Shown one piece after another: positions 1-64,000 of a stretch of DNA of 64,000 nt. The notes beneath the pieces were generated by a model, which was not told where the DNA came from, ran no database searches, and worked only from the letters and a program-made list of their open reading frames with translations. The stretch is taken from assembly GCA_033977485.1 (NCBI GenBank), contig CM066994.1, positions 8,744,001 through 8,808,000 of the forward strand, written 5' to 3'. A program made the translations under genes and the position numbers. Within the stretch, counting starts at the first letter, position 1, and the number at the start of each line of letters is the position of its first letter. The DNA comes from Hydrangea macrophylla. Its lineage: Eukaryota > Streptophyta > Magnoliopsida > Cornales > Hydrangeaceae.

Positions 1-2472
1 CCTTGTCATCGGAGTCGCAATTCTAGAGAAATCTTTGACAAACCTTTTGTAGTATCCGGCCAACCCCAAGAAACTTCGAATCTCGGATACATTTGTCGGC
101 CTTGACCAATTCATAACGGCTTCAATCTTCTGTGGGTCAACAGAAACACCCTCTTTAGAAATCACGTGCCCTAGAAAAGTGACACTTGTTAACCAAAACT
201 CGCTTTTCTTCAATTTCCCAAACAATTGTTTCTCTCGAAGTCGCTGTAAGACTAGTCTCAAATGTTGTTCATGCTCCTCTGAATTCTTTGAGTAAATGAG
301 AATGTCATCAATGAATACTATCACGAATTCATCCAAGTACGACTTGAACACACGGTTCATTAAATCCATGAAGGCGGCAGGTGTATTAGTAACCCCAAAC
401 GGCATCACTAAAAATTCATAGTGCCCGTAGCGAGTCCTAAAGGCAGTCTTCTCTACATCCTCTGCTTTGACTTTCAATTGGTGGTATCCCGATCTCAAGT
501 CTACCTTTGAAAATACCTGAGCCCCTTGAAGTTGATCGAATAAGTCGTCGATGCGTGGCAATGGGTATTTGTTCTTGATGGTTACCTTGTTGATCTCCCG
601 GTAGTCAATGCACATTCGCATTGTACCGTCCTTCTTTTTCACAAATAATACCGGTGCACCCCACGGGGACACACTCGGCCAGATAAAACCTTTGTCTAGC
701 AACTCTTGCAACTGTATCTTCAACTCTTTCAACTCAACTGGTGCCATTCGATATGGTGCTCGCGAAATTGGTTGAGTCCCTGGCATAACATCAATACCAA
801 ACTCGATTTCTCGATCAATTAATACACTAGGTAATTCTTCTGGAAACACATCCGGAAATTCTCTAACTATCGGAATATCCTCAAGTTTTAAACCATTACC
901 CCTAGTATCCAGTATACTACACAAGAACCCTCGACAACCTTTCTTCAACAAACGACATGCTTCAATAGCCGACACTATATACGGCGGTGACACAACACCC
1001 TTGCCTTGGAAATAGAACGTATCTTGATTCGGAATACGAAATATGACCCCTTTGTTATTACAATCGATATTTGCATAGTTTGCCGCTAACCAATCCATAC
1101 CCAATATAACATCAAAGTGCTGAACGATTAACGGTACTAAATCGACTGTTAAACTTTTACCACCTATATTTATCTCACAGTTTCTAAACACCCCTGAACT
1201 AATCAACGGAACCCCTAATGGTATTGCAACAGATAAATCATAATCCAGAAACTCTAATGGTTTATCTAGATACTTAGCAAAGTGATGTGATACGAACGAG
1301 TGTGTGGATCCCGAATCTATGAGTACATTTGCTAGGTGTGAGCAAATGGAAACCATACCTGAAACAATGGTATCGGCAGAAGCGGTCTCTCCCGGCCTGA
1401 GCTGATATGATCTTGCCTCCCGCTGCTCTCTCCTCGGAGGTTGAGTAGTCCTCGGTGTAATGGCACTAGCTGTATATGAACCAGAACCAGAAGCTCCCTG
1501 ACGCTTGGTTGGACAATCCTTAGCTTGATGTCCCAATTCCTTACAAGTGAAACATCGACCCCTCATATCTACATTCTGATTTGGACAGTTCCTGGCGATG
1601 TGTCCCGGTTGTCGGCAAATATTGCAAATGATTGGATTTGGAAGTTGATTGCATCTGCCCCAATGAAATTTCTGGCAAGTCTGACACCTTGGTTTATTTC
1701 CACCAGAACCACTACCAATACTAGCTGATGATCCTCCTGAACTCTGCCTTTTTGCACTACCTTGACCACTGAACTGACTTGATCCTGGCCGTTTACCTTG
1801 TTGATTTGATGGTGGTGGCATATTTGAGGTATACCCAAGGTCTCTCTCAGCAATAGAAGCAATATCCAATGCCTTAGCATAGGTCTCTGGACGGAATACG
1901 GTCACTCGCCCTCGAATGTCACCTCGGAGTCCTGCTACAAACTTTCTTGCCTTCACTTTCTCGGTTGTTACAATATCCCCGGCAAACCTTGCCAAACTTG
2001 TAAATTGTGTTGAATATTCACGCACTGACTTTCCTCCTTGTACTAACTCCATGAATTCTTGAGCCTTCTGATCCCCAAACGATTCCGGAAAGTATTGCTC
2101 ATTGAAAATTTCAAGGAATTGATCCCATGTAGTCGGTTGACCCGTACCCAGCTTAGTACGCCACCAATATTGCGCTTCATCCTTCAGTGTATCGGCCGCA
2201 AACAACACCTTTTGTTCCTCTGTACATGGTAGAACCCTGAAGATTTTCTCCATATCAGAGATCCAAAAATTCGCCTTCATCGGATCGGCTTCCCCGCGGA
2301 ATATGGTCGGCTTTTGTTTATGAAATTTCGAAATGGTTACAACTTCTTCCCCCGGATTTGGATTTGGTTGTACTGGTCGTTCCTCTACCACATGAGTTTC
2401 AGCGACTCGGACCAATCCTTCGATTGCCCTTTCAACACGTTCCATACGATTTGAGGTGTCACCTCCAGACAT
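1..2472 (-). CDS. gag-pol polyprotein of Tekay-like element, 3' end beyond the window
   Basis: An 824-codon frame with no stop from the ATG at 2472 to position 1; I read every codon. Order of domains: retrotransposon gag domain (about residues 60-200, including the QYWWRTK motif), a Ser/Gln-rich linker, two CCHC zinc knuckles ([14 protein letters not shown] and [14 protein letters not shown], about 277-325), aspartic protease with [10 protein letters not shown] (about 385), then reverse transcriptase with [13 protein letters not shown], the MPFGV motif and the catalytic FIDD box (about 721). The polyprotein would make virus-like particles, process itself and copy the element RNA in the cytoplasm. 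The uninterrupted frame shows the copy is young or under recent constraint. RNase H, integrase and a probable chromodomain are not visible. Confidence 0.93.
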
Positions 2473-2650
2473 TATGCCTGGCACCCACATGTAGTACACA
2501 CATGCACGTTACTTTTAAGAAACACACGACATGCTAATCAATATTTAAAAGCATGCTAAGTAAACGTGTATGCATGTTTATGCAACTACGTGTCGTTGTG
2601 TGCACACTACGCGTCGTATACGTCTCTCGTCCCCAAAGGCTCTAGCCTAT

Positions 2651-2663
2651 TGCTCTGATACTA
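2651..2663 (-). other. primer-binding site (initiator Met tRNA type)
   Basis: Just inside the LTR the minus strand reads TAGTATCAGAGCA, one base off the usual plant TGGTATCAGAGC primer site that pairs with the 3' end of initiator methionine tRNA. It begins 5 bases after the LTR border, and 2473-2650 is an untranslated leader before the gag ATG. Confidence 0.8.
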
Positions 2664-2668
2664 AAAAC

Positions 2669-5184
2669 TGTCACACCCCAACCCGCCTCGTGCGGATTAG
2701 GACACGTGTAACAATGCTACAAGAGTCCACATACATTAATTAGCAAAGAACCATTCGAATTACTAAGAATCACATGTATTTAACCACATTAAACAACTCT
2801 ATTGTTACAAAATAGGCCCCAAGGGTAAAATGGTCATTTTGAAATTTTAGTCAAACCCAATGTCAAAATACAGTACTTTTCATTTAAAAACCAACTGTGA
2901 AAATGGCTCGCGAATCCGAGCTTCCTAGCTCAAGTTATGATGACAAAGCATGGTTATTTGGAAAACACACCAGTCCGGTTGACCGGACAAAGACCTTTAA
3001 AATATCCGGTCGACCGGACAGAGAGCTCTTTTGCAGAAAATTCTGCAGCAACTCTCCCAACCTGTTTTGCAAGTTTAAACCCCACCAAAACATGTCTAAA
3101 TCACTTGAGAACACCTCCAAAACTTCCACAACATGTCCCCAAACATAATTAAACATTCCCACACATTTTCAAACATCAACCAAGCATGTACCACATATCC
3201 ACCACTAGAATTGGATCAAATTAACCCATGACAACTCTATTACATGAACTTGTTAGAAATGGATTCAAGCCAATTCAATACTTCTTCAAACTTTGTAAAC
3301 CTTTGAGAAACATATTAATAATCTATACAAGGTTTTCTTTCTCTTTCAAAACAAATGTATACAACTTCAAATGAGTTAAGTAAGTAATCAAAACCAAGTT
3401 AACTCCAAAACAACCATAAGCATGAAACTTTCCAAATAGCATTTCCAAAACCATTCAATCTACTTAGTTACAAAAGGAACTTACACAAAAGAGTTGCGAC
3501 ACATATCCGGACTTGCCGGAAAGGTCCAAACATACAACCTACAACTTCCACATAGAAATTACATAAGTTTCTTCAAATCTACATTAACACATGAGTCGTA
3601 GGATTCCAAAACTAACTCTATGGATACAACCATGAGTCAAGTCTTCAATTCACAAGTCAAGGATACTAACCCACAAGTTATACTACATTACACATTATAA
3701 ACATATTTACAAGACCCAAATCTCTTCCCCAATCCCGAGCACGTCACTTCCTCTCCGGATATTGCTCTGTACCTGCGGTGGTTGTTATTTACCACAACAG
3801 AAACAGAAAACGGTTTTCTTAAGCATTACGCTTAGTGAGAAATCTAAACATGGCTGAATGTTTAAACATGTGCAATGCAACAATAAACACATAAGCCATA
3901 TTTTTGTAATCGCCGAGTCACCGGTTCAATGATTCATTCAGACCCGGGACCTCCCTTGGTCCCGTGGTCACTTCTATTCCTTGGACTTCCGTATTTCTCG
4001 GATTCTTCCTCTTCACCACCCTTATTACTCCCAACTAATGAATCATTTTCCCGGGCTCATTGAATACCACATAACCACATAAGCACATACACATGTAGGC
4101 ACATATAACTTTCATAAAATTAGCATGAAATTCACAATTTAGTAACTACATGATTTCTAAACATGAGTAATCAACACAATAAGATCATTCTCTTGGTTCC
4201 TAAGCATCAATTATCATCTCTACACCATTGATGTATTTAACATAGTCAAACACAACCATTCTTTAGGCTAGAAAACTCACCTTAGCAAGATCTACCCAAA
4301 TTCAAGCTAGAAATGAAGAATTCCTTCACAAATCTTGATCAATTCTTACCCAAAGTAAATCCTACATGGTTTTGATACAACAAACATCGACTATCAAGAA
4401 CGGTTACCGGAAAAACGTTGCCGAAAATGAAAACAAATTACGTGCATGTGATCCTCTTACCTCCACGAGTCCAAAGGTGGTCTCGGATCGTGAATCCGGC
4501 GAACGGCGGCGACGGTACGGCGAAAAACGTCGTCGGTGACGGTCCGTCTCCGTTTCTCTCTCCGAGCTCTCTTCTCTTTTCTTCTTTTAGTTTAATTCCC
4601 AACAACACATGAGAGACTTACTCTCTCTTTTGACACATACACTCATGCACAAACATGAGGTGTCTTGATCTCAAGTTTAGCCATTTTCTGTTTACACCCC
4701 CGGAACTTTCTAAGTTCTTATTATGAAATCCCCCAAACATTCCATTAACTACCCAATTATCTAATGAGTGTTTGTCTAAGTTTCGTATGGGTCCCAACGT
4801 GGGTCCCATATATTTTATGAAGTTGCTATCGTACCTACCAATTGTAAATCTTTTTCAATTATACCCTTATTTGGGTGTCCAAACTAATACCAAATGCTAA
4901 ACATATATCATCATATATTATGAAAGCATTTAAACAAATAATCATATAATCATATAAATGCATTTAATCACATAAAATGCACATATTTTTATTCAGGCCC
5001 TTCACTGGGTCCCACTCCAATACTCGTCCCACCTCACTGGGGACTTTTCCAATTAGTGTCCCTCTTCTGAACACTTTTTCTGGGCGAGTCCAAAGCCTCC
5101 CCTTAATCCATTTTACACACTAATTATATTAATTAATGCATATAAAATGATATTTAACCCCTTTTCCCGGGTCCGGGTGTTACA
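2669..5184 (-). repeat. 5' LTR of the Tekay-like element, 2516 bp
   Basis: On the minus strand the LTR starts TGTAACACCCGG at 5184 and ends GGGGTGTGACA at 2669, so it has the usual TG...CA ends, with the primer site directly downstream. It includes a stretch matching the GGCCCCAAGGGTAAAATGG phrase often seen in plant gypsy LTRs (near 2815-2835) and a perfect 14-bp palindrome TCCGGTCGACCGGA (about 3005-3018) next to a near copy. No gene is supported within it; short frames at 2897-3162 and 4418-4809 are chance. Confidence 0.9.
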
Positions 5185-5185
5185 G

Positions 5186-6775
5186 TTTCAGATAAGAAGT
5201 TGGGAGCTATGCCCGTTCCATGCAGTTGCTACTCAGCTCATGGAAGCATTTGATGACATTAGTGTAAGCTATATCCCAAGAACAACCAATACTGAGGCCG
5301 ATAAGTTGGCAAAAACAGGATCAGCCTCACCCTCCCAGAAGAGTGCAGAAGACCAACTAATCACGGTAAATGTCCGATCATTACCGTCCGTTGCAAAGAG
5401 GGGTTGGTACGCTACTAACAATTCGGTCCTGATGGAGGATGACGATTGGAGAATCCCCATCATTGAATACCTGAATCACCCAAATGTCAGGGTAGACCGA
5501 AGGGTTAGATTGTTTGCAGTCCGATTCGTGGTACTTGATGGAGAATTATTCAAGAAACCGATCGGTGACGACGTGGTCCTGAGGTGTTTAGGGAAGAAAC
5601 AGGCCATGCAGGTTATGGCCGAGGTGCACGAAGGGATATGTGGAGCACATCAGGCCGACACCAAGATGAAGTGGTTACTGAGGAGGTATAATTATTATTG
5701 GCCTGGTATGTTGAAAGATTGTATCAGTTATGCCAAGGGATGTCAACCTTGTCAGAAGCATGGTCCGATCCAACATGTCCCGGCCAAAGTGTTGCAACCC
5801 GTAATCAAACCATGGCCGTTTAGGGGATGGGCGATGGATTTAATCGGAAAAGTCCTACCGCCATCATCCGGCCAGCATTGCTTCATCATAGTGGCTACGG
5901 ACTACTTTACCAAGTGGGCCGAGGCCATACCTTGTAGAACGGTGACACAAGCCACCGTCATAAAATTCATTGAGGAACACATTATCCATAGGTTCGGCCT
6001 TCCAGAAACAATCACGGCCGATCAAGGATATGTGTTTATTGGGACGGAGACATCGGCCTTTGCAGAAAGTAGGGGAATCAAGATTCTTAATTCTACGCCT
6101 TATTATGCACAGGCTAATGGTCAGGCCGAGTCTACTAACAAGATCCTTAAGGGGATCATTGAAAAGATGATTGTGGAGAATCCTAGGGAATGGGACAAGC
6201 TTTTGTCCGAAGCATTATGGGCCTATCGGACATCTAAAAGATCAAGTACCGGGGTTACACCGTTCATGCTGACCTACAGGCATGACGCGATGTTACCTAT
6301 GGAAGTAACAGTCCGATCGGCTAGAAGAGCTTTACAGAATCAGCTTGAGCCCGCTGAATATACAGAGGCTATGATAGCTGAGTTGGAAGGGCTTGATGAA
6401 ATGAGACTAACGGCTTTGGATTCTTTGAAAGTGCAAAAGCAATGGGCAGCCCGAGCTTACAATAATAGGGTGAAGGAGAAATCTTTTTGCACGGATGATT
6501 TGGTATGGAAGGCCGTGTTACCTATCGGAGATAAGGATAATCGATATGGTAAATGGTCGGTCAATTGGGAAGGCCCGTTCATCGTCCACCAAGTCAAAAG
6601 AGGTGGTGCTTATAGGCTGCGTGATTTAGATGGAACTGTTCATGTCCGATTGATCAATGGTCAGTATTTAAAATCTTATTATCCCACGTTATGGGAAACC
6701 ATTGATTTAGATTATAAACCTAATCCTGGGTTGGATTATGATCAGTTGATAAATTATGAGCCAGAGCCCGAATGA
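5186..6775 (+). pseudogene. Tat-lineage pol, 3' end: RNase H tail plus integrase (5'-truncated by insertion)
   Basis: The frame is open from the insertion border to the stop at 6775, about 530 residues. The first residues (SYIPRTTNTEADKLA) are the end of the second, archaeal-type RNase H typical of Tat elements. Next come the integrase zinc-binding region (HEGICGAHQ ... CQPCQKHG), the catalytic core with D in MDLIGK, D in TADQGYVF and E in NGQAESTNK, and a C-terminal region with the GPFIV motif. The codons are intact, but gag, protease, RT and most of RNase H are separated by the Tekay-like insertion. The apparent open frame upstream to 5147 is LTR sequence and not part of the gene. Confidence 0.88.
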
Positions 6776-6887
6776 TTCAGATAAACAGTTTATGTATTCA
6801 TAAGCTGAGCACAGCTTACTTACAAAATGATGAAGAAAGAAAATTCTCTACAAAGTTAAAAAAAAAAAAAAAAAAAGGAGTCGGCCT
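6776..6887. other. convergent 3' ends of pol and the antisense PMD gene
   Basis: A 112-bp spacer between the pol stop (+) and the PMD stop (-), with an A tract at 6861-6877. The two genes converge tail to tail here. Confidence 0.6.
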
Positions 6888-9800
6888 CTAGGCCGACCCA
6901 AAATTTCTTAACTTAGCCTTCAAGTCTTCCCAGGTCTTGATGGCTCCAGACCGATCCCGCTTGGCTTTTTCCAGCTTTTGGGCCCAAGCCCGGGATATGG
7001 GGACGCTGGCTTGTAGTTGATCGCTGCACTTCTGGGCATCACCGCCTAGTGAGGAAAGGGCCTCATCAATTTTCCCAAGGGCGGCGCTGTTAGTAATGAC
7101 ATCGGCCTCACATTGGGCAAGTTGAGCCTTTAGTGCAGCAATACGGTTCTTCAGCCAAGAGTCCCCTGCAAGAACCTGAGCCCGAGAGGCCTTCCCCGCT
7201 TCAAATTTGGCTTTGGCCCCTTCCAAGAAATTTAATGCCTTCTGCCGGGAGCCCAAGTGAAGTTCCGCATCAGCTTGAATTTTCAAGGCCGATCTATCTA
7301 TAAGACGGGCACTGGGGAGTCTCTCTTTTATCTCCAGGAGTAATGATAGTTGCCCGTCGGAAAGGGAAGGATCGACCATGAGAGTGTTCAAGGTTGTGTC
7401 AATATCAGCGGCACCAGGCAGGTTGGAAAATTCCTGGTCAGTCAGCCCGAGGAGTAGGTCCTTGGCTTGTTGCAGTAGGGGAGGAAAAACCGTTTCGGGC
7501 TCCATGGGGGCCAAGGTCAAAAGCTCCCAGGTCCAGGCCCGAGAAGAAGTCGTTGAAAGGAATAGTTGGCATTGGACCTGTGGGATCGGCCTGTTCAAGA
7601 GAATGCAGTCAGGCATGCTTTTTAGAAAAGCACACGAATTAACGTAAAGTAACACTTCAATACCTGGGTGCGAGGACTAAGGGAGGTCGAGATCGCTTCG
7701 CGAATGTCGGACTCACTTGGTTGAGAAGGTGTTGGTTGAGAAGAAGAAGGATGGCCGGTATCAACTTCTGGACCCGTCGTGGCCACCGTTGCTTGCAGGA
7801 CTTCAGTTCCTGGGACAGAGCCCGAATTATCATCACCGGCCTGAATGGTCTCAACTTCAGGGATGATCACCTCAGCCACTACCGGTTCTACTATTGTGTC
7901 TACAGGAAAACTGGGGGCTGCAGTGGGTCCCCCTTGCCCGGAAAGAGCTTCAACCGCAGGAGGAGTAACCTGATTTACCTCATCCCCGGCGGCCTCTGTG
8001 GTAGTTCCAGCATCGGCCTCACCCTCAGTGCTGGAAGAGAGGACAACTTGCTCAGGGGCTTGGCTGATATGATGAACAAGGTCTTCATCTCCACTGGAAA
8101 GAGTCAGAGGAGGCACGATGTGAAGAGGCATAACCCGCACGGCTACCCGTTCCAGATAGGCCGCTGCAGATGTTGGTGACGCAGGGAGAGTTGGGGGAAG
8201 AGTCTGAGCTGGGGTTGAGAGTGGATCCTCTCCTGAATCTTCATCAATAAGCTGCAAAATAGAGGATTAGAACCAAAACAGAGAGAATCGGGCATAGCTG
8301 GAAGATAGTAGGATCTAACCTGAGTGGAGGCCGGTGTTGTTTTTTGTTTTTTCTGAGAAGGACCCTTGCCCGGAGCAGCTTTACGGGCAGGTTTCTTGGC
8401 TATTTGCTTGCGTCAGATTGGAGCTGCCGTTGGGACAGGGACATCGGCCTCAACGGCTGATGAAGCAATAAAAGGCACAAGGGCCTCAGCAGCAGTGCTT
8501 GGAAAGATGATGCGTGCCCGTTCGTCCCACCACTGGGCGAATTCCTCTGACACCAGTGGCCGGGCAGAGAAGGGTGTGAAGTTGAACGCTGCCTTGAGCC
8601 GGTCGGACCTTTCTTTTATTTTCTTCACTTGACCGTCGTTAACGATCAGGCCGCGTTCAACCCAATCAACATTAACAGTGATGCCAGGGGGAACTGGCAC
8701 GAGTTGTGTAAGCCCGAATTGGCGGGCGTACAGAGGAGCAAAGTAGTATTCGGCCCCGCATTTATTGTTGGCTGATGGGATGCTCGGGCTAAAGATAATG
8801 TCTCTAGCTACTAAGTAGCTAGAGAAGATTTCGTTGTAAGTAGACTGGGTGCCCGAACCCCAGTTGGAAGGATTATTGGAGAGCTGAAGGAATGAGGAAA
8901 ATTGAAGAGAGAAGAATGGGGTGAAGAGGTTGGCAGCCCGAGGGGAGCAACCTTGGTAAAAGAAAGTGAAACACTCTTCGAAGGAGTGTGAAGAAGGAGC
9001 TACGTCCATAAACTGAACGGCGAAGATAGGAACATCGGCCAATTGGCTGATGGTGGGTTGGAATTCGGGAAAGTAGGAGTGAAGCCACAATTGAAGCACC
9101 CACATCGGGCTCCCACCAGCTCCGAAGCCCGAGTGAACAAAATCTGTTATGCCTCTGACCAAGTGCGCCCAAACCAGCGTGGCCATGGTTAATGGCTTCC
9201 CTGATGCAAGAGCTAGGGCTAGGGTCGTATACTCTTTAGTGATGGCTTGAGAGGCTGAACAGAAGAGGAATTTATTGAGCCAATAGATGAGGAAGGCCGT
9301 GTGTTCTGCATCGGACACCTCCGTATCATCTGCCCCAATGCAAGCAGCAAGGAAGCCTCCAAAGGCTGTAATTGGCCTATGTGAAACGGCTCCGTCCCTG
9401 ACAATATCTTGTTGAGGATAAGCGAAGCTGGCCGTCCCACAGTCAAGCCCGGGGATAATCTCTTGTCCATGAGGGTGAAGACCAAGCAGGTAGCTGATGT
9501 CTTTCACAGTAGGAGCCATTGGTCCGCAACGGAAAAGGAAGCCGTTGCAAGAAGAAGACCAGAATAGTAAAGCTGACAGGAGAAGAGGTCGGTCTATCTC
9601 TATTTGAGACCGGCTGAGCATTATTGCGTCGTAGATGCCCGTTTGCTTCCAGACACCGGCCTTAGAGGCCGAAACCCTGGTAACCCATTTGTCCCAGTCA
9701 GCGGTAGGGGTCGGCCATCCCCGAATTGGCTGGTTAGCGGTCTGGACCTTGTGCTAGTGAGCAGGGACTTGTAGGAACGCTTCGTTTTCCACCGGAGGGA

Positions 9801-10026
9801 AAAATGGAAGAAAAGCCGCCGGAGGGTGGCCAAGAAACGCCGCGCCCAAGCCTGGTGCGGCGGGTGAACCATTAGAGGAGCTATAGGGGGTGAGATAATC
9901 CGTGGAGATCTCGGCGGCATGAGCTTTTGCAAGGGTCCTAACCTCTCTACATCGGTTTTGTGGTGGTGGTGCGTTTGCAAAGGTTTTCTTTCCTTTGGAG
10001 ATGGCCGGAGCAGTCTTAGGAGCCAT
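6888..10026 (-). pseudogene. antisense plant mobile domain (PMD) gene inside the Tat element, three exons, broken
   Basis: Read on the minus strand. Exon 1 is 10026-8320, exon 2 8251-7664 and exon 3 7590-6888, with GT-AG introns of 68 and 73 bp, both phase 0. Exon 1 carries a basic N-terminus and a PMD (Pfam plant mobile domain / aminotransferase-like family) with ADWDKWVTRV ... GIYDAI, ITAFGGFLAACIG and later helices, ending in a Lys/Arg-rich tail. Exon 2 is an acidic Pro/Ser/Thr-rich linker. Exon 3 is Ala/Lys-rich coiled coil. Three lesions: an in-frame TAG at 9754-9756, an in-frame TGA at 8413-8415, and one extra base in exon 3, most simply in the 5-G run at 7506-7510 of the plus strand. 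Without them the product would be about 1000 residues. Host PMD proteins (MAIN/MAIL type) act in the nucleus in gene and transposon silencing; the role of this TE-borne copy is unknown. Transcription would oppose pol. Confidence 0.8.
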
Positions 10027-10301
10027 GAGGGTGACGGAGAGGAAGGGTCGCCGGAAAAGATGACGGTGTAGAGAAGAAGCTCTATTTTTGCTTGAATTCT
10101 AGAGAGAGAGTGAAAATGCGAATGTGGTACTGAGTTTCACAAATTGGGAGATTAAAGAACACGACGCCGTACTCATGGCGCATTAAATGTGGAGTGACTG
10201 GTGGGATTCTCCATAATCTGACAGTTGCTGCATGCTTGACGTGTGGCCAGTTTGAAATTCAAAACGTCACATCAAATCAAGGCGGGATGTTTGATATGAC
10301 C
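10027..10301 (-). other. upstream region of the antisense PMD gene
   Basis: No ORF. By position it should hold the PMD promoter, but I see no convincing TATA box on the minus strand. Confidence 0.4.
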
Positions 10302-10315
10302 TTTTGGGGGGCAAT
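10302..10315 (+). other. polypurine tract of the Tat element
   Basis: TTTTGGGGGGCAAT lies directly before the LTR start TGTTTGCACCC. It is where plus-strand DNA synthesis is primed, and it parallels the G6 tract next to the 3' LTR of the second Tat element. Confidence 0.75.
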
Positions 10316-11365
10316 TGTTTGCACCCAAAAACCGTCAATGTTTTTGGGCCCAATTTGAGCAGAGTTGAATGCAGGAAAGGCCGGGCTAAGTAATGATTAA
10401 ACCATCGGACTCAAATGTAGAGATGAGACCGATGGAAGAAACAAGAGTGATGAAAGAAGTAAAGCGAGCCCGATCAGAATGGTGAACAGGGGTAAGGATG
10501 ATCGGTCTCATAGGAAACATAACCTAGCATGTTGAAAGCCCGGTGGTGGAAAGCAGAAGCAGGAAGCCCAATCGGACACCACGTAATGGAGAGAAGTCAT
10601 AATTTAAGTCCGATTGGCCATGGGCGGTTGAAGAAAGGTAATTGGGCATGGAGGAAGGCGTGGAATCAGTAGAGCCCGACTCATGCAGGAGGAGTAATGA
10701 TGAGGCCGATTGATGAAGGTGAGGGCGTTGCTGTTCACAGCTGGCAGGGTGACGTCGTCATCAAAAGTTATAGAAATAAGAGTCCGTTTTGGACAGGATC
10801 TGAGCATGGCCAGCTGGATTGAGGTCTGATCCCTAAATTAAAGGGATTAATTCAATCAAGTTCTTGATAAGATAAGGAATCATAGTCCAAATAGAAATCA
10901 ATCCAGGCCGCTATAAATATAAAGCAGGCCATCCAAGCAAAGGACTCCGCGTCTCTCTCGAAACAGCATACACAGTATTCAGCACATTCAAAAGCATTCA
11001 GAGCACTTTCTGCAAGTCTTTGTTTTTCCAGCTTTAATAGCAATTAGGTCTGTACTTTTGTTATTTTTCTTCTTTTTGTTCTTTTGAATATTCAGCTCTT
11101 TCTGGTGTTCTTGAGATCTGTTAGTTTTCCAGGCATTTAATAAAAATCTATTTTTATTAAACCGTTTGTGATGTTGTTTACCTGTTAAACTTGATACTTT
11201 TTAGCTTGTGCGCTTCAGTACTGCTAAAGGACTTTCAGTGAGGGTACTTTCCTACTCACTACACACAATCCCACTGTTAGAAGTCAGATCTAAAGCCTTG
11301 TGTATCACTCACACAAGCAGTATAGGAAATTAGTTTGCACGCACATACACACACACCGAACCACA
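10316..11365 (+). repeat. 3' LTR of the Tat element
   Basis: Starts TGTTTGCACCC after the polypurine tract. A TATA box and a U5-like tail support it. The end ...GAACCACA at 11365 is my best guess; it could lie up to about 35 bp further right. Length about 1050 bp. Confidence 0.7.
10912..10922 (+). promoter_or_regulatory. TATA box of the Tat LTR
   Basis: TATAAATATAA in the middle-right of the LTR, the expected position of the Pol II core promoter that defines the U3/R border. Confidence 0.6.
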
Positions 11366-11385
11366 GATTGGTTCTGGCACGCCCG
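11366..11385 (+). other. primer-binding-site-like sequence next to a 3' LTR
   Basis: GATTGGTTC followed by TGGCACGCCCG, resembling the first 11 bases of the TGGCACGCCCGGTGGGAC primer site of many plant gypsy elements. A primer site belongs after a 5' LTR, so its presence here is unexpected. Confidence 0.4.
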
Positions 11386-11908
11386 CGCAAATTACAGCAA
11401 ACACCTCTACCATAGCCAGGAGGACCACCCCAAGAACACACTGCCAGCATGTGTTTTTTTGCTTAGATGGGCTTGTGTGTCATTTAATGTGTCATAATGT
11501 GTATGTATTATTTCTGTTTTGGTTACTGTAACGAGGTTTGAAAGGGTTTTGTTTCTATTTTGTTCATTTGTCCTAAAAGTGGGTCCTACAAATTTTGCAA
11601 AATTGCTTAGATGGGCTGTTTTGTGGAATAGGGTGTGAAATAGGGAGTGGGTGTAGCATTATTGTAGAACTAATGCACAACTACCCTTTCAAGTTCTCCA
11701 TAAGAATAATTAATGCTATGATTCATGTATGTGAATCCAACATTTGGGAATTAAATATAAATAAGTTCAAATTTTGGAAGCTTAGTATTACTCTTTCTAA
11801 AGAAAAGAAGTATATTAGTACTGTATAATGCATTTGTAATTTTAGATGTGGATTTCATGAATTGAAAAGAAAATAGAACAAAATTCCATACAGCCAAATG
11901 CAACACAA
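11386..11908. other. gene-free stretch
   Basis: AT-rich sequence with no credible coding region, RNA gene or repeat that I can recognise. Confidence 0.5.
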
Positions 11909-12233
11909 TAATGTTAGAGACAACTAATTGTACAACCCTTTTCACAATGAACGATGATAGAGGCACCGACCGGGTGCACCGAACGATCGGTGCCATCCAT
12001 ATCGGTGGACCCCACGTGATCAGGGCGTGGTTCTGCAGAGATGGACGGCACCGACCGTTGGGTGCACCTCGTTGGTACCTAAATCTGTACTCTTTCACAA
12101 TTCACAACATTTAAAGCACAATCATTAAAGTGTTTTGTCTTTATGTGTGATATGCTTTAAAATGTGGTGCCTCTTATTTTAAATATTGTGAATTGTGAAA
12201 ATAGTTATACAATTAGTTGTGTCTCTAGCATTA
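11909..12233. mobile_element. MITE with long terminal inverted repeats
   Basis: About 325 bp. The left end AATGTTAGAGACAACTAATT and the right end complement each other over roughly 38 bp with few mismatches. No coding capacity. TAA/TTA bases at the borders would suit a PIF/Harbinger-type element, but the superfamily is not certain. Confidence 0.7.
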
Positions 12234-12743
12234 ATCAATGCAAAGATATTAAAGTTTGGTAACGGTTATATGATCTTTTATTATTTTTTTATTTTTTATA
12301 CTTAACTGGATTATGGTTGGACACAAAACGCACCATACACACACACCCCTCAACCCAACCCCAAATCCCCACAATGGCCCACAACAGTTATCTGATTAGA
12401 TTATACTTTATTGTCGAATTTTTATCACACCCATCAATCCCCAATCTTTTCGAGCATACATATCAACTTATTTCTCAAACTCGTCCTCTCTCTCTCTCCC
12501 ATTTTTTTTAAACATCTTTTGAAATGGTGACTACAAGCTAACCTTTTTCAAACATCCTCATTTTAAAACACGACTTCAAAGTTTGTCTTTTCAGAATACG
12601 TCTTCAAAGAGACGTGTTTTTATAACGACTTAAAAGAGCTGTGTTTTAGTATAATTTATATATATATATATATATATATAAAAGAGAGTATGATTTACAA
12701 CCTTCTTTGAAGTCTTTAAAATCGTGTTTTGAAAAGAAAATTA
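12234..12743. other. gene-free AT-rich stretch with a TA microsatellite
   Basis: Contains a (TA)n run at about 12656-12681 and a CT-rich patch at 12486-12500. No gene seen. Confidence 0.5.
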
Positions 12744-13124
12744 CTACCTCTATCTCCATATTTAGAGTCCTTTAATCCATTTTGATAAGTCCCAAAATTA
12801 TGTCCACTTTTGAAAAGTCACTACAGATTTTCTCATATTTTTTCAATTTTACCCTCACTAATTTAGATGAAAGGTCTTTAATAAGGGACAGTTTGGAAGA
12901 AATAAGTTGGTTTTCCAAAAGGGAATTGTTATTGCCACTCCATCGTTGAACTAAGGCACTCTATGGTACCATTCTTAGAGCATATAGTACCATGTATGTC
13001 ATGCATTGCATATATTGTACCACATGCTCTAAGAGTGGTACCATGGAGTGCCTTAGTTCAATGATGGAGTGGAAATAGCATCACCCTTTCCAAAAGTGGA
13101 CTCTAAATATGGGACGAAGGGGAG
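12744..13124. mobile_element. Stowaway-like MITE (Tc1/mariner type), interrupted
   Basis: The ends CTACCTCTATCTCCATATTTA and TAAATATGGGACGAAGGGGAG are inverted copies matching the CTCCCTCCGTCCC Stowaway terminus, and each is flanked by the TA target duplication (12742-12743, 13125-13126). A second MITE is inserted within it. Confidence 0.8.
12927..13080. mobile_element. hairpin MITE nested in the Stowaway-like MITE
   Basis: A 154-bp, nearly perfect inverted repeat: the arm CCACTCCATCGTTGAACTAA (from 12935) is repeated in reverse up to 13072. Its transcript would fold into a long hairpin, so it is also a possible source of 24-nt small RNAs. Confidence 0.75.
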
Positions 13125-13299
13125 TATAAGGAAAAAAAAACATATTTTTTTTTGAAATCTTCCTTTCAAAGGACAAATTTGAAAAGTTATAAGAGTAAAA
13201 TTTGGACACCAACACTTTACATAAATACTTCCAACACACCCTGTCTCTCTCCTGGGTGGCACTATGGGGTCCATTGAAATTATCCGAACCCCACAGTAC

Positions 13300-13648
13300 C
13301 ACTTTGGGTGCGTTTGATAAAACTGAAAAATTAAGTACTGAAAATTAAGTGCTGAATTTTAAGTACTAAAAAATTTAAGCGTTTGAAGTTTTATTTCTTA
13401 AAACAGTGTTTCAACTATTGAAGTAGAATGCATTTAGTGATTATTTTCAGTAGAAAATTTTCACTTAGAGTTTTCAGTGGTTTTGAAGCTACTTTTTTTT
13501 AATTAAGTGGTATATTATCAAACGTACTGAAAAAAAATAAGTGTTGAATCTTTTTATTTTCTGCACTTAATGGGATTATCTTTTTTTTTTTTTTTTTTTA
13601 ATCAATACAATGAGGCACTTAATGGGCTTATCAAACACACCCAAAGTG
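13300..13648. mobile_element. MITE in the PPR promoter (hAT-like ends)
   Basis: About 20-bp terminal inverted repeats: CACTTTGGGTGCGTTTGATA at 13300 and its reverse complement, with one mismatch, ending at 13648. The interior is AT-rich. It ends about 200 bp upstream of the PPR start codon, so it may contribute to that promoter. No clear target duplication was read. Confidence 0.75.
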
Positions 13649-13852
13649 TGTTTTTGTCCCCTAACATTGTTCAAGTTATAATCTAGTAAAAAATCGTCTG
13701 TATCTTTTACCGAAAATTCCAACCGCACAGACACCACAATCGCACATTAGACAGACGCCACAACCGCACAGACACCACTGCACGGACACCACAACCGCAC
13801 ACCACACAGACACCACAACCGCATACCAAAACCGCACAGACACGAGCTGACT

Positions 13853-16492
13853 ATGGCTCTGCCTCTCCCTCTCCCTCTCCCTCTCCCGCTGTCTATGACC
13901 ACCATCTCCTCTTTTTCTCACAACACTCATCATCATCATCATCATCATCATCACACTTACTCATCATCATCAAACCTCCCTGCTGCAACCTTCACTCCAC
14001 AATCTCAAACTCTCCAGTGGATGGTTTCTGAAGATGATTCTTCTGACCACCATCACCATCAGTCTGACTCATCCGGGCAAAAAATACAAACAGCAACAAT
14101 TCGATACCGACTCAGCCAACTGTGCAGACAAGGCCAACTCAATGTCGCTCAACAACTGTTTGATACAATTCCTCGACCCACAACTGTTATTTGTAACACT
14201 ATCATTATTGGCCTCATGTGTAACAACATGCCCCATCAAGCCCTTTTGTTTTACGCCCGCATGAACAACAACAACTCCCACAAACTAAAATCCCAATGTG
14301 ATTCCTATACTTTTTCTTCCACTCTCAAAGCTTGCGCCAAAACCCGACAACTTCACATTGGTAGAGCCGTGCATTGCCATCTTCTGCGTTCCCATTTATA
14401 TCCCAGTGCAATTGTCTTTAATTCCCTCTTAAACATGTACGTTACTTGTTTATCTACTACTTCACCCCATGCAGACGACAACGAATTAGCCGCTTCAGTT
14501 TCTACTAGCTATGAAGTCGTACCTAAACTGTTTCAGACCATGCGCAAACGGAATGTTGTTACTTGGAATACCATGATTTCTTGGTATGTAAAGACGAAAA
14601 GGTTCACGGAAGCTGGTGGGCATTTTATGATGATGATGAACAGGGGAATAAAACCTACGGTCATAAGTTTTGTCAATGTGTTCCCTGCTGTTTCAAGGAT
14701 AGGGGATGCTACAACTGCTAATGTTCTCTACGGCTTACTTCTTAAATTGGGTAGTGAGTTTGTTAATGATCTGTTTGCTGTAAGCTCTACAATTTTTATG
14801 TATGCCGAGCTTGGTTGCCCCGACATTGCTAGGAAGGTTTTCGATCACTCTTTGGAGAGAAATACAGAGGTTTGGAACAGTATGATAGGTGGGTATGTCC
14901 AGAACAGTTGTCCGGTGGAGGCAATTGATATCTTCCTTAGTGCTCTAGAGTCTGAACATAATGTTGTTCTTGATGATGTGACTTTTCTTTTAGCACTATC
15001 TGCAGCTTCACTATTGAAGCAGCTCGACTTTGCTCAACAGCTACATGCGTATATAATTAAGAATGCCTTTGCATTATCTATCACGGTACTAAATTCAGTA
15101 GTTGTAATGTATTCTAGGTGCAAATGTATTGAGATGGCAAGCAAAGTTTTCAAAAGAATGAAAGAAAGAGATGTTGTTTCTTGGAACACAATGGTGTCTG
15201 CTTTTGTGCAGAATGGGCTGGATGACGAAGGGTTGATTCTCGCTCATGAAATGCAGAAACAAGGATTCATGGTTGATTCCATAATGGTAACTGCTTTGCT
15301 CTCAGCAGCATCAAATCTCAGAAATCAGGAAATTGGAAGACAAACACATGCTTATCTTCTTAGGCATTGTATACAATTTGAGGGAATGGAAAGCTATCTT
15401 GTAGACATGTACTCTAAATCTGGACTAATTGAAGCTGCACAAAGACTGTTTGAACAAAATTGCATATCTGACAGAGATCAAGCCACGTGGAATGCCATGA
15501 TAGCTGGGAACACACAAAATGGGCTGATTGAGCAGGCTTTCATCATACTTAGAAAGATGCTGGTGGAAAACGTGATACCTAATGCTGTAACCCTAGCATC
15601 AGTTCTCCCTGCCTGCAATCCGAGGGGGAGTATTGCTCTTGGTAAGCAACTCCATTGCTTCACCATTCGCAAGTCCTTAGACGAAAATGTCTTTGTGGGA
15701 TCTGCTCTGGTAGACATGTACTCCAAATCGGGTGCAATCAGATATGCAGAAAATGTATTCACTAAAGCCCCTGAGAAGAATTCAGTCACTTATACCAACA
15801 TGATATTGGGTTACGGCCAACATGGAATGGGTGAGAAAGCACTCTCTCTTTTCACCTCAATGAGGGGATCTGGGATTAAACCAGACGCTATTACCTTAGT
15901 TGCAGTCTTATCTGCTTGCGGTTATGCCGGGTTGGTTGATGAGGGCCTTCAAATATTTGCGTCAATGGAAGGAGAACACGGGATTCACCCCTCTGCCGAA
16001 CACTATTGTTGTGTTGTGGACATGTTGGGGAGAGTTGGGAGGGTGATGGAAGCGTATGAGTTTGTTAAAGGCTTGGGTAAAAAGGGTAATATGCTGGGAA
16101 TATGGGGATCAATCCTTGCAGCGTGCAAAATTCATGGAGAATTTGAATTGGGAAAGATAGTTGCCAATAAGCTCCTTGAAATGGAGTGGGAGAATAACTT
16201 GGCAGGCTATCATGTTTTGCTGTCAAATTTGTATGCAGAGGTAGGAAATTGGGAGTCTGTTTATAGAGTAAGGAAAGGAATGAGGGAAAAAGGTATGACC
16301 AAGGAGGTAGGCTGCAGTTGGATTGATATAGGTGGGTATGTAAATTTATTTTCATCTAGAGATCGAAAGCATCCAAAGTTTACCGAGATATATGAAATGT
16401 TGGGAGAGCTGGCAATAGAGATGACTGAGGCAGGTTATAGACCGAGCCTCAGTTCTAGTACTATAGACTGGACATCTGATTCAGAGGAATGA
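13853..16492 (+). CDS. AEF1: plastid-targeted PLS-class pentatricopeptide repeat protein, probable AEF1 orthologue
   Basis: Intronless, 879 residues. PPR proteins bind organelle RNA one repeat per base; those with E motifs direct C-to-U editing. The N-terminus (residues 1-60) is Leu/Pro, Ser and His rich, with a nine-His run, as in a plastid transit peptide. From about residue 80 there are continuous PPR motifs of P, L and S type (for example VVTWNTMISWYVKTKRF and DVVSWNTMVSAFVQNGLDDE). The last about 100 residues form E/E+ motifs, and there is no DYW deaminase. Length, the Leu-Pro-rich start and internal blocks resemble Arabidopsis At3g22150, the atpF editing factor AEF1; the rice counterpart is called MPR25. 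That match is from memory. The first ATG gives the transit peptide and is preferred. A damaged inverted copy lies at 17885-19338. Confidence 0.88.
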   Translation: MALPLPLPLPLPLSMTTISSFSHNTHHHHHHHHHTYSSSSNLPAATFTPQSQTLQWMVSEDDSSDHHHHQSDSSGQKIQTATIRYRLSQLCRQGQLNVAQQLFDTIPRPTTVICNTIIIGLMCNNMPHQALLFYARMNNNNSHKLKSQCDSYTFSSTLKACAKTRQLHIGRAVHCHLLRSHLYPSAIVFNSLLNMYVTCLSTTSPHADDNELAASVSTSYEVVPKLFQTMRKRNVVTWNTMISWYVKTKRFTEAGGHFMMMMNRGIKPTVISFVNVFPAVSRIGDATTANVLYGLLLKLGSEFVNDLFAVSSTIFMYAELGCPDIARKVFDHSLERNTEVWNSMIGGYVQNSCPVEAIDIFLSALESEHNVVLDDVTFLLALSAASLLKQLDFAQQLHAYIIKNAFALSITVLNSVVVMYSRCKCIEMASKVFKRMKERDVVSWNTMVSAFVQNGLDDEGLILAHEMQKQGFMVDSIMVTALLSAASNLRNQEIGRQTHAYLLRHCIQFEGMESYLVDMYSKSGLIEAAQRLFEQNCISDRDQATWNAMIAGNTQNGLIEQAFIILRKMLVENVIPNAVTLASVLPACNPRGSIALGKQLHCFTIRKSLDENVFVGSALVDMYSKSGAIRYAENVFTKAPEKNSVTYTNMILGYGQHGMGEKALSLFTSMRGSGIKPDAITLVAVLSACGYAGLVDEGLQIFASMEGEHGIHPSAEHYCCVVDMLGRVGRVMEAYEFVKGLGKKGNMLGIWGSILAACKIHGEFELGKIVANKLLEMEWENNLAGYHVLLSNLYAEVGNWESVYRVRKGMREKGMTKEVGCSWIDIGGYVNLFSSRDRKHPKFTEIYEMLGELAIEMTEAGYRPSLSSSTIDWTSDSEE

Positions 16493-16775
16493 TTATATAC
16501 TTCTGTTATGATTTAGTTGGCATATGGATGTACAATTGGGAGGCAAAGCACCTTTTGGTTGCTTCAATTGTTGTCCAACTCTATGATTCCGACAATTTCC
16601 ATTTTTGTTTCACCTACGTGCTGTTCGACGATGTATGGGTGTAGGTACTATTTGAGACTGATATGGTTGGTGGTACTCGTAATGCTCGGTAAAGGTCAAA
16701 ACTCATGTATACGATTGGTTGATTTGAAGTCATAAGTTGTTTCCTTTTTTCCGAAAGTATCTTCAATTAATCTGA

Positions 16776-16982
16776 TGTCATTTTATGGAAATCTAGGAAG
16801 AGTAAAATAAGGAGTTTGTAAATAAACTAGATTAGATTATATTAATGATATTATGAAAGGGTTACAATGGATGCCTATATATAGGTCATAACACAAAAGG
16901 TAAATTATCAAAATACTACTAGGGCTGACATCAATGATGACCTAAGCACCAATATACTCAATTACTAAATTGTCCTTTAACA
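16776..16982 (-). repeat. Ty1/copia-like LTR with polypurine tract
   Basis: On the minus strand this starts TGTTAAAGGAC and is preceded by a polypurine tract, TTTGAGAGGGAG, at 16983-16994; such a tract directly before TGTT is a hallmark of copia elements. A TATA-like CTATATATAG lies inside. The left border (TGTCA at 16776) is a guess. Confidence 0.55.
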
Positions 16983-17884
16983 CTCCCTCTCAAACTGAAG
17001 GTAGTAATGAAAATTACAACCGAAGTTTGAAAGAAAGTTTACAACCAAAAAACTAAATAGTAGAAAGGAAAAAAAAACACTCTCAACCCCATTTGGTCTG
17101 CAAAATAACTCTCGATGTCGCTGAAGGGGCCAACAACGTCTTCAACTTGTGATTGAACGATGGTAGTTGAACATCAACTGTCCAATCAGCAGCTGAACAA
17201 CGAACAACCCAATAATGGATTATCAACATAAATCTGGACCACACCGAGTCGACATACGGTACTCTCAATCCCATGAAGGAGATTGGCAAAGGATTTCTTA
17301 ACTTCAAAACAAATCGAAGAAGAGGCTAGGATTTTCTCGATCTTGTAATGATCATCGGCTAACAACACTCTCAATTCACAAAAGAGATTAGCAACAAACA
17401 TTTTCAATTTTTGAAGAAGATTGGCAATTGAAATAAATCTCTCGACTCGAAACGGTGAGTCGGCAAAGAAAGACAAAGGGGGGAACAACACCAATGAACA
17501 GAGCCGACGAACAGTAACCATGAACAGTCAGTGAACAATAACCTAGGAAGCACGGGTGCAGCGGTCCGACACCCAGTGCGGGTGTGGCTGCCTTCAATTA
17601 GTACACACCCAGTTCGGGTACGACTGCCTTTCCGAAGAGTCCATGCTTCCTAGATAGTAACCATGAAGAGTATCGAGTGAACAGTAAACATGAACAGTAT
17701 CAGGTGAATAGTGCGGATGAACAGTGACGACTGAAACCTATTTCCGGCAATATTAGGGACTCTCAAGGATGGGTCGGCAAAGATGAAAAATGTGGTGGCT
17801 ACTAGGGGTCCGGCGGGAGGTGGCCGCCTCCCACCAGTAGACGGAATTGTTGGGATTGTGCCCTCAAACCAGTTAGTTTGACTG
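16983..17884 (-). other. decayed Ty1/copia internal sequence
   Basis: No intact ORF. It holds a cluster of loosely repeated TGAACAGT words (about 17485-17725), a pattern I associate with the leader of some plant copia elements. At 17847-17883 there is a fragment starting TGTTGGGATTGTGCC like a different copia LTR. That second LTR does not match the one at 16776, so at least two elements contribute. Confidence 0.45.
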
Positions 17885-19338
17885 TGGAAAATCATAATTT
17901 CCTACCTCTGCATACAAATTCGACAGCCAAAAATGATACCCTGACATGCTATTCTCCCACTCCATTTCAAGTAACTTATTGGCAACTATCTTTCCCAATT
18001 CAAATTCTCCATGAATTTTGCAAGCTGCTATTCCCAGCAGCATATTACCCTTTTTACCCAAGTCTTTAACAAACTCGTAGGCTTCCATCACTCTCCCAAC
18101 TCTCCCCAACATGTCCACAACACAACAATAGTGCCCGGAAGAGGGCTGAATCCCATATTCTCCTTCTATTGATGCAAATATTTCAAGGCTCTCATCAACC
18201 AACCCGGCATAATTGCAGGCAGATAAAACTGCAACTAAGGTAATAGCAGTTTAATCCCAGATCCCTTCATTAAGGTGAAAAGAGAGAGTGCTTTCTCACC
18301 CATTCCATGTTGACCGTAACCCAATTTCTTGTTGGTATAAGTAACTGAATTCTTCTCGGGGGCTTTAGTGAATACATTTTCTGCATATCCGATTGCACCC
18401 GATTTAGAGTACATGTCTATATCATAGTAGATCCCACAAACGCATTCTCGTCTAAGGATTTGCGAATGGTGAATCAATGGAGTTGCTTACCTAGAGCAAT
18501 ACTCCCCCTCGGATTGCAGGCAGGGAGAACTGATGCTAGGGTTACAACATTAGGTATCACGTTTTCCACCAGCATCTTTCTAAATATGATGAAAGCCTGC
18601 TCAATCAGCCCATTTTGTGTGTTCCCAGCTATCATGGCATTTCACGTGGCTTTATCTCTGTCAGATATGCAATTTTGTTCAAGCAGTTTTTGTGCAACTT
18701 CAATTAGTCCAGTACGAGATAGCTTTCAATTCCCTTAAATTGTATACAATGCCTAAGAAGATAAGCATCTGTTTGTCTTCCAATTTCCTGATTTCTAAGA
18801 TTTGATGCTGCTGAGAGCAAAGCAGTTACCATTATGGATCAACCATGAATCCTTGTTTCTGCATTTTATGAGCGAGAATCAACCCTTCGTCATCCAACCC
18901 ATGCTGCACAAAAGCATACACCATTGTGTTCCAAGAAACAACATCTCTTTCATTCTTTTGAAAACTTTGCTTGTCATCTCAATACTGTTGCACTTGGAAT
19001 ACATTACAACTACTGAATTTAGTACCGTGACAGATAATGCAAAGGCATTCTTAATTTTATACGCATGTAGCTGTTGAGTAAAGTCAAGCTGCTTCAATTG
19101 TGAAGCTGAAGATAGTGCTAAAAGAAAAGTCACATCATCAAGAACAACAATATGTTCAGACTCCAGAGCATAAGGAAGATATCAGTTGCCTCCATTGGAC
19201 AACTGTTCTGGACATACCCACCTATCATAGTGTTCCAAACCTCTGTATTTCTCTTCAAAGAGTGGTCGAAAACCTTCCTAGCAATGTCGGGGCAACCAAG
19301 CTCTGCGTCCATAAAAATTGCAGAGCTTATATCAACCA
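17885..19338 (-). pseudogene. inverted, broken duplicate of the neighbouring PPR gene
   Basis: On the minus strand this matches about residues 305-800 of the PPR gene at 13853-16492. Blocks such as IARKVFDHSL, AFALSVTVLNSVVVMYS and DMLGRVGRVMEAYEFVK keep very high similarity; by eye about 95% of bases agree where aligned. The reading frame is broken several times by frameshifts and stops, and the start, transit peptide and E domain end are missing. It cannot make a working PPR protein. With the intact gene it forms an inverted repeat with arms of about 1.45 kb and a spacer of about 1.6 kb. Confidence 0.9.
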
Positions 19339-19602
19339 AACACGGCCTTCAGATACAACATTCACTTTACTCCATCCATATCAATTAGAGCATCACCATG
19401 AATTCTTTTCTCTCTATCAAGAACTAAAATTTTTATTACCAAAAAAAAAAAAAGAATTTAAATTAGTAGAACCTAACCATAATCTACCTATGATTGCCAC
19501 TTTCAATAACTTTCTTTATACATACAAATTGAAAGAAGCAATCTTTAAATCTGGCATACCAAACAGTGCCTAGAAATTCTCAAAAAGTTTCAATCTTTAA
19601 GC

Positions 19603-19766
19603 TACCCTTGCACTGTAACTCTTAAAACTCCATCAATCATACCCGGAAGCCAGATATTTCCTCATAAATTGCTTCGCGGGATCGGTTGATTCGTCGGTCG
19701 CCTCGGTTCTTATTATGAGGTATTTCGAGTCCTCAACCTCTACTTTTATCTCCTTTTTCCTCATAC
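19603..19766 (-). pseudogene. class V small heat-shock protein (HSP15.4-like) exon 2 relic
   Basis: After a good splice acceptor (TTGGCAG/GT at 19766) the minus strand reads MRKKEIKVEVEDSKYLIIRT and continues for 43 residues to a TGA at 19633. This is the start of the alpha-crystallin domain, as in plant class V HSP20 genes, where an intron sits just before this point. The frame then breaks; the next frame reads MIDGVLRVTVQG, which fits the later GVL-TVTV region. The domain is therefore shortened and frameshifted. No exon 1 was found upstream. Confidence 0.6.
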
Positions 19767-20106
19767 CTGCCAAGAGAAAATTGAGGAGAAAAGAAGAAGA
19801 AAATTCTGTTTCTCTATAATTGATACTAAAAATTTAAGTTTCGTTCTTTATTTCACAGAAAGAAAGTGATGATTGGTTAGAGAATCCGAGCTCAGAAGAA
19901 AGCAAAAACTTTGAGCTTGAGAAAGTGGGCAATGTGGAAGAGAAAACAAGAATGTAACAGAGCATGGGACTTCTATTTGTTAGGGTTCCTCTTCAGGAAA
20001 TGTTGAGGTATCTAAACTTTGCCCATGTAATTTTCAATTACAAGATGAATATATACCTTCAAGGAGGAGGAGCTAGTTTTGGTTAGCATATGTGTATTTC
20101 TGTGTG
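19767..20106. other. no confident gene; one possible small exon
   Basis: On the plus strand, TTTCACAG at 19858 is followed by 33 open codons ending in TAA at 19957 (KESDDWLENPSSEESKNFEL at the start). It looks exon-like but I cannot connect it to a gene. Confidence 0.25.
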
Positions 20107-20571
20107 TGGTCACGGGCGGAGCCAGGATTTCAATGCAGTGGGGGCACGCTTACATGGGGGCTAGGGGGCAGCCCCCCTGGCCAAATTTTTTTTTCTTTGA
20201 ATAAGTAATATGCTTTCAAGCCTTAAAAATTACATGATTGTTACATATGATTCACATGTAGTTGATTAAGTGTTAAAGTTAGAATTTTGAATTTAAAATG
20301 GGTAAATTTAGACAAATTCAAAGATCAAAGTGAGATTTTTGAGTTTAAAATGGGTAAATTTAGACAAATTCAAAGATCAAAGTGAGATTTGAGTAAAAAT
20401 TAGACAAATTCAAAGATCAAAGTGAGATTTTTGAGTTCTTGAAATTTAAAAGGAGTAAATTTAAAAATTCAAGAGGGGCACAAATACATATAATCTCAAA
20501 TATATAGGATAAAAAGATAAATTCCAAAACTTCAGTGGGGGCACGTGCCCCCACTGGCCCCCACACCCCTG
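20107..20571. repeat. dispersed repeat with G-rich/C-rich ends
   Basis: The left end CGGGCGGAGCCAGGATTT and the GTGGGGGCAC words at both ends are common in dispersed plant repeats. The right end GTGGGGGCACGTGCCCCCAC is a perfect palindrome. No ORF. Class uncertain. Confidence 0.5.
20288..20436. repeat. short tandem array inside the dispersed repeat
   Basis: Three copies, the last shortened, of a roughly 55-60-bp unit containing TAGACAAATTCAAAGATCAA followed by AGTGAGATTT. Confidence 0.75.
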
Positions 20572-20592
20572 TGTGTGTTTGTGTGTATATGT

Positions 20593-22492
20593 AGGCAAAA
20601 GAGCAAATTTCAAGAGTTTAAAATCCATTAATAGGGCAAATTCAGTTATTAACAACCTGAAAGCTTCTTCTTTGTTATTAGATAGTGAGATACAAGGGCA
20701 CGTAAATATGCATGGTGTTGTTCAGATGGCCACTATATACATTGCTTCTGAGAGATATTTTGTAAGAGCTAGTCGTTATTTCCGTGGTTGGACCATTAGG
20801 GAAAATTATAGTTACGCTGGCATCTCATGGATATATAGTCATTTTGATGAACTCCCTCCTCGGATGGAATTCCCTAACCTTCATATATTGCTGTTTCAAC
20901 CTAGTGTAATTCTGTGGTGGAGTAATTGTACCACCCTTTGAAGGGATGGAAGAACTTAGTGTTTTGGATCTGAGCAACATCTTAAGCTTCGATCATTCTC
21001 TTCGACAATCTCCATTTATTCATAATCCGTTTGGTAACCTAAGATGTCTTCGAACATTAATCCTTGAAATGGTGGATATTTCAAGCACTGCATTTCTTGG
21101 ATCGATAAACACCTGGTCCTTCGCTTGAAACATTGCTACTTAAATGCTATACCAACTGAATTATGCCAGTCTGCTAATCTAAGGTTGTTGGATTTGGTTG
21201 GCTTCCGGACTCACTTTTTCCCTGCTTATAATCAGTCTATACCGAATGTCGTAAAGTATTTGTCAAAATTTGAAGAACTGTACATGATTGACACCTCAAT
21301 CGAACTTGAAGTCATCGCTGCACTAAATTCCTTGCATCGCCTCACCGTGCTGACCATTTCCATATGCAACGATAAGAATATACCTAAAGGCTTTGTTTTC
21401 CCTGACTTGGAGAAGTTGAATGTTTGCATAGGCATCCTGTTGATTATTTGCACCACATATTCTTTGCGTCTCAAAGACTTGGTTGGCCCAGGATTTGGTG
21501 GCTTGGATAGGTTAAGATGCTGCTGGAAAAAAAATTCGTGATATGGATTGCATGGTTTGGAAGACATGAAAAACATAATTCCTAACCTATCATGTGATGG
21601 AGATGGTTTGAACTCCCTGAAGACTCTGAAAGTAGTATTATGTAGTGAACTCGCGTCCTTGATCAATACAGAGGCATGGGGGGTTTCATCCCATGCACAG
21701 CAGCATGATCTGCAACTACTCTCTGATGTCGAAGAACTGAGTACCTTCGAAGGGATATGTTATGGCTCACTTCCTTCCAGTTCCAGGGGCTTCCTATCAA
21801 AGCTAAAAACATTGAAGTTTAAAAATTGTAAGCGATTGTCGAAGATACCTTCCTTCAATTTGTTCCAATGGTTACAACAACTAGAAAACCTAGAGATAAG
21901 TACTTCTCTTGCTCTTGAGCAAGTATTCAATTTGCAACTTGAAGAGCCTGTTGCTGGGGATAGAAGACACGAGCTGAGGCTACCTTCTTGTTTGAGAGCA
22001 TTAGAGCTCACAGGGTTGCCGAGATTGAGGCATATTTGGAATTTGTCCACCCGAATCGTGCACCTCCACAACCTGCGAGTTGTAGCAATAGACCAATGTG
22101 ATGTACTGAGATATATATGCCGACCTAGTGTTGCTCGATCTCTTCAGCAACTAGAGAAAGTTGACGTTTCTCATTGAGGGGCTATGAAGGATTCAAGGAG
22201 ATTGTTGCAAAGGAAAATTAAGAAGAGAGTTAATTATAAGATTGTGTTGAACAGTCTCAAAACATTGATACACAGAGCTCTCCCTAACCTCAATGGTTTC
22301 TGCACAGGGAGATTTATTTTTGAATTGCCATCATTGGAAGAAGTAACTGTGGCCGGATGCTCCAAAATGAAGACTTTTAATGCCACTTTGGGTACTTCTG
22401 GTCTCCAAAATACACCTAAACTGAAGGCGTTCAATTTGGATGGTGTTGAAATAATACTTCAAGGGGTAGAAGACTTAAATACTACCATTTGA
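20593..22492 (+). pseudogene. CC-NBS-LRR resistance gene relic (leucine-rich repeats only)
   Basis: Plus-strand fragments in several frames together match the part of a CNL protein (RPS2/At4g27190-like group) from the end of the winged-helix domain to the LRRs. It starts near INNLKASSLLLDSEIQGHV, then MHGVVQMATIYIAS (the MHD region; the usual Asp is Gly here), then repeats such as LRLLDLVGF and ISICNDKNIPKGFVFPDLEKL, and later LKTLKFKNCKRLSKIPSF. The coiled coil and NB-ARC with P-loop are absent. Stops or frameshifts occur near 20941, 21126, 21541 and 22177. Intact family members sense pathogen effectors inside the cell; this copy cannot. Confidence 0.85.
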
Positions 22493-23066
22493 AACCACTT
22501 TAAGGGAAAGGTACTCTCTCTCGGTCGAAGTTGCTTCTGATTTAAGGAGAGAGACACATATATACATATATCTTTTTATTTTAATCTGGTTCAGTTGTGA
22601 GTATGTATCTAAGGTAAATGATACACACACCCATTCAATTCAAGAAAGAGCTTAAGGCTGGCTCTTATCTGGGGAATAACATAACCAATGAGTTGTATTT
22701 TTGGATGCTCTAGTCCAATTTTGACCAAATTCTGGTTTTATTTTTTATATTTTTTTACATTTTTATTTTTATTTTTTTCAATCACGCTTTTGCCAAGTTC
22801 TACATAAATGAACTGCAATCTGATGTTCAGAACAATTTAATTTTTCGAAGATCGTTTTGAACGCATAGATCTTCAGGGAGATGAAACGTTTTAATAACCC
22901 TATCACTTTTGTTTGGTTCATGAAATCTGTATAATATTACATGAGAATTACAGGATAGTATCTACTATTTTTAACGGCGGATCAATTACCTATAAGGTTA
23001 ATGTTTCATTTGTTTTGACATAAATTGTTTTTTGGCAAAGAGTTCTATATTTTTTCGTGTTAGTTA

Positions 23067-23167
<101 letters not shown>

Positions 23168-23446
23168 TTTATGTTAGTTAAATGAGAGATACTCTGTCAG
23201 GAGGAAAAACTGAAAATTTGGGAGAGGAAGAGAGTACACAGATTTTCCTCCTGAAGTTAGCTATCTCAGCTATCACACTGAGCCTTTGCTCCTGAACTTT
23301 GGGGTTTGATGGAAAACACTAGGAATTATCTTTCTGGAAATGTTTTTAAGATATTAGTGAGACACCGGAAAACAAAAGGAAAAAAGATTTGGAATATATG
23401 CAAGAAAAATTATCGAACCTATTCGTAGCCATTGAAGTATTCTAAT

Positions 23447-23703
23447 GTTTTAAAAGGTGAAAGCGCTAGGCGAGGTGTTGCACCACCCTTGAGCCAAGGT
23501 GTAATAAAAAAAAAAAAAAAATCAAAATTACTAATAATAAACTGAAAACTAGGATTAACAGCTTAAATAAAAAGCAGAAATATATATTAGCATCATAAAC
23601 AGAAAAAAGCGAACACCTTAGATGATTCCCGCGTAAATTCCAGAGCCTTGAGGCTTTTGGCCTTGCCTTGCCTCAAGGCGCGCCTCGGAAAGCCTTTTAA
23701 AAC
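23447..23703. repeat. short inverted-repeat element, MITE-like
   Basis: Ends GTTTTAAAAGG and CCTTTTAAAAC are inverted copies, with GCG/CGC-rich subterminal words (GCGCTAGGCGAGG, AAGGCGCGCCTCGG). About 257 bp, no ORF. Confidence 0.5.
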
Positions 23704-24231
23704 ACTTAGTCACATCACATGTCCTATGGGTTAGAGCACATACAGAGGGGACCGCACACTTGCTAATACTTATTAATGTTTTTGTTGATAGGTAATTTTA
23801 CTGAATTGAAAAGGCACCAAATGGGCTGCACCATGTACACTTGAAGTATACCCTCTACACTTGAAGTATACGTCTTCAAGAACCACACACCAGCACCTAA
23901 CAAAAAGAGAAAAAGGAAAAACAGAAACTCACACACCCCTTATATGAAGCAACCGCAAAAGGGGGGGAAATATGTATTAATGTTACGAACAGTACCCAAC
24001 CAAATGGCTATAAAACATAATCGTTGTGCCCAGTTAAGGCCGTTAGATCGTTGGGACTAAAACCGTATTAATATCATCATCATTAACTTAGCTTTTGACA
24101 AATCCAACAAAACTAGAGCTATCAAGTTCATGTTTATTTACAATCTGCCTGGAAAGGTTTTCGTGGTATTCAATCAGATTACTGTGTGTTACAGTGAAAA
24201 TCAATTTCTCTTTAATTTATTTTTCTCACAG

Positions 24232-25010
24232 AAAGAACACTTTCGCTATCTAGGTTCAATGATCAGTAGAGATGGAGAAATTGGTGATGACGTGACCCAT
24301 AGAATTAAAGTAGGCTGGCTTAAGTGGAGGAGCGCTTCCGGAGTATTATGTGACCGGAGAATACCAGCAAAATTGAAAGGAAAATTTTATAGGACAACTA
24401 TTAGGCCATCTATGCTTTACGTGACAGAATGTTGGGCAACTAAGAAACAACACATTAGCAAAGTGAGCGTAGCTGAGATGAGGATGCTAAGATGGATGTG
24501 TGGTAAGACTAGGAAAGATAGAATTAGAAATGAGTACATTCGAGAGACTGTAGGAGTGGCACATATTGAGGATAAGTTGAGGGAGAATAGACTTAGATGG
24601 TTCGGTCACGTGCAACGAAGACCTGTAGATGCACATGTGCGAAAGAGTGATAAGATCGTAGTGCCTGGAATGGTTAGAGGGAGAGGCTGGCCTAGGCTGA
24701 CCTGGGAGTATGTAGTGCAACAAGATATGAATATATATAATTTAAATGAGCATATAGCTCTTGATCGTGCAGAATGGAGGAAAAGGATTCATACAGCCGA
24801 CCAATTGATTGGGACACAAGGCTTGGTTTGGTTTGGTTTGGTAAAGAACAGACTATAACTTCTGAAGGAGGATCCGTGCACCATAGCTGTGCAGGTGTCA
24901 ATACAGTACTTGAAAGGAAATGCATAGGTCATGGCAATATTACTTACAGCCCTGACGAAATTATTCATGGTGCTGCTACTAATGCTCCACTTTTTGCTAT
25001 TTGCACGTGA
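24232..25010 (+). pseudogene. terminal exon of an unidentified gene, split by a LINE
   Basis: TTTTCTCACAG at 24221-24231 is a good splice acceptor. The exon would start AAAGAACA at 24232 and resume after the LINE at 24851, continuing in frame to a TGA at 25008-25010. The exon without the LINE encodes about 55 residues, including CIGHGNITYSPDEIIHGAAT. I do not recognise the protein and could not find the upstream exons; 20.6-22.5 kb is NLR-like and probably unrelated. The reading is based on the splice site, the open frame and the clean duplication. Confidence 0.4.
24240..24842 (+). mobile_element. 5'-truncated LINE (RTE-like), 603 bp
   Basis: It encodes the C-terminal part of a non-LTR retrotransposon polyprotein, RYLGSMISRDGEI ... 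MLRWMCGKTRKDRIRNEYIRE ... LRWFGHVQRRP, common in plant genomes. The 3' end is a short TTTGG repeat rather than poly(A), which suits the RTE clade. An 8-bp target duplication AAAGAACA flanks it (24232-24239 and 24843-24850). Endonuclease and the RT catalytic core are missing, so it is dead. Confidence 0.85.
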
Positions 25011-25302
25011 CCGCTAATTAGTTTTTTGGTGCGTAGTTGATAACAATAAACATGGCTGTGCTTCCTCACTCAAATATTATGTTTACCTTGTAGAGGATCT
25101 TATGGTGAAGGCACATGCATCTTTCCATTTGGTGTTCTGAAATAACTCTCTCTTTGAACTGCTTTAGTTGCTACTCTAAATGACACTTTGGTTCTTTGCC
25201 CAAGATTGTCAGATTAATGAATAGGAAATAGAGAGAAATATTCATTGGTGCGTGCACTTTTTTGATCATCCTATGGACTGTACACTGAGTTAGTGTTAGA
25301 TT
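25011..25302. other. gene-free stretch
   Basis: No gene or repeat seen; possibly the 3' UTR of the split exon upstream. Confidence 0.4.
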
Positions 25303-25592
25303 TAGGCTTAGTTTGGTCCCCATGTGGCTTTTTAAAAGTGGCTTATGAAATTTATTATTGAGTTGTTTGATAATTTTGTACAAGTGACACATTACTCTTA
25401 AAAAAAAAACATCATGAAATAAAAAAGCAACATTGAGCTTTTAAAAGCACCATTCTAGAGCTTTTAAAAGCCCCCCAAAAAAAGCCCTAAGTTCAATTTT
25501 TGCAAAGCTCATAAACTAGTTACCGAATGAATTAACATGGATTTGTGCTTTAAAAAAGGAGAAGCAACAAAATGGGGGCCAAACTAAGCCTT
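25303..25592. mobile_element. MITE, about 290 bp
   Basis: Terminal inverted repeats: TTAGGCTTAGTTTGGTCCCC at the left and its complement GGGGCCAAACTAAGCCTTA at the right. The interior also has palindromic halves (AGCTTTTAAAAGC words). Confidence 0.7.
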
Positions 25593-26392
25593 AGTTGTGA
25601 CAGCTGAGGATGCTGTATTGTTTTTGTTTTGTACTGACTGAAAAAGAAAAAACTCTGATGTTTGTACTTTTTAACTATAATGATTTAATTGAACTTAAAA
25701 GAGGAGGGTTCACAGAAAATTACTCCTACAAGTTTGATGGTTACTCGTGCCAACAAAGCTGACAAAGACCTCTTCATTAATCCCCCGAAACTGGGTGCAT
25801 CAAGGTATGCAGATTATAATAACAGCCCATGTTGATAGTTAGATTCATCTATTTCATTTGGTGGTCATTCTTGTTGCTTACATCAATGTTGGTTTCTTTC
25901 CACAAACGCAAGTTCGAGTCTGAAAGCAACTACTTTATGCCAACATGATGTTGACACATAAATATGTATCTAGTCTATACCCATATTTTATGTGGCTCCG
26001 TTTGGCAACAACTTTTGGAGTTCATAGGTGATATAGAACTACAAAAGCTAAAATGCAACAATTTGGAAAGTAAGATTCTATGAGTGAATCGCCCAAAATG
26101 AGTCAATTACAGAAATTTGCGATTGGCCAAAAGCTGCCCACACAATTTTTTGCGACTGAATTGCATAAGCAGAAACTGTGTTAAACAGCCCCTATGTTGG
26201 TTTTTGTATTTCCTTTGTCCTTCATGCTACATTAAGTTGAATTAGAGATTTGAATTTTCTTTTCCTGCAACTATTTCACAATCTGAATTGGTGAAATGAA
26301 GCTCTTTACAGGAGCATGTGAATGTGATAAAGAAAACCATTACCATTAGTTAAAATTTTTGCTGAAGCCTGAAGGACTGAATATAAAGATGT
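25593..26392. other. gene-free stretch
   Basis: AT-rich intergenic sequence. No ORF with recognisable similarity. Confidence 0.5.
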
Positions 26393-26408
26393 AAGTTTAA
26401 GCTTTGTT

Positions 26409-27718
26409 TTGCTGTGGAACGCTGGTTTCTGGAATTTCTTTGGACAGCGTGTATTTAACTTGCAAGGGTCTGGGATCGGTGGTTGATCTTGAAATGATGG
26501 TGATGGTAAATTGATTGAAATCTTCAAGGCCTATGATATTTGGCCCTCTTTGAGCTTCTTTTCTAGTTCAAGACCACAAAATGCTGAGAATAAGAATGTA
26601 GTCTTCGAACCAAAGGTTGTCTAAGAGATGATCATTGTTAAGGAAGTGAAGCGAGTAGATCATATCCCTGCACCATTACAGCGCAAGGTATTATGGCGAG
26701 CTGGTTAAGTGAGAAAATTGTGGTTTATAGCTGTGGCATCGTTATATTATAACTGATCACGGGCCTACCCGTACTCATAAAAGCCGAGGACAGTGCTCAC
26801 ATAGTCCAGTGGGTTATGCCGAAGATCGAAATAGGGGACCTCAGGATCATCATTGATCCTAGGTTACTAGTTTTCCCACAACTTGTTTTGCTGTTATAAG
26901 TGCTGTCATTTGTTCTCTTTTCTGCTGCAACAAGGCTGATTTATGGGCTGGGACAAGGATGGTTTTGTCAACTGGTTGGGTTAATGTTGCTGTCGGTGTT
27001 TTAGGTCATAAGTGTTCAAAGTGCTCTGGGTTTAAAGGGTTCCTTGGTTTTATTGGAGTGGTTGGCTGTTATAGGGGCTGTATGATTGATCTATTAAGGG
27101 TGTTTTAATGCTGCAGTGTTTTGGGTTGCTTGATTTGGGGTTTTTTTTTTCTGCAGATTGGTCTGTGGTGTTGTATGGGGGTAGGGGTGTAAACGAGATG
27201 AGCCGCTCAACAAGGGCTCGAAACTCGGCTCGATAAAGGCTAGACTCGGCTCACTCATTTGAGCTCGTGAACCCGATCGATTAAGGCTCGTGAGCAGGCT
27301 CGTGAAAAAGCTCGTTTATAGATTTGATAAAGAGCTTGTATAGTGACTTTTATAAATATATTTATTATAAAACTATATAATTTTAGAGAAAATAAGGCAC
27401 ATTTCATAAATAGGCTTGATAAATGATTTTTTTATTATTAAACTATATAGTTTAAAAGAGCGCGCAAAAAAGCTCGTTAAAAAGCTCGCGAACACTTGAA
27501 AGCTCGGCTCGTTTGAGCTCGTGAGCAAGCTCGCGAGCCGGCTCGGCTCGCCTCGTATACACCCCTAATGGGGGGTTAGTTTTATATAGTTTGTGGGGGG
27601 GGGGGGGGGGGGGGTGGGAGCAGCGAGGGGATTCTACAAGGATCTGTTTGGGAGCCTTGGTTGTATCTTTCTTGGCTTTTTGGCTTTTAATAAAACATGT
27701 TTGCTGTTAAAAAAAAAG
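26409..27718 (+). mobile_element. 5'-truncated L1-type LINE, 3' end with poly(A)
   Basis: A perfect 16-bp duplication AAGTTTAAGCTTTGTT flanks the region at 26393-26408 and 27719-27734. The right end is TTTTAATAAAACATG then an A tract, the usual plant L1 terminus. No ORF remains; what is left is 3' UTR and adjacent sequence, with a MITE inserted at 27182-27569 and a G run (about 20 bases) at 27595-27614. Confidence 0.8.
27182..27569. mobile_element. MITE nested in the L1 fragment
   Basis: The ends TAGGGGTGTAAACGAG and CTCGTATACACCCCTAA are inverted copies; the interior is dense in GAGCTCG/CGAGCCG words. A partial copy of the same family lies at 54815-54902. Confidence 0.7.
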
Positions 27719-27734
27719 AAGTTTAAGCTTTGTT

Positions 27735-28455
27735 AGGCACTTCATTTCTCAGTAGAAATTAAACTCATATTATAACCAAACATGTTGTTACTAAATTAGC
27801 TCATTTTACAGGTAGCACAACTTTACTATATATGACTTACATTCTGATAAAAGAAGAAAGCGAACCAATGTACTTAAGTGATAAAGAGGAGCTGAATTTA
27901 GACCGAGTCGCAGCCGTTATATCACAATTAGCACTCAGTCTCTCACTGATCAGATCCCAGATATGGAACTCCGCAGTTTTGCTTCCATCTGCTGCCCTTA
28001 TCATTTGCGGACGTAGTGCAAGTTTCATTGCAAGTAAGTTTTCTTTCTCTATCTCTGTATTGTCTCTCTTTAAATTCTTAAATTATCCTAATCCGGGAAA
28101 ACTTGGCTCATAATTGTTTTTGTTACCAGTAGCAGTATTTTGTCTTTAAATCTCTCTGTGTCTTTTCTCTTACTGTAATTGTGAATTTGTCATTAGCTGT
28201 TGCTGTTACATTGTAAAGTATTCTCTTCTAAAATTTTACTCGATATTGCAGTATTTGATTGAAATTGTGAAGTTACCACTAGCGTTGTCCCCCCGTATAG
28301 TTGTTATTGTTTTACATTGGAGCTTTTGTAACTTGTTGCTTCTTTTGTAAGGGGCTTTCTTCCTTGATCTGTGGTTTGTTAGGTCGGTTCGATGTTGCTG
28401 TAAATTGCCGCTCTTGTTTAATTTGCTTTTACTGAAATTTGTGGAATGGGTCTTT
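27735..28455. other. no confident gene
   Basis: Two overlapping short frames (27832-28113 plus, 28028-27837 minus) have no recognisable similarity. The rest is T-rich and intron-like. Confidence 0.4.
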
Positions 28456-28745
28456 TGGGCTTTGTTTGGTTTGCGGATTTACTGAAGGAAAAGAAAAGGG
28501 GAAGGAAAACTACTTCCCTTGTGTTTTCTTCCATGTAAAAATATTATTAAAAGTTAAAAAATTTCAAAATATTATTGTATTTAAGAAGAAAGGGAGGAAA
28601 TGACTCACAAAATTACAAAATCTAATTTATTTCGCACTATAGTTCTTTTTCCTTCCTATTTTCCCAAGTAACCAAAGGAAATTTTTTGCCTTGGTGTTTT
28701 CCTTTCTTTCACTTCACTAAATCCATGAACCAAACAAAGCCTTAA
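28456..28745. mobile_element. MITE, about 290 bp
   Basis: Inverted ends: GGGCTTTGTTTGGTTTGCGG at the left, CCATGAACCAAACAAAGCC at the right. Non-coding. Confidence 0.65.
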
Positions 28746-29031
28746 GGTACAACTACAACTGCCCTTTGAGCTATTGATGTTTAAATCCGACCCCTTTCCC
28801 TGTCGGTGATACTTATTGTTTCTGTCAGTTACAAGATTTGGATGGTACAGTGATGGAACGGAATGTAGAATGGCATTTGCATGTTATGTGCTTCATTCAG
28901 ATCTGTATTCCTGAAAGAAAATCCTGAAGTAGTTAACATTCTCCCCCACTAAACAGTTGTTGAAGATGTCACAATTAATATCAATTATTTCAGATGCTAC
29001 TGATATTATAAAATCAGAGAAATAAGTATAT

Positions 29032-29035
<4 letters not shown>

Positions 29036-29099
<64 letters not shown>
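29036..29099 (+). repeat. (AG)n microsatellite
   Basis: About 32 AG units without interruption, downstream of the last recognisable P450 codons. Confidence 0.95.
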
Positions 29100-29101
<2 letters not shown>

Positions 29102-29224
29102 ATTTTTGGCATTTGGAAACTGGCATCGTAGCTCTGCCATGCCAAACCTTTCTTTTTGCTGATTTTGTCATACATGTAAACTCTCTGGCCCACAAGCCTT
29201 TCACAAGACTAAGTTGTCTCGTGG

Positions 29225-29660
29225 TGGGTGGCTTCAAGGTGCTCTCTGATTTCTTCATGTCAACACTTATCAAGGTGCTCTCTGATTTCTTCATCTGTCT
29301 TCCCGACGTACTTCTTCAACACTTCGGGCTTCAAGAATGACACAAGCGTCCCCCTCACTCTTTTGTGATCTTCACCAATCAACTCAGATATGTCTCTCTC
29401 CCAGTATCCTCCTCACCGCTGTTGGTCGCTGATTGGAAAGAATGTTCCCATCGCACGTGTATATGAACTTGTTGGCTGCCTGTCCCTGGAGAAAAACTGT
29501 TGGGGTCCCAAAGAGGCTGAGTTTCGTTATGGGACCATAATTTCGTATTCTTTCTTGTAGCAAATCTTCAACCTTGTCGGCTCGTATGGCTCGCAAAAGG
29601 CTGAGGCTGTGGCCTAGTATTGGTATACCCAGAGAACCAGGTGGGACTCTTTTTGAAGAC
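29225..29660 (-). pseudogene. cytochrome P450 (CYP85 clan, CYP716/CYP728-like), body fragment
   Basis: On the minus strand, directly next to the Tat element, this continues a P450 N-terminal region: the proline-rich hinge VPPGSLGIPILGHSL, then a DLLQERIRNYGPITKLSLFG segment and GQAANKFIYTCDGNILSNQ, typical of CYP716/CYP728-type enzymes, which oxidise triterpenoids or related lipids at the ER. The frame breaks at ERHI (stop at 29384-29386); the following frame carries the expected EDHKRVRGTLVSFLKPEVLK. A 36-bp segment (GAAGAAATCAGAGAGCACCT core) is then tandemly duplicated with a stop between copies. The I-helix, ExxR and heme-Cys regions are absent. The first 26-27 residues are at 49029-49107, beyond the retrotransposon. 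Confidence 0.85.
29656..29660. other. target site duplication, left copy (AAGAC)
   Basis: AAGAC before the left LTR matches AAGAC at 49029-49033 after the right LTR: a 5-bp duplication as expected for Ty3/gypsy integrase. Confidence 0.95.
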
Positions 29661-31202
29661 TGTGTGAGGTTCTTTTGTGATGTATGTGAAAGATACAGAG
29701 AGATATAACACGCAAGCCTGGATTAGTACACGTGGAACAAATATGTGAGATATAAGCAAGAGTGTATAAAATATAATAATAATGGCAATAGGGATAATAG
29801 GATTCGGAGAGACTTCGGGTCCGGATGAGAACCGAAGTAGTCCCAAGTGAGAGAGAGAGAAAGCAGTGTGTATCCCGAGGCGATGGGTAGGTATTGGAGT
29901 GTTCGGAGTGGAACGAAGGACGAGTTGAGACGACGGGTGCAATAGGGCTAAAAGGGGGGTTTGGTGATATGAATGGTGCTATGAGGCGAAGGATAGAATG
30001 AGACGAAGGTACTGGTGGGGGCGAAAGGTCAAAGTGGGCTGGAGACTACGGGAATGTTTTGGCAATGGCTGGGAGTAAGAATGACTGCTAATCCTTTGCT
30101 CTAGTACCGGATTAGATCAAGTTGGGTTGTTGGGTGTAGTAAATGAGGGTGCTTATTTATAGTTGAAGCCGGTGGTGTATTTGCAAATCTTTGACATGAT
30201 AGAGCAAGGCCGAGTTGGCATCCTCTTACTGGGTTGTTTTGCTTAAGGTAGGTGAGTGGCTTAAATGCTGCTGTTTAGGGTGGTTGAGGGCATTAAATGG
30301 GATGTAGACGGAGCATGTACCGAGCTGGTGGAGACAAAATGGGAGAGAAATGCTTGTCGTTTGGTTATGAACTAATATCATTGGTTGGTCAAGGGAGGAG
30401 GAGGTGCTACTGGTGCAGAGGTTTCAGCGAGTGGAGGTACCGAGGCTTTTGCTATTGGCTCCGAGAGGTTAAGCGAGGGCAAGTGTCGAGGCATGCAGAC
30501 GGCTTCAGCGAGGGAGGGAACCGAGGTGTTTTCTATTGGTGCAGCTGGTTAAGCAATTTTGACATGACTAAGCATAGGCGGTCAAAGGTTCCGACGAGAT
30601 TTGCAGTAATGAGCTTTGCTTATTGGCTGTGGGTGGATCGGGGTGAGGCACGTGTGAAAGTCACGTGTCTCTCTCTCTCTTTGGGCCCAACCCTAACCTT
30701 ACCCGTGGGGCGCAGGTTAGGGAGATGCCTTCGGTTCTAGCCACCTTACCATGAGTTTCCGAGATCCCAATAGACTTGCCCACCCTTAGGTACTGCTTCC
30801 AAACCAAGGGTAGGTGTCCGAGTGTAAGTGTGTGCATATTTGGAATGTTCTTCCTTTGTGGGCTGCTTTAGGCTTTCTGGAGAGTGAAGTTTCGGAGTGG
30901 AGTTGAAGTGGGCCACTTTACGCCTTTGGAGAATAAGGCTTTCGGAATGGAGTTGACCCTGGTGAAGGCTTTGGAGTAGGCTCATCCGGAATGGGCCCTC
31001 GGGGTGGGCTTTATTAAAGTGGGTCTTGGGGGAGCTTCGTAGTTACCTGCATTTGTAGTGTGTTTTGTGGGTGGGCCCGTTTGGAGTGGGCTAGCGGTTT
31101 TGGAGTCGTTACACGTAGAGTCTACAATAGTGATGTTGTTACACGTGGAGTCGTTGGTGATGTGTGTAGTCAAAGTATATGAGTTGTCGACTATTACCTA
31201 CA
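29661..31202 (-). repeat. 3' LTR, 1542 bp
   Basis: On the minus strand it starts TGTAGGTAATAG and ends CCTCACACA. A TATAAATA box lies at about 30154-30161. ORF-like stretches inside (for example 30297-30740) recur unchanged in the other LTR and are not genes. Confidence 0.97.
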
Positions 31203-31215
31203 TTAGCCCCCCTGT
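31203..31215 (-). other. polypurine tract
   Basis: The minus strand reads ACAGGGGGGCTAA immediately before the 3' LTR. It has the same G6 core as the tract at 10302. Confidence 0.85.
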
Positions 31216-32366
31216 CCGTATTCTAGGCGTGGAGCGGCTAGGATGCGGGCATAGTCCTTGCGTATCTTTCCCGGTTTATTTTGCTGGTAATGAATGGGCC
31301 TTCTAGCCTTTTGCGGGTCATGTTTTGTTGACAGTTGGATAGATGTCTCAACTTTGTGCAGGTAGTACTGTCCTTCTGGTGAGGTTTTTGATGTCGAATC
31401 TGGTTAATAGATTGGTCTGGTAAGTATTAGTGTTGCCTGCTGTGCATGTTCGTTGTGCAGTTTTGGGGTGGTAGCTATATAAAAGGGGAGGGTTGTGGAG
31501 ATTACATGCAACCAATCCTCAACGCAGACTTGCATTCTTGCTCCTTTATAGTGTAAGACATGAGTTCCTTGTCTGGATTATTACCATGTGAGGCAGGAGT
31601 GTTTTGGCGATGGTGCGGGGTCAAAATTTCTTGGGACCTCCGCTATGTATCAGACTTGTGCGTGGAGTGGCGTTACAAGTTTTGCATAATATATTTCTAG
31701 GGATCTTTTCTATCAGTGCAAAGATGGGGAGAGATCTTTTCTAGCAGTGCACATGCTTTATTAGGCGGTGCGTGTTCTATCTGGGTGCTATGTCGTCGTG
31801 GTGCTTGTGATGAGTAACTGCTGTTTAGATCTTTCTCCGTGTTTTGGGGTGAGGATCACGATATTTGGGGCGAGCTGGTGATAACTGATGTTTCTGCTCT
31901 ATTGCGCTGTGAGTTCTTCTTTCACGAAAGTACTGGGCTACTGTGGCCTGGTGTTTTTGTGCTTAGGAGATCCGGGCTGGATGCGAAATGGTTGTACAAG
32001 TTCTCCCTGAGATATCCTGATTTGAACAGTCATTGGCCCGTGACGTGGTGATCCAGGCTTTGTTCCTCATCCCGAATCTGATTCCAATAAATCATGTGTG
32101 TGTCCTTGTAATGTATGTATTGGGTCTGTAAGAGACACGCATGTTTATCGTTGTCATGTATTGGTGTATGTATTGGGTCTGTAATGTTTCATAATAAAAA
32201 TTGTATTTTGTGCTAGTCCTCTTGTACTTGTGATTGGTGATTTTGACTCTTTGCCTTATTCTCTGAAAAACTATTAGGAGTGGTAGTCGGAGTCTATATT
32301 CATGGAGTCCCTGTTGTGGTGTGATGGAGTGTGCCTCTCAGAGGGGTGGGAGAGGGGTATCCTATG
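31216..32366 (+). other. possible upstream unit of the antisense cassette; only small ORFs
   Basis: A TATA box CTATATAAAAGG at 31475-31486 (+) precedes an ATG at 31560 with a 46-codon frame. A second small frame, 31839-32051 (70 aa), follows. Both contain Trp/Tyr-rich WxYKF-like words but match nothing I know. AATAAA words at 32068 and 32191 could end a transcript. A fifth, short or decayed gene is possible. Confidence 0.35.
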
Positions 32367-32580
32367 GAGAGATGGAGATGGGGAGTGTGCCCCTTGTGGG
32401 GAGTGTGCCCCTTGGAGGAAAAAAAAGAGATGGAGATGGGGAGTGTGCCCCTTGTGGGGAGTGTGCCCCTTGGAGGAAAAATTTCCTATCTGGAGAGGGT
32501 ACTGTATCTGGGGAGGAGATGTTGGGGAATGTGCCCCTAGGATATTTGGAGAGGCGATGTTGGGGAGTGTGCCCCTGGGT
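32367..32580 (+). repeat. 58-bp minisatellite, about two clean units plus diverged copies
   Basis: Two nearly identical units starting GAGATGGAGATGGGGAGTGT, each holding two GGGGAGTGTGCCCCTT words, followed by looser copies of the GTGTGCCCCT word to 32580. Confidence 0.85.
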
Positions 32581-32650
32581 GAGGTGTGTCTTCCTGTACT
32601 TTGATTGACGTGTTTGTATGTATACGTGTACTCTGCATCCGTTCTAGTGG

Positions 32651-32663
32651 TCTATATATATAA
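32651..32663 (+). promoter_or_regulatory. TATA box of cassette gene A
   Basis: TCTATATATATAA, 42 bases before the ATG at 32705, is well placed for a plant core promoter with a short leader. Confidence 0.6.
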
Positions 32664-32704
32664 GTGTAGTAACCCCTTTATGATCCTTTGTAGCGGATAT
32701 ACAT

Positions 32705-33361
32705 ATGGCTGACTCCACTTCGTCCCATGTTGTAAGAGGACGTCGTCCTCTTCCCGACTTATTTGGTAATTCAGAAGATGGTTGGAGGGGTGTCAAGGTG
32801 CATCACTGGTATGCTGAGTGTTTAGAGCGTGTTTATAATCATAGGCCTGATACTTTTGTTGATTTTGCTGATCGCGCTCCGGAGCAGCAATCTACCCTGC
32901 TGAATCATTTGGGGTATGTTTTGGATTACCTGTCCATGGTTACTTTGTCCACTAGTGATGAAGATGTGTATTGTGTTTGTTTCCCAAGAGTTCACATCAT
33001 GATGGAAGCTGAGCTGCCAGTACAATGGTTGCTTCATCATTTGGAAGACATGCAGCAAAAATATTTTGTTTTTAAGATTGTGCTTCATAGGAAGAGTCTC
33101 GCTGTTCGTCGCAAGGAGATTTTGCGGGAGATGGAGAAATGTAAGGATGCTCTGTCGTGGCTGGGAAGACTTTTGAGGCCAGATAGTAACCAAATAGCTC
33201 TTTTTGAGGGTCATGAGAAAGACCTGATGGGGTTGGAGAGTGAGCTGGCGGTGATTCAACGAGAACTTGCGGAGGTTGTTGCCAAAGAGCTTCCTCTTCG
33301 TCCGTTTGTAAACGAGAACGGCCTTCATGAAGATTACGAGCTGGACACCGGGCTCTTTTGA
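32705..33361 (+). CDS. cassette gene A: helical protein of unknown function, 218 aa
   Basis: Not recognised as a named family. Predicted soluble and mostly helical, with no signal peptide or membrane segment. It shares with genes B and C the N-terminal pattern LP-[DE]-x-F, then DGWRG (residues 25-29), then VY-x(3)-P-[DEQ]-TF (43-51), and a later V-x-WL-x(2)-HLE-x-M (about 106-116), followed by a coiled coil. It ends in YELDTGLF, nearly the same as gene B. The motif order resembles the helical C-terminal region of plant MATH/RTM3-like and PEARLI-4-like proteins (my inference, to be tested by profile search). It is transcribed opposite to gag-pol, has its own TATA box, and lies nearest the 3' LTR. 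Confidence 0.7.
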   Translation: MADSTSSHVVRGRRPLPDLFGNSEDGWRGVKVHHWYAECLERVYNHRPDTFVDFADRAPEQQSTLLNHLGYVLDYLSMVTLSTSDEDVYCVCFPRVHIMMEAELPVQWLLHHLEDMQQKYFVFKIVLHRKSLAVRRKEILREMEKCKDALSWLGRLLRPDSNQIALFEGHEKDLMGLESELAVIQRELAEVVAKELPLRPFVNENGLHEDYELDTGLF

Positions 33362-33537
33362 TCGGAGTCTCCAACGCTGTCCCCCTTGATAAATGTAAAC
33401 ATATATAGAATATATTTTTGTTTGTTTGCATAGTGGGTAGCAGATCCTGTGTGGTGTAGTATCCTGTATTTTGTCGCCATGTGGTTAATGTGATATGGCA
33501 CGTGTTGCGTTTTGTCTTGATGTTCCTTTATTGTCTG

Positions 33538-33549
33538 TCTATATATTGT
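33538..33549 (+). promoter_or_regulatory. TATA-like motif of cassette gene B
   Basis: TCTATATATTGT about 90 bases before the ATG at 33640. A TTTCATTGCAG at 33606-33616 could also be a splice acceptor in the leader. Confidence 0.45.
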
Positions 33550-33639
33550 GGGTTTGGGTGCATCTTGAGTTCCTCATATGTATTGCCTTTGTGTGCTTGA
33601 TTTTGTTTCATTGCAGTGTGGTTGGTTTTGTTTGTGGAG

Positions 33640-34329
33640 ATGTCTGGTGTTGGGTCTTCCGGAGGTTCTTCGTGGGGTTTGCCACTGCCAGAGTCATTTG
33701 GAGTCGTGGAGGATGGCTGGAGAGGTGTGAGGATAGATCAGAAGTTTTTTGATAATCTAGAGCTAGTTTACCAACGATATCCTGAAACTTTTGTTCGTTT
33801 TGGACGAATTGGTGCTAGATCTCAATCCGATTTACTAAAACGTCTTTGTCGGATTTTGCGCCGGCTGCGGAAGACGACGCTAGAGGAGGCTGATAATGAT
33901 TTCTTTGCTAGCTTGCTAGAACAGGTGCGAAATCTGGTACAAGATAGACTGTCGGTCCACTGGTTGCATTCCCATGTAGAGGAGATGGAGCGTAGGTATG
34001 GCCTTTTTGAGCCAATGTTGGAGCGGCGTGCTGCTTTTAATACTTATCTGGAGTTGGAGAATTCTGTGACCGAGTGTGCACGAACTATGGGGCGTTACGA
34101 GAGTATAGTGTGCGGTGGCAAGCGGGTTGGCTCCCTAGATCCGAACACGGTGGAGTTTATTGAAATGTATGAAGCTGAGCATCGGCGTTTTCTGGAGCTG
34201 AAACGGGAATATGCAGATGGTAATGTTCGTTTTGAAGCTGCTAGAGCTGAAGTGTCTGCTGTTGAGCAGCAAATTCGCGAACTGGGCTTGCATATTAATT
34301 ACAAGTTGGATACCGGCTTGTTTGGCTAG
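33640..34329 (+). CDS. cassette gene B: paralogue of genes A and C, 229 aa
   Basis: I chose the ATG at 33640 because it gives MSGVGSSGG, aligning with the starts of A and C; the frame is open slightly further upstream. DGWRG is at residues 25-29 and YPETF at 47-51, exactly as in gene A. The later LSVHWLHSHVEEMERRYGLF aligns with LPVQWLLHHLEDMQQKYFVF of gene A. A long coiled coil follows (about 150-215), and the C-terminus NYKLDTGLFG matches A. Similarity between A and B is spread over the whole length, pointing to tandem duplication inside the element. Function unknown. Confidence 0.7.
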   Translation: MSGVGSSGGSSWGLPLPESFGVVEDGWRGVRIDQKFFDNLELVYQRYPETFVRFGRIGARSQSDLLKRLCRILRRLRKTTLEEADNDFFASLLEQVRNLVQDRLSVHWLHSHVEEMERRYGLFEPMLERRAAFNTYLELENSVTECARTMGRYESIVCGGKRVGSLDPNTVEFIEMYEAEHRRFLELKREYADGNVRFEAARAEVSAVEQQIRELGLHINYKLDTGLFG

Positions 34330-35151
34330 CCAGATCTTTAGTTGTATTTGAAGGCATGGAGTATATGTTTTTATTTTGTGTTACTGATATTAGGTGAAAT
34401 GTATGTATATTTTTATTTTGCCCCGAGCAGTGGCGGTTTTGTCCATTGTTGGTATCTTAATGAATGTAATGGAGTTGAGGTTTGCAAATTTTTTTTTTTA
34501 AGATCTGCTTATCTCGGGCACCTTTAGTAGTGTTGAAATTAAAAAAAAAAATTTTAAGAATGAGGGTATTGTACGAAGGATAATAACTAGAGGATATGGA
34601 CCGTGTAGAGGATCAGAGCGTATTTTTGATTCTTTCATAGAGAAATCTGGCAAAGATTTTAATTGTACTGGCGATGTGAGTGAGGGGACTAGTGATCAGG
34701 AGCTAGTAATTTAAATAGGGACAATGGCCGGATAGCATGTGTGTTTTAAGTGGGAGCTCCTCTTGGTTTTTTTTTTATATCTAAAGTTAGTTTATAGGGT
34801 GTAAAGGAAGAAGAAGAAAAGAAGAAGAGAAAAGCAGAGGAAGAGAGAAGAGGTATAGACATTTAGGCAAGCTTGGAGTGGAGACACCATTGGTGGTTTC
34901 TCAAGGTATGGATTTCTCTTTGCCTCTTACTTCCCTCTATATGAGGATGTGGGTATATATGTGTATGTAAGGATGTAGTTGTGATTGGGTTAAGGGGTTT
35001 GTATGTATAAGGAGATGGGTCCATGGGGGTAGTGGTGAAATCGGGTGGTGATCCGGTTTGTGGTGGTGGTGTGGCGAGGTGGGGGGGGGGGGGGGGGTTT
35101 TCGGGTGGGCGTGGGGGTTGGGGAGCCGAAGGCAGAGGGAGGGGCCGATGC

Positions 35152-35190
<39 letters not shown>

Positions 35191-36471
35191 GTGGTGAGTT
35201 CCGAACGGTGGGGGGGGGGTTTTTCGATGGTGTGTTTCGGAGAAGGGGTCCGAGAGGGGGAGAGGGCTCCGAGTGGTAGGGGACCGAGGCCCTTCTGGTT
35301 TTTATTTATTTATTTTTTTTTTGGGTTGATTTCGAATGAGGGAGTTCCGGAGGTGGTGTTTCCGATGGGGGAGGGTTTCGGAAGTTGGTTCCGAAGGTCC
35401 GGACAGTTCGGGGATGAGGGTGGTTTCGGGAGTTGGGCAGGTTTGGCGGTGCGGGTTCCGAGTGGGCCGAAGGATGAATGGTCGGGGGTTTTTGGTGTTC
35501 CGGAAGTGGGGGTCCGAAGGGGCCGAATGGGTGTGGGGTTTCCGGGGGATTCCGAGAGTGTACGGATCCGATGGCCCCTTTGTTTTTTTTTTTTTTTGAA
35601 GTTTCGAAAGGGGGCGGGGATTTCCGAATAGGTTGGGGTGTTTCCGAGGGTGGGGGGAGAATTCCGAGTGACGGGGTGGTGGTTCCGAGGGTGGGGGGAG
35701 GTTTCCGAGGGTGGGGGGAGGATTCCGAGTGACGGGGTGGTGGTTCCGAGGGCGAGAGAGAGAAACGGTGGTGGGAAAGACCGAAGCCCCTTTCGGGTTT
35801 TTTTTTTAAGTGTTGAGTTCCGAATGGTGGGGGGCTCCGTCGGTGCGTTTCGGAAAAGGGGTCGGAAGGTGAGGTTTCGGAAAAGCGGTTACCGAGTGTC
35901 GGGGTGGTGGTACCGGGGGTGGGGGGCGGTTACCGAGTGTCGGGGTGGTGGTACCGAGGGTGGGTTCCAAATGGTGGGTTCCGGAAATGGGGAGTGTTCC
36001 GGATGGGGTGAGTTCCGAATGGTGGGTGCTGGGTGAATGTTCCGATAGATGGGGGATTTGTCGGATGAGGTGGGTTCCGAATGTTTGTTAGGAAGGGGGA
36101 GATCCGGGGGCTTTCGGGTTTTCTCCCTCTTTTTTTAGTTCTGGGGTGGTTGTTCCGTCGGTGGGGGAGGGGTGGGTTCGGGGGTGGGTCCGAAGGCTTT
36201 GGTGGGTTTTTTTTTTTTTTTTTTTGATTTGCGAGCGAGTAGCGAGGTTCCGAATGTGGTGTGTTCGAGTCGCCCTTGCTGTTTGATAATGAATAATAAC
36301 GGCGTTTAATACAAATAGAGAGATTGGTGTTGGAGGGGACTAACCTTGTCGTTGTTGTCTTTTGATTTTTAACAGCATAGTTTTATTGCCATTGGTTGCA
36401 AAGCTCTGTGATTCTTATCAAGATGTATTGTTTTGCAGCATTCTGCTATTCGGTGCTGATCTTTTGTCGGG
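34330..36471 (+). other. 5' region of the PMD gene: probable leader exon and long G-rich intron
   Basis: A purine-rich stretch at 34800-34860 leads to TTCTCAAG/GTATGG near 34906, a fair splice donor. TTGTTTTGCAG at 36429-36439 is a fair acceptor 33 bases before the ATG at 36472. This suggests a non-coding leader exon and a first intron of about 1.5 kb holding the G-rich block. ORFs of up to 202 codons inside it are by-products of base composition. Confidence 0.4.
35015..36240 (+). repeat. G-rich, T-tract-rich low-complexity block with tandem words
   Basis: Extreme strand bias: the plus strand has G runs up to about 18 (35081-35098) and T tracts of about 15-30, with almost no C runs. Repeated words such as TTCCGAGGGTGGGGGGAG and TTCCGAGTGACGGGGTGGTG recur between about 35640 and 35960. 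Many G3+ runs lie close enough for G-quadruplexes on the plus strand. Confidence 0.85.
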
Positions 36472-39400
36472 ATGGTGCAAGAGCTTGGTCACGGGGCGGG
36501 TGATCAACCACTTCTAGGTATTCCGGAGAGATTTTGGCAGCGTGCCCCGTATATATTTACAAATGATAACTTCTGGCAGCCGATTGTTGAAAGTGTAAAC
36601 GGAGGTGGCACATGTTCGGAGGCGGATAGTGCGGCGAGGTTTGATTTGCCGCCTGCTCATGCTATTATCCGATTGGGTGTGGAGAGGGTTGAATATCCTC
36701 ATGCTGTATTAAAGTTTGTAGCTGCTTCGGGAGTTGCTCAGTGTGAAGCGTGGAATGAATGGACGGAGTACATATTGGCAAACTTTGAGGCTGTCCTGAA
36801 GGAGGCGCGGATTTATGACTCTATTAGTTTATTCAGAGATATGAGGTGCTCTTTAGAGGAGAGAGACATATTGACTTTGATTTCCCGCTGGTGCTCAGTC
36901 ACGCATACTTTTGTTGCTGCATGGGGTGAGTTTACCCCCACTTTGGAGGATGTCTCGTCTCTATTTTTATTGAATATTGGTGGTGGTTTGGATTTTGGCT
37001 CCTATCAGCTTTCGGTGGAGGATATGGTGGTAGTTGAGGCGTTAGAAGCCGGTACCTTAGCCTGTCAGTTTACTTCGCATTTTCTGAATGATGGTAAGGA
37101 GAGGCCCAGGGGTCCTATTCCGAACGGAGATAAGGCCGATTATCGTGCGTTTCTTCGGTATTTCTGGGAAGATCGACAACCAGGTGCGAAGCGACGACAT
37201 CGGAAGAGTTTTACTGGGAAGGGGAAGGATTATAGTCTTGCTGCTTATCTTGTGTGTTGGCTCTCAAGATACATATTTGGAGGTGCCCCAGAAGACGGGC
37301 CTTGCTCACATTTATTCGGATTGGCCTCTATTTTATCACGCGGGCAGGCTCTCCCATTGGCGCAAATGTTCTTGGGATCGTTATATTTACGGTTGGATAT
37401 GGTGGCCCAGGACATGCGACGTTCGGTGGGGCGGTATGACATTGCTACGCATGTTTCATATTTATTCTTACAGTTGTTTTTGTTTGAGAGATGGCGCGGC
37501 TATGCGGGGCCTGGTTCGACGAGGGTGGCATCTAGATTTTGGGGACAACGGTGGGGGTCTGACGTACGACCTGAGTTTCCTCTCGCTCGGGTTATTGATG
37601 ATGAATCAGCGTTTATATTCCGTCCGTACGTGGAGATTGCTAGTATGACGCAGCTACCTTTGTTCCGTAGGCTTCCGGCTCGGAGTGTGGTGAGGAGTAC
37701 TTTGGGTGGCGAGGCGGAGGATGTGGTAGCGGCCGTTCATGCTGTTACGCGTATGTATTTGCCTGGGTTCACGGAGCGTGGAGCTCGTGAGATGATATAT
37801 CGCCCAGATAGGGTATGTAGGCAGTTCGGCCTTAATCAAGGAGCCGTGGTTCTAGACTCGCCGTGCCCACTTGTCGGTTTGCGTGACTGCTATGAGGGGC
37901 GTAGTAGCATGGGTCCGGATACAGTGTTATTGGTTGGGCCGGAGATTTCTGGTTGTTGTGTAGGCGACTATGCTCTCTTTTGGCGACATGCTCAGGCGAG
38001 GTTTTACGCATATTGTGATGACGCTCCTATGCCGGTGTCGGTGCCGCGGATAAAAAATGCAGACCCCACGCTACGAGCAATAAGTAAGAAGGACGGTGCC
38101 ACTCGCACTCATGATGCTGCCCGGTGGGGTAAGTCCAGATTTTTTGACCGACTACAGAGGAGTGTTGTATTGGTCGATGGTGATGGTTGGGATAGTAGTT
38201 TCTTGTTAATTGAGTTTGATACCTCCGAGGATAGTCCCATGCGGAGAAAGAAACATGTGAGTCCCTCTTATAAATTTGATTTGATCACACATCTATTTTA
38301 TTTATTAATATTCGATTTAAAGGACTTTGTTGGTTAAAATTTTGTCTTTCTGTTTGTGCAGGTGTTGCAGCATGCGGTAAATAAAAGAAAAAGGAGAAGT
38401 GAGAGCAGAAGGGGCCAAGCAATCATTATAGATACCGAGGACCCCGAGGACACCGATGACGCGGGATTATCAATTCCTTCGGATGACATCCAGGACATTC
38501 CTTTTTTTGATACTGGTGTGGAGGATGCATTGTTGATGGATGCGGGTGTAGCTCCGGCTTTTCGGCCCATGGAGGAGGTGTTTATGTGCGATGATGTTGG
38601 AGGTGGGGCAATCGACGAATCGCCGGGAGATCAAGAATGTGAAACTGCTATAGGGGATGGGCGGCGAGAACGACTGGAGAGGGTGGATAGTGATTCCTCT
38701 GGTGAGGTCGTGGAGCGTATGCAGTTACCGATGGTAGACGCTTCGGTTTTGACGTCTGTGGCCGCCGGTGTTTTTGGTTCTGGCCGCCCTTTGAGTGGTG
38801 TCAGCCGTCCTTGTCCCGTTGGGACCGGGTTTTCACTTTCGGACTCCGGCTTCCGGAGATTTGCGGGCTCCGCTTCTTCGGATAATACTGGCTTTGGGGC
38901 TACTACTGGTGACGGTGAGGCAATTGTGTCTCTCGGTGTTTTTCAATCCGGGCTTGGCACTACTTTGGGGTTACGGTCGCATGAGTTTGATAGGCGGACG
39001 TTGAGTTCCGATGGTGTCCACTCTCCGCCGTGTGGTAGGACTACTGATTCGGCTTCCGAGACGGTTACAGTTGGCGTTAGCTCTTCTGTGTTAGCTCCTG
39101 AGTCGTTTCCTGTTGTGGCTTCTATACCTCATGCAAGCTCTGCTGAAGGCGGGTTACCCATTCCGAGTTTGGCCAGTATTTTGGGGAAAATTCCTGGTGA
39201 CGTTCCTTTCCCGGCTCTTGCTACTGCCACTGAGGAAGTCGTGTTGGGGATGATATATCGTCGGTATCCGCAGACCTTTTCTCCTTCGGTCATGAGGGTT
39301 GCTGCTGGTTTAAGGTCTTTTTTCTTGAGCACACTTGCATCTATGGTTTGGAGTTTATTTGCCACTAATGTGGCGGATTTGAGTGGAAGCCTTCTAAATA

Positions 39401-39765
39401 ATATGGCGAGTGAGCTTGCATCTTTTAGGGAGGTTATGGGCTCGGATGTGTGTTGGTTGGAGGCGCGTTTGGCCCTAGTTAGGGTAGCTACTGGGTTGAG
39501 GTGTGCGGATGACGAGATGGCGAGCGTGAGTACTAGGATGGTGGAGATTGAGCGGGAAAGGGCCGACTTGGAACGTCGGTTGGTGGCATTGAAGGAGGAG
39601 GAGGCGATTCTTGGGGGTCGTGAGAGGGCGGTTATTAAGGTACGTGAGTTTTTGAGTACCTTGGGGACTTTTGACGCGAGTGCCCTCCGGATGCCTGCAG
39701 ATAGTCTCGGCATTGGCGATTTGTTTTCTTCCGCAGATATGGATATTCTTGGTACTTTCCGATAG
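36472..39765 (+). CDS. antisense PMD gene of the Tat element, two exons, about 1062 aa, intact
   Basis: Exon 1 is 36472-38256 (595 codons), exon 2 38362-39765 (467 codons plus stop), and the intron 38257-38361 (105 bp, GTGAGT ... TTTGTGCAG) is phase 0. Residues about 60-450 form a plant mobile domain: WNEWTEYILANFEAVLKEAR then IYDSI, LISRWCSVTHTFVAAWGEFT, and TLEDVSSLF. The middle is acidic and Ser/Gly-rich, with a KRKRR basic patch just after the splice. The last about 200 residues hold VVLGMIYRRYPQTFSPS and VCWLEARLALVR, aligning with the helical domain of genes A-C, then a coiled coil (ERERADLERRL). Cellular PMD proteins (MAIN, MAIL1) act with PP7-like phosphatase in silencing. Here it is a passenger gene opposite to pol; an anti-silencing role is only an inference. 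Confidence 0.85.
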
Positions 39766-40221
39766 GTGTTTCTTTTGTCCAAGTAAAGATATGTGCTACG
39801 TTGTCTATTATTATTATTATTTTTTTTTTTAATCATGGCGGGTATGTCCATTGTAATATATATATATCCCCCTCTTTTGTTTAGCTTATAAAAAGAAAAA
39901 TGTTATGTTTAATGCATGTTGTCTTCCTTATGCAATATATGTGATATGTGTGTATCGTTGGAGACAGGGGGAGAAGTTGGGTGAGATAAGTTGTGAAAAA
40001 ATGTAGTAAGGATAGTTGTTGCGAAAGAGAATAGAAAAGTTAAAATTGATTTTGTTTTTTTTTTTTTTTTAAATATATTAAGATTTAAAAAATAAATAAA
40101 TAAATAAAAAGTGTTTATATGTCCACACGTGGCACATACAGAGATAAGGGGGTGGGGTTAGATTTTGCTGGAAGGTTTGTGTGGCTACAACGTGCTAGTG
40201 TACGGTTTGCTTTTAAGTAGT
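39766..40221 (+). other. AT-rich spacer between the PMD gene and gene C
   Basis: Contains T tracts and a TATATATATA run near 39860. It should hold the PMD terminator and the gene C promoter. No ORF. Confidence 0.5.
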
Positions 40222-40231
40222 GTATATAAGA
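40222..40231 (+). promoter_or_regulatory. TATA box of cassette gene C
   Basis: GTATATAAGA, 52 bases before the ATG at 40284. Confidence 0.6.
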
Positions 40232-40283
40232 GGAGTATGTATAACATTCTTGTTGAGTATTTGAGTGTTAAGTGGGCTAAAGT

Positions 40284-40964
40284 ATGGCAGGCTCGTCATG
40301 GGCGTCAAATTCGGGGCCGGGCTTTTCACGGCTACCGGAGACGTTTGGGGATACGCAAGATGGCTGGCGAGGTATTCCCGTATGGGAAATACTTGTGCCT
40401 TTTTTGGAGAGGGTGTATGTACACCATCCACAAACTTTCATCGGCTTAACATATATGAATCAACAAGAAAGATTATTAGCTTGTAAGATGTTGGGCAATG
40501 TACTTTTAGAGATGTCTAGGACTAACCTGGGGGATGCCACTTACGATTATATGCAGCGAGTAAGAGGTGATATACATGATATAAGCACACAAGGGCTGCG
40601 TCTGTTGTGGCTGACGGAGCATCTGGACATGGTGGTTTTACTGCGACAATTTGTGGAGGCTAGACGGCGAAGGCATTTTGATGAGCGGCAATTTGTTGCT
40701 GTCAGCGAGAATTTCCGGAGAGCTCGAGTGGAATTGGTAACTAATGCTGGTCAGTGGAGGAGGTCGGGAGTGCCTCGCTCGTCGCAGCAGGAGGCTCAAG
40801 CATTGCGGCTTCAGGCGGCCGTGGATCGTGGTGAGGAGGAGTACAAGCTGTTTGAGGAGAGACTGGCGAGGTCGAAAATAGTGGAGCAACGTTCGCGGAC
40901 AGGGATTTCTACGGACGAAGTTACGAATGAAACATTGGTGATTGTAGGGTTGTTTGCGGAGTAA
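40284..40964 (+). CDS. cassette gene C: paralogue of genes A and B, 226 aa
   Basis: Starts MAGSSWASNSG, then LPETF, DGWRG (residues 26-30) and LERVYVHHPQTF (41-52), in the same positions as in A and B. LRLLWLTEHLDMVV is the third shared block, followed by an Arg/Glu-rich coiled coil. The C-terminus (VGLFAE) has diverged from the LDTGLF end of A and B. It converges on pol, with 253 bp and a long T tract between the stops. Function unknown. The conserved positions across three members argue that they have been kept as proteins. Confidence 0.7.
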   Translation: MAGSSWASNSGPGFSRLPETFGDTQDGWRGIPVWEILVPFLERVYVHHPQTFIGLTYMNQQERLLACKMLGNVLLEMSRTNLGDATYDYMQRVRGDIHDISTQGLRLLWLTEHLDMVVLLRQFVEARRRRHFDERQFVAVSENFRRARVELVTNAGQWRRSGVPRSSQQEAQALRLQAAVDRGEEEYKLFEERLARSKIVEQRSRTGISTDEVTNETLVIVGLFAE

Positions 40965-41018
40965 ACAACTACTCTTGAGTTTAATGGATATCGAGTGACC
41001 TTCGTAATCTAGGGGAGT

Positions 41019-41021
<3 letters not shown>

Positions 41022-41063
<42 letters not shown>
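41022..41063 (+). repeat. T42 homopolymer between gene C and pol
   Basis: An uninterrupted T run between the convergent 3' ends; on the gag-pol strand it is an A run just downstream of the pol stop. Confidence 0.95.
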
Positions 41064-41066
<3 letters not shown>

Positions 41067-41217
41067 GCTTGGTGCTTTGTTTAGTAATGTGGGGAGAGTA
41101 ACTTCGAAAATATTAAGTTGTTCATGAATGTTGTGGTACATATCTTCTTTCGACTAACAACTTTCTCTAGTGCAAACCAAAACAGTAGAACAAAAAGATG
41201 ATAAACAAAAGTGCTGG

Positions 41218-44200
41218 CTAGGCATGATATAGCTTTAACCATTGGGTGTTGATTGGTCCAGATATGGATTTTTCACCAACCTTCTGGATCCTATAATACC
41301 CGCTGGGGTTTGCTTCTTTAACTTCATAAGGTCCTTCCCACTGCGGCGTGAATTTGGGCGCCGAAATACCACGCATGATGTGCTTGGCTGCCTTCAAAAT
41401 TAAGTCTCCTTCCTTAAAAGCTCTGGGTCGGACCATAGCATCGTAAGCCCGTGCGATTTGCTTTTGGTACTTTTGGAGGTTTGATTGCGCCTTGTCCCTA
41501 TGCTCATCCAGTTGCTTGAGCATAGCCGGGCGAGGGTCGTGTAGAACCTCGCTTTTCATGGCAATTCGGGCAGAGGCTACCACCAATTCTGTGGGTAGAA
41601 CTGATTCGGCTCCATAGACCAAAGAGAAGGGAGTCGCCTGAGTTGGTCGTCTCTTGGAAGTTCTGTAGGCCCAAAGGGCCAGAGGGAGTTGGTCGGCCCA
41701 AATCTTGGGACAGTCCTTCATTGTCCTGCTTAAGATCTTCAGTAGTGTTTTATTTGTTGCCTCGGCCTGACCATTGCCTTTTGGATAATAAGGAGTGGAC
41801 TTGTGGTGGGTGATGTCATAACTTAGGAGGAGCTGTCCCACATGCTTGTTAATGAATGGTGTTCCATTATCGGATAGGACTACTTTGGGGATTCCGAAAC
41901 GGCACACAATGTGCTCTCGGATGAAGGCCGCTACTGCCGGCCCGACTGCTTTCCGCATTGGTATGGCTTCCACCCATTTGGTATAGAGTTCTGTGGCCGC
42001 GAGGATCCAAATATTGCCTTTTGATGCCGGAGAAATTGGCCCTATGAGATCGAGAGCCCAAGTGTGGAATGGCCATGGTGTCGACAGTGCTCGCAAGTCA
42101 ACGGCAGGTGCATGGATTCGATTTCCGTGGATTTGGCAAGGGTGACATCTTTTGACATGATTTTTTGAGTCTTCTTCCATCGTTGGCCAGTAGTATCCTA
42201 GGTCCAGGAGGTGGCGGTATAATTTTGTTCCCCCTTGGTGCTCGAACCCATGTGCTTCGCTCAGAACTTGGTGAATTTCTCCCCCAGCAAGACATCGCAG
42301 CGGCTCCCCATTGAAGCCGTGACGAAACAGCTGATTCTCGTGGACAAAGAATTTCAAGGCCCGTTTCTTTACTATGGCCGCGTCGCCTCTATCAAGGGGG
42401 AGAGAGTTCTCGTTCAGATAATCCATATATGGATGGCGCCAATCTGCTATCTGAGCCGTGAAATTGCAATCTTCCTTGCTCGGATCTTTCGGACATTTCG
42501 AGCAAGTCCGTTGGAACATGGAAGCCTCTTTAGACATTTCGGGCCAGTAGTACCCCTTTCTCTGTATCATCCGATAAAGACTGATATCCTTGTCTCCGCA
42601 CGCATTTTGGTGAATCTGGTGGAGTCGAAGTTTTGCCTCTTCTTCCCCCACGCATCGCGCCAAGACGCCCGTAGGAGCACGAAAATAAAGATTGCGTCCA
42701 AGGAGGGTGAAGTTTTTTAGTTCTGACACTGTCATTTTTCCTTCACGACTTAATAATTGGGTGATGATGGGTGCTCTCCAGTCGTTGATTTCCTCAGGGG
42801 GGAGTAGCTCCAAAATGGTACATGGGAGAGTTCTTTTGACGATCTCGATTCGGGTGGAGCCTTCGGGTATGTCGACTTTTGACGCAAGAGTTGCCAAAGC
42901 GTCTGGAAAGCGATTGTCCGATCTTGGCGCATGCTCCATCCGAATGGCCTCGAATTTGTCCAATAGCCTTAGGACTATGGTTCTGTATTCTGCCAAAGCT
43001 GGCTCCCTGATCGCGAATTCTCCTGAGGTTTGTTTGACAACAAGATTGGAGTCGCCCTTGATGCACAGGCGGGTGACTCCCATATTAGCGGCCGCCAGGA
43101 GTCCTAATATTAGCGCTTCGTACTCCGACTCGTTATTTGAGCATTTGAAGTCAAGCTTATAGGACAAATGGAGCTTGGAGCCGTCTGAGTGAGATATCAA
43201 GTTGATTCCTGCTCCTCCTCCCAGTGACGTAGAGGACCCGTCGAAGCTGAGAGCCCATTCCCCGAGGTCTTTGGTTGCCATTACACAGTTAAGTTCTTCT
43301 CCCGGAAGTGTTTCCCAAGGCGGTTCAAATTCTCCACTGGGGAACTGGGCTAGTAGATCTGCCAAAGCCTGACTTTTGATTGCTTTTGGTGTCACGCAAG
43401 TGATATCAAATTCGGCCAGGAGAAGGAGCCACCTCGCCATTCGTCCTGAGAGAGCAGGCTTAGATAGGAGATATCGCAATGGGTCACACCTCGTAACCAA
43501 GTGTACGATATGACTGAGAAAGTAGTGCCTGAATTTTTGGGCTGCGAATGTGAGTGCGAGACAATGCCGCTCGATGGGCGTGTATCTTACCTCAGCATCA
43601 CGGACCACCCGACTAATGTAGTATACCGGTTTTTCTTTTCCGTCAATCTCCTGGGCAAGGAGTGCCCCGATAGATTTGTGCGTGGATGTGAGATAGAGGA
43701 GCAGCGGTTTTTCCTGTGTTGGAGCCACCATGGTGGTGGGAGCTGACAAAGCTCTCTTGACAGCTTCGAAAGATTGCCGGTGGACTTCTTCCCATCTGAA
43801 TTTGGCTTTCCCTTTCAGCAGATCTCCCAGGGGGTGAGATATCTCTGACAACGCTGGAATGAATCTACGGAGATAGGACACCCTTCCCATGAACTGCTTT
43901 AGTTGCTTCTGAGTACTTGGCGGTGGCATGTCCATGATTGATTTGGCCTTTGTCGGGTCTAGGTCGATGCCATGGCGATGGACTATGAACCCGAGGAATT
44001 TTCCCGCCGTAACCCCGAAGGCGCACTTGAGTGGATTCATCCGGAGCTTGAATTTTCTGCAACGTTCAAAAACGGCACGGAGATCGTTTTCATGGCCTTT
44101 CCCTTGTCTGGATTTCACTACGATATCGTCCACGTAATCCTCCAAATTATGGTGGAGCATATCATGGAAGATGGTCGTCATTGCCCTTTGGTAAGTGGCG

Positions 44201-44937
44201 CCTGCGTTCTTCAGTCCAAAGGGCATGACGGTGTAATAAAAATTGCCAAAGGGGGTACGAAAGGCTGTCTTTTCTGCGTCTCCTGGATCCATTTTGATCT
44301 GATTGTAGCCGCTGAATCCATCCATGAAGGAGAACTCTTGATGTCCGGAGGTGGCGTCGATTAGAGTATCGACATTTGGCAGAGGGAATTCATCTTTCGG
44401 GCATGCTTTGTTTAGGTCCCTGAAGTCGACACAAATTCTGATCTGTCCATTCTTCTTTTTCACCGGTACCACATTTGCCAACCAAGTAGGGTGCTTGATG
44501 GGCTTAATGAACCCTGCATGAAGGAGTTTCTCCACCTCGGTTTTAATTTGGAGTTCTAGTTCATGCCGAAACACTCGAGGTGCTTGCTTCACCGGCCGGT
44601 GGTTTGGATCGACGTTGAGCTTGTGTGTTACCAAGGACGTATCCAGTCCCGGCATCTGTTCGTATGTCCAGGCGAATACGTCGATGTATTCCTTGAGAAG
44701 GGAAATCAACGTGGCTCGTTCCTCCGAAGTTGCTGCTTTGGAGACAAAGGTGATACGAGGGGTTCTCCCTTCTGGTGCGAGATTAATTTCCTCTATTTCT
44801 GGTCCTGCAGTGCGTGGTCCATCCTGGAACGTCTCCGGGGCTACCCCGGGCTCGGTAGCTTCAGGTATCCCTATGGTATTGCATTCTGGGGCTTTAGGGC
44901 CGTGCGGTGTAGCTTCTGGGCCCGGCCCCGCGCACCG
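41218..44937 (-). CDS. pol: reverse transcriptase, RNase H, archaeal-type RNase H, integrase
   Basis: It follows gag-pro in the same frame after one UGA; no ATG is needed if readthrough occurs. Counting from 44709: RT (about 30-290) with FMDGFSGYNQ and the catalytic YVDD; a first, retroviral-type RNase H (about 330-440); a second RNase H with FDGSS, NNESEYEAL, GDSNLVV and a final FPDAL, the Tat hallmark, carrying the acidic residues; then integrase. Integrase has its zinc-binding region twice (HQIHQNACG ... CSKC and HGFEHQGG ... CHPCQIHG), then DLIGP, SDNGTPF and NGQAEATNK as the DDE core. About 1240 residues including the part before 44709. No frameshift seen. Confidence 0.93.
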   Translation of the reverse strand, partial: RCAGPGPEATPHGPKAPECNTIGIPEATEPGVAPETFQDGPRTAGPEIEEINLAPEGRTPRITFVSKAATSEERATLISLLKEYIDVFAWTYEQMPGLDTSLVTHKLNVDPNHRPVKQAPRVFRHELELQIKTEVEKLLHAGFIKPIKHPTWLANVVPVKKKNGQIRICVDFRDLNKACPKDEFPLPNVDTLIDATSGHQEFSFMDGFSGYNQIKMDPGDAEKTAFRTPFGNFYYTVMPFGLKNAGATYQRAMTTIFHDMLHHNLEDYVDDIVVKSRQGKGHENDLRAVFERCRKFKLRMNPLKCAFGVTAGKFLGFIVHRHGIDLDPTKAKSIMDMPPPSTQKQLKQFMGRVSYLRRFIPALSEISHPLGDLLKGKAKFRWEEVHRQSFEAVKRALSAPTTMVAPTQEKPLLLYLTSTHKSIGALLAQEIDGKEKPVYYISRVVRDAEVRYTPIERHCLALTFAAQKFRHYFLSHIVHLVTRCDPLRYLLSKPALSGRMARWLLLLAEFDITCVTPKAIKSQALADLLAQFPSGEFEPPWETLPGEELNCVMATKDLGEWALSFDGSSTSLGGGAGINLISHSDGSKLHLSYKLDFKCSNNESEYEALILGLLAAANMGVTRLCIKGDSNLVVKQTSGEFAIREPALAEYRTIVLRLLDKFEAIRMEHAPRSDNRFPDALATLASKVDIPEGSTRIEIVKRTLPCTILELLPPEEINDWRAPIITQLLSREGKMTVSELKNFTLLGRNLYFRAPTGVLARCVGEEEAKLRLHQIHQNACGDKDISLYRMIQRKGYYWPEMSKEASMFQRTCSKCPKDPSKEDCNFTAQIADWRHPYMDYLNENSLPLDRGDAAIVKKRALKFFVHENQLFRHGFNGEPLRCLAGGEIHQVLSEAHGFEHQGGTKLYRHLLDLGYYWPTMEEDSKNHVKRCHPCQIHGNRIHAPAVDLRALSTPWPFHTWALDLIGPISPASKGNIWILAATELYTKWVEAIPMRKAVGPAVAAFIREHIVCRFGIPKVVLSDNGTPFINKHVGQLLLSYDITHHKSTPYYPKGNGQAEATNKTLLKILSRTMKDCPKIWADQLPLALWAYRTSKRRPTQATPFSLVYGAESVLPTELVVASARIAMKSEVLHDPRPAMLKQLDEHRDKAQSNLQKYQKQIARAYDAMVRPRAFKEGDLILKAAKHIMRGISAPKFTPQWEGPYEVKEANPSGYYRIQKVGEKSISGPINTQWLKLYHA

Positions 44938-44945
44938 TCATAGGC
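44900..44945 (-). promoter_or_regulatory. candidate stop-codon readthrough signal between gag-pro and pol
   Basis: The minus strand reads CTA TGA CGG at the end of gag-pro (TGA at 44940-44938), and pol continues in the same frame. UGA followed by CGG is the type II readthrough context known from plant RNA viruses. The next bases are very GC-rich and can pair (GGGCC with GGCCC, GTGCG with CGCAC), as a stimulatory stem-loop would. Confidence 0.55.
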
Positions 44946-47451
44946 AGCGGTATACAAAGCGTCCGTCAGGGAGCTTGACTCGAATGCATTCCGGGGAAAC
45001 GCTACGGCGACGTTTCTGTTTCTCCTTCGAGGAGAAATCTTCTTTCCGGGCGTCCTCCCACTTTGGGATGGTGAGGCCGCGCGGTGAGACTGGCGGTGTG
45101 GTCTCTTCTTCGGAACAAGCATTATCGAATAGTTCCGCTTCCGCCATATGAGCCTCATGATTTCCAAACGGTTTTAGGGTCCCGGCCACAGTGAACACTT
45201 TCCTTCCCTCGCTAGTATTCACTTTTCCCTTCATGCATTGATGGTAGGTGGATGGTACGATGCCGAACGTGTGCATCCACTTGCGACCTATTAGGAGATG
45301 ATAAGAGGTATCCGCATCGATCACATGAAATCGGGCCGGTGCTTGGAACTTTCCAAGGCGAAGTGACGTGGTGACAAACCCAATTGTTCGACGTGTGTCA
45401 TTGCCGAACCCCGCGATGTCTGTGGCCTGTGGAATCAGTTTCTCAAGGGAGATACCAGTTTCCTTGAATGTGGTTAACGACATGATGTTGAGGGAGGCTC
45501 CTCCGTCTAGCAATGCTCTTTTGAACTCTCTTTCGTGGACCGTGGCTGACACATACAACGGGCGATTGTGTGGGTGTGGGACCTGTATGTCCGCATCCGT
45601 GAAGGTGATCGCTGACTCAGCTTCTAAAGCAGCGCGACGGACGGAACCCCCGGTGGCTACGCATGCTTGCTGGTAGGTTTCTGCCACTTGTAGGATAGCT
45701 TTGGTGGCTTCAAGGCGTGCTTCCTCACAGAATCCAACCTGATCAAAGAAGTATCTGAATTTGGTGAGATTTTTGACTTTTGACGCCGTGAATTCCATGG
45801 TGCTCCAAGAAGGGTTTGTCATGATCATACTGGTGGAGGGATTCCTAGCGATTGGTGATGTTTCTTCTTCTTCTTCTATGAGTTCGATGAGAGGAGCCGT
45901 CATTTCCACAGGTGACAACCCACTGGGGTGATCGATGGTAGGAGACGCAATTTTTCGCAAGTGGTGAGAAGCCATGTGGAGGGAGACCATATTAACAGCT
46001 CCTTCGTTGTGTCCCCGAAGTTGGCGAGGTATTTCCTCAGCAGCATCTGGCTGAGTAGTGGTTACCAACTCTCCGTTGGCTATTTTCCTATGGAAGATGC
46101 CGCGAAGGGCCCAGCAGTCCTTGGTTGCGTGCTTTACCATCTGGTGATAAGCACAGTAATTATACCTGGCCTTGTCACCTTCTGTCGGAGGTCTTGTGGG
46201 CGGGCGAAGGGTGATTACCTCATCTCTTATCCATTTCTTGAGTACGGCATGTACCTCCTTCATGCTGCAAGGGAATGGAGCCGGTGCGTCAGTTTCGTCC
46301 CTTCTGCGCTTGTTATCATTGTATTCTCGGTCTCGTCCACTTCTTCTTTCTTCGGTTACAGCAGCGGTTGGATAACGACGGGGTGCCGAAGGGCGGGTAT
46401 CTCGGTGTATCCTTGATGGTATTCTCACATCCTTTGCTAAGTTTCGTGCAGCAACCATGAGATCCGAGAATGCCGGGAACGAATGATTGATGAGATGAAT
46501 CCTGTAGTCGCGGAGCATTCCATGTACACAGAGCTGGACGAGACCTTCTTCAGTGGTGTTGTCGTGGCATTCCATGGCGAGATCGCGAAACCTGTCCACA
46601 TACTTAACCAAATGCTCATTTTCACCTTGGACTTCTCGGGAGAGGGAGATGGTGGTAACTTTTTCCGTTACGCTGAAGAATTTCGCGTGGAACATTGAGG
46701 CCAGTTGAGCCCAGGAATTGACGGAACCAGGCTCTAGGTTGGCATACCAAGTGTATGCCCGGTCGGTCAAAGATTTAGAAAATTCTCGAAGACGCAAGTT
46801 TTCGTCTTCTCGGTAGGTACCGAGACCGTCGAGAAATCTGGCCATATGTTCTTTGGAGTTTCCCCGCCTGCCGTCGTATCTTGCAAAGTGTGCGTTACTG
46901 TATCCCTCTGGATAAGGGAGGCTGGCCAATCTCAGTGGATAAGGAGGTCGGGTGTCTAGTGCCGGAATATGCGGGATTGATAGAGCTTTTTCTTTCAATA
47001 ATGATTCCACCTCAGCCAAGGTGACAAATCCGGTGGGGATTTGTTTCTCCGTCCCGGAGACGACACCGGTGGGTGTTGATTCTTTTTGTGCATTCTGCTG
47101 ATTGTTAACATCGGAAATGTTAAACGAGGTTCTGACCACGTCTTCCAGCCCAGAGGCGCCGTTTGGCGCCGATGGGGGAGTCACCTTCTGAGCCATGGCG
47201 GTCAGGGTTTCGATGATGAGGTGGTTCTGCTCTTCCAATCTCTGGAAGTGCTTCTGCTGTCCTTCTATTTGTTCTAACCGTTTTAAGATGTCGAGCTCGA
47301 CGTCAGCTGCGATGGATTCCCGAGAATCCTGAGTTTGTGAGTGGGTTGGATTGAGGCTTATTTGGTTGATGTTTGACCCGGTAGGTTGGGCCTTGGACTT
47401 TCTGGGGCGCCCAGACTTTTTGGGAGGCGGTTGTTCTCGTTCGCTAACCAT
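44938..47451 (-). CDS. gag-protease polyprotein of the Tat element, 837 aa
   Basis: Start chosen at the ATG at 47451 (MVSEREQPPPKKSGRPRKSK), the first one inside the element; the frame is open back into the LTR. The N-terminus is basic, then a coiled coil with LEQIEGQQKHFQRLEEQ (about 60-90). The retrotransposon gag domain follows (RFLDGLGTYRE ... YTWYANLEPGSVNSWAQL). A nucleic-acid-binding motif, CAYHQMVKHATKDCWALR, replaces the usual CCHC knuckle. The aspartic protease is near the C-terminal third (ALLDGGASLNIM). It ends PDGRFVYRCL then TGA. The products would form the cytoplasmic particle and mature it. Confidence 0.92.
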   Translation of the reverse strand: MVSEREQPPPKKSGRPRKSKAQPTGSNINQISLNPTHSQTQDSRESIAADVELDILKRLEQIEGQQKHFQRLEEQNHLIIETLTAMAQKVTPPSAPNGASGLEDVVRTSFNISDVNNQQNAQKESTPTGVVSGTEKQIPTGFVTLAEVESLLKEKALSIPHIPALDTRPPYPLRLASLPYPEGYSNAHFARYDGRRGNSKEHMARFLDGLGTYREDENLRLREFSKSLTDRAYTWYANLEPGSVNSWAQLASMFHAKFFSVTEKVTTISLSREVQGENEHLVKYVDRFRDLAMECHDNTTEEGLVQLCVHGMLRDYRIHLINHSFPAFSDLMVAARNLAKDVRIPSRIHRDTRPSAPRRYPTAAVTEERRSGRDREYNDNKRRRDETDAPAPFPCSMKEVHAVLKKWIRDEVITLRPPTRPPTEGDKARYNYCAYHQMVKHATKDCWALRGIFHRKIANGELVTTTQPDAAEEIPRQLRGHNEGAVNMVSLHMASHHLRKIASPTIDHPSGLSPVEMTAPLIELIEEEEETSPIARNPSTSMIMTNPSWSTMEFTASKVKNLTKFRYFFDQVGFCEEARLEATKAILQVAETYQQACVATGGSVRRAALEAESAITFTDADIQVPHPHNRPLYVSATVHEREFKRALLDGGASLNIMSLTTFKETGISLEKLIPQATDIAGFGNDTRRTIGFVTTSLRLGKFQAPARFHVIDADTSYHLLIGRKWMHTFGIVPSTYHQCMKGKVNTSEGRKVFTVAGTLKPFGNHEAHMAEAELFDNACSEEETTPPVSPRGLTIPKWEDARKEDFSSKEKQKRRRSVSPECIRVKLPDGRFVYRCL

Positions 47452-47465
47452 ACTTGCGAGTATAT

Positions 47466-47483
47466 CTCCCACTGTGGTCGCCA
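47466..47483 (-). other. primer-binding site
   Basis: TGGCGACCACAGTGGGAG on the minus strand, three bases after the 5' LTR end. It is the TGGCG...GTGGG type found in Tat elements. I cannot name the tRNA with certainty. Confidence 0.75.
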
Positions 47484-47486
47484 AAA

Positions 47487-49028
47487 TGTGTGAGGTTCTT
47501 TTGTGATGTATGTGAAAGATACAGAGAGATATAACACGCAAGCCTGGATTAGTACACGTGGAACAAATATGTGAGATATAAGCAAGAGTATATAAAATAT
47601 AATAATAATGGCAATAGGGATAATAGGATTCGGAGAGACTTCGGGTCCGGATGAGAACCGAAGTAGTCCCAAGTGAGAGAGAGAGAAAGCAGTGTGTATC
47701 CCGAGGCGATGGGTAGGTATTGGAGTGTTCGGAGTGGAACGAAGGACGAGTTGAGACGACGGGTGCAATAGGGCTAAAAGGGGGGTTTGGTGATATGAAT
47801 GGTGCTATGAGGCGAAGGATAGAATGAGACGAAGGTACTGGTGGGGGCGAAAGGTCAAAGTGGGCTGGAGACTACGGGAATGTTTTGGCAATGGCTGGGA
47901 GTAAGAATGACTGCTAATCCTTTGCTCTAGTACCGGATTAGATCAAGTTGGGTTGTTGGGTGTAGTAAATGAGGGTGCTTATTTATAGTTGAAGCCGGTG
48001 GTGTATTTGCAAATCTTTGACATGATAGAGCAAGGCCGAGTTGGCATCCTCTTACTGGGTTGTTTTGCTTAAGGTAGGTGAGTGGCTTAAATGCTGCTGT
48101 TTAGGGTGGTTGAGGGCATTAAATGGGATGTAGACGGAGCATGTACCGAGCTGGTGGAGACAAAATGGGAGAGAAATGCTTGTCGTTTGGTTATGAACTA
48201 ATATCATTGGTTGGTCAAGGGAGGAGGAGGTGCTACTGGTGCAGAGGTTTCAGCGAGTGGAGGTACCGAGGCTTTTGCTATTGGCTCCGAGAGGTTAAGC
48301 GAGGGCAAGTGTCGAGGCATGCAGACGGCTTCAGCGAGGGAGGGAACCGAGGTGTTTTCTATTGGTGCAGCTGGTTAAGCAATTTTGACATGACTAAGCA
48401 TAGGCGGTCAAAGGTTCCGACGAGATTTGCAGTAATGAGCTTTGCTTATTGGCTGTGGGTGGATCGGGGTGAGGCACGTGTGAAAGTCACGTGTCTCTCT
48501 CTCTCTTTGGGCCCAACCCTAACCTTACCCGTGGGGCGCAGGTTAGGGAGATGCCTTCGGTTCTAGCCACCTTACCATGAGTTTCCGAGATCCCAATAGA
48601 CTTGCCCACCCTTAGGTACTGCTTCCAAACCAAGGGTAGGTGTCCGAGTGTAAGTGTGTGCATATTTGGAATGTTCTTCCTTTGTGGGCTGCTTTAGGCT
48701 TTCTGGAGAGTGAAGTTTCGGAGTGGAGTTGAAGTGGGCCACTTTACGCCTTTGGAGAATAAGGCTTTCGGAATGGAGTTGACCCTGGTGAAGGCTTTGG
48801 AGTAGGCTCATCCGGAATGGGCCCTCGGGGTGGGCTTTATTAAAGTGGGTCTTGGGGGAGCTTCGTAGTTACCTGCATTTGTAGTGTGTTTTGTGGGTGG
48901 GCCCGTTTGGAGTGGGCTAGCGGTTTTGGAGTCGTTACACGTAGAGTCTACAATAGTGATGTTGTTACACGTGGAGTCGTTGGTGATGTGTGTAGTCAAA
49001 GTATATGAGTTGTCGACTATTACCTACA
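47487..49028 (-). repeat. 5' LTR, 1542 bp
   Basis: Same length and, by eye, the same sequence as 29661-31202 except A at 47590. It carries the promoter for gag-pol. Confidence 0.97.
47979..47988 (-). promoter_or_regulatory. TATA box of the 5' LTR
   Basis: CTATAAATAA on the minus strand, preceding a region suitable for the R segment. Confidence 0.65.
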
Positions 49029-49107
49029 AAGACATCTTAGTCTTGGCTAGAAAAAGGAAGAGAGGGAAAAGTAGAAGTTGCAAAGTCAAAAATAGTACAG
49101 ACCCCAT
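49029..49107 (-). pseudogene. first codons of the interrupted P450 gene (membrane anchor)
   Basis: From the ATG at 49107 the minus strand encodes a hydrophobic anchor (MGSVLFLTLQLLLFPLFLFL then AKTKMS), the standard ER anchor of a microsomal P450. At the retrotransposon border it meets, through the AAGAC duplication and in frame, the hinge VPPGSLG at 29640. The two pieces are therefore the same exon 1, now 19.4 kb apart. Confidence 0.9.
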
Positions 49108-49114
49108 GTCCTTA

Positions 49115-49132
49115 TGTGTGTTTGTGTGCGTG

Positions 49133-49197
<65 letters not shown>
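49115..49197 (+). repeat. (TG)n(AG)n microsatellite
   Basis: TG/CG-type units then about 27 AG units, just upstream of the P450 ATG (on the other strand), hence in its 5' leader or promoter. Confidence 0.9.
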
Positions 49198-49199
<2 letters not shown>

Positions 49200-49889
49200 T
49201 TGGGAAATATGTTTGAGTGGAGAGCTACTTGTATAGCAAGTTTGAAGGAGTACCACTGTACCAGTGCAGTAGGCCTACCTTACAATTTTGGGAGTCATAG
49301 GCAAACTTATTAAGTCGGGTCCATTATGGGAAACAAAGAGGGGTTCAGGGACCGCAGCTCTGAGATAACAATATTTTGGTTTATTTGAAAATCTTTTCGG
49401 AAAACGTTTTCTGTAGCGGAAAGATTAAAATTGTGCTTTGTGAGATTGTCTAACCATTTTGAGAGTCGGGAAGTCTATTGGTTGTAATCATTACTTGCGT
49501 ATAGTGATTTTTGATCTGCTTCTCTTCCGGTCCCTTTATAATTCGTTCTGTCCCTTCTGTTAATTATCACTTTTGTTCGTTTTCGATAATTAAATAAGGG
49601 CTGGTCGATGACTGTTATTTGGAAAGCTTGGATTGATGGTAATATAATTTAGGGTGCTATCTACTGAAAAGTGACAAGAAACTTTATATGTTGGACCAAA
49701 TGTTAAAAATGGGATAGATTACAAGTTGGTCTATATGTTCTATATAATTTTTTTTTTTTTTGAATTTTTTACAGACCTAAGAACAGAGCTTTTTGAGAAC
49801 TAGTTCTAAAAACCCTTATGAGTTATGGCCCCATATTAATCTTCTCTTTCATAGACACTCACTCTGTTCCTTGGAGAAGAACTCCAATA
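49198..49889. other. intergenic region between divergent P450 and PMD starts
   Basis: No gene. The P450 (-) and the host PMD locus (+) are divergently oriented, about 780 bp apart before the TE insertion, so promoters of both should lie here. Confidence 0.5.
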
Positions 49890-51545
49890 ATGGAGCTTTC
49901 ACCAGAACCTACAATCATGGAGGAGAGAGAAGAGCTCATGATTTCACCCACTGGTGGAAACCCAACTCTTAGAAATGCCCATTTTCTCAAACCCATTCTG
50001 GTCACCTCCTCAGAACCACTTCCCCCACTACTTTCTCTCTCCTCCAGACCTGCCATTTCTGGGTTGAGGAAACCTCCATTGAATGTCATCTTCAAGGTAG
50101 GAGATACCCACCAAAGGATTGGAAAACATGGGTTAATCGCTTAGAGCCTGTATACAAATCTGTATGGGAAAGAGCTGTTGGGAATTTAACACGCGGAACC
50201 AAATTCCCCCAATACACAGAAAACACACAAACAATAATAAACGTGCACACCAAAGAAAAGACACACAGATTTCTACGTGGTTCGGCCAAACATCTGCCTA
50301 CGTCCACACCCAAGAGATTCATTCTTTCACTATTGAGTAAAACATGGTACAAGTTACATGGATTAAATCCCATAACCCAAATACAAAACCCTTGTACACT
50401 CCCCACTCAATACCCCAAAAAACCTGACATAATCAATGTAATACATAGAGAAATTATAGAGACAAAGAAATACCCTCTCTACCTCACATCCCTATAACGC
50501 TGTGAACACCCCTCACAGAAAAACCCAATGATTAATGTCCCATGCCCCTAAGGGCACCCTCTCTCGTCACCACTCTCTCTGCCCGAGAGTCACAATGGAG
50601 CAAAACCCCTTAACCCCATTTGGTGGTACAAATCCCACACTTGTCCAACCCATGTATATACATATATATAATCGATATACATGCCGCCTTACTCGGTCCA
50701 CTTTGCATGGACTCCCAAGAAGTTGATTCACAATTAAACTTGGCAACTAAGTAAAGCCATTTCATTGGCTAATCTGACATCACGACCACCTATGCAAGTG
50801 ATGACCACAAAGATTATATTTCTTTGTTTTCAATCACATTCATGGCCCACTTGGTCACCACTTAGATCAAACATAATTGTGAAGGTTACTTAGCTATGGA
50901 TTGGACCCACAAAATGTGGCTGATCCTCAACAATCACCCCCTCGGCCACATGTGGGGGTAACTCAGTCTCCCACACATCATCAACACCCCCTCAACCGGA
51001 GTACCCACAAAGCCTATCCACTTTGCAACCGTTTGACAAACCGCAAACACATCACCATTGGCCATAACCAATACCAGATTGCACATACCTCGAATCCACA
51101 CGGTCTCGGAAGAAAGGATGAAGATAACCTTGACCGTCCTCCTCGTGGTTTTCCTACCAAATGTATGGACATGGGTCTCGGAGAAAACGAGGAAGATAAC
51201 CATGACTTGACTACTCCTGCTTTCGCTTCCAAATGTATGACGGCCGAAGATGTTGATGATGACAAACTAACAATTGCAGAATTGGTGAGACTTCATAAGA
51301 AGCCTGATAGTTATGGAGCTGTTAGAGAAATGGTGCCACAGATTGAACATATGGACATGAAAATTCAAGATGAAGCTTTGATGGGAAGTCCAAAGAGAGA
51401 CATGGAAGTTGAAGTAGTAAGTGAAACAAAGAGTCCATCACTTTGCATCAAAATCAACGATCAAGAAAGTAGTTGCTTTGATGAACTTCGGATACCAATG
51501 TTGGAGGCTAGGATTAGCAAGCTTGAGAAATTGATTACTGGGTGA
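49890..51545 (+). pseudogene. plant mobile domain (PMD) family gene, host-type, broken
   Basis: The first exon starts MELSPEPTIMEEREELMISP, then GGNPTLRNAHFLKP, the usual N-terminus of host PMD family proteins. Near 50095 a one-base loss shifts the frame (stop at 50142); the next frame reads YPPKDWKTWVNRLEPVYKSV then WERAV, the start of the PMD. There a Ty1/copia LTR begins (50176). The PMD core is missing. A C-terminal exon resumes at about 51085 with DDDKLTIAELVRLHKK and ends LEARISKLEKLITG at 51545. N- and C-terminal ends thus flank an insertion plus deletion. This family is distinct from the TE-borne PMD genes nearby. Confidence 0.7.
50176..50932 (-). repeat. Ty1/copia-like LTR, 757 bp, with polypurine tract
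   Basis: On the minus strand it starts TGTTGAGGATCAG and ends AAATTCCCAACA, with TTTCTACGTGGTTCGGCC (plus strand) as a familiar copia LTR word. The polypurine tract CCGAGGGGGTGAT lies at 50933-50945. About 140 bp of internal sequence may follow before host sequence. The flanks AGAGC and ATCAC do not match, so it is not a clean solo LTR. Confidence 0.65.
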
Positions 51546-53936
51546 AGAGCAAAAAGAATGTTCCGTGTGGTTTCATCTACTCCATCCAATATATAGTTAA
51601 CTGTTATATGTATAAATCATAGTTACAAAGTACAGGTGAATTTGGCTAAATTGATGCAATAATTGTTCATTGCCTAGGTGCTAAAAGACTACAGTTCTGT
51701 ACAGAATTTGATGCTTTAGATCCTATGATAGGAAGCTATAGTATTTATAAACATGAGTGGGAAGACGAGATTGAGCTTGAAATATTGTTGTTTGCTTCTT
51801 GTATCTGATGAACTAATTCATGAATTTCAAGTTACTGTTTGACTTCATTTTCTTTCTTTCGAGTCCTTGACATTTTCTTCTTTCTTTATTGCTGTGTTTG
51901 GTAGAAAGGAATGAGGGAAGGAAAAGGGGCCCACCGGTTTTCATCCATCCAAAAAAATTATTTCCTCAAAAAAAAAATCCTTTTTCTCGGACAAAACCCA
52001 TGAACCAAACAGACCCCTAACGGCAGAAACACGTTGGCAGATCATATTTAAGTCTGGTGAAGGTTTTTGAAGCCCAAACACGTATTGGATAGCTCAGAAT
52101 AGCAAATAGAATTTTGTTAGTAAGAGATAGAGAGAGAGAGAGAGAGAGAGATGTGGTCAAGCAAATATGGTATGCTACTGAAATTGGCATACTTGACTAA
52201 CTCAAATGCCTAGACCAAAAACAATGGACTTGGGAGGGAGATGACCAAAAGAAATGCTGTGGAAATTTTCCTGAGTTCCAAGACAGACCAGAAAAGTACC
52301 ACATTTTCTTTCTTTCTTTTATTTATTTATTTATTATTTTTTTATTTTTTTGGGGTGACATAGCATAGGTAGTACTTTGAAGGCGAAAAATGAGATACCA
52401 ACAGTCATAGCCTCATAGTACCTAAATTTGGTGCGAGTAAATAGAGTTTTTAGTAAGCATTGTGGAATCAATAGATAAAATAAGAATGTCAGTGTTTGGC
52501 TATGATGACTGGTTCTCAGTAATTTTGTTTTTGTCACGAGAGTTGACATTTTTGAGAACTTATTTTGACCGCCTTTACTTGTTTTTCTTTTGTTTATTTT
52601 TTCCCGTCTTCTAAAAAATAAAAGAAGTTGTTTTATTTATGAACGAGTACTTACCTTCTTTTTTTTCCTCTATTTTAATAGTTATCAGTTTAGGAACTAA
52701 GAGGAGCTTCTTCTGTTCTACCCATGAATTCCTGAGAACGCATATTTTTTGACTCGAACTTCAATTTTTCTGTGCGTAATATTCCACAGGTAGCAATTAT
52801 ACGTTTTGTAACAACTGTTAATTACTTGTCCAAAGAAAAGAAAACGTTTTATTGATGTAAAAGGAGAGGTGTTCAGTAATTTGGAAGCCCCAATTCACAA
52901 GGAGAAAAAAGACAAGGATATCTAGGAAATATTCATCACCGACTAATGTGAGTTACGTTAATATTTAAGTTAATTTTGTGGACTTATTCCATTGACTCAA
53001 GTACATACTTGAATTGGATGTATTGGTGCATCTCTCTAGGAAACTGGCTGAATGATCTAAATAGTTCTTAGCAATTTGATACTGGAATCAATCAGAAAAT
53101 GATTCTGTTCTATCTGTTCTATATTTGATATGTATACCAATCAGAAAAAAAGGATCATTAAATATTAAATATGATGGAAAATATTATGTTGAGATACCAA
53201 TCATTTGATAATGCAACTCAATGCCGGTGAAAGATTACCAGCTAAACACAAAAGATAAATCAAAGGGTTTAATCTTTCCATGTAAAGGAAGATTGACGCA
53301 GACTACATTCTGTTTCTAAACTGCTTTGTTGTTTTACACCGTTTCTTGCTTTAAGGATTTAAGGAAAAAGTCGCATGTTTTCCTGTAGCTATTTGGAGTT
53401 GGATTCTAAAATTGGAGAGGAAAGAGGCGTCATGATTAGTTACGTTTAGCACAGAAAAGAATCATTTCATATGACAAAGGTGATGGAAAGGCAATTAGGA
53501 GATTTGAGGGCTCCATCGTTTCAAAATGTGATAATACAGGTCATCCATTTGCTTTCTTTTAATGTAACTTCTTGCGGGCATGCAAGAATTGATAGCATCT
53601 TATTATGATTTAGTTTGCGATGTCACCACTCTGTTGGAAGAGCTGACAGATCTAAAGCAGAAATGATAGTCTTGTCCGAGAGAAGTGATGATGAAAGATT
53701 TTTTAAGCACATAGAATGTAAAAGATCAGCCCATAATGGGAAGTTATATTAGAGGAAGTAAAACGTAAGATGAAGACAAATGGTTGTGTTCCTAGAACAA
53801 CCATCGAGTGCAGACTTAGTTATTACCTGAGCTAAAGTCGTCGCATTGTTGTGTGTGGGTTCTTTTGGTTCCATTTAAATTGAGCTCGCCCATACTTCTG
53901 CCTTTGTTTCTTACTTACTTACTTTCTTTATTTATT

Positions 53937-53940
<4 letters not shown>
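51546..53940. other. gene-free stretch
   Basis: 3' flank of the PMD locus. It includes a probable MITE-like segment at about 51893-52020 (GTGTTTGGT ... ACCAAACAGACC), an AG run at 52128-52152, and AT-rich sequence. No ORF of note. About 51546-52020 is partly repeated at 55331-55910. Confidence 0.5.

Positions 53941-53979
<39 letters not shown>
53941..53979 (+). repeat. (CT)n microsatellite
   Basis: About 19 CT units. Confidence 0.9.
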
Positions 53980-53984
<5 letters not shown>

Positions 53985-54350
53985 AAAAGATAAAAGGTTT
54001 TTCCTGAGCAAAAGGTTTTTCCAGGACTAAAGGTTTATAATTTCTCAGGTGATCAAAATAACCAATCTCAAAAACCTGTCCTTGAAGTGGTAAATTTGGA
54101 TGGTTATGGAAATTGGGTGTGTTTGGATTGAGGTAATGGAAGAAAAGGAAAATGAGTTGCTTTTCATGTTGCATATCGGAGGAGAAAATCGCGAGACAAT
54201 CATTCAAGAATATAAGGATTTTGGCCTCCTTCACTAACATCTCCTTTAAATACGGTAAGCGTTTCTCTTTCAACGGTGTCTCCATGCATTGATTAATTGT
54301 CTCTTTTCAATTTGTTTGAGAGGTCATGAAAATTTTTCAATATAAAAAAC
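53980..54350. other. gene-free stretch
   Basis: A short antisense frame (54285-53932) has no similarity I recognise. Confidence 0.4.
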
Positions 54351-54720
54351 AAGTTGTTTGGAACATTGTAATATTAAAAGCACTTTGCTGGAATTCTGTC
54401 CAAATCATGGTAAATAGAAAAATGTCATATGTCTTATGTTCTTAACATATTGATGGTCCCTTGATAAGTCGGTCTTAAATATTAGGAGCACTTTGTTTGT
54501 AACATTGTAATTGTAATATTAAAAGCACTTTGCTGCAATTCTGTACAAATCATGGTAAATAGAAAAGTGTCATATGTCTTGTGTTCTTAACATATTGATA
54601 GTCCCTTGACAATTCGGTCTTAAATATTAGCAGCACTTTGTTTGTAACAATGTAATATTAAAAGCATTTTGCTGCAATTCATCCAAATCATGATAAGAAA
54701 GATATGTTTTGTGCTCTCCA
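54351..54720 (+). repeat. tandem repeat, unit about 143-147 bp, 2.5 copies
   Basis: Starts at about 54351, 54491 and 54638. Each unit holds TGTAATATTAAAAGCACTTT, AAATCATGGTAAATAGAAAA and a CGGTCTTAAATATTAG end; the last copy is partial. Copies differ by several bases. Confidence 0.85.
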
Positions 54721-54814
54721 CATGTTGATTATCTCTTTACAATCTGATTGAAAAGTTCTGTTCCAAAATTAACCTTTCTTGTTTTTCGCTCTCCATATGT
54801 TGATTATCTCTTTA

Positions 54815-54902
54815 TTAAAACGAGCCGAGCCGAGCCGATCCTAACCTTTATCGAACATGTTCACGAGGGCTTGTTGAGCGACTCGGCTCGTATACAGCCC
54901 TA
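54815..54902. repeat. fragment of the GAGCCG-rich MITE family
   Basis: Shares GGGCTTGTTGAGCG and CTCGGCTCGTATACA with the element at 27182-27569; only one end is present. Confidence 0.65.
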
Positions 54903-54904
54903 GC

Positions 54905-55330
54905 CATGGCTTACCTACTGGTTTTCCCTCCAAGCGTATGAAGACCAAGGGTCTAAGAGGAAACAAGAAAGATAACCATGACTTTCCTCTTGGTTTTCCT
55001 TCCAATTGGATGATGGTTAATGATGTTGATGATGATAAACTAACAATTGCAGAATTGTTGAAGACTTACTAAGAAGCCTAATAGTTCTGGAGCTGTTTGG
55101 AGAAATGGTGTGTCACAGATTGAACCTATGGACATGAGAATTCAAGATTTCATGGTATGATCAAAGAGAGACATCCATGGTGAAGATGTGAGTTTAACCA
55201 AGAGTCCAACACTCTGCACCCACAACCAATGATCAAGAAAGTAGTTGCTTTGGTGAACTTGAGATTTATACCAATATTGGAACTTGAGGCTAGGATTAGC
55301 AAGCTTGAGAAATTGATTACTGGGTTAATA
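54905..55330 (+). pseudogene. degenerate duplicate of the host PMD C-terminal exon
   Basis: Aligns with about 51135-51545: GATGATAAACTAACAATTGC, AGAATT and GAGGCTAGGATTAGCAAGCT appear in both. Multiple small indels break the frame everywhere, and the N-terminal exon is absent. Similarity continues into the 3' flank to about 55910, so a block of roughly 1 kb was duplicated. Confidence 0.8.
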
Positions 55331-56899
55331 AAAAGCCGAAAGAATTTAATCGTGTTGTTTTATCTACTTCATCCAATATATTGTTAAAACTGTTTAACTT
55401 ACATTACATGTAAATAACATACAAACAAAGTACTAGTGAATTTGGTTAAATAGATGCATTAAGCGTAGTGTATGTAAATGGTCAAATGCAATACATGTTC
55501 TAGATGCTAAGAAATTACAGTTTTGAATTGTGTTTTGATGCTTAAAATCATATTGACAGGAAGCTAGCAGTATTTATAAACATGAGTGGGAGGAAGAGAT
55601 TGAGCTTTAAAAGTTGTTTGTTTCTTGAATATTAGATCTCTTTGGCTTCATTCTCTGGGCTTGACAATTTTTTTCTTCTCTCGTTTTGCGATGTTTGGTA
55701 TGAAAGAGAGGAGTGAAGGAAAGAGGGAGGCCCCACTATTTCTCATCCGTCCATACCAATTGGGAGAAAAAAGAAGCTTCCATATTTATTTTTTTGACCT
55801 TTTTTGTCCCCCAAAAATGATCCTTCTCACGGGAGGGTGCCATAAAATGCATGATATTTCTCACTTTCCTTCACCATTTCCTTCTTATTAACAAAACAAA
55901 GAAAGGAAAGATACATTCTTTTCCCAAAGAATACATTAGACAGCTTCCCTTTGCATATTTTTTTGGACTTTACTGACATAAAAAAATTAGAAATTTAGTA
56001 GTAAAGTCCCTACCTACCATAGCTGTGCATCAAAACGTGGCCTTAAAGCAATCACAATAGTTTGTTGGGTGGGTTCTACACTTTGGGAAACAAATGGGTC
56101 CAACTATTTAAAATATTCATGGTGATTGATTGCAGGATATAGTGTAAGACTACTATATAGTACCTTCCTAGCACCTAAAATTTGCCACATGGTGGTAATT
56201 CACGTCATTGATGAGAATAAGAGGGACATGAAATTAAAACATTGAAAAACACACTTTTCTTTTGTTTGGTTAATAAAAACTTCCTGAGAATAATAGAAAT
56301 GGAAAGAAAGCAAGAATAACAATTTTATTATTTATTTATTTATTTAATTTTTGTCTCTTCCTATCATCTTTTCATGAGTTTCTAGTTTTTTCAAAGGGAT
56401 TTTATTTACTAGTGTTATTTAAGCATGATGATCACACTAATGAAAATAAAAAAAATAAAAAAAATAAATAATTAAATTTGGATGTCTTTCCTTTTACTTC
56501 CTATTTCGTTCTTGTTAATCATCTAGGTTCTGTTGATATTTCAGAGATGCAACTAATCTAAAATCATTCTTAAGAATTAGTTGGAGATTTTTCCATTATT
56601 AAATCTTCAAAGATAGACCTCTGATCTTTTTATGATATAGGGTAGCATCTTCTTATCAATCGTAACAAAACGCTTTTGGTCAATAGTTTTGGCGGTTAGC
56701 ATATTTTATTCGATTGACTTACATTAATTGGCAATTAAATTGTAGAGTTCAAAATTAGCAATCTGTTTGACAACTTTTGATAAGTTGATGAACAAAAGAA
56801 ACGTGACAGCTTGCAACGAAAAGGGCAGCTTGGAAATACAAAGAACCGGTTATACTATAATTACTATTCAAGTGTTTGGTAAACGTCAATTTCTTGTAT
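55331..56899. other. gene-free stretch
   Basis: Begins with duplicated 3' flank (to about 55910), then AT-rich intergenic DNA with ATTT/AAAT tracts. No gene recognised. Confidence 0.5.
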
Positions 56900-56904
56900 A
56901 AAGG
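56900..56904. other. target site duplication, left copy (AAAGG)
   Basis: AAAGG here and at 63883-63887 flank the solo LTR. Confidence 0.9.
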
Positions 56905-59900
56905 TGTCACACCCCAATTTTCAGACAATTAAATATTAGTCAAGAGAGAATCCCTAAACCAATATCTAGTTGTTCAATAATTAGAGGTGATCACAATGTA
57001 AAACATTACACAGTCTGTACAGGATAAAACCTAACTCACAAGCGCAATGTAACGGTAAAATATCCAATCAATAAGGATCAAGACCTAAGGTTCCAAAACC
57101 ATAATTAATTTCTAAAAAAAAAAACATCATTCAAACAATATCTGTAAAGTCAAATGGCCCACAATGCCAAAATATAAAATATTAAAACTCTCAAATAAAA
57201 ATTTTAAAGGCTAATAAGGACTTCACACTTCTCCGATTATCAGATGCCACGAACTTCTCACTATCCCTGCAAATTTCGATCGGCTACGCTCCAAAAAGAA
57301 CGCACCCGTGAGAAAAACTCAACGGGTCAGTCACATGACTGGTATGAGTTAAATAAAACTAATCACACACAGTCTTAGGGATCGCTCACAATCCCTTACA
57401 CCAACACAACAATAATAAATAAAAGATCGGGCAGGAAAGTAGTTCCGCTCACATAACGGGACAAGGGGTAGTTTCCCTTTTATGTGACGGCAATATAGTT
57501 CCTAGCCGAACTAGACTGAATAAATACTTACCCTTCTTAGCTATGGTAGGCCAATACCTGCAAACACATTAGTGGGCCTACCATCCTGCATAAATAGACG
57601 TTAGTACAAAAAAATAAAAATCATACTTTAAATGCTATTTAAAAAAAATGCATTTATCTCCAAGAAAGAGTTGGAATTGGGCAAAACTTAAAACACGAAA
57701 AATGTTCAGAATTAAATTTTCAAGGGAAGTCTCGCGTCCCCATTCATTAATTCTAAACACGTAAGTTAAAAATTAATTATTAAACTTCAGCTCATAAACA
57801 TGTGATATTCAGCAGATTCTAAAATTAAACTAAAACGGTGTCAAGACGACATTTTTAGGAAAAGTGTAAAACACAAAAGTCGCTCGGATTGTCGTTTTAC
57901 TTCAGGTTGCGCGAAACGACCCTCAATTGTGAAGTTAAGTGACCAAATTATCTTATTTACTAATCTGATCCTATTTATTATTAGTTCACAATATTCCCAA
58001 AGATATTACGGTACACATACAAGACTACATTTTAAACTAATGGATACCCACAGAAGTTGTTGAGATGACAATTACAAATTTTTAGTATTCAACTACAACA
58101 AGATATAACGAACAACAATACAACGGATAGCAGTAATTTAAGCACCACATGTGTTTTAGTTAATTAAACCTTATGTTCACCACTTCGGCCACCCATCCAT
58201 GGTTCAGCCTACACATATATCCCACAGTGTCTCCTAACGTAATACTAACTCCCACTCCGGTCCCAACTCCCATGAGGTATCACTGGGATTTGAGTCTATA
58301 CCGAAAGACTAGTCCTTACGTTTTTGACGTCAATAAACAATGTCTAAATACACATGAAATAGACCAACAAGCCGGGCATAAGGCTTAAAAATGAAGAGAC
58401 GGGTCATCCACGTAGTCGCCGTCTAATCACACAAGACGGGTCATCCACGAAGTCGCCGCCTAAACTCATAAGGCGCAGTGGTAAACATTAAAGGATTTCC
58501 TATTATTAACTTCTATAAATAAAAAAAAAAATCTTCACACAGATGGTCTCACATTCACAAGTTTATGAAACCAAACATTAGATGAGAATGCTTACATCTC
58601 AACAAAATTTCACGTTATATCATAATAACGAAATACGAGTTGATCCTAACACATAAATCAACTTAGACAATCAACGCGTTTTTTTAATCTTATAAAAACT
58701 GCTACTGAAATTTAAATTCACAGCCCAAACGGTGCAGAATCAGGGAAAACTCAAAACACGAAAAGTGTGCAGAATCACGTTTTACACAAGACTCGTGGAC
58801 AGAATGTTAAAATTCCAAGCCACGAGTTTACAATAATTTTCTGAAGTTTTCAGCAATTGTTAAAAAAATAAAAACGAATTTTACATAGCCTTTCCATATT
58901 TATCAAGAGTATCCCATGTATGTGTTCGTCAAACTATCTATACGCATAACAATTACGGATATACCAAAGTCGTGATCACAAGGTCACCAAAAAAAATATC
59001 TAAGTTAAATCAAAAACAACAATAATGTGCATCCAATACAAAATTGAATCCTAGCAATTTACTTAAACACTAGTTGTAACCCCGTGCAATGCACGGTATA
59101 GGGGGTTTTAAAAACGCATGGATAGTTAAGAAAATGAATTTAAAAAAAAAAACTGATTGAAAATAATTAATAATTAATGATACAAAAACTGATTAGATTA
59201 CAATTAACTAAACCCCAAATATGAATAAAAAAACAGAACAAAAAAAAGCCTTATATTTAATTCCAATCTGTGCCTCCATTCTCCGTATGGGATCGATGTG
59301 GTTCATAGAACTCTCAAATCATTGTAGATATCACAAAAAAAATTCCTAAACAAACTAATTTGAAAAAAAAGAAATTCAATGCATTAACACAGAGTCTGTA
59401 AAGCTGATTGCAAATCAACATCCAAATTACATTATTCTCAACCATGGTGTCTCTCAATAATAGTACAAACAATTACAATAATAGCAAAACCATAAATATT
59501 CAATGAAAAGAAGAAAAATAAAATTTGATTCAAATTCCGAGGCCCGGTCCAATTTTCAAATCCTCCATTACATTCTCTAATCTCGTGTTCCTCGCCTTTA
59601 AACTCCTAGTTGCATGCTGCAGCCTACAATATCGATGCACCAAATAAAATTCACAAAATGCATCGCCAATAGGACATAACAATTCTGACCATTCAATATT
59701 GGAACATCAAAATAATATGGCCAAGAGTGCCCTGCAACAATGTTTAAAGAGTGCCTAGTTTTGTCTCACAACATCGCACTCTTGACCATACAACATAGAA
59801 ATAGCAGATTGATGGAACAACATATAAAGAAAATTTGTCTCTCAATTAGAAATGTAAAATGGCATGCCTAGTTCTGGAAGCCAAAGCCTGTAATGACAAC

Positions 59901-60666
59901 AATGTTTAAAGCCAACTTCTACAAATGTAAAGCATATTATACACAGTAGCTTTCACTGAGAGATTACCTTATAGAGACTTTTGCTATCATGAAGTTCCCC
60001 ATTTACTTCAAAAAGTCAATAGTATCATCAATCTGAAATTCGTAGAGATTAAGGTCATATCACTTGAAATTAGCTACGATTGAGGATGAGCAGCACAAAA
60101 TTAGCATCAGATCCATATAAAATATCTGTACTATTCAGTATCCATATAAAACCACTGCTAAACTCTACATTGTAGTTGATAAATACATCTTTTCATGCAA
60201 ACCATTTAGAAGATGAGAAAATGAAAAGAGCTCATCAAAAATCACACCAAACAATGCATAAATCTAATCTAATATAAATATATGAAAACGGAAACCTTAA
60301 AACCTGCCACATGTCTTTTTTCTTGAATTTCTAATCTAATATGAAGAAAGGCCTAAATACATGCCAAAAAAATGCCATATATTATGATAGGGCATTATGT
60401 AACCTCTGCTCATATTACATAACTGAAATCCTATCCTAATATATATTTTATATATTGCAATCATGTATTTGGGAAGCTCCAATTTCTTTTTTTTTTTTTT
60501 TTTAAATAACGGAAAGCTCCAATTTCACTCAAGCTCTCTCTATATATCATCAATCATAATAATTAAATCCCTAAAGTTATATGTTGAAACCTTAGTTGCT
60601 GCAAATATTCTTTTTGAATTTCTAATGTGTAAATATATATAACTATATATATATATATATATATCA

Positions 60667-60747
60667 AGAGTAAGTCTTTGGGCACAAACAAATATATCGC
60701 TCATGGTGTTTGTGGATTGTGTTTGTGCCCAAATTAAAGACTTACTC
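60667..60747. mobile_element. 81-bp MITE nested in the Helitron
   Basis: Inverted ends GAGTAAGTCTTT and AAAGACTTACTC, inner inverted words GGGCACAAAC and GTTTGTGCCC, flanked by ATATATCA on both sides (60659-60666, 60748-60755). The 8-bp duplication suits a hAT element, though the flank is AT-rich. Confidence 0.65.
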
Positions 60748-62629
60748 ATATATCAAACTTACACAAAGATTTACCAACAGAGTTAAAGACAACTTACAGA
60801 AGCTGCGAGAAGATTTCCTGAACCAACATTACTGCTAATTTCAACCAATAGATTTATAACTTCCTTAGAGTTTAAATCATAATCATAATTAGCTCATGAC
60901 TAATTTTGTTTTAGCTTAATTCTTTTACTATCAAAGGCAATCATAATGACTGGGTTTTTGGTCAACTATTATCACGTCCATGTGCTCCAAATATAAAAAT
61001 ATGGACATAAACATCTAATTTTTGGAGCACATATAACATGCCCAGATTACTTCATTATAGGAAAGAAGTCAAATTTTACCAAATTTGAATATTTCATTTA
61101 GAATTGATCTGCAACTATATCATTTAACATAAAGATAAAATCTTACTTATTCAAGACTAATTATAATTGACATTCACTAATTAAGCAAAATGCAAAATTC
61201 TATACTTCATTCACAAAACATTGGATTTAGTCCAAATTAGATCCCTTAATTTTCTCCACAACTTGATATTATCTCATTTTTTTAATGTACTTTTGAAATT
61301 TGTCAATCCCACTAACTCACGGTTCTCTTTGCACTCTAATTCTAGCACTATATATATGGATATATACCTCATACACAATTTCAAGAGTCCAGTCTTGTGA
61401 AACTAATATACCCATACACTACTTTATACAATCTCATTTCCTAACATTTGTTCACCAACTCCTAGTGCACGATCGGATCAAATTGCTAGCCAAATTAGCC
61501 AAAAACTAAAAATTAAGAATTGGTTAAGTTTTATAAATGAGCCAAACCTATTCCTATTTTTTGATGCTTAATTAAAATTTTAGAAATGAAGCTTGGGCAG
61601 CCCACCACTCAATTGAGGTCAATCAACTTGGTTTATATTTTCTTGGAATTCACTGCTGCAATCAAAAAGTAAACCCCACGCTTTCAAATATTCAAATATC
61701 CACCCCTCAATTGAGGTGAATACACATTTTCCATGACTAAATTGCAACGTCAAAACGGGCCCAAAGTGAACTATGAAAAGAAAAGTAGTCAAGTACTGAA
61801 ACATAAACCTCTTGAGATATCTCAAATGCTATTGGGGTTGTACCACATGCAACGGTGAGTGGTACCACCACAACTGCCAGAGCATGTTGTACAATAGTCA
61901 AAGCATTGGAAAGCCAAACTTGTGATTCAATGTTTGGAAACCATAACATTACTCGGACCTTTTCGCACCTAAATACACCAATCTAAAAAATGCAAGTTCA
62001 AATTTGCATATAAAAATACAATTCTGGAACAAAATACAACAAAGGTATAGCAGATATCCAAAAAAGAGAAATCAAGCATAATCAATAGCAATAGAAAATT
62101 CAACATATACACAGAATCAAAAATAACCAAACCTTGAAAAACACAAACACAACATAGGCAGAGACATCAACAAAGGGTTTTTTTTTTTTTGGCTTACCTC
62201 AATTAAGGTTTTGGAAGTACAGAGAGGGTACCTCCATGAACTTCTTTGTTGCTTTTGCGAGGGTACCTGCCCCTCTTGATAATTCCCAGACGATTTTTTT
62301 CAAACAAAAAATAAAAACTTACAGATAGGGAAAAAAACTTAACTTCAAATTTAATCAATCATCTTCATCGCCTCCTTACCAACTTCGTCGGCGTCCCCAC
62401 GGGCTGAATTTCAGATGGGGTGTGCATGCTTGAACAAATCTAGAGAGAGTGTAAAAAAAAGAAGAAAAGAGTTCAGAAAATTAGATTGGAACAGATCAAT
62501 CACACGGATTTTAAAAAAAAAATGGAAAACAAAGAGTATATTCTCAGAATTCTATGTTCTGCAGCATGGAAAAGGAAAAAAAAATCAAACAAATCGTGTG
62601 TGCTTGTGTGTACAAAGAGGGTAGAGAGA

Positions 62630-62800
62630 CAGTTACCCTGGGGAGTTGAGGGAAGAAGAAGAAGAAGAAGTCGAAGGGGTTTCTAAAACCCTAACTTGAA
62701 AAGCCAGAGGGAGTTGACGGGAACACACAGACAGAGAGATGTGAGAGGAAGGGGGGAGAGAGAGTGAGAAGACGGTAGAGAATAGAGAGAGAGGAATGAG
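62630..62800 (-). other. captured 5' leader-like sequence in the Helitron
   Basis: On the minus strand a CT-rich run is followed by GTTAGGGTTTTAGAAACCCC, a telo-box-like motif typical of leaders of housekeeping genes, then CTTCTTCTTCTTCTTC and a possible splice donor at CAGGGTAACT (about 62630). It looks like a captured promoter and leader. No coding exon could be identified. Confidence 0.35.
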
Positions 62801-63229
62801 ATCATAAGAGGGGTAGATAATTTTTTTGAAATTAAATGTGCTTGATTTTTGGAGGAGAGGAGAGTGATTTGAGTGTGAGGGGATGATATACAGAGGAAAG
62901 AGATTTGATTGATCTTTGTTTCTAAAATAAAGTTTGAATTTGATACATGAATCATGCCCTCGCTTATGAGCATTTATTTCTTGAATATGTGAAGAAAAAA
63001 AATATTAAAATACTAAAATTGCATAGATAATGACACGTGGCGGAAGAGAAATCTTCCAGTTTCATAATATATATATATATATTAGATATAAATATTTGGT
63101 TTACTCGCATATACATATATACATACGTGTATATATATATATACACGGATACACCCATTTAACTCACCTAGTTGATCAAAAATCGACAACCATGAACGCC
63201 CCGCGATTCTACACGTGCCCACGAACCCG

Positions 63230-63255
63230 AGACCCTTCTCCTTTCTTCTTCTTCT

Positions 63256-63294
<39 letters not shown>

Positions 63295-63308
63295 TCTCTC
63301 ACACACAC
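63230..63308 (+). repeat. (CTT)n/(CT)n/(CA)n low-complexity tract
   Basis: TTCTTCTTC, then about 20 CT units, then ACACACAC, in the part of the solo LTR left of its start. Confidence 0.85.
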
Positions 63309-63887
63309 ACGTCTGTTCTCTCTTTGGGTGGCTAGGGTTAATGATATATGGATATCATACTCTCCTAACTAGGTTTATAAAACTACTAACACTTGACTAC
63401 ACAAGAATCCCGTTTTTCTTCTTGTGGGTTCTCAAAAGAGACCTATATGAGCCCAGAACGCAATCCAAACCACTAAAATAGTTAACCTAAATGGTACTCA
63501 TACCCCGGGTACTTAATTTTCATGTTAAATTCACTAATTAACTTACTTGTGGGCCCCGAAACACTACCCGAAACTAAACTCGTCATTCTACAAAAATTGT
63601 AACTCGATCATACAATAATCTATCATACAATTCAATTAAAGCTCAAAATGTCATGTCATAATAATAATGAAACATTAGAAATTTTAATACAAAAACAATC
63701 GGGGAAATATTACTGATATTACTAACAAATTAAATATGCTTACTAGCAATTTAATTCATGGGTTCTCCAAACTTAAAATTTTTAAACACGTATCTTACAA
63801 AGGCACACTCATATAATATTGCTAACTGAAAATTATTATTAAAATAATTATTTACACACTTAGAAATTTTAGGGTTGTTACAAAAGG

Positions 63888-64000
63888 AGTCTAAATACTT
63901 AGTCTAATTTAAAATTGGTTCTTTGTCAAACCAACATAACTTTGGTTCCATAAAAATCAAATAAAAAGTGAGATTGAGAATGCAATAGATCCCATTTTCA
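63888..64000. other. right edge, no feature
   Basis: Host flank of the solo LTR; too short to interpret. Confidence 0.5.

Follow-up and report, generated by a model that had tools for sequence, protein, structure and literature searches.

The window analysed, 64,000 nucleotides of Hydrangea macrophylla, harbors a young Tat-lineage Ty3/gypsy retrotransposon of 19,368 bp (29661–49028), which reads on the minus strand and is flanked on both sides by the TSD GTCTT (29656–29660 and 49029–49033). The 5′ LTR (47487–49028) and the 3′ LTR (29661–31202), each 1,542 bp long, differ by 1 mismatch in 1,542 bases. The gag-protease ORF (44938–47451, minus strand) matches Retrotrans_gag (1.8e-13) and, weakly, Asp_protease, and pol (41218–44937, minus strand) contains, in the order given by Pfam, RT, RT_RNaseH, an additional RNase H (RVT_3, 489–608) and integrase. 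By start codon these are two ORFs, but they share one frame with a single in-frame TGA between them; no RNA structure stands out 3′ of the gag stop (z −0.8). The additional RNase H domain in pol is characteristic of Tat elements, and its position between RH and INT assigns the element to the Ogre/Retand branch as defined by Neumann 2019 (PMC6317226).

Between pol and the 3′ LTR lies a region of 10,015 bp (31203–41217). Here ORF1, ORF2, a two-exon gene for a plant mobile domain (PMD) protein and ORF3 are arranged on the plus strand, opposite to gag-pol, and the cassette claimed in a first-pass annotation of this DNA, three small ORFs and a spliced PMD gene, is indeed present. The plus strand of the region displays five ATG-ORFs of at least 218 aa (the two PMD exons and ORF1–3), a length reached in only 1 of 300 dinucleotide-preserving shuffles. 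The minus strand holds one such ORF (240 aa), which lies opposite PMD exon 2.

ORF1 (32705–33361, 218 aa), ORF2 (33640–34329, 229 aa) and ORF3 (40284–40964, 226 aa) form one family of small domains, and BLASTP E-values of 1.5e-32, 8.5e-16 and 2.6e-15 bear out the earlier suggestion that they are paralogues. None of them matches a Pfam or NCBIfam family above the curated cut-off. PEARLI-4 (PF05278) is no more than a weak lead for naming the fold; PMD exon 2 (17.4 bits) and ORF2 (11.5 bits) score below the cut-off of 29.9 bits. With ORF1 alone as query, none of 194 candidates in the protein collection matched, and ORF2 had no match in the plasmid collection. A profile of the three sequences matched a single protein, P0022, with 7,996 candidates scored; this protein, from another source, is 62% identical to ORF2. 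The structure model of ORF2 (pLDDT 86.4) predicts a helical head followed by a long coiled-coil hairpin. A fold search with this model gave no match at E ≤ 0.001 in the PDB and viral libraries, and most of the VIA-align rows shown span the coiled coil only.

The PMD gene (36472–39765, plus strand) consists of exon 1 (36472–38256), which carries the plant mobile domain, a 105-bp GT..AG intron (38257–38361) and exon 2 (38362–39765). The exon-1 frame runs into a stop inside the intron, and removal of the intron restores the frame, resulting in a product of 1,062 aa that ends at 39765; the gene is thus intact, as had been proposed. The match to PF10536 (E 4.5e-23) reaches 82.4 bits against a cut-off of 34.9, and the element carries a PMD eORF such as is known from Ogre. 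The protein matches 21 PMD proteins, 19 of them named from plants; exon 1 has no match among PDB sequences at E ≤ 1. In the three other PMD copies compared, the GT and AG of the intron are all kept while the intron itself is only 72–87% identical, which implies a spliced plus-strand mRNA. Exon 2 encodes part of an NLS-like basic stretch that spans the exon junction, a variable linker and a tail domain (39202–39762). The basic stretches RRKKH and KRKR[RK] are found in the window PMD and in all three fetched copies.

The small ORFs have a distant relative fused into PMD, namely its C-terminal tail. ORF2 and ORF3 align with it at z values of 7.2 and 5.1 (500 shuffles), and ORF2 matches the tail of a PMD from a divergent subfamily at 8.9e-6. 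Since both are paralogous to ORF1, ORF1 is related to the tail through them. In a tree of 24 rows, ORF1, ORF2, ORF3 and the PMD tails each form one side of a branch, indicating that the four groups separated before the sampled subfamilies did. The kinship of ORF1–3 with the PMD tail and the early separation of the four groups are new here. The tail was modelled with low confidence (pLDDT 66.3) from an alignment that included ORF1–3 and P0022, so that the resemblance of the model to ORF2 is in part circular.

The arrangement recurs in dozens of copies in the genome. At least 99 near-full-length copies of ORF1 were counted, 75 of them without stops, in addition to 74 matches of PMD and 151 of ORF3; ORF2 adjoins ORF1 in 17 of 18 copies. 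ORF3 lies 5–15 kb downstream on the same strand in 71 of the 99 ORF1 copies and in no other arrangement within 15 kb, and 47 of the 74 PMD matches are flanked by ORF1 upstream and by ORF3 downstream (both order counts among 150 listed of the 151 ORF3 matches). The counts 99/75 for ORF1 and 51/31 in the table of PMD matches were made by hand. At the PMD loci L009–L028, where the PMD matches are weak, tblastn with ORF1–3, PMD, gag and pol revealed neither ORF1–3 nor gag; the one piece of another gypsy pol, at L024, is 27–44% identical.

Between diverged copies all four genes are under purifying selection, as judged from codon comparisons. For ORF1, dN/dS is 0.11–0.29 in 18 of 19 informative comparisons, and the differences summed over 20 comparisons amount to 270, 225 and 547 at codon positions 1, 2 and 3. 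The 20 copies were all drawn from the 75 stop-free among the 99 found by protein search and lean to intact copies; one (L029) is identical and gives no ratio. Copies of ORF2 and ORF3 were picked by their position beside these ORF1 copies and not by their own score. ORF2 yields 0.07–0.26 in 14 of 18 regions, the others having no match (L054) or being gapped or partial (L062, L065, L066), and 6 of the 14 are stop-free in the aligned part. Eight of 15 windows could be used for ORF3, with ratios of 0.06–0.16 in six diverged copies; two nearly identical copies gave 0.62 and 0.78, and six of the eight are stop-free. The remainder had no match (L077–L079; the ORF3 of L077 and L079 is located beyond the fetched windows) or were shifted, duplicated or partial (L074, L076, L080, L081). 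For PMD, 3 of the 74 matches were compared, giving 0.10–0.21 for exon 1, 0.17–0.23 for the tail and 0.39–0.73 for the linker. The single comparison of pol gave 0.13.

Gene order in dozens of copies, together with dN/dS values of 0.06–0.29, supports the earlier view of the cassette as an accessory module of the element and rules out a nested gene or chance ORFs; the codon-position pattern likewise rules out non-coding antisense as the main reading. As to the neutral decay that the first-pass annotation had named as what would refute its proposal, a dN/dS near 1 is not seen between diverged copies, whereas stops do occur in some copies.

A TATA-like motif precedes each small ORF, as previously noted. 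TATAWAW starts 48–52 nt upstream of ORF1 (32653–32664), 100 nt upstream of ORF2 (33540–33546) and 61 nt upstream of ORF3 (40223–40231), where TATATAAG is kept in 9 of the 12 upstream stretches aligned, counting that of the window. Non-coding anchor points in the region have a TATAWAW 25–120 nt upstream in 454 of 4,093 cases (11%), so that its occurrence at all three ORFs by chance has a probability of about 0.001. Within 150 nt upstream of the PMD gene no TATAWAW was found, and a scan for bacterial-type promoters and terminators gave nothing above shuffles.

Upstream of PMD, a non-coding stretch (35199–36253, plus strand), partly composed of 20–21-bp tandem repeats, displays clustered TTCCGA hexamers. 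Plus- and minus-strand counts are 17/4 in the window (35000–36270) and 21/0, 19/2 and 19/1 in three other copies, which gives an array of one orientation with 17–21 hexamers per 1.27 kb in all four. With a minimum enrichment of 14.7-fold, TTCCGA ranks first among the 48 hexamers that occur three or more times in every copy, and 1 of 20 unrelated control loci is as dense. Each LTR has two plus-strand copies; within the element TTCCGA is dense solely upstream of PMD. This one-orientation array before PMD is new here.

Parts of this architecture have been described before, and the earlier reading of the literature came close: publications already describe PMD eORFs for Ogre and antisense ORFs for Retand (PMC6317226, PMC11963269). 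A PMD eORF is reported in 57% of Ogre elements (Neumann 2019, PMC6317226), and PMD-A clades are reported to be encoded only by gypsy elements (Ikeda 2017, PMC5418596). As here, the PMD gene of Ogre and other PMD-carrying Ty3/gypsy elements is an extra ORF, and the Tat-lineage elements that carry it have the additional RNase H placed between RH and INT (PMC6317226, PMC5418596). In contrast to PMD-carrying Ogre, three genes of a helical family flank PMD in the present element, a related domain is fused to its C-terminus, and all four genes are antisense and selected. The available portions of these two reports describe no such set of PMD plus three genes. In Retand, Grande and RIRE2, too, pol and the 3′ LTR are separated by a long stretch containing antisense ORFs and tandem repeats, of 2,933–6,566 bp as reported for elements of this type against 10,015 bp here (PMC11963269, PMC7264820). 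However, the domain shared by their antisense aORFs, TRP28 (PF04195), is absent from ORF1–3 and both PMD exons among Pfam matches to E 1, and the domains listed for these aORFs in the accessible text of the same papers do not include PMD. Tat elements with PMD genes and with antisense ORFs are thus known, and the four-gene module is a new variant. Whether antisense ORFs of plant retrotransposons have any function was asked in a large survey (PMC6317226, PMC7264820); four genes with low dN/dS, a shared domain and fixed order make the question testable with four proteins and one DNA motif.

The gene products probably cooperate in the nucleus. The plus-strand genes would be transcribed from their own promoters, to which the TATA boxes (9 of 12 at ORF3) and the conserved plus-strand intron point indirectly; an own promoter has been reported for gene23 of maize Grande (Vicient 2025, PMC11963269; PMC7264820). 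The minus-strand genomic RNA would carry the PMD splice signals reversed and leave them unused, and this antisense placement would explain how the intron survives retrotransposition. The basic stretch across the PMD exon junction could mediate nuclear entry, the PMD protein and its three stand-alone tail relatives may assemble by way of the helical domain they share, with TTCCGA as a putative binding site of this complex, which could then lift host silencing of the element. An anti-silencing role of the cassette is plausible. The whole reading, a selected cassette whose predicted nuclear complex acts on the element's TTCCGA-rich DNA and likely relieves silencing, is put forward tentatively, as a serious possibility that falls somewhat short of probable.

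The model for such a role is the VANC system of VANDAL (MULE) transposons, whose anti-silencing proteins bind an array of a short, one-orientation motif in non-coding tandem-repeat DNA (PMC5735166). The same layout is found here, with TTCCGA dense and in one orientation in non-coding tandem repeats of four copies. In both cases the repeats turn over fast and the element encodes a protein of its own in which some parts are conserved and others change fast (PMC5735166, PMC10398659). Unlike the present LTR element, however, VANDALs are DNA transposons, and the likeness drawn here is one of layout. That PMD and its tail relatives recognize the arrayed TTCCGA in a VANC-like manner and turn the PMD-based silencing of the host against itself is a more specific proposal, and an improbable one.

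Alternatively, the cassette could supply helpers for another step of replication, such as nuclear import of cDNA, particle assembly or the steering of integration, with the proteins packaged or part of the pre-integration complex. Selection on the cassette similar in strength to that in the one pol comparison would suit such helpers, as would the scaffold-like shape of the predicted ORF2 fold, and a review proposes roles in nuclear import or regulation for antisense aORFs (PMC7264820). However, the TATA boxes and intron of a separate antisense unit suggest that it is expressed independently of genomic RNA and gag-pol, and the cassette lacks capsid, import or integration domains in Pfam and NCBIfam; we consider this explanation possible but doubtful. 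Self-control, in which the proteins repress or time sense transcription and limit damage to the host, would make TTCCGA an operator and PMD a repressor like MAIN/MAIL1. Host PMD proteins are reported to repress transposons (PMC5418596, PMC7156037), and each LTR does have its two plus-strand motifs, but two are few compared with the array, which lies only upstream of PMD, and such self-control appears unlikely. Very improbable is that antisense RNA rather than protein matters, or that the ORFs are captured host genes merely carried along. Although dsRNA regulation can draw on antisense transcripts from retroelements (PMC7264820), both are contradicted by the splice sites conserved around a diverging intron and by the dN/dS of diverged copies, which lies far below 1 in all four genes.

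Should the favored anti-silencing role hold, an LTR retrotransposon would have built a counter-silencing complex from a domain that its host uses for silencing. MAIN and MAIL1, PMD proteins reported to act in silencing (PMC5418596), share PF10536 with the element PMD, and are themselves host genes that silence transposons. Such a role would also bear on whether host PMD genes derive from gypsy elements or vice versa, a matter raised in the same report (PMC5418596). The element PMD shares only 23–26% identity with four host-like PMD genes located close to the window.

The element occupies positions 29661–49028 of the window (19,368 bp), which corresponds to G000:C13:8744001–8808000 in the 2.22-Gb genome. 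The two LTRs show a single mismatch over 1,542 bases, and the sequence GTCTT flanks the element on either side. If substitutions accumulate at 4.7e-9 to 1.3e-8 per site per year, the insertion would be roughly 25,000–70,000 years old. The minus strand encodes Gag-PR and pol, and since the pol domains follow the order RT, RNase H, additional RNase H, integrase, the definitions in PMC6317226 put the element in the Ogre/Retand branch of Tat. Gag-PR and pol share one frame, with a lone TGA between them (44938–44940, minus strand) that is followed by CGG. In plant viruses, TGA followed by CGG is a leaky stop context; the RNA fold 3' of this TGA was no better than in shuffled sequences.

The interval between pol and the 3' LTR spans 10,015 bp and harbors four plus-strand genes, ORF1, ORF2, PMD and ORF3. 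The small genes encode 218, 229 and 226 amino acids, respectively, and their alignment contains 37 invariant columns common to all three, including the motifs DGWRG (N-terminal) and GLF (C-terminal). The two exons of the PMD gene are separated by an intron of 105 bp, which is bounded by GT..AG and contains the stop that terminates the exon-1 frame; the spliced product comprises 1,062 residues. The PMD domain scores far above the Pfam cut-off, and the top match in the protein collection is an uncharacterised protein of Cornus florida (35% identity). Situated on either side of the exon junction are the basic stretches RRKKH and KRKRR, which are preserved in all three fetched copies (the second as KRKRR or KRKRK) and, judged by their pattern, represent putative nuclear localisation signals.

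Shuffle tests relate two of the small proteins to the C-terminal part of the PMD protein. Its final 187 residues match ORF2 with a z-score of 7.2 (0 of 500 shuffles as good) and, in the same register, ORF3 with a z-score of 5.1 (1 of 500); ORF1 gave no such match to the tail (z 2.4, with 17 shuffles of 500 as good). Compared with PMD exon 2, a profile built from the three ORFs yielded P 0.0017 with a probability of just 15%; within a divergent subfamily, ORF2 matches the PMD tail at 8.9e-6. In an unrooted tree of 24 proteins, some of them partial, ORF1 (branch support 97/99), ORF2 together with P0022 (94/99), ORF3 (100/98) and the PMD tails (100/99) are each set apart from the rest by a single branch, so the four lineages separated earlier than the sampled element subfamilies. 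P0022 is a protein of 246 residues encoded on a 1,112-bp contig from another source and is 62% identical to ORF2. The AlphaFold model of ORF2 (pLDDT 86.4, pTM 0.73, alignment of 4 sequences) displays a helical head that continues into a long antiparallel coiled-coil hairpin, a fold for which no structural relative stood out in a fold search.

Genome searches gave at least 150 scored matches for ORF1, 151 for ORF3 and 74 for PMD exon 1, these totals being lower bounds. By hand count, at least 99 ORF1 matches span 214 or more of the 218 residues, 75 of the 99 being stop-free, and at least 51 exon-1 matches span 580 or more of the 594 residues, 31 of the 51 being stop-free. Among the matches listed, 71 of the 99 ORF1 copies are followed on the same strand by ORF3 at 5–15 kb, and 5 more have one 15–60 kb downstream; none was listed for 23, and no copy had another ORF1–ORF3 arrangement within 15 kb. 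Likewise among those listed, 69 of 74 PMD matches are accompanied by at least one small gene in its expected place within 20 kb (47 by both), and 3 by a small gene in different order or strand over the same distance. A copy at 82.93 Mb of chromosome C5 (L031, L050, L068) is 98.2% identical to the window's copy in ORF1 DNA, 83% in DNA of the ORF2 region, 75% in the ORF3 protein and 31% in the PMD tail. This unequal divergence suggests a mosaic arising from exchange between subfamilies; single copies may contain pieces of unequal age.

Nei-Gojobori dN/dS ratios, with the window copy as reference, were 0.11–0.29 for ORF1 in 18 of 19 informative comparisons (0.96 in the remaining one, with 9 differences), the ORF1 copies having been chosen stop-free, which biases the set to low values. 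Copies of ORF2 and ORF3 were chosen by position and gave 0.07–0.26 (14 copies) and 0.06–0.16 (6 diverged copies); two ORF3 copies with 3 and 7 differences gave 0.62 and 0.78. Three PMD copies, one carrying a stop in the tail, showed 0.10–0.21 in exon 1, 0.17–0.23 in the tail and 0.39–0.73 in the intervening linker. A 525-codon piece of pol gave 0.13 with one further copy. In a neutral simulation, a 218-codon frame stayed stop-free after 60 substitutions in 14% of runs. The PMD intron is only 72–87% identical between copies, with indels, and since GT and AG are intact in all three, this is taken as evidence for a probable spliced plus-strand PMD mRNA. The first-pass annotation had proposed an accessory module, a claim that other genome copies bear out: the ordered cassette recurs in dozens, with dN/dS of 0.06–0.29 for ORF1–3 in diverged copies. 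At the level of sequence, the comparisons show a selected, ordered four-gene module around one predicted helical domain and PMD.

A TATAWAW motif is located 48–100 nt upstream of each small gene. The TATATAAG of ORF3 is preserved in 9 of 12 aligned upstream stretches, the window included; L068, of the divergent subfamily, has a TATAAAA box at a comparable place in upstream DNA that is not alignable. A further box, TATATAAAAGG (31476–31486, plus strand), lies 1.2 kb upstream of ORF1, some 275 bp away from the inner boundary of the 3' LTR, and may initiate a longer plus-strand transcript.

Upstream of PMD (35000–36270), the plus strand carries 17 TTCCGA sites and the minus strand 4; the counts are 21/0, 19/2 and 19/1 in three further copies, in which this stretch is alignable in parts only. 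TTCCGA is the top hexamer by minimum enrichment across the four copies (14.7-fold) and is found in tandem units of 20–21 bp as well as in single sites with differing flanks. In the 44.6 kb of the window beyond the element, both strands together contain 11 occurrences. One of 20 control loci, with 26 TTCCGA on one strand within 1,271 bp, inside an AT-rich repeat of another kind, counts against the array being distinctive. At L026:2029–2572, an AT-rich repeat with many TTCGGAA copies in both orientations precedes an intact 826-aa PMD gene by about 2.5 kb.

As to function, an anti-silencing role is tentatively preferred by analogy, because host PMD proteins take part in silencing (PMC5418596, PMC7156037) and because the TTCCGA array and fast-changing PMD linker, known here from sequence, resemble the VANC system. 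According to PMC5735166, VANC proteins lift silencing by binding a one-orientation motif array in tandem-repeat non-coding DNA. The cassette would be transcribed from its own promoters, and its proteins would act in the nucleus, assemble jointly and lift host silencing of the element. That the cassette instead helps replication is somewhat less probable, and self-regulation of the element is the least likely of the three. Splice signals in antisense position would go unread in genomic RNA, so that an intron-bearing PMD gene could persist.

Parts of this arrangement have precedents in earlier work. Like the present element, 57% of Ogre elements carry a PMD eORF (PMC6317226), and in plant LTR retrotransposons surveyed later, PMD was the commonest atypical domain (PMC9289625). 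Every recently active Retand family surveyed likewise bears antisense ORFs in its pol–3' LTR interval, with TRP28 in 97% of clusters (PMC11963269), and sunflower Tekay elements possess conserved aORFs proposed to modulate RNA silencing (PMC11728184). A combination of a PMD gene and several small genes related to its tail was not found described in the mainly openly readable literature and is apparently a new set, which the key early survey, Steinbauerova 2011, may list.

Other PMD genes were also observed. Another group, with 523-aa open frames of near-equal scores at at least 13 places on many chromosomes, may represent a young element of a different type; beside its three fetched copies, neither gag nor pol resembling those of the present element was found. 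Elsewhere in the window, a PMD fragment (9400–9696, minus strand) is 30% identical to the element's PMD. The surrounding region (G000:C13:8.65–8.97 Mb) contains at least six PMD matches, four of the six listed being stop-free, and the four compared share 23–26% identity with the PMD of the element, which looks as though it had inserted into a host PMD gene cluster.
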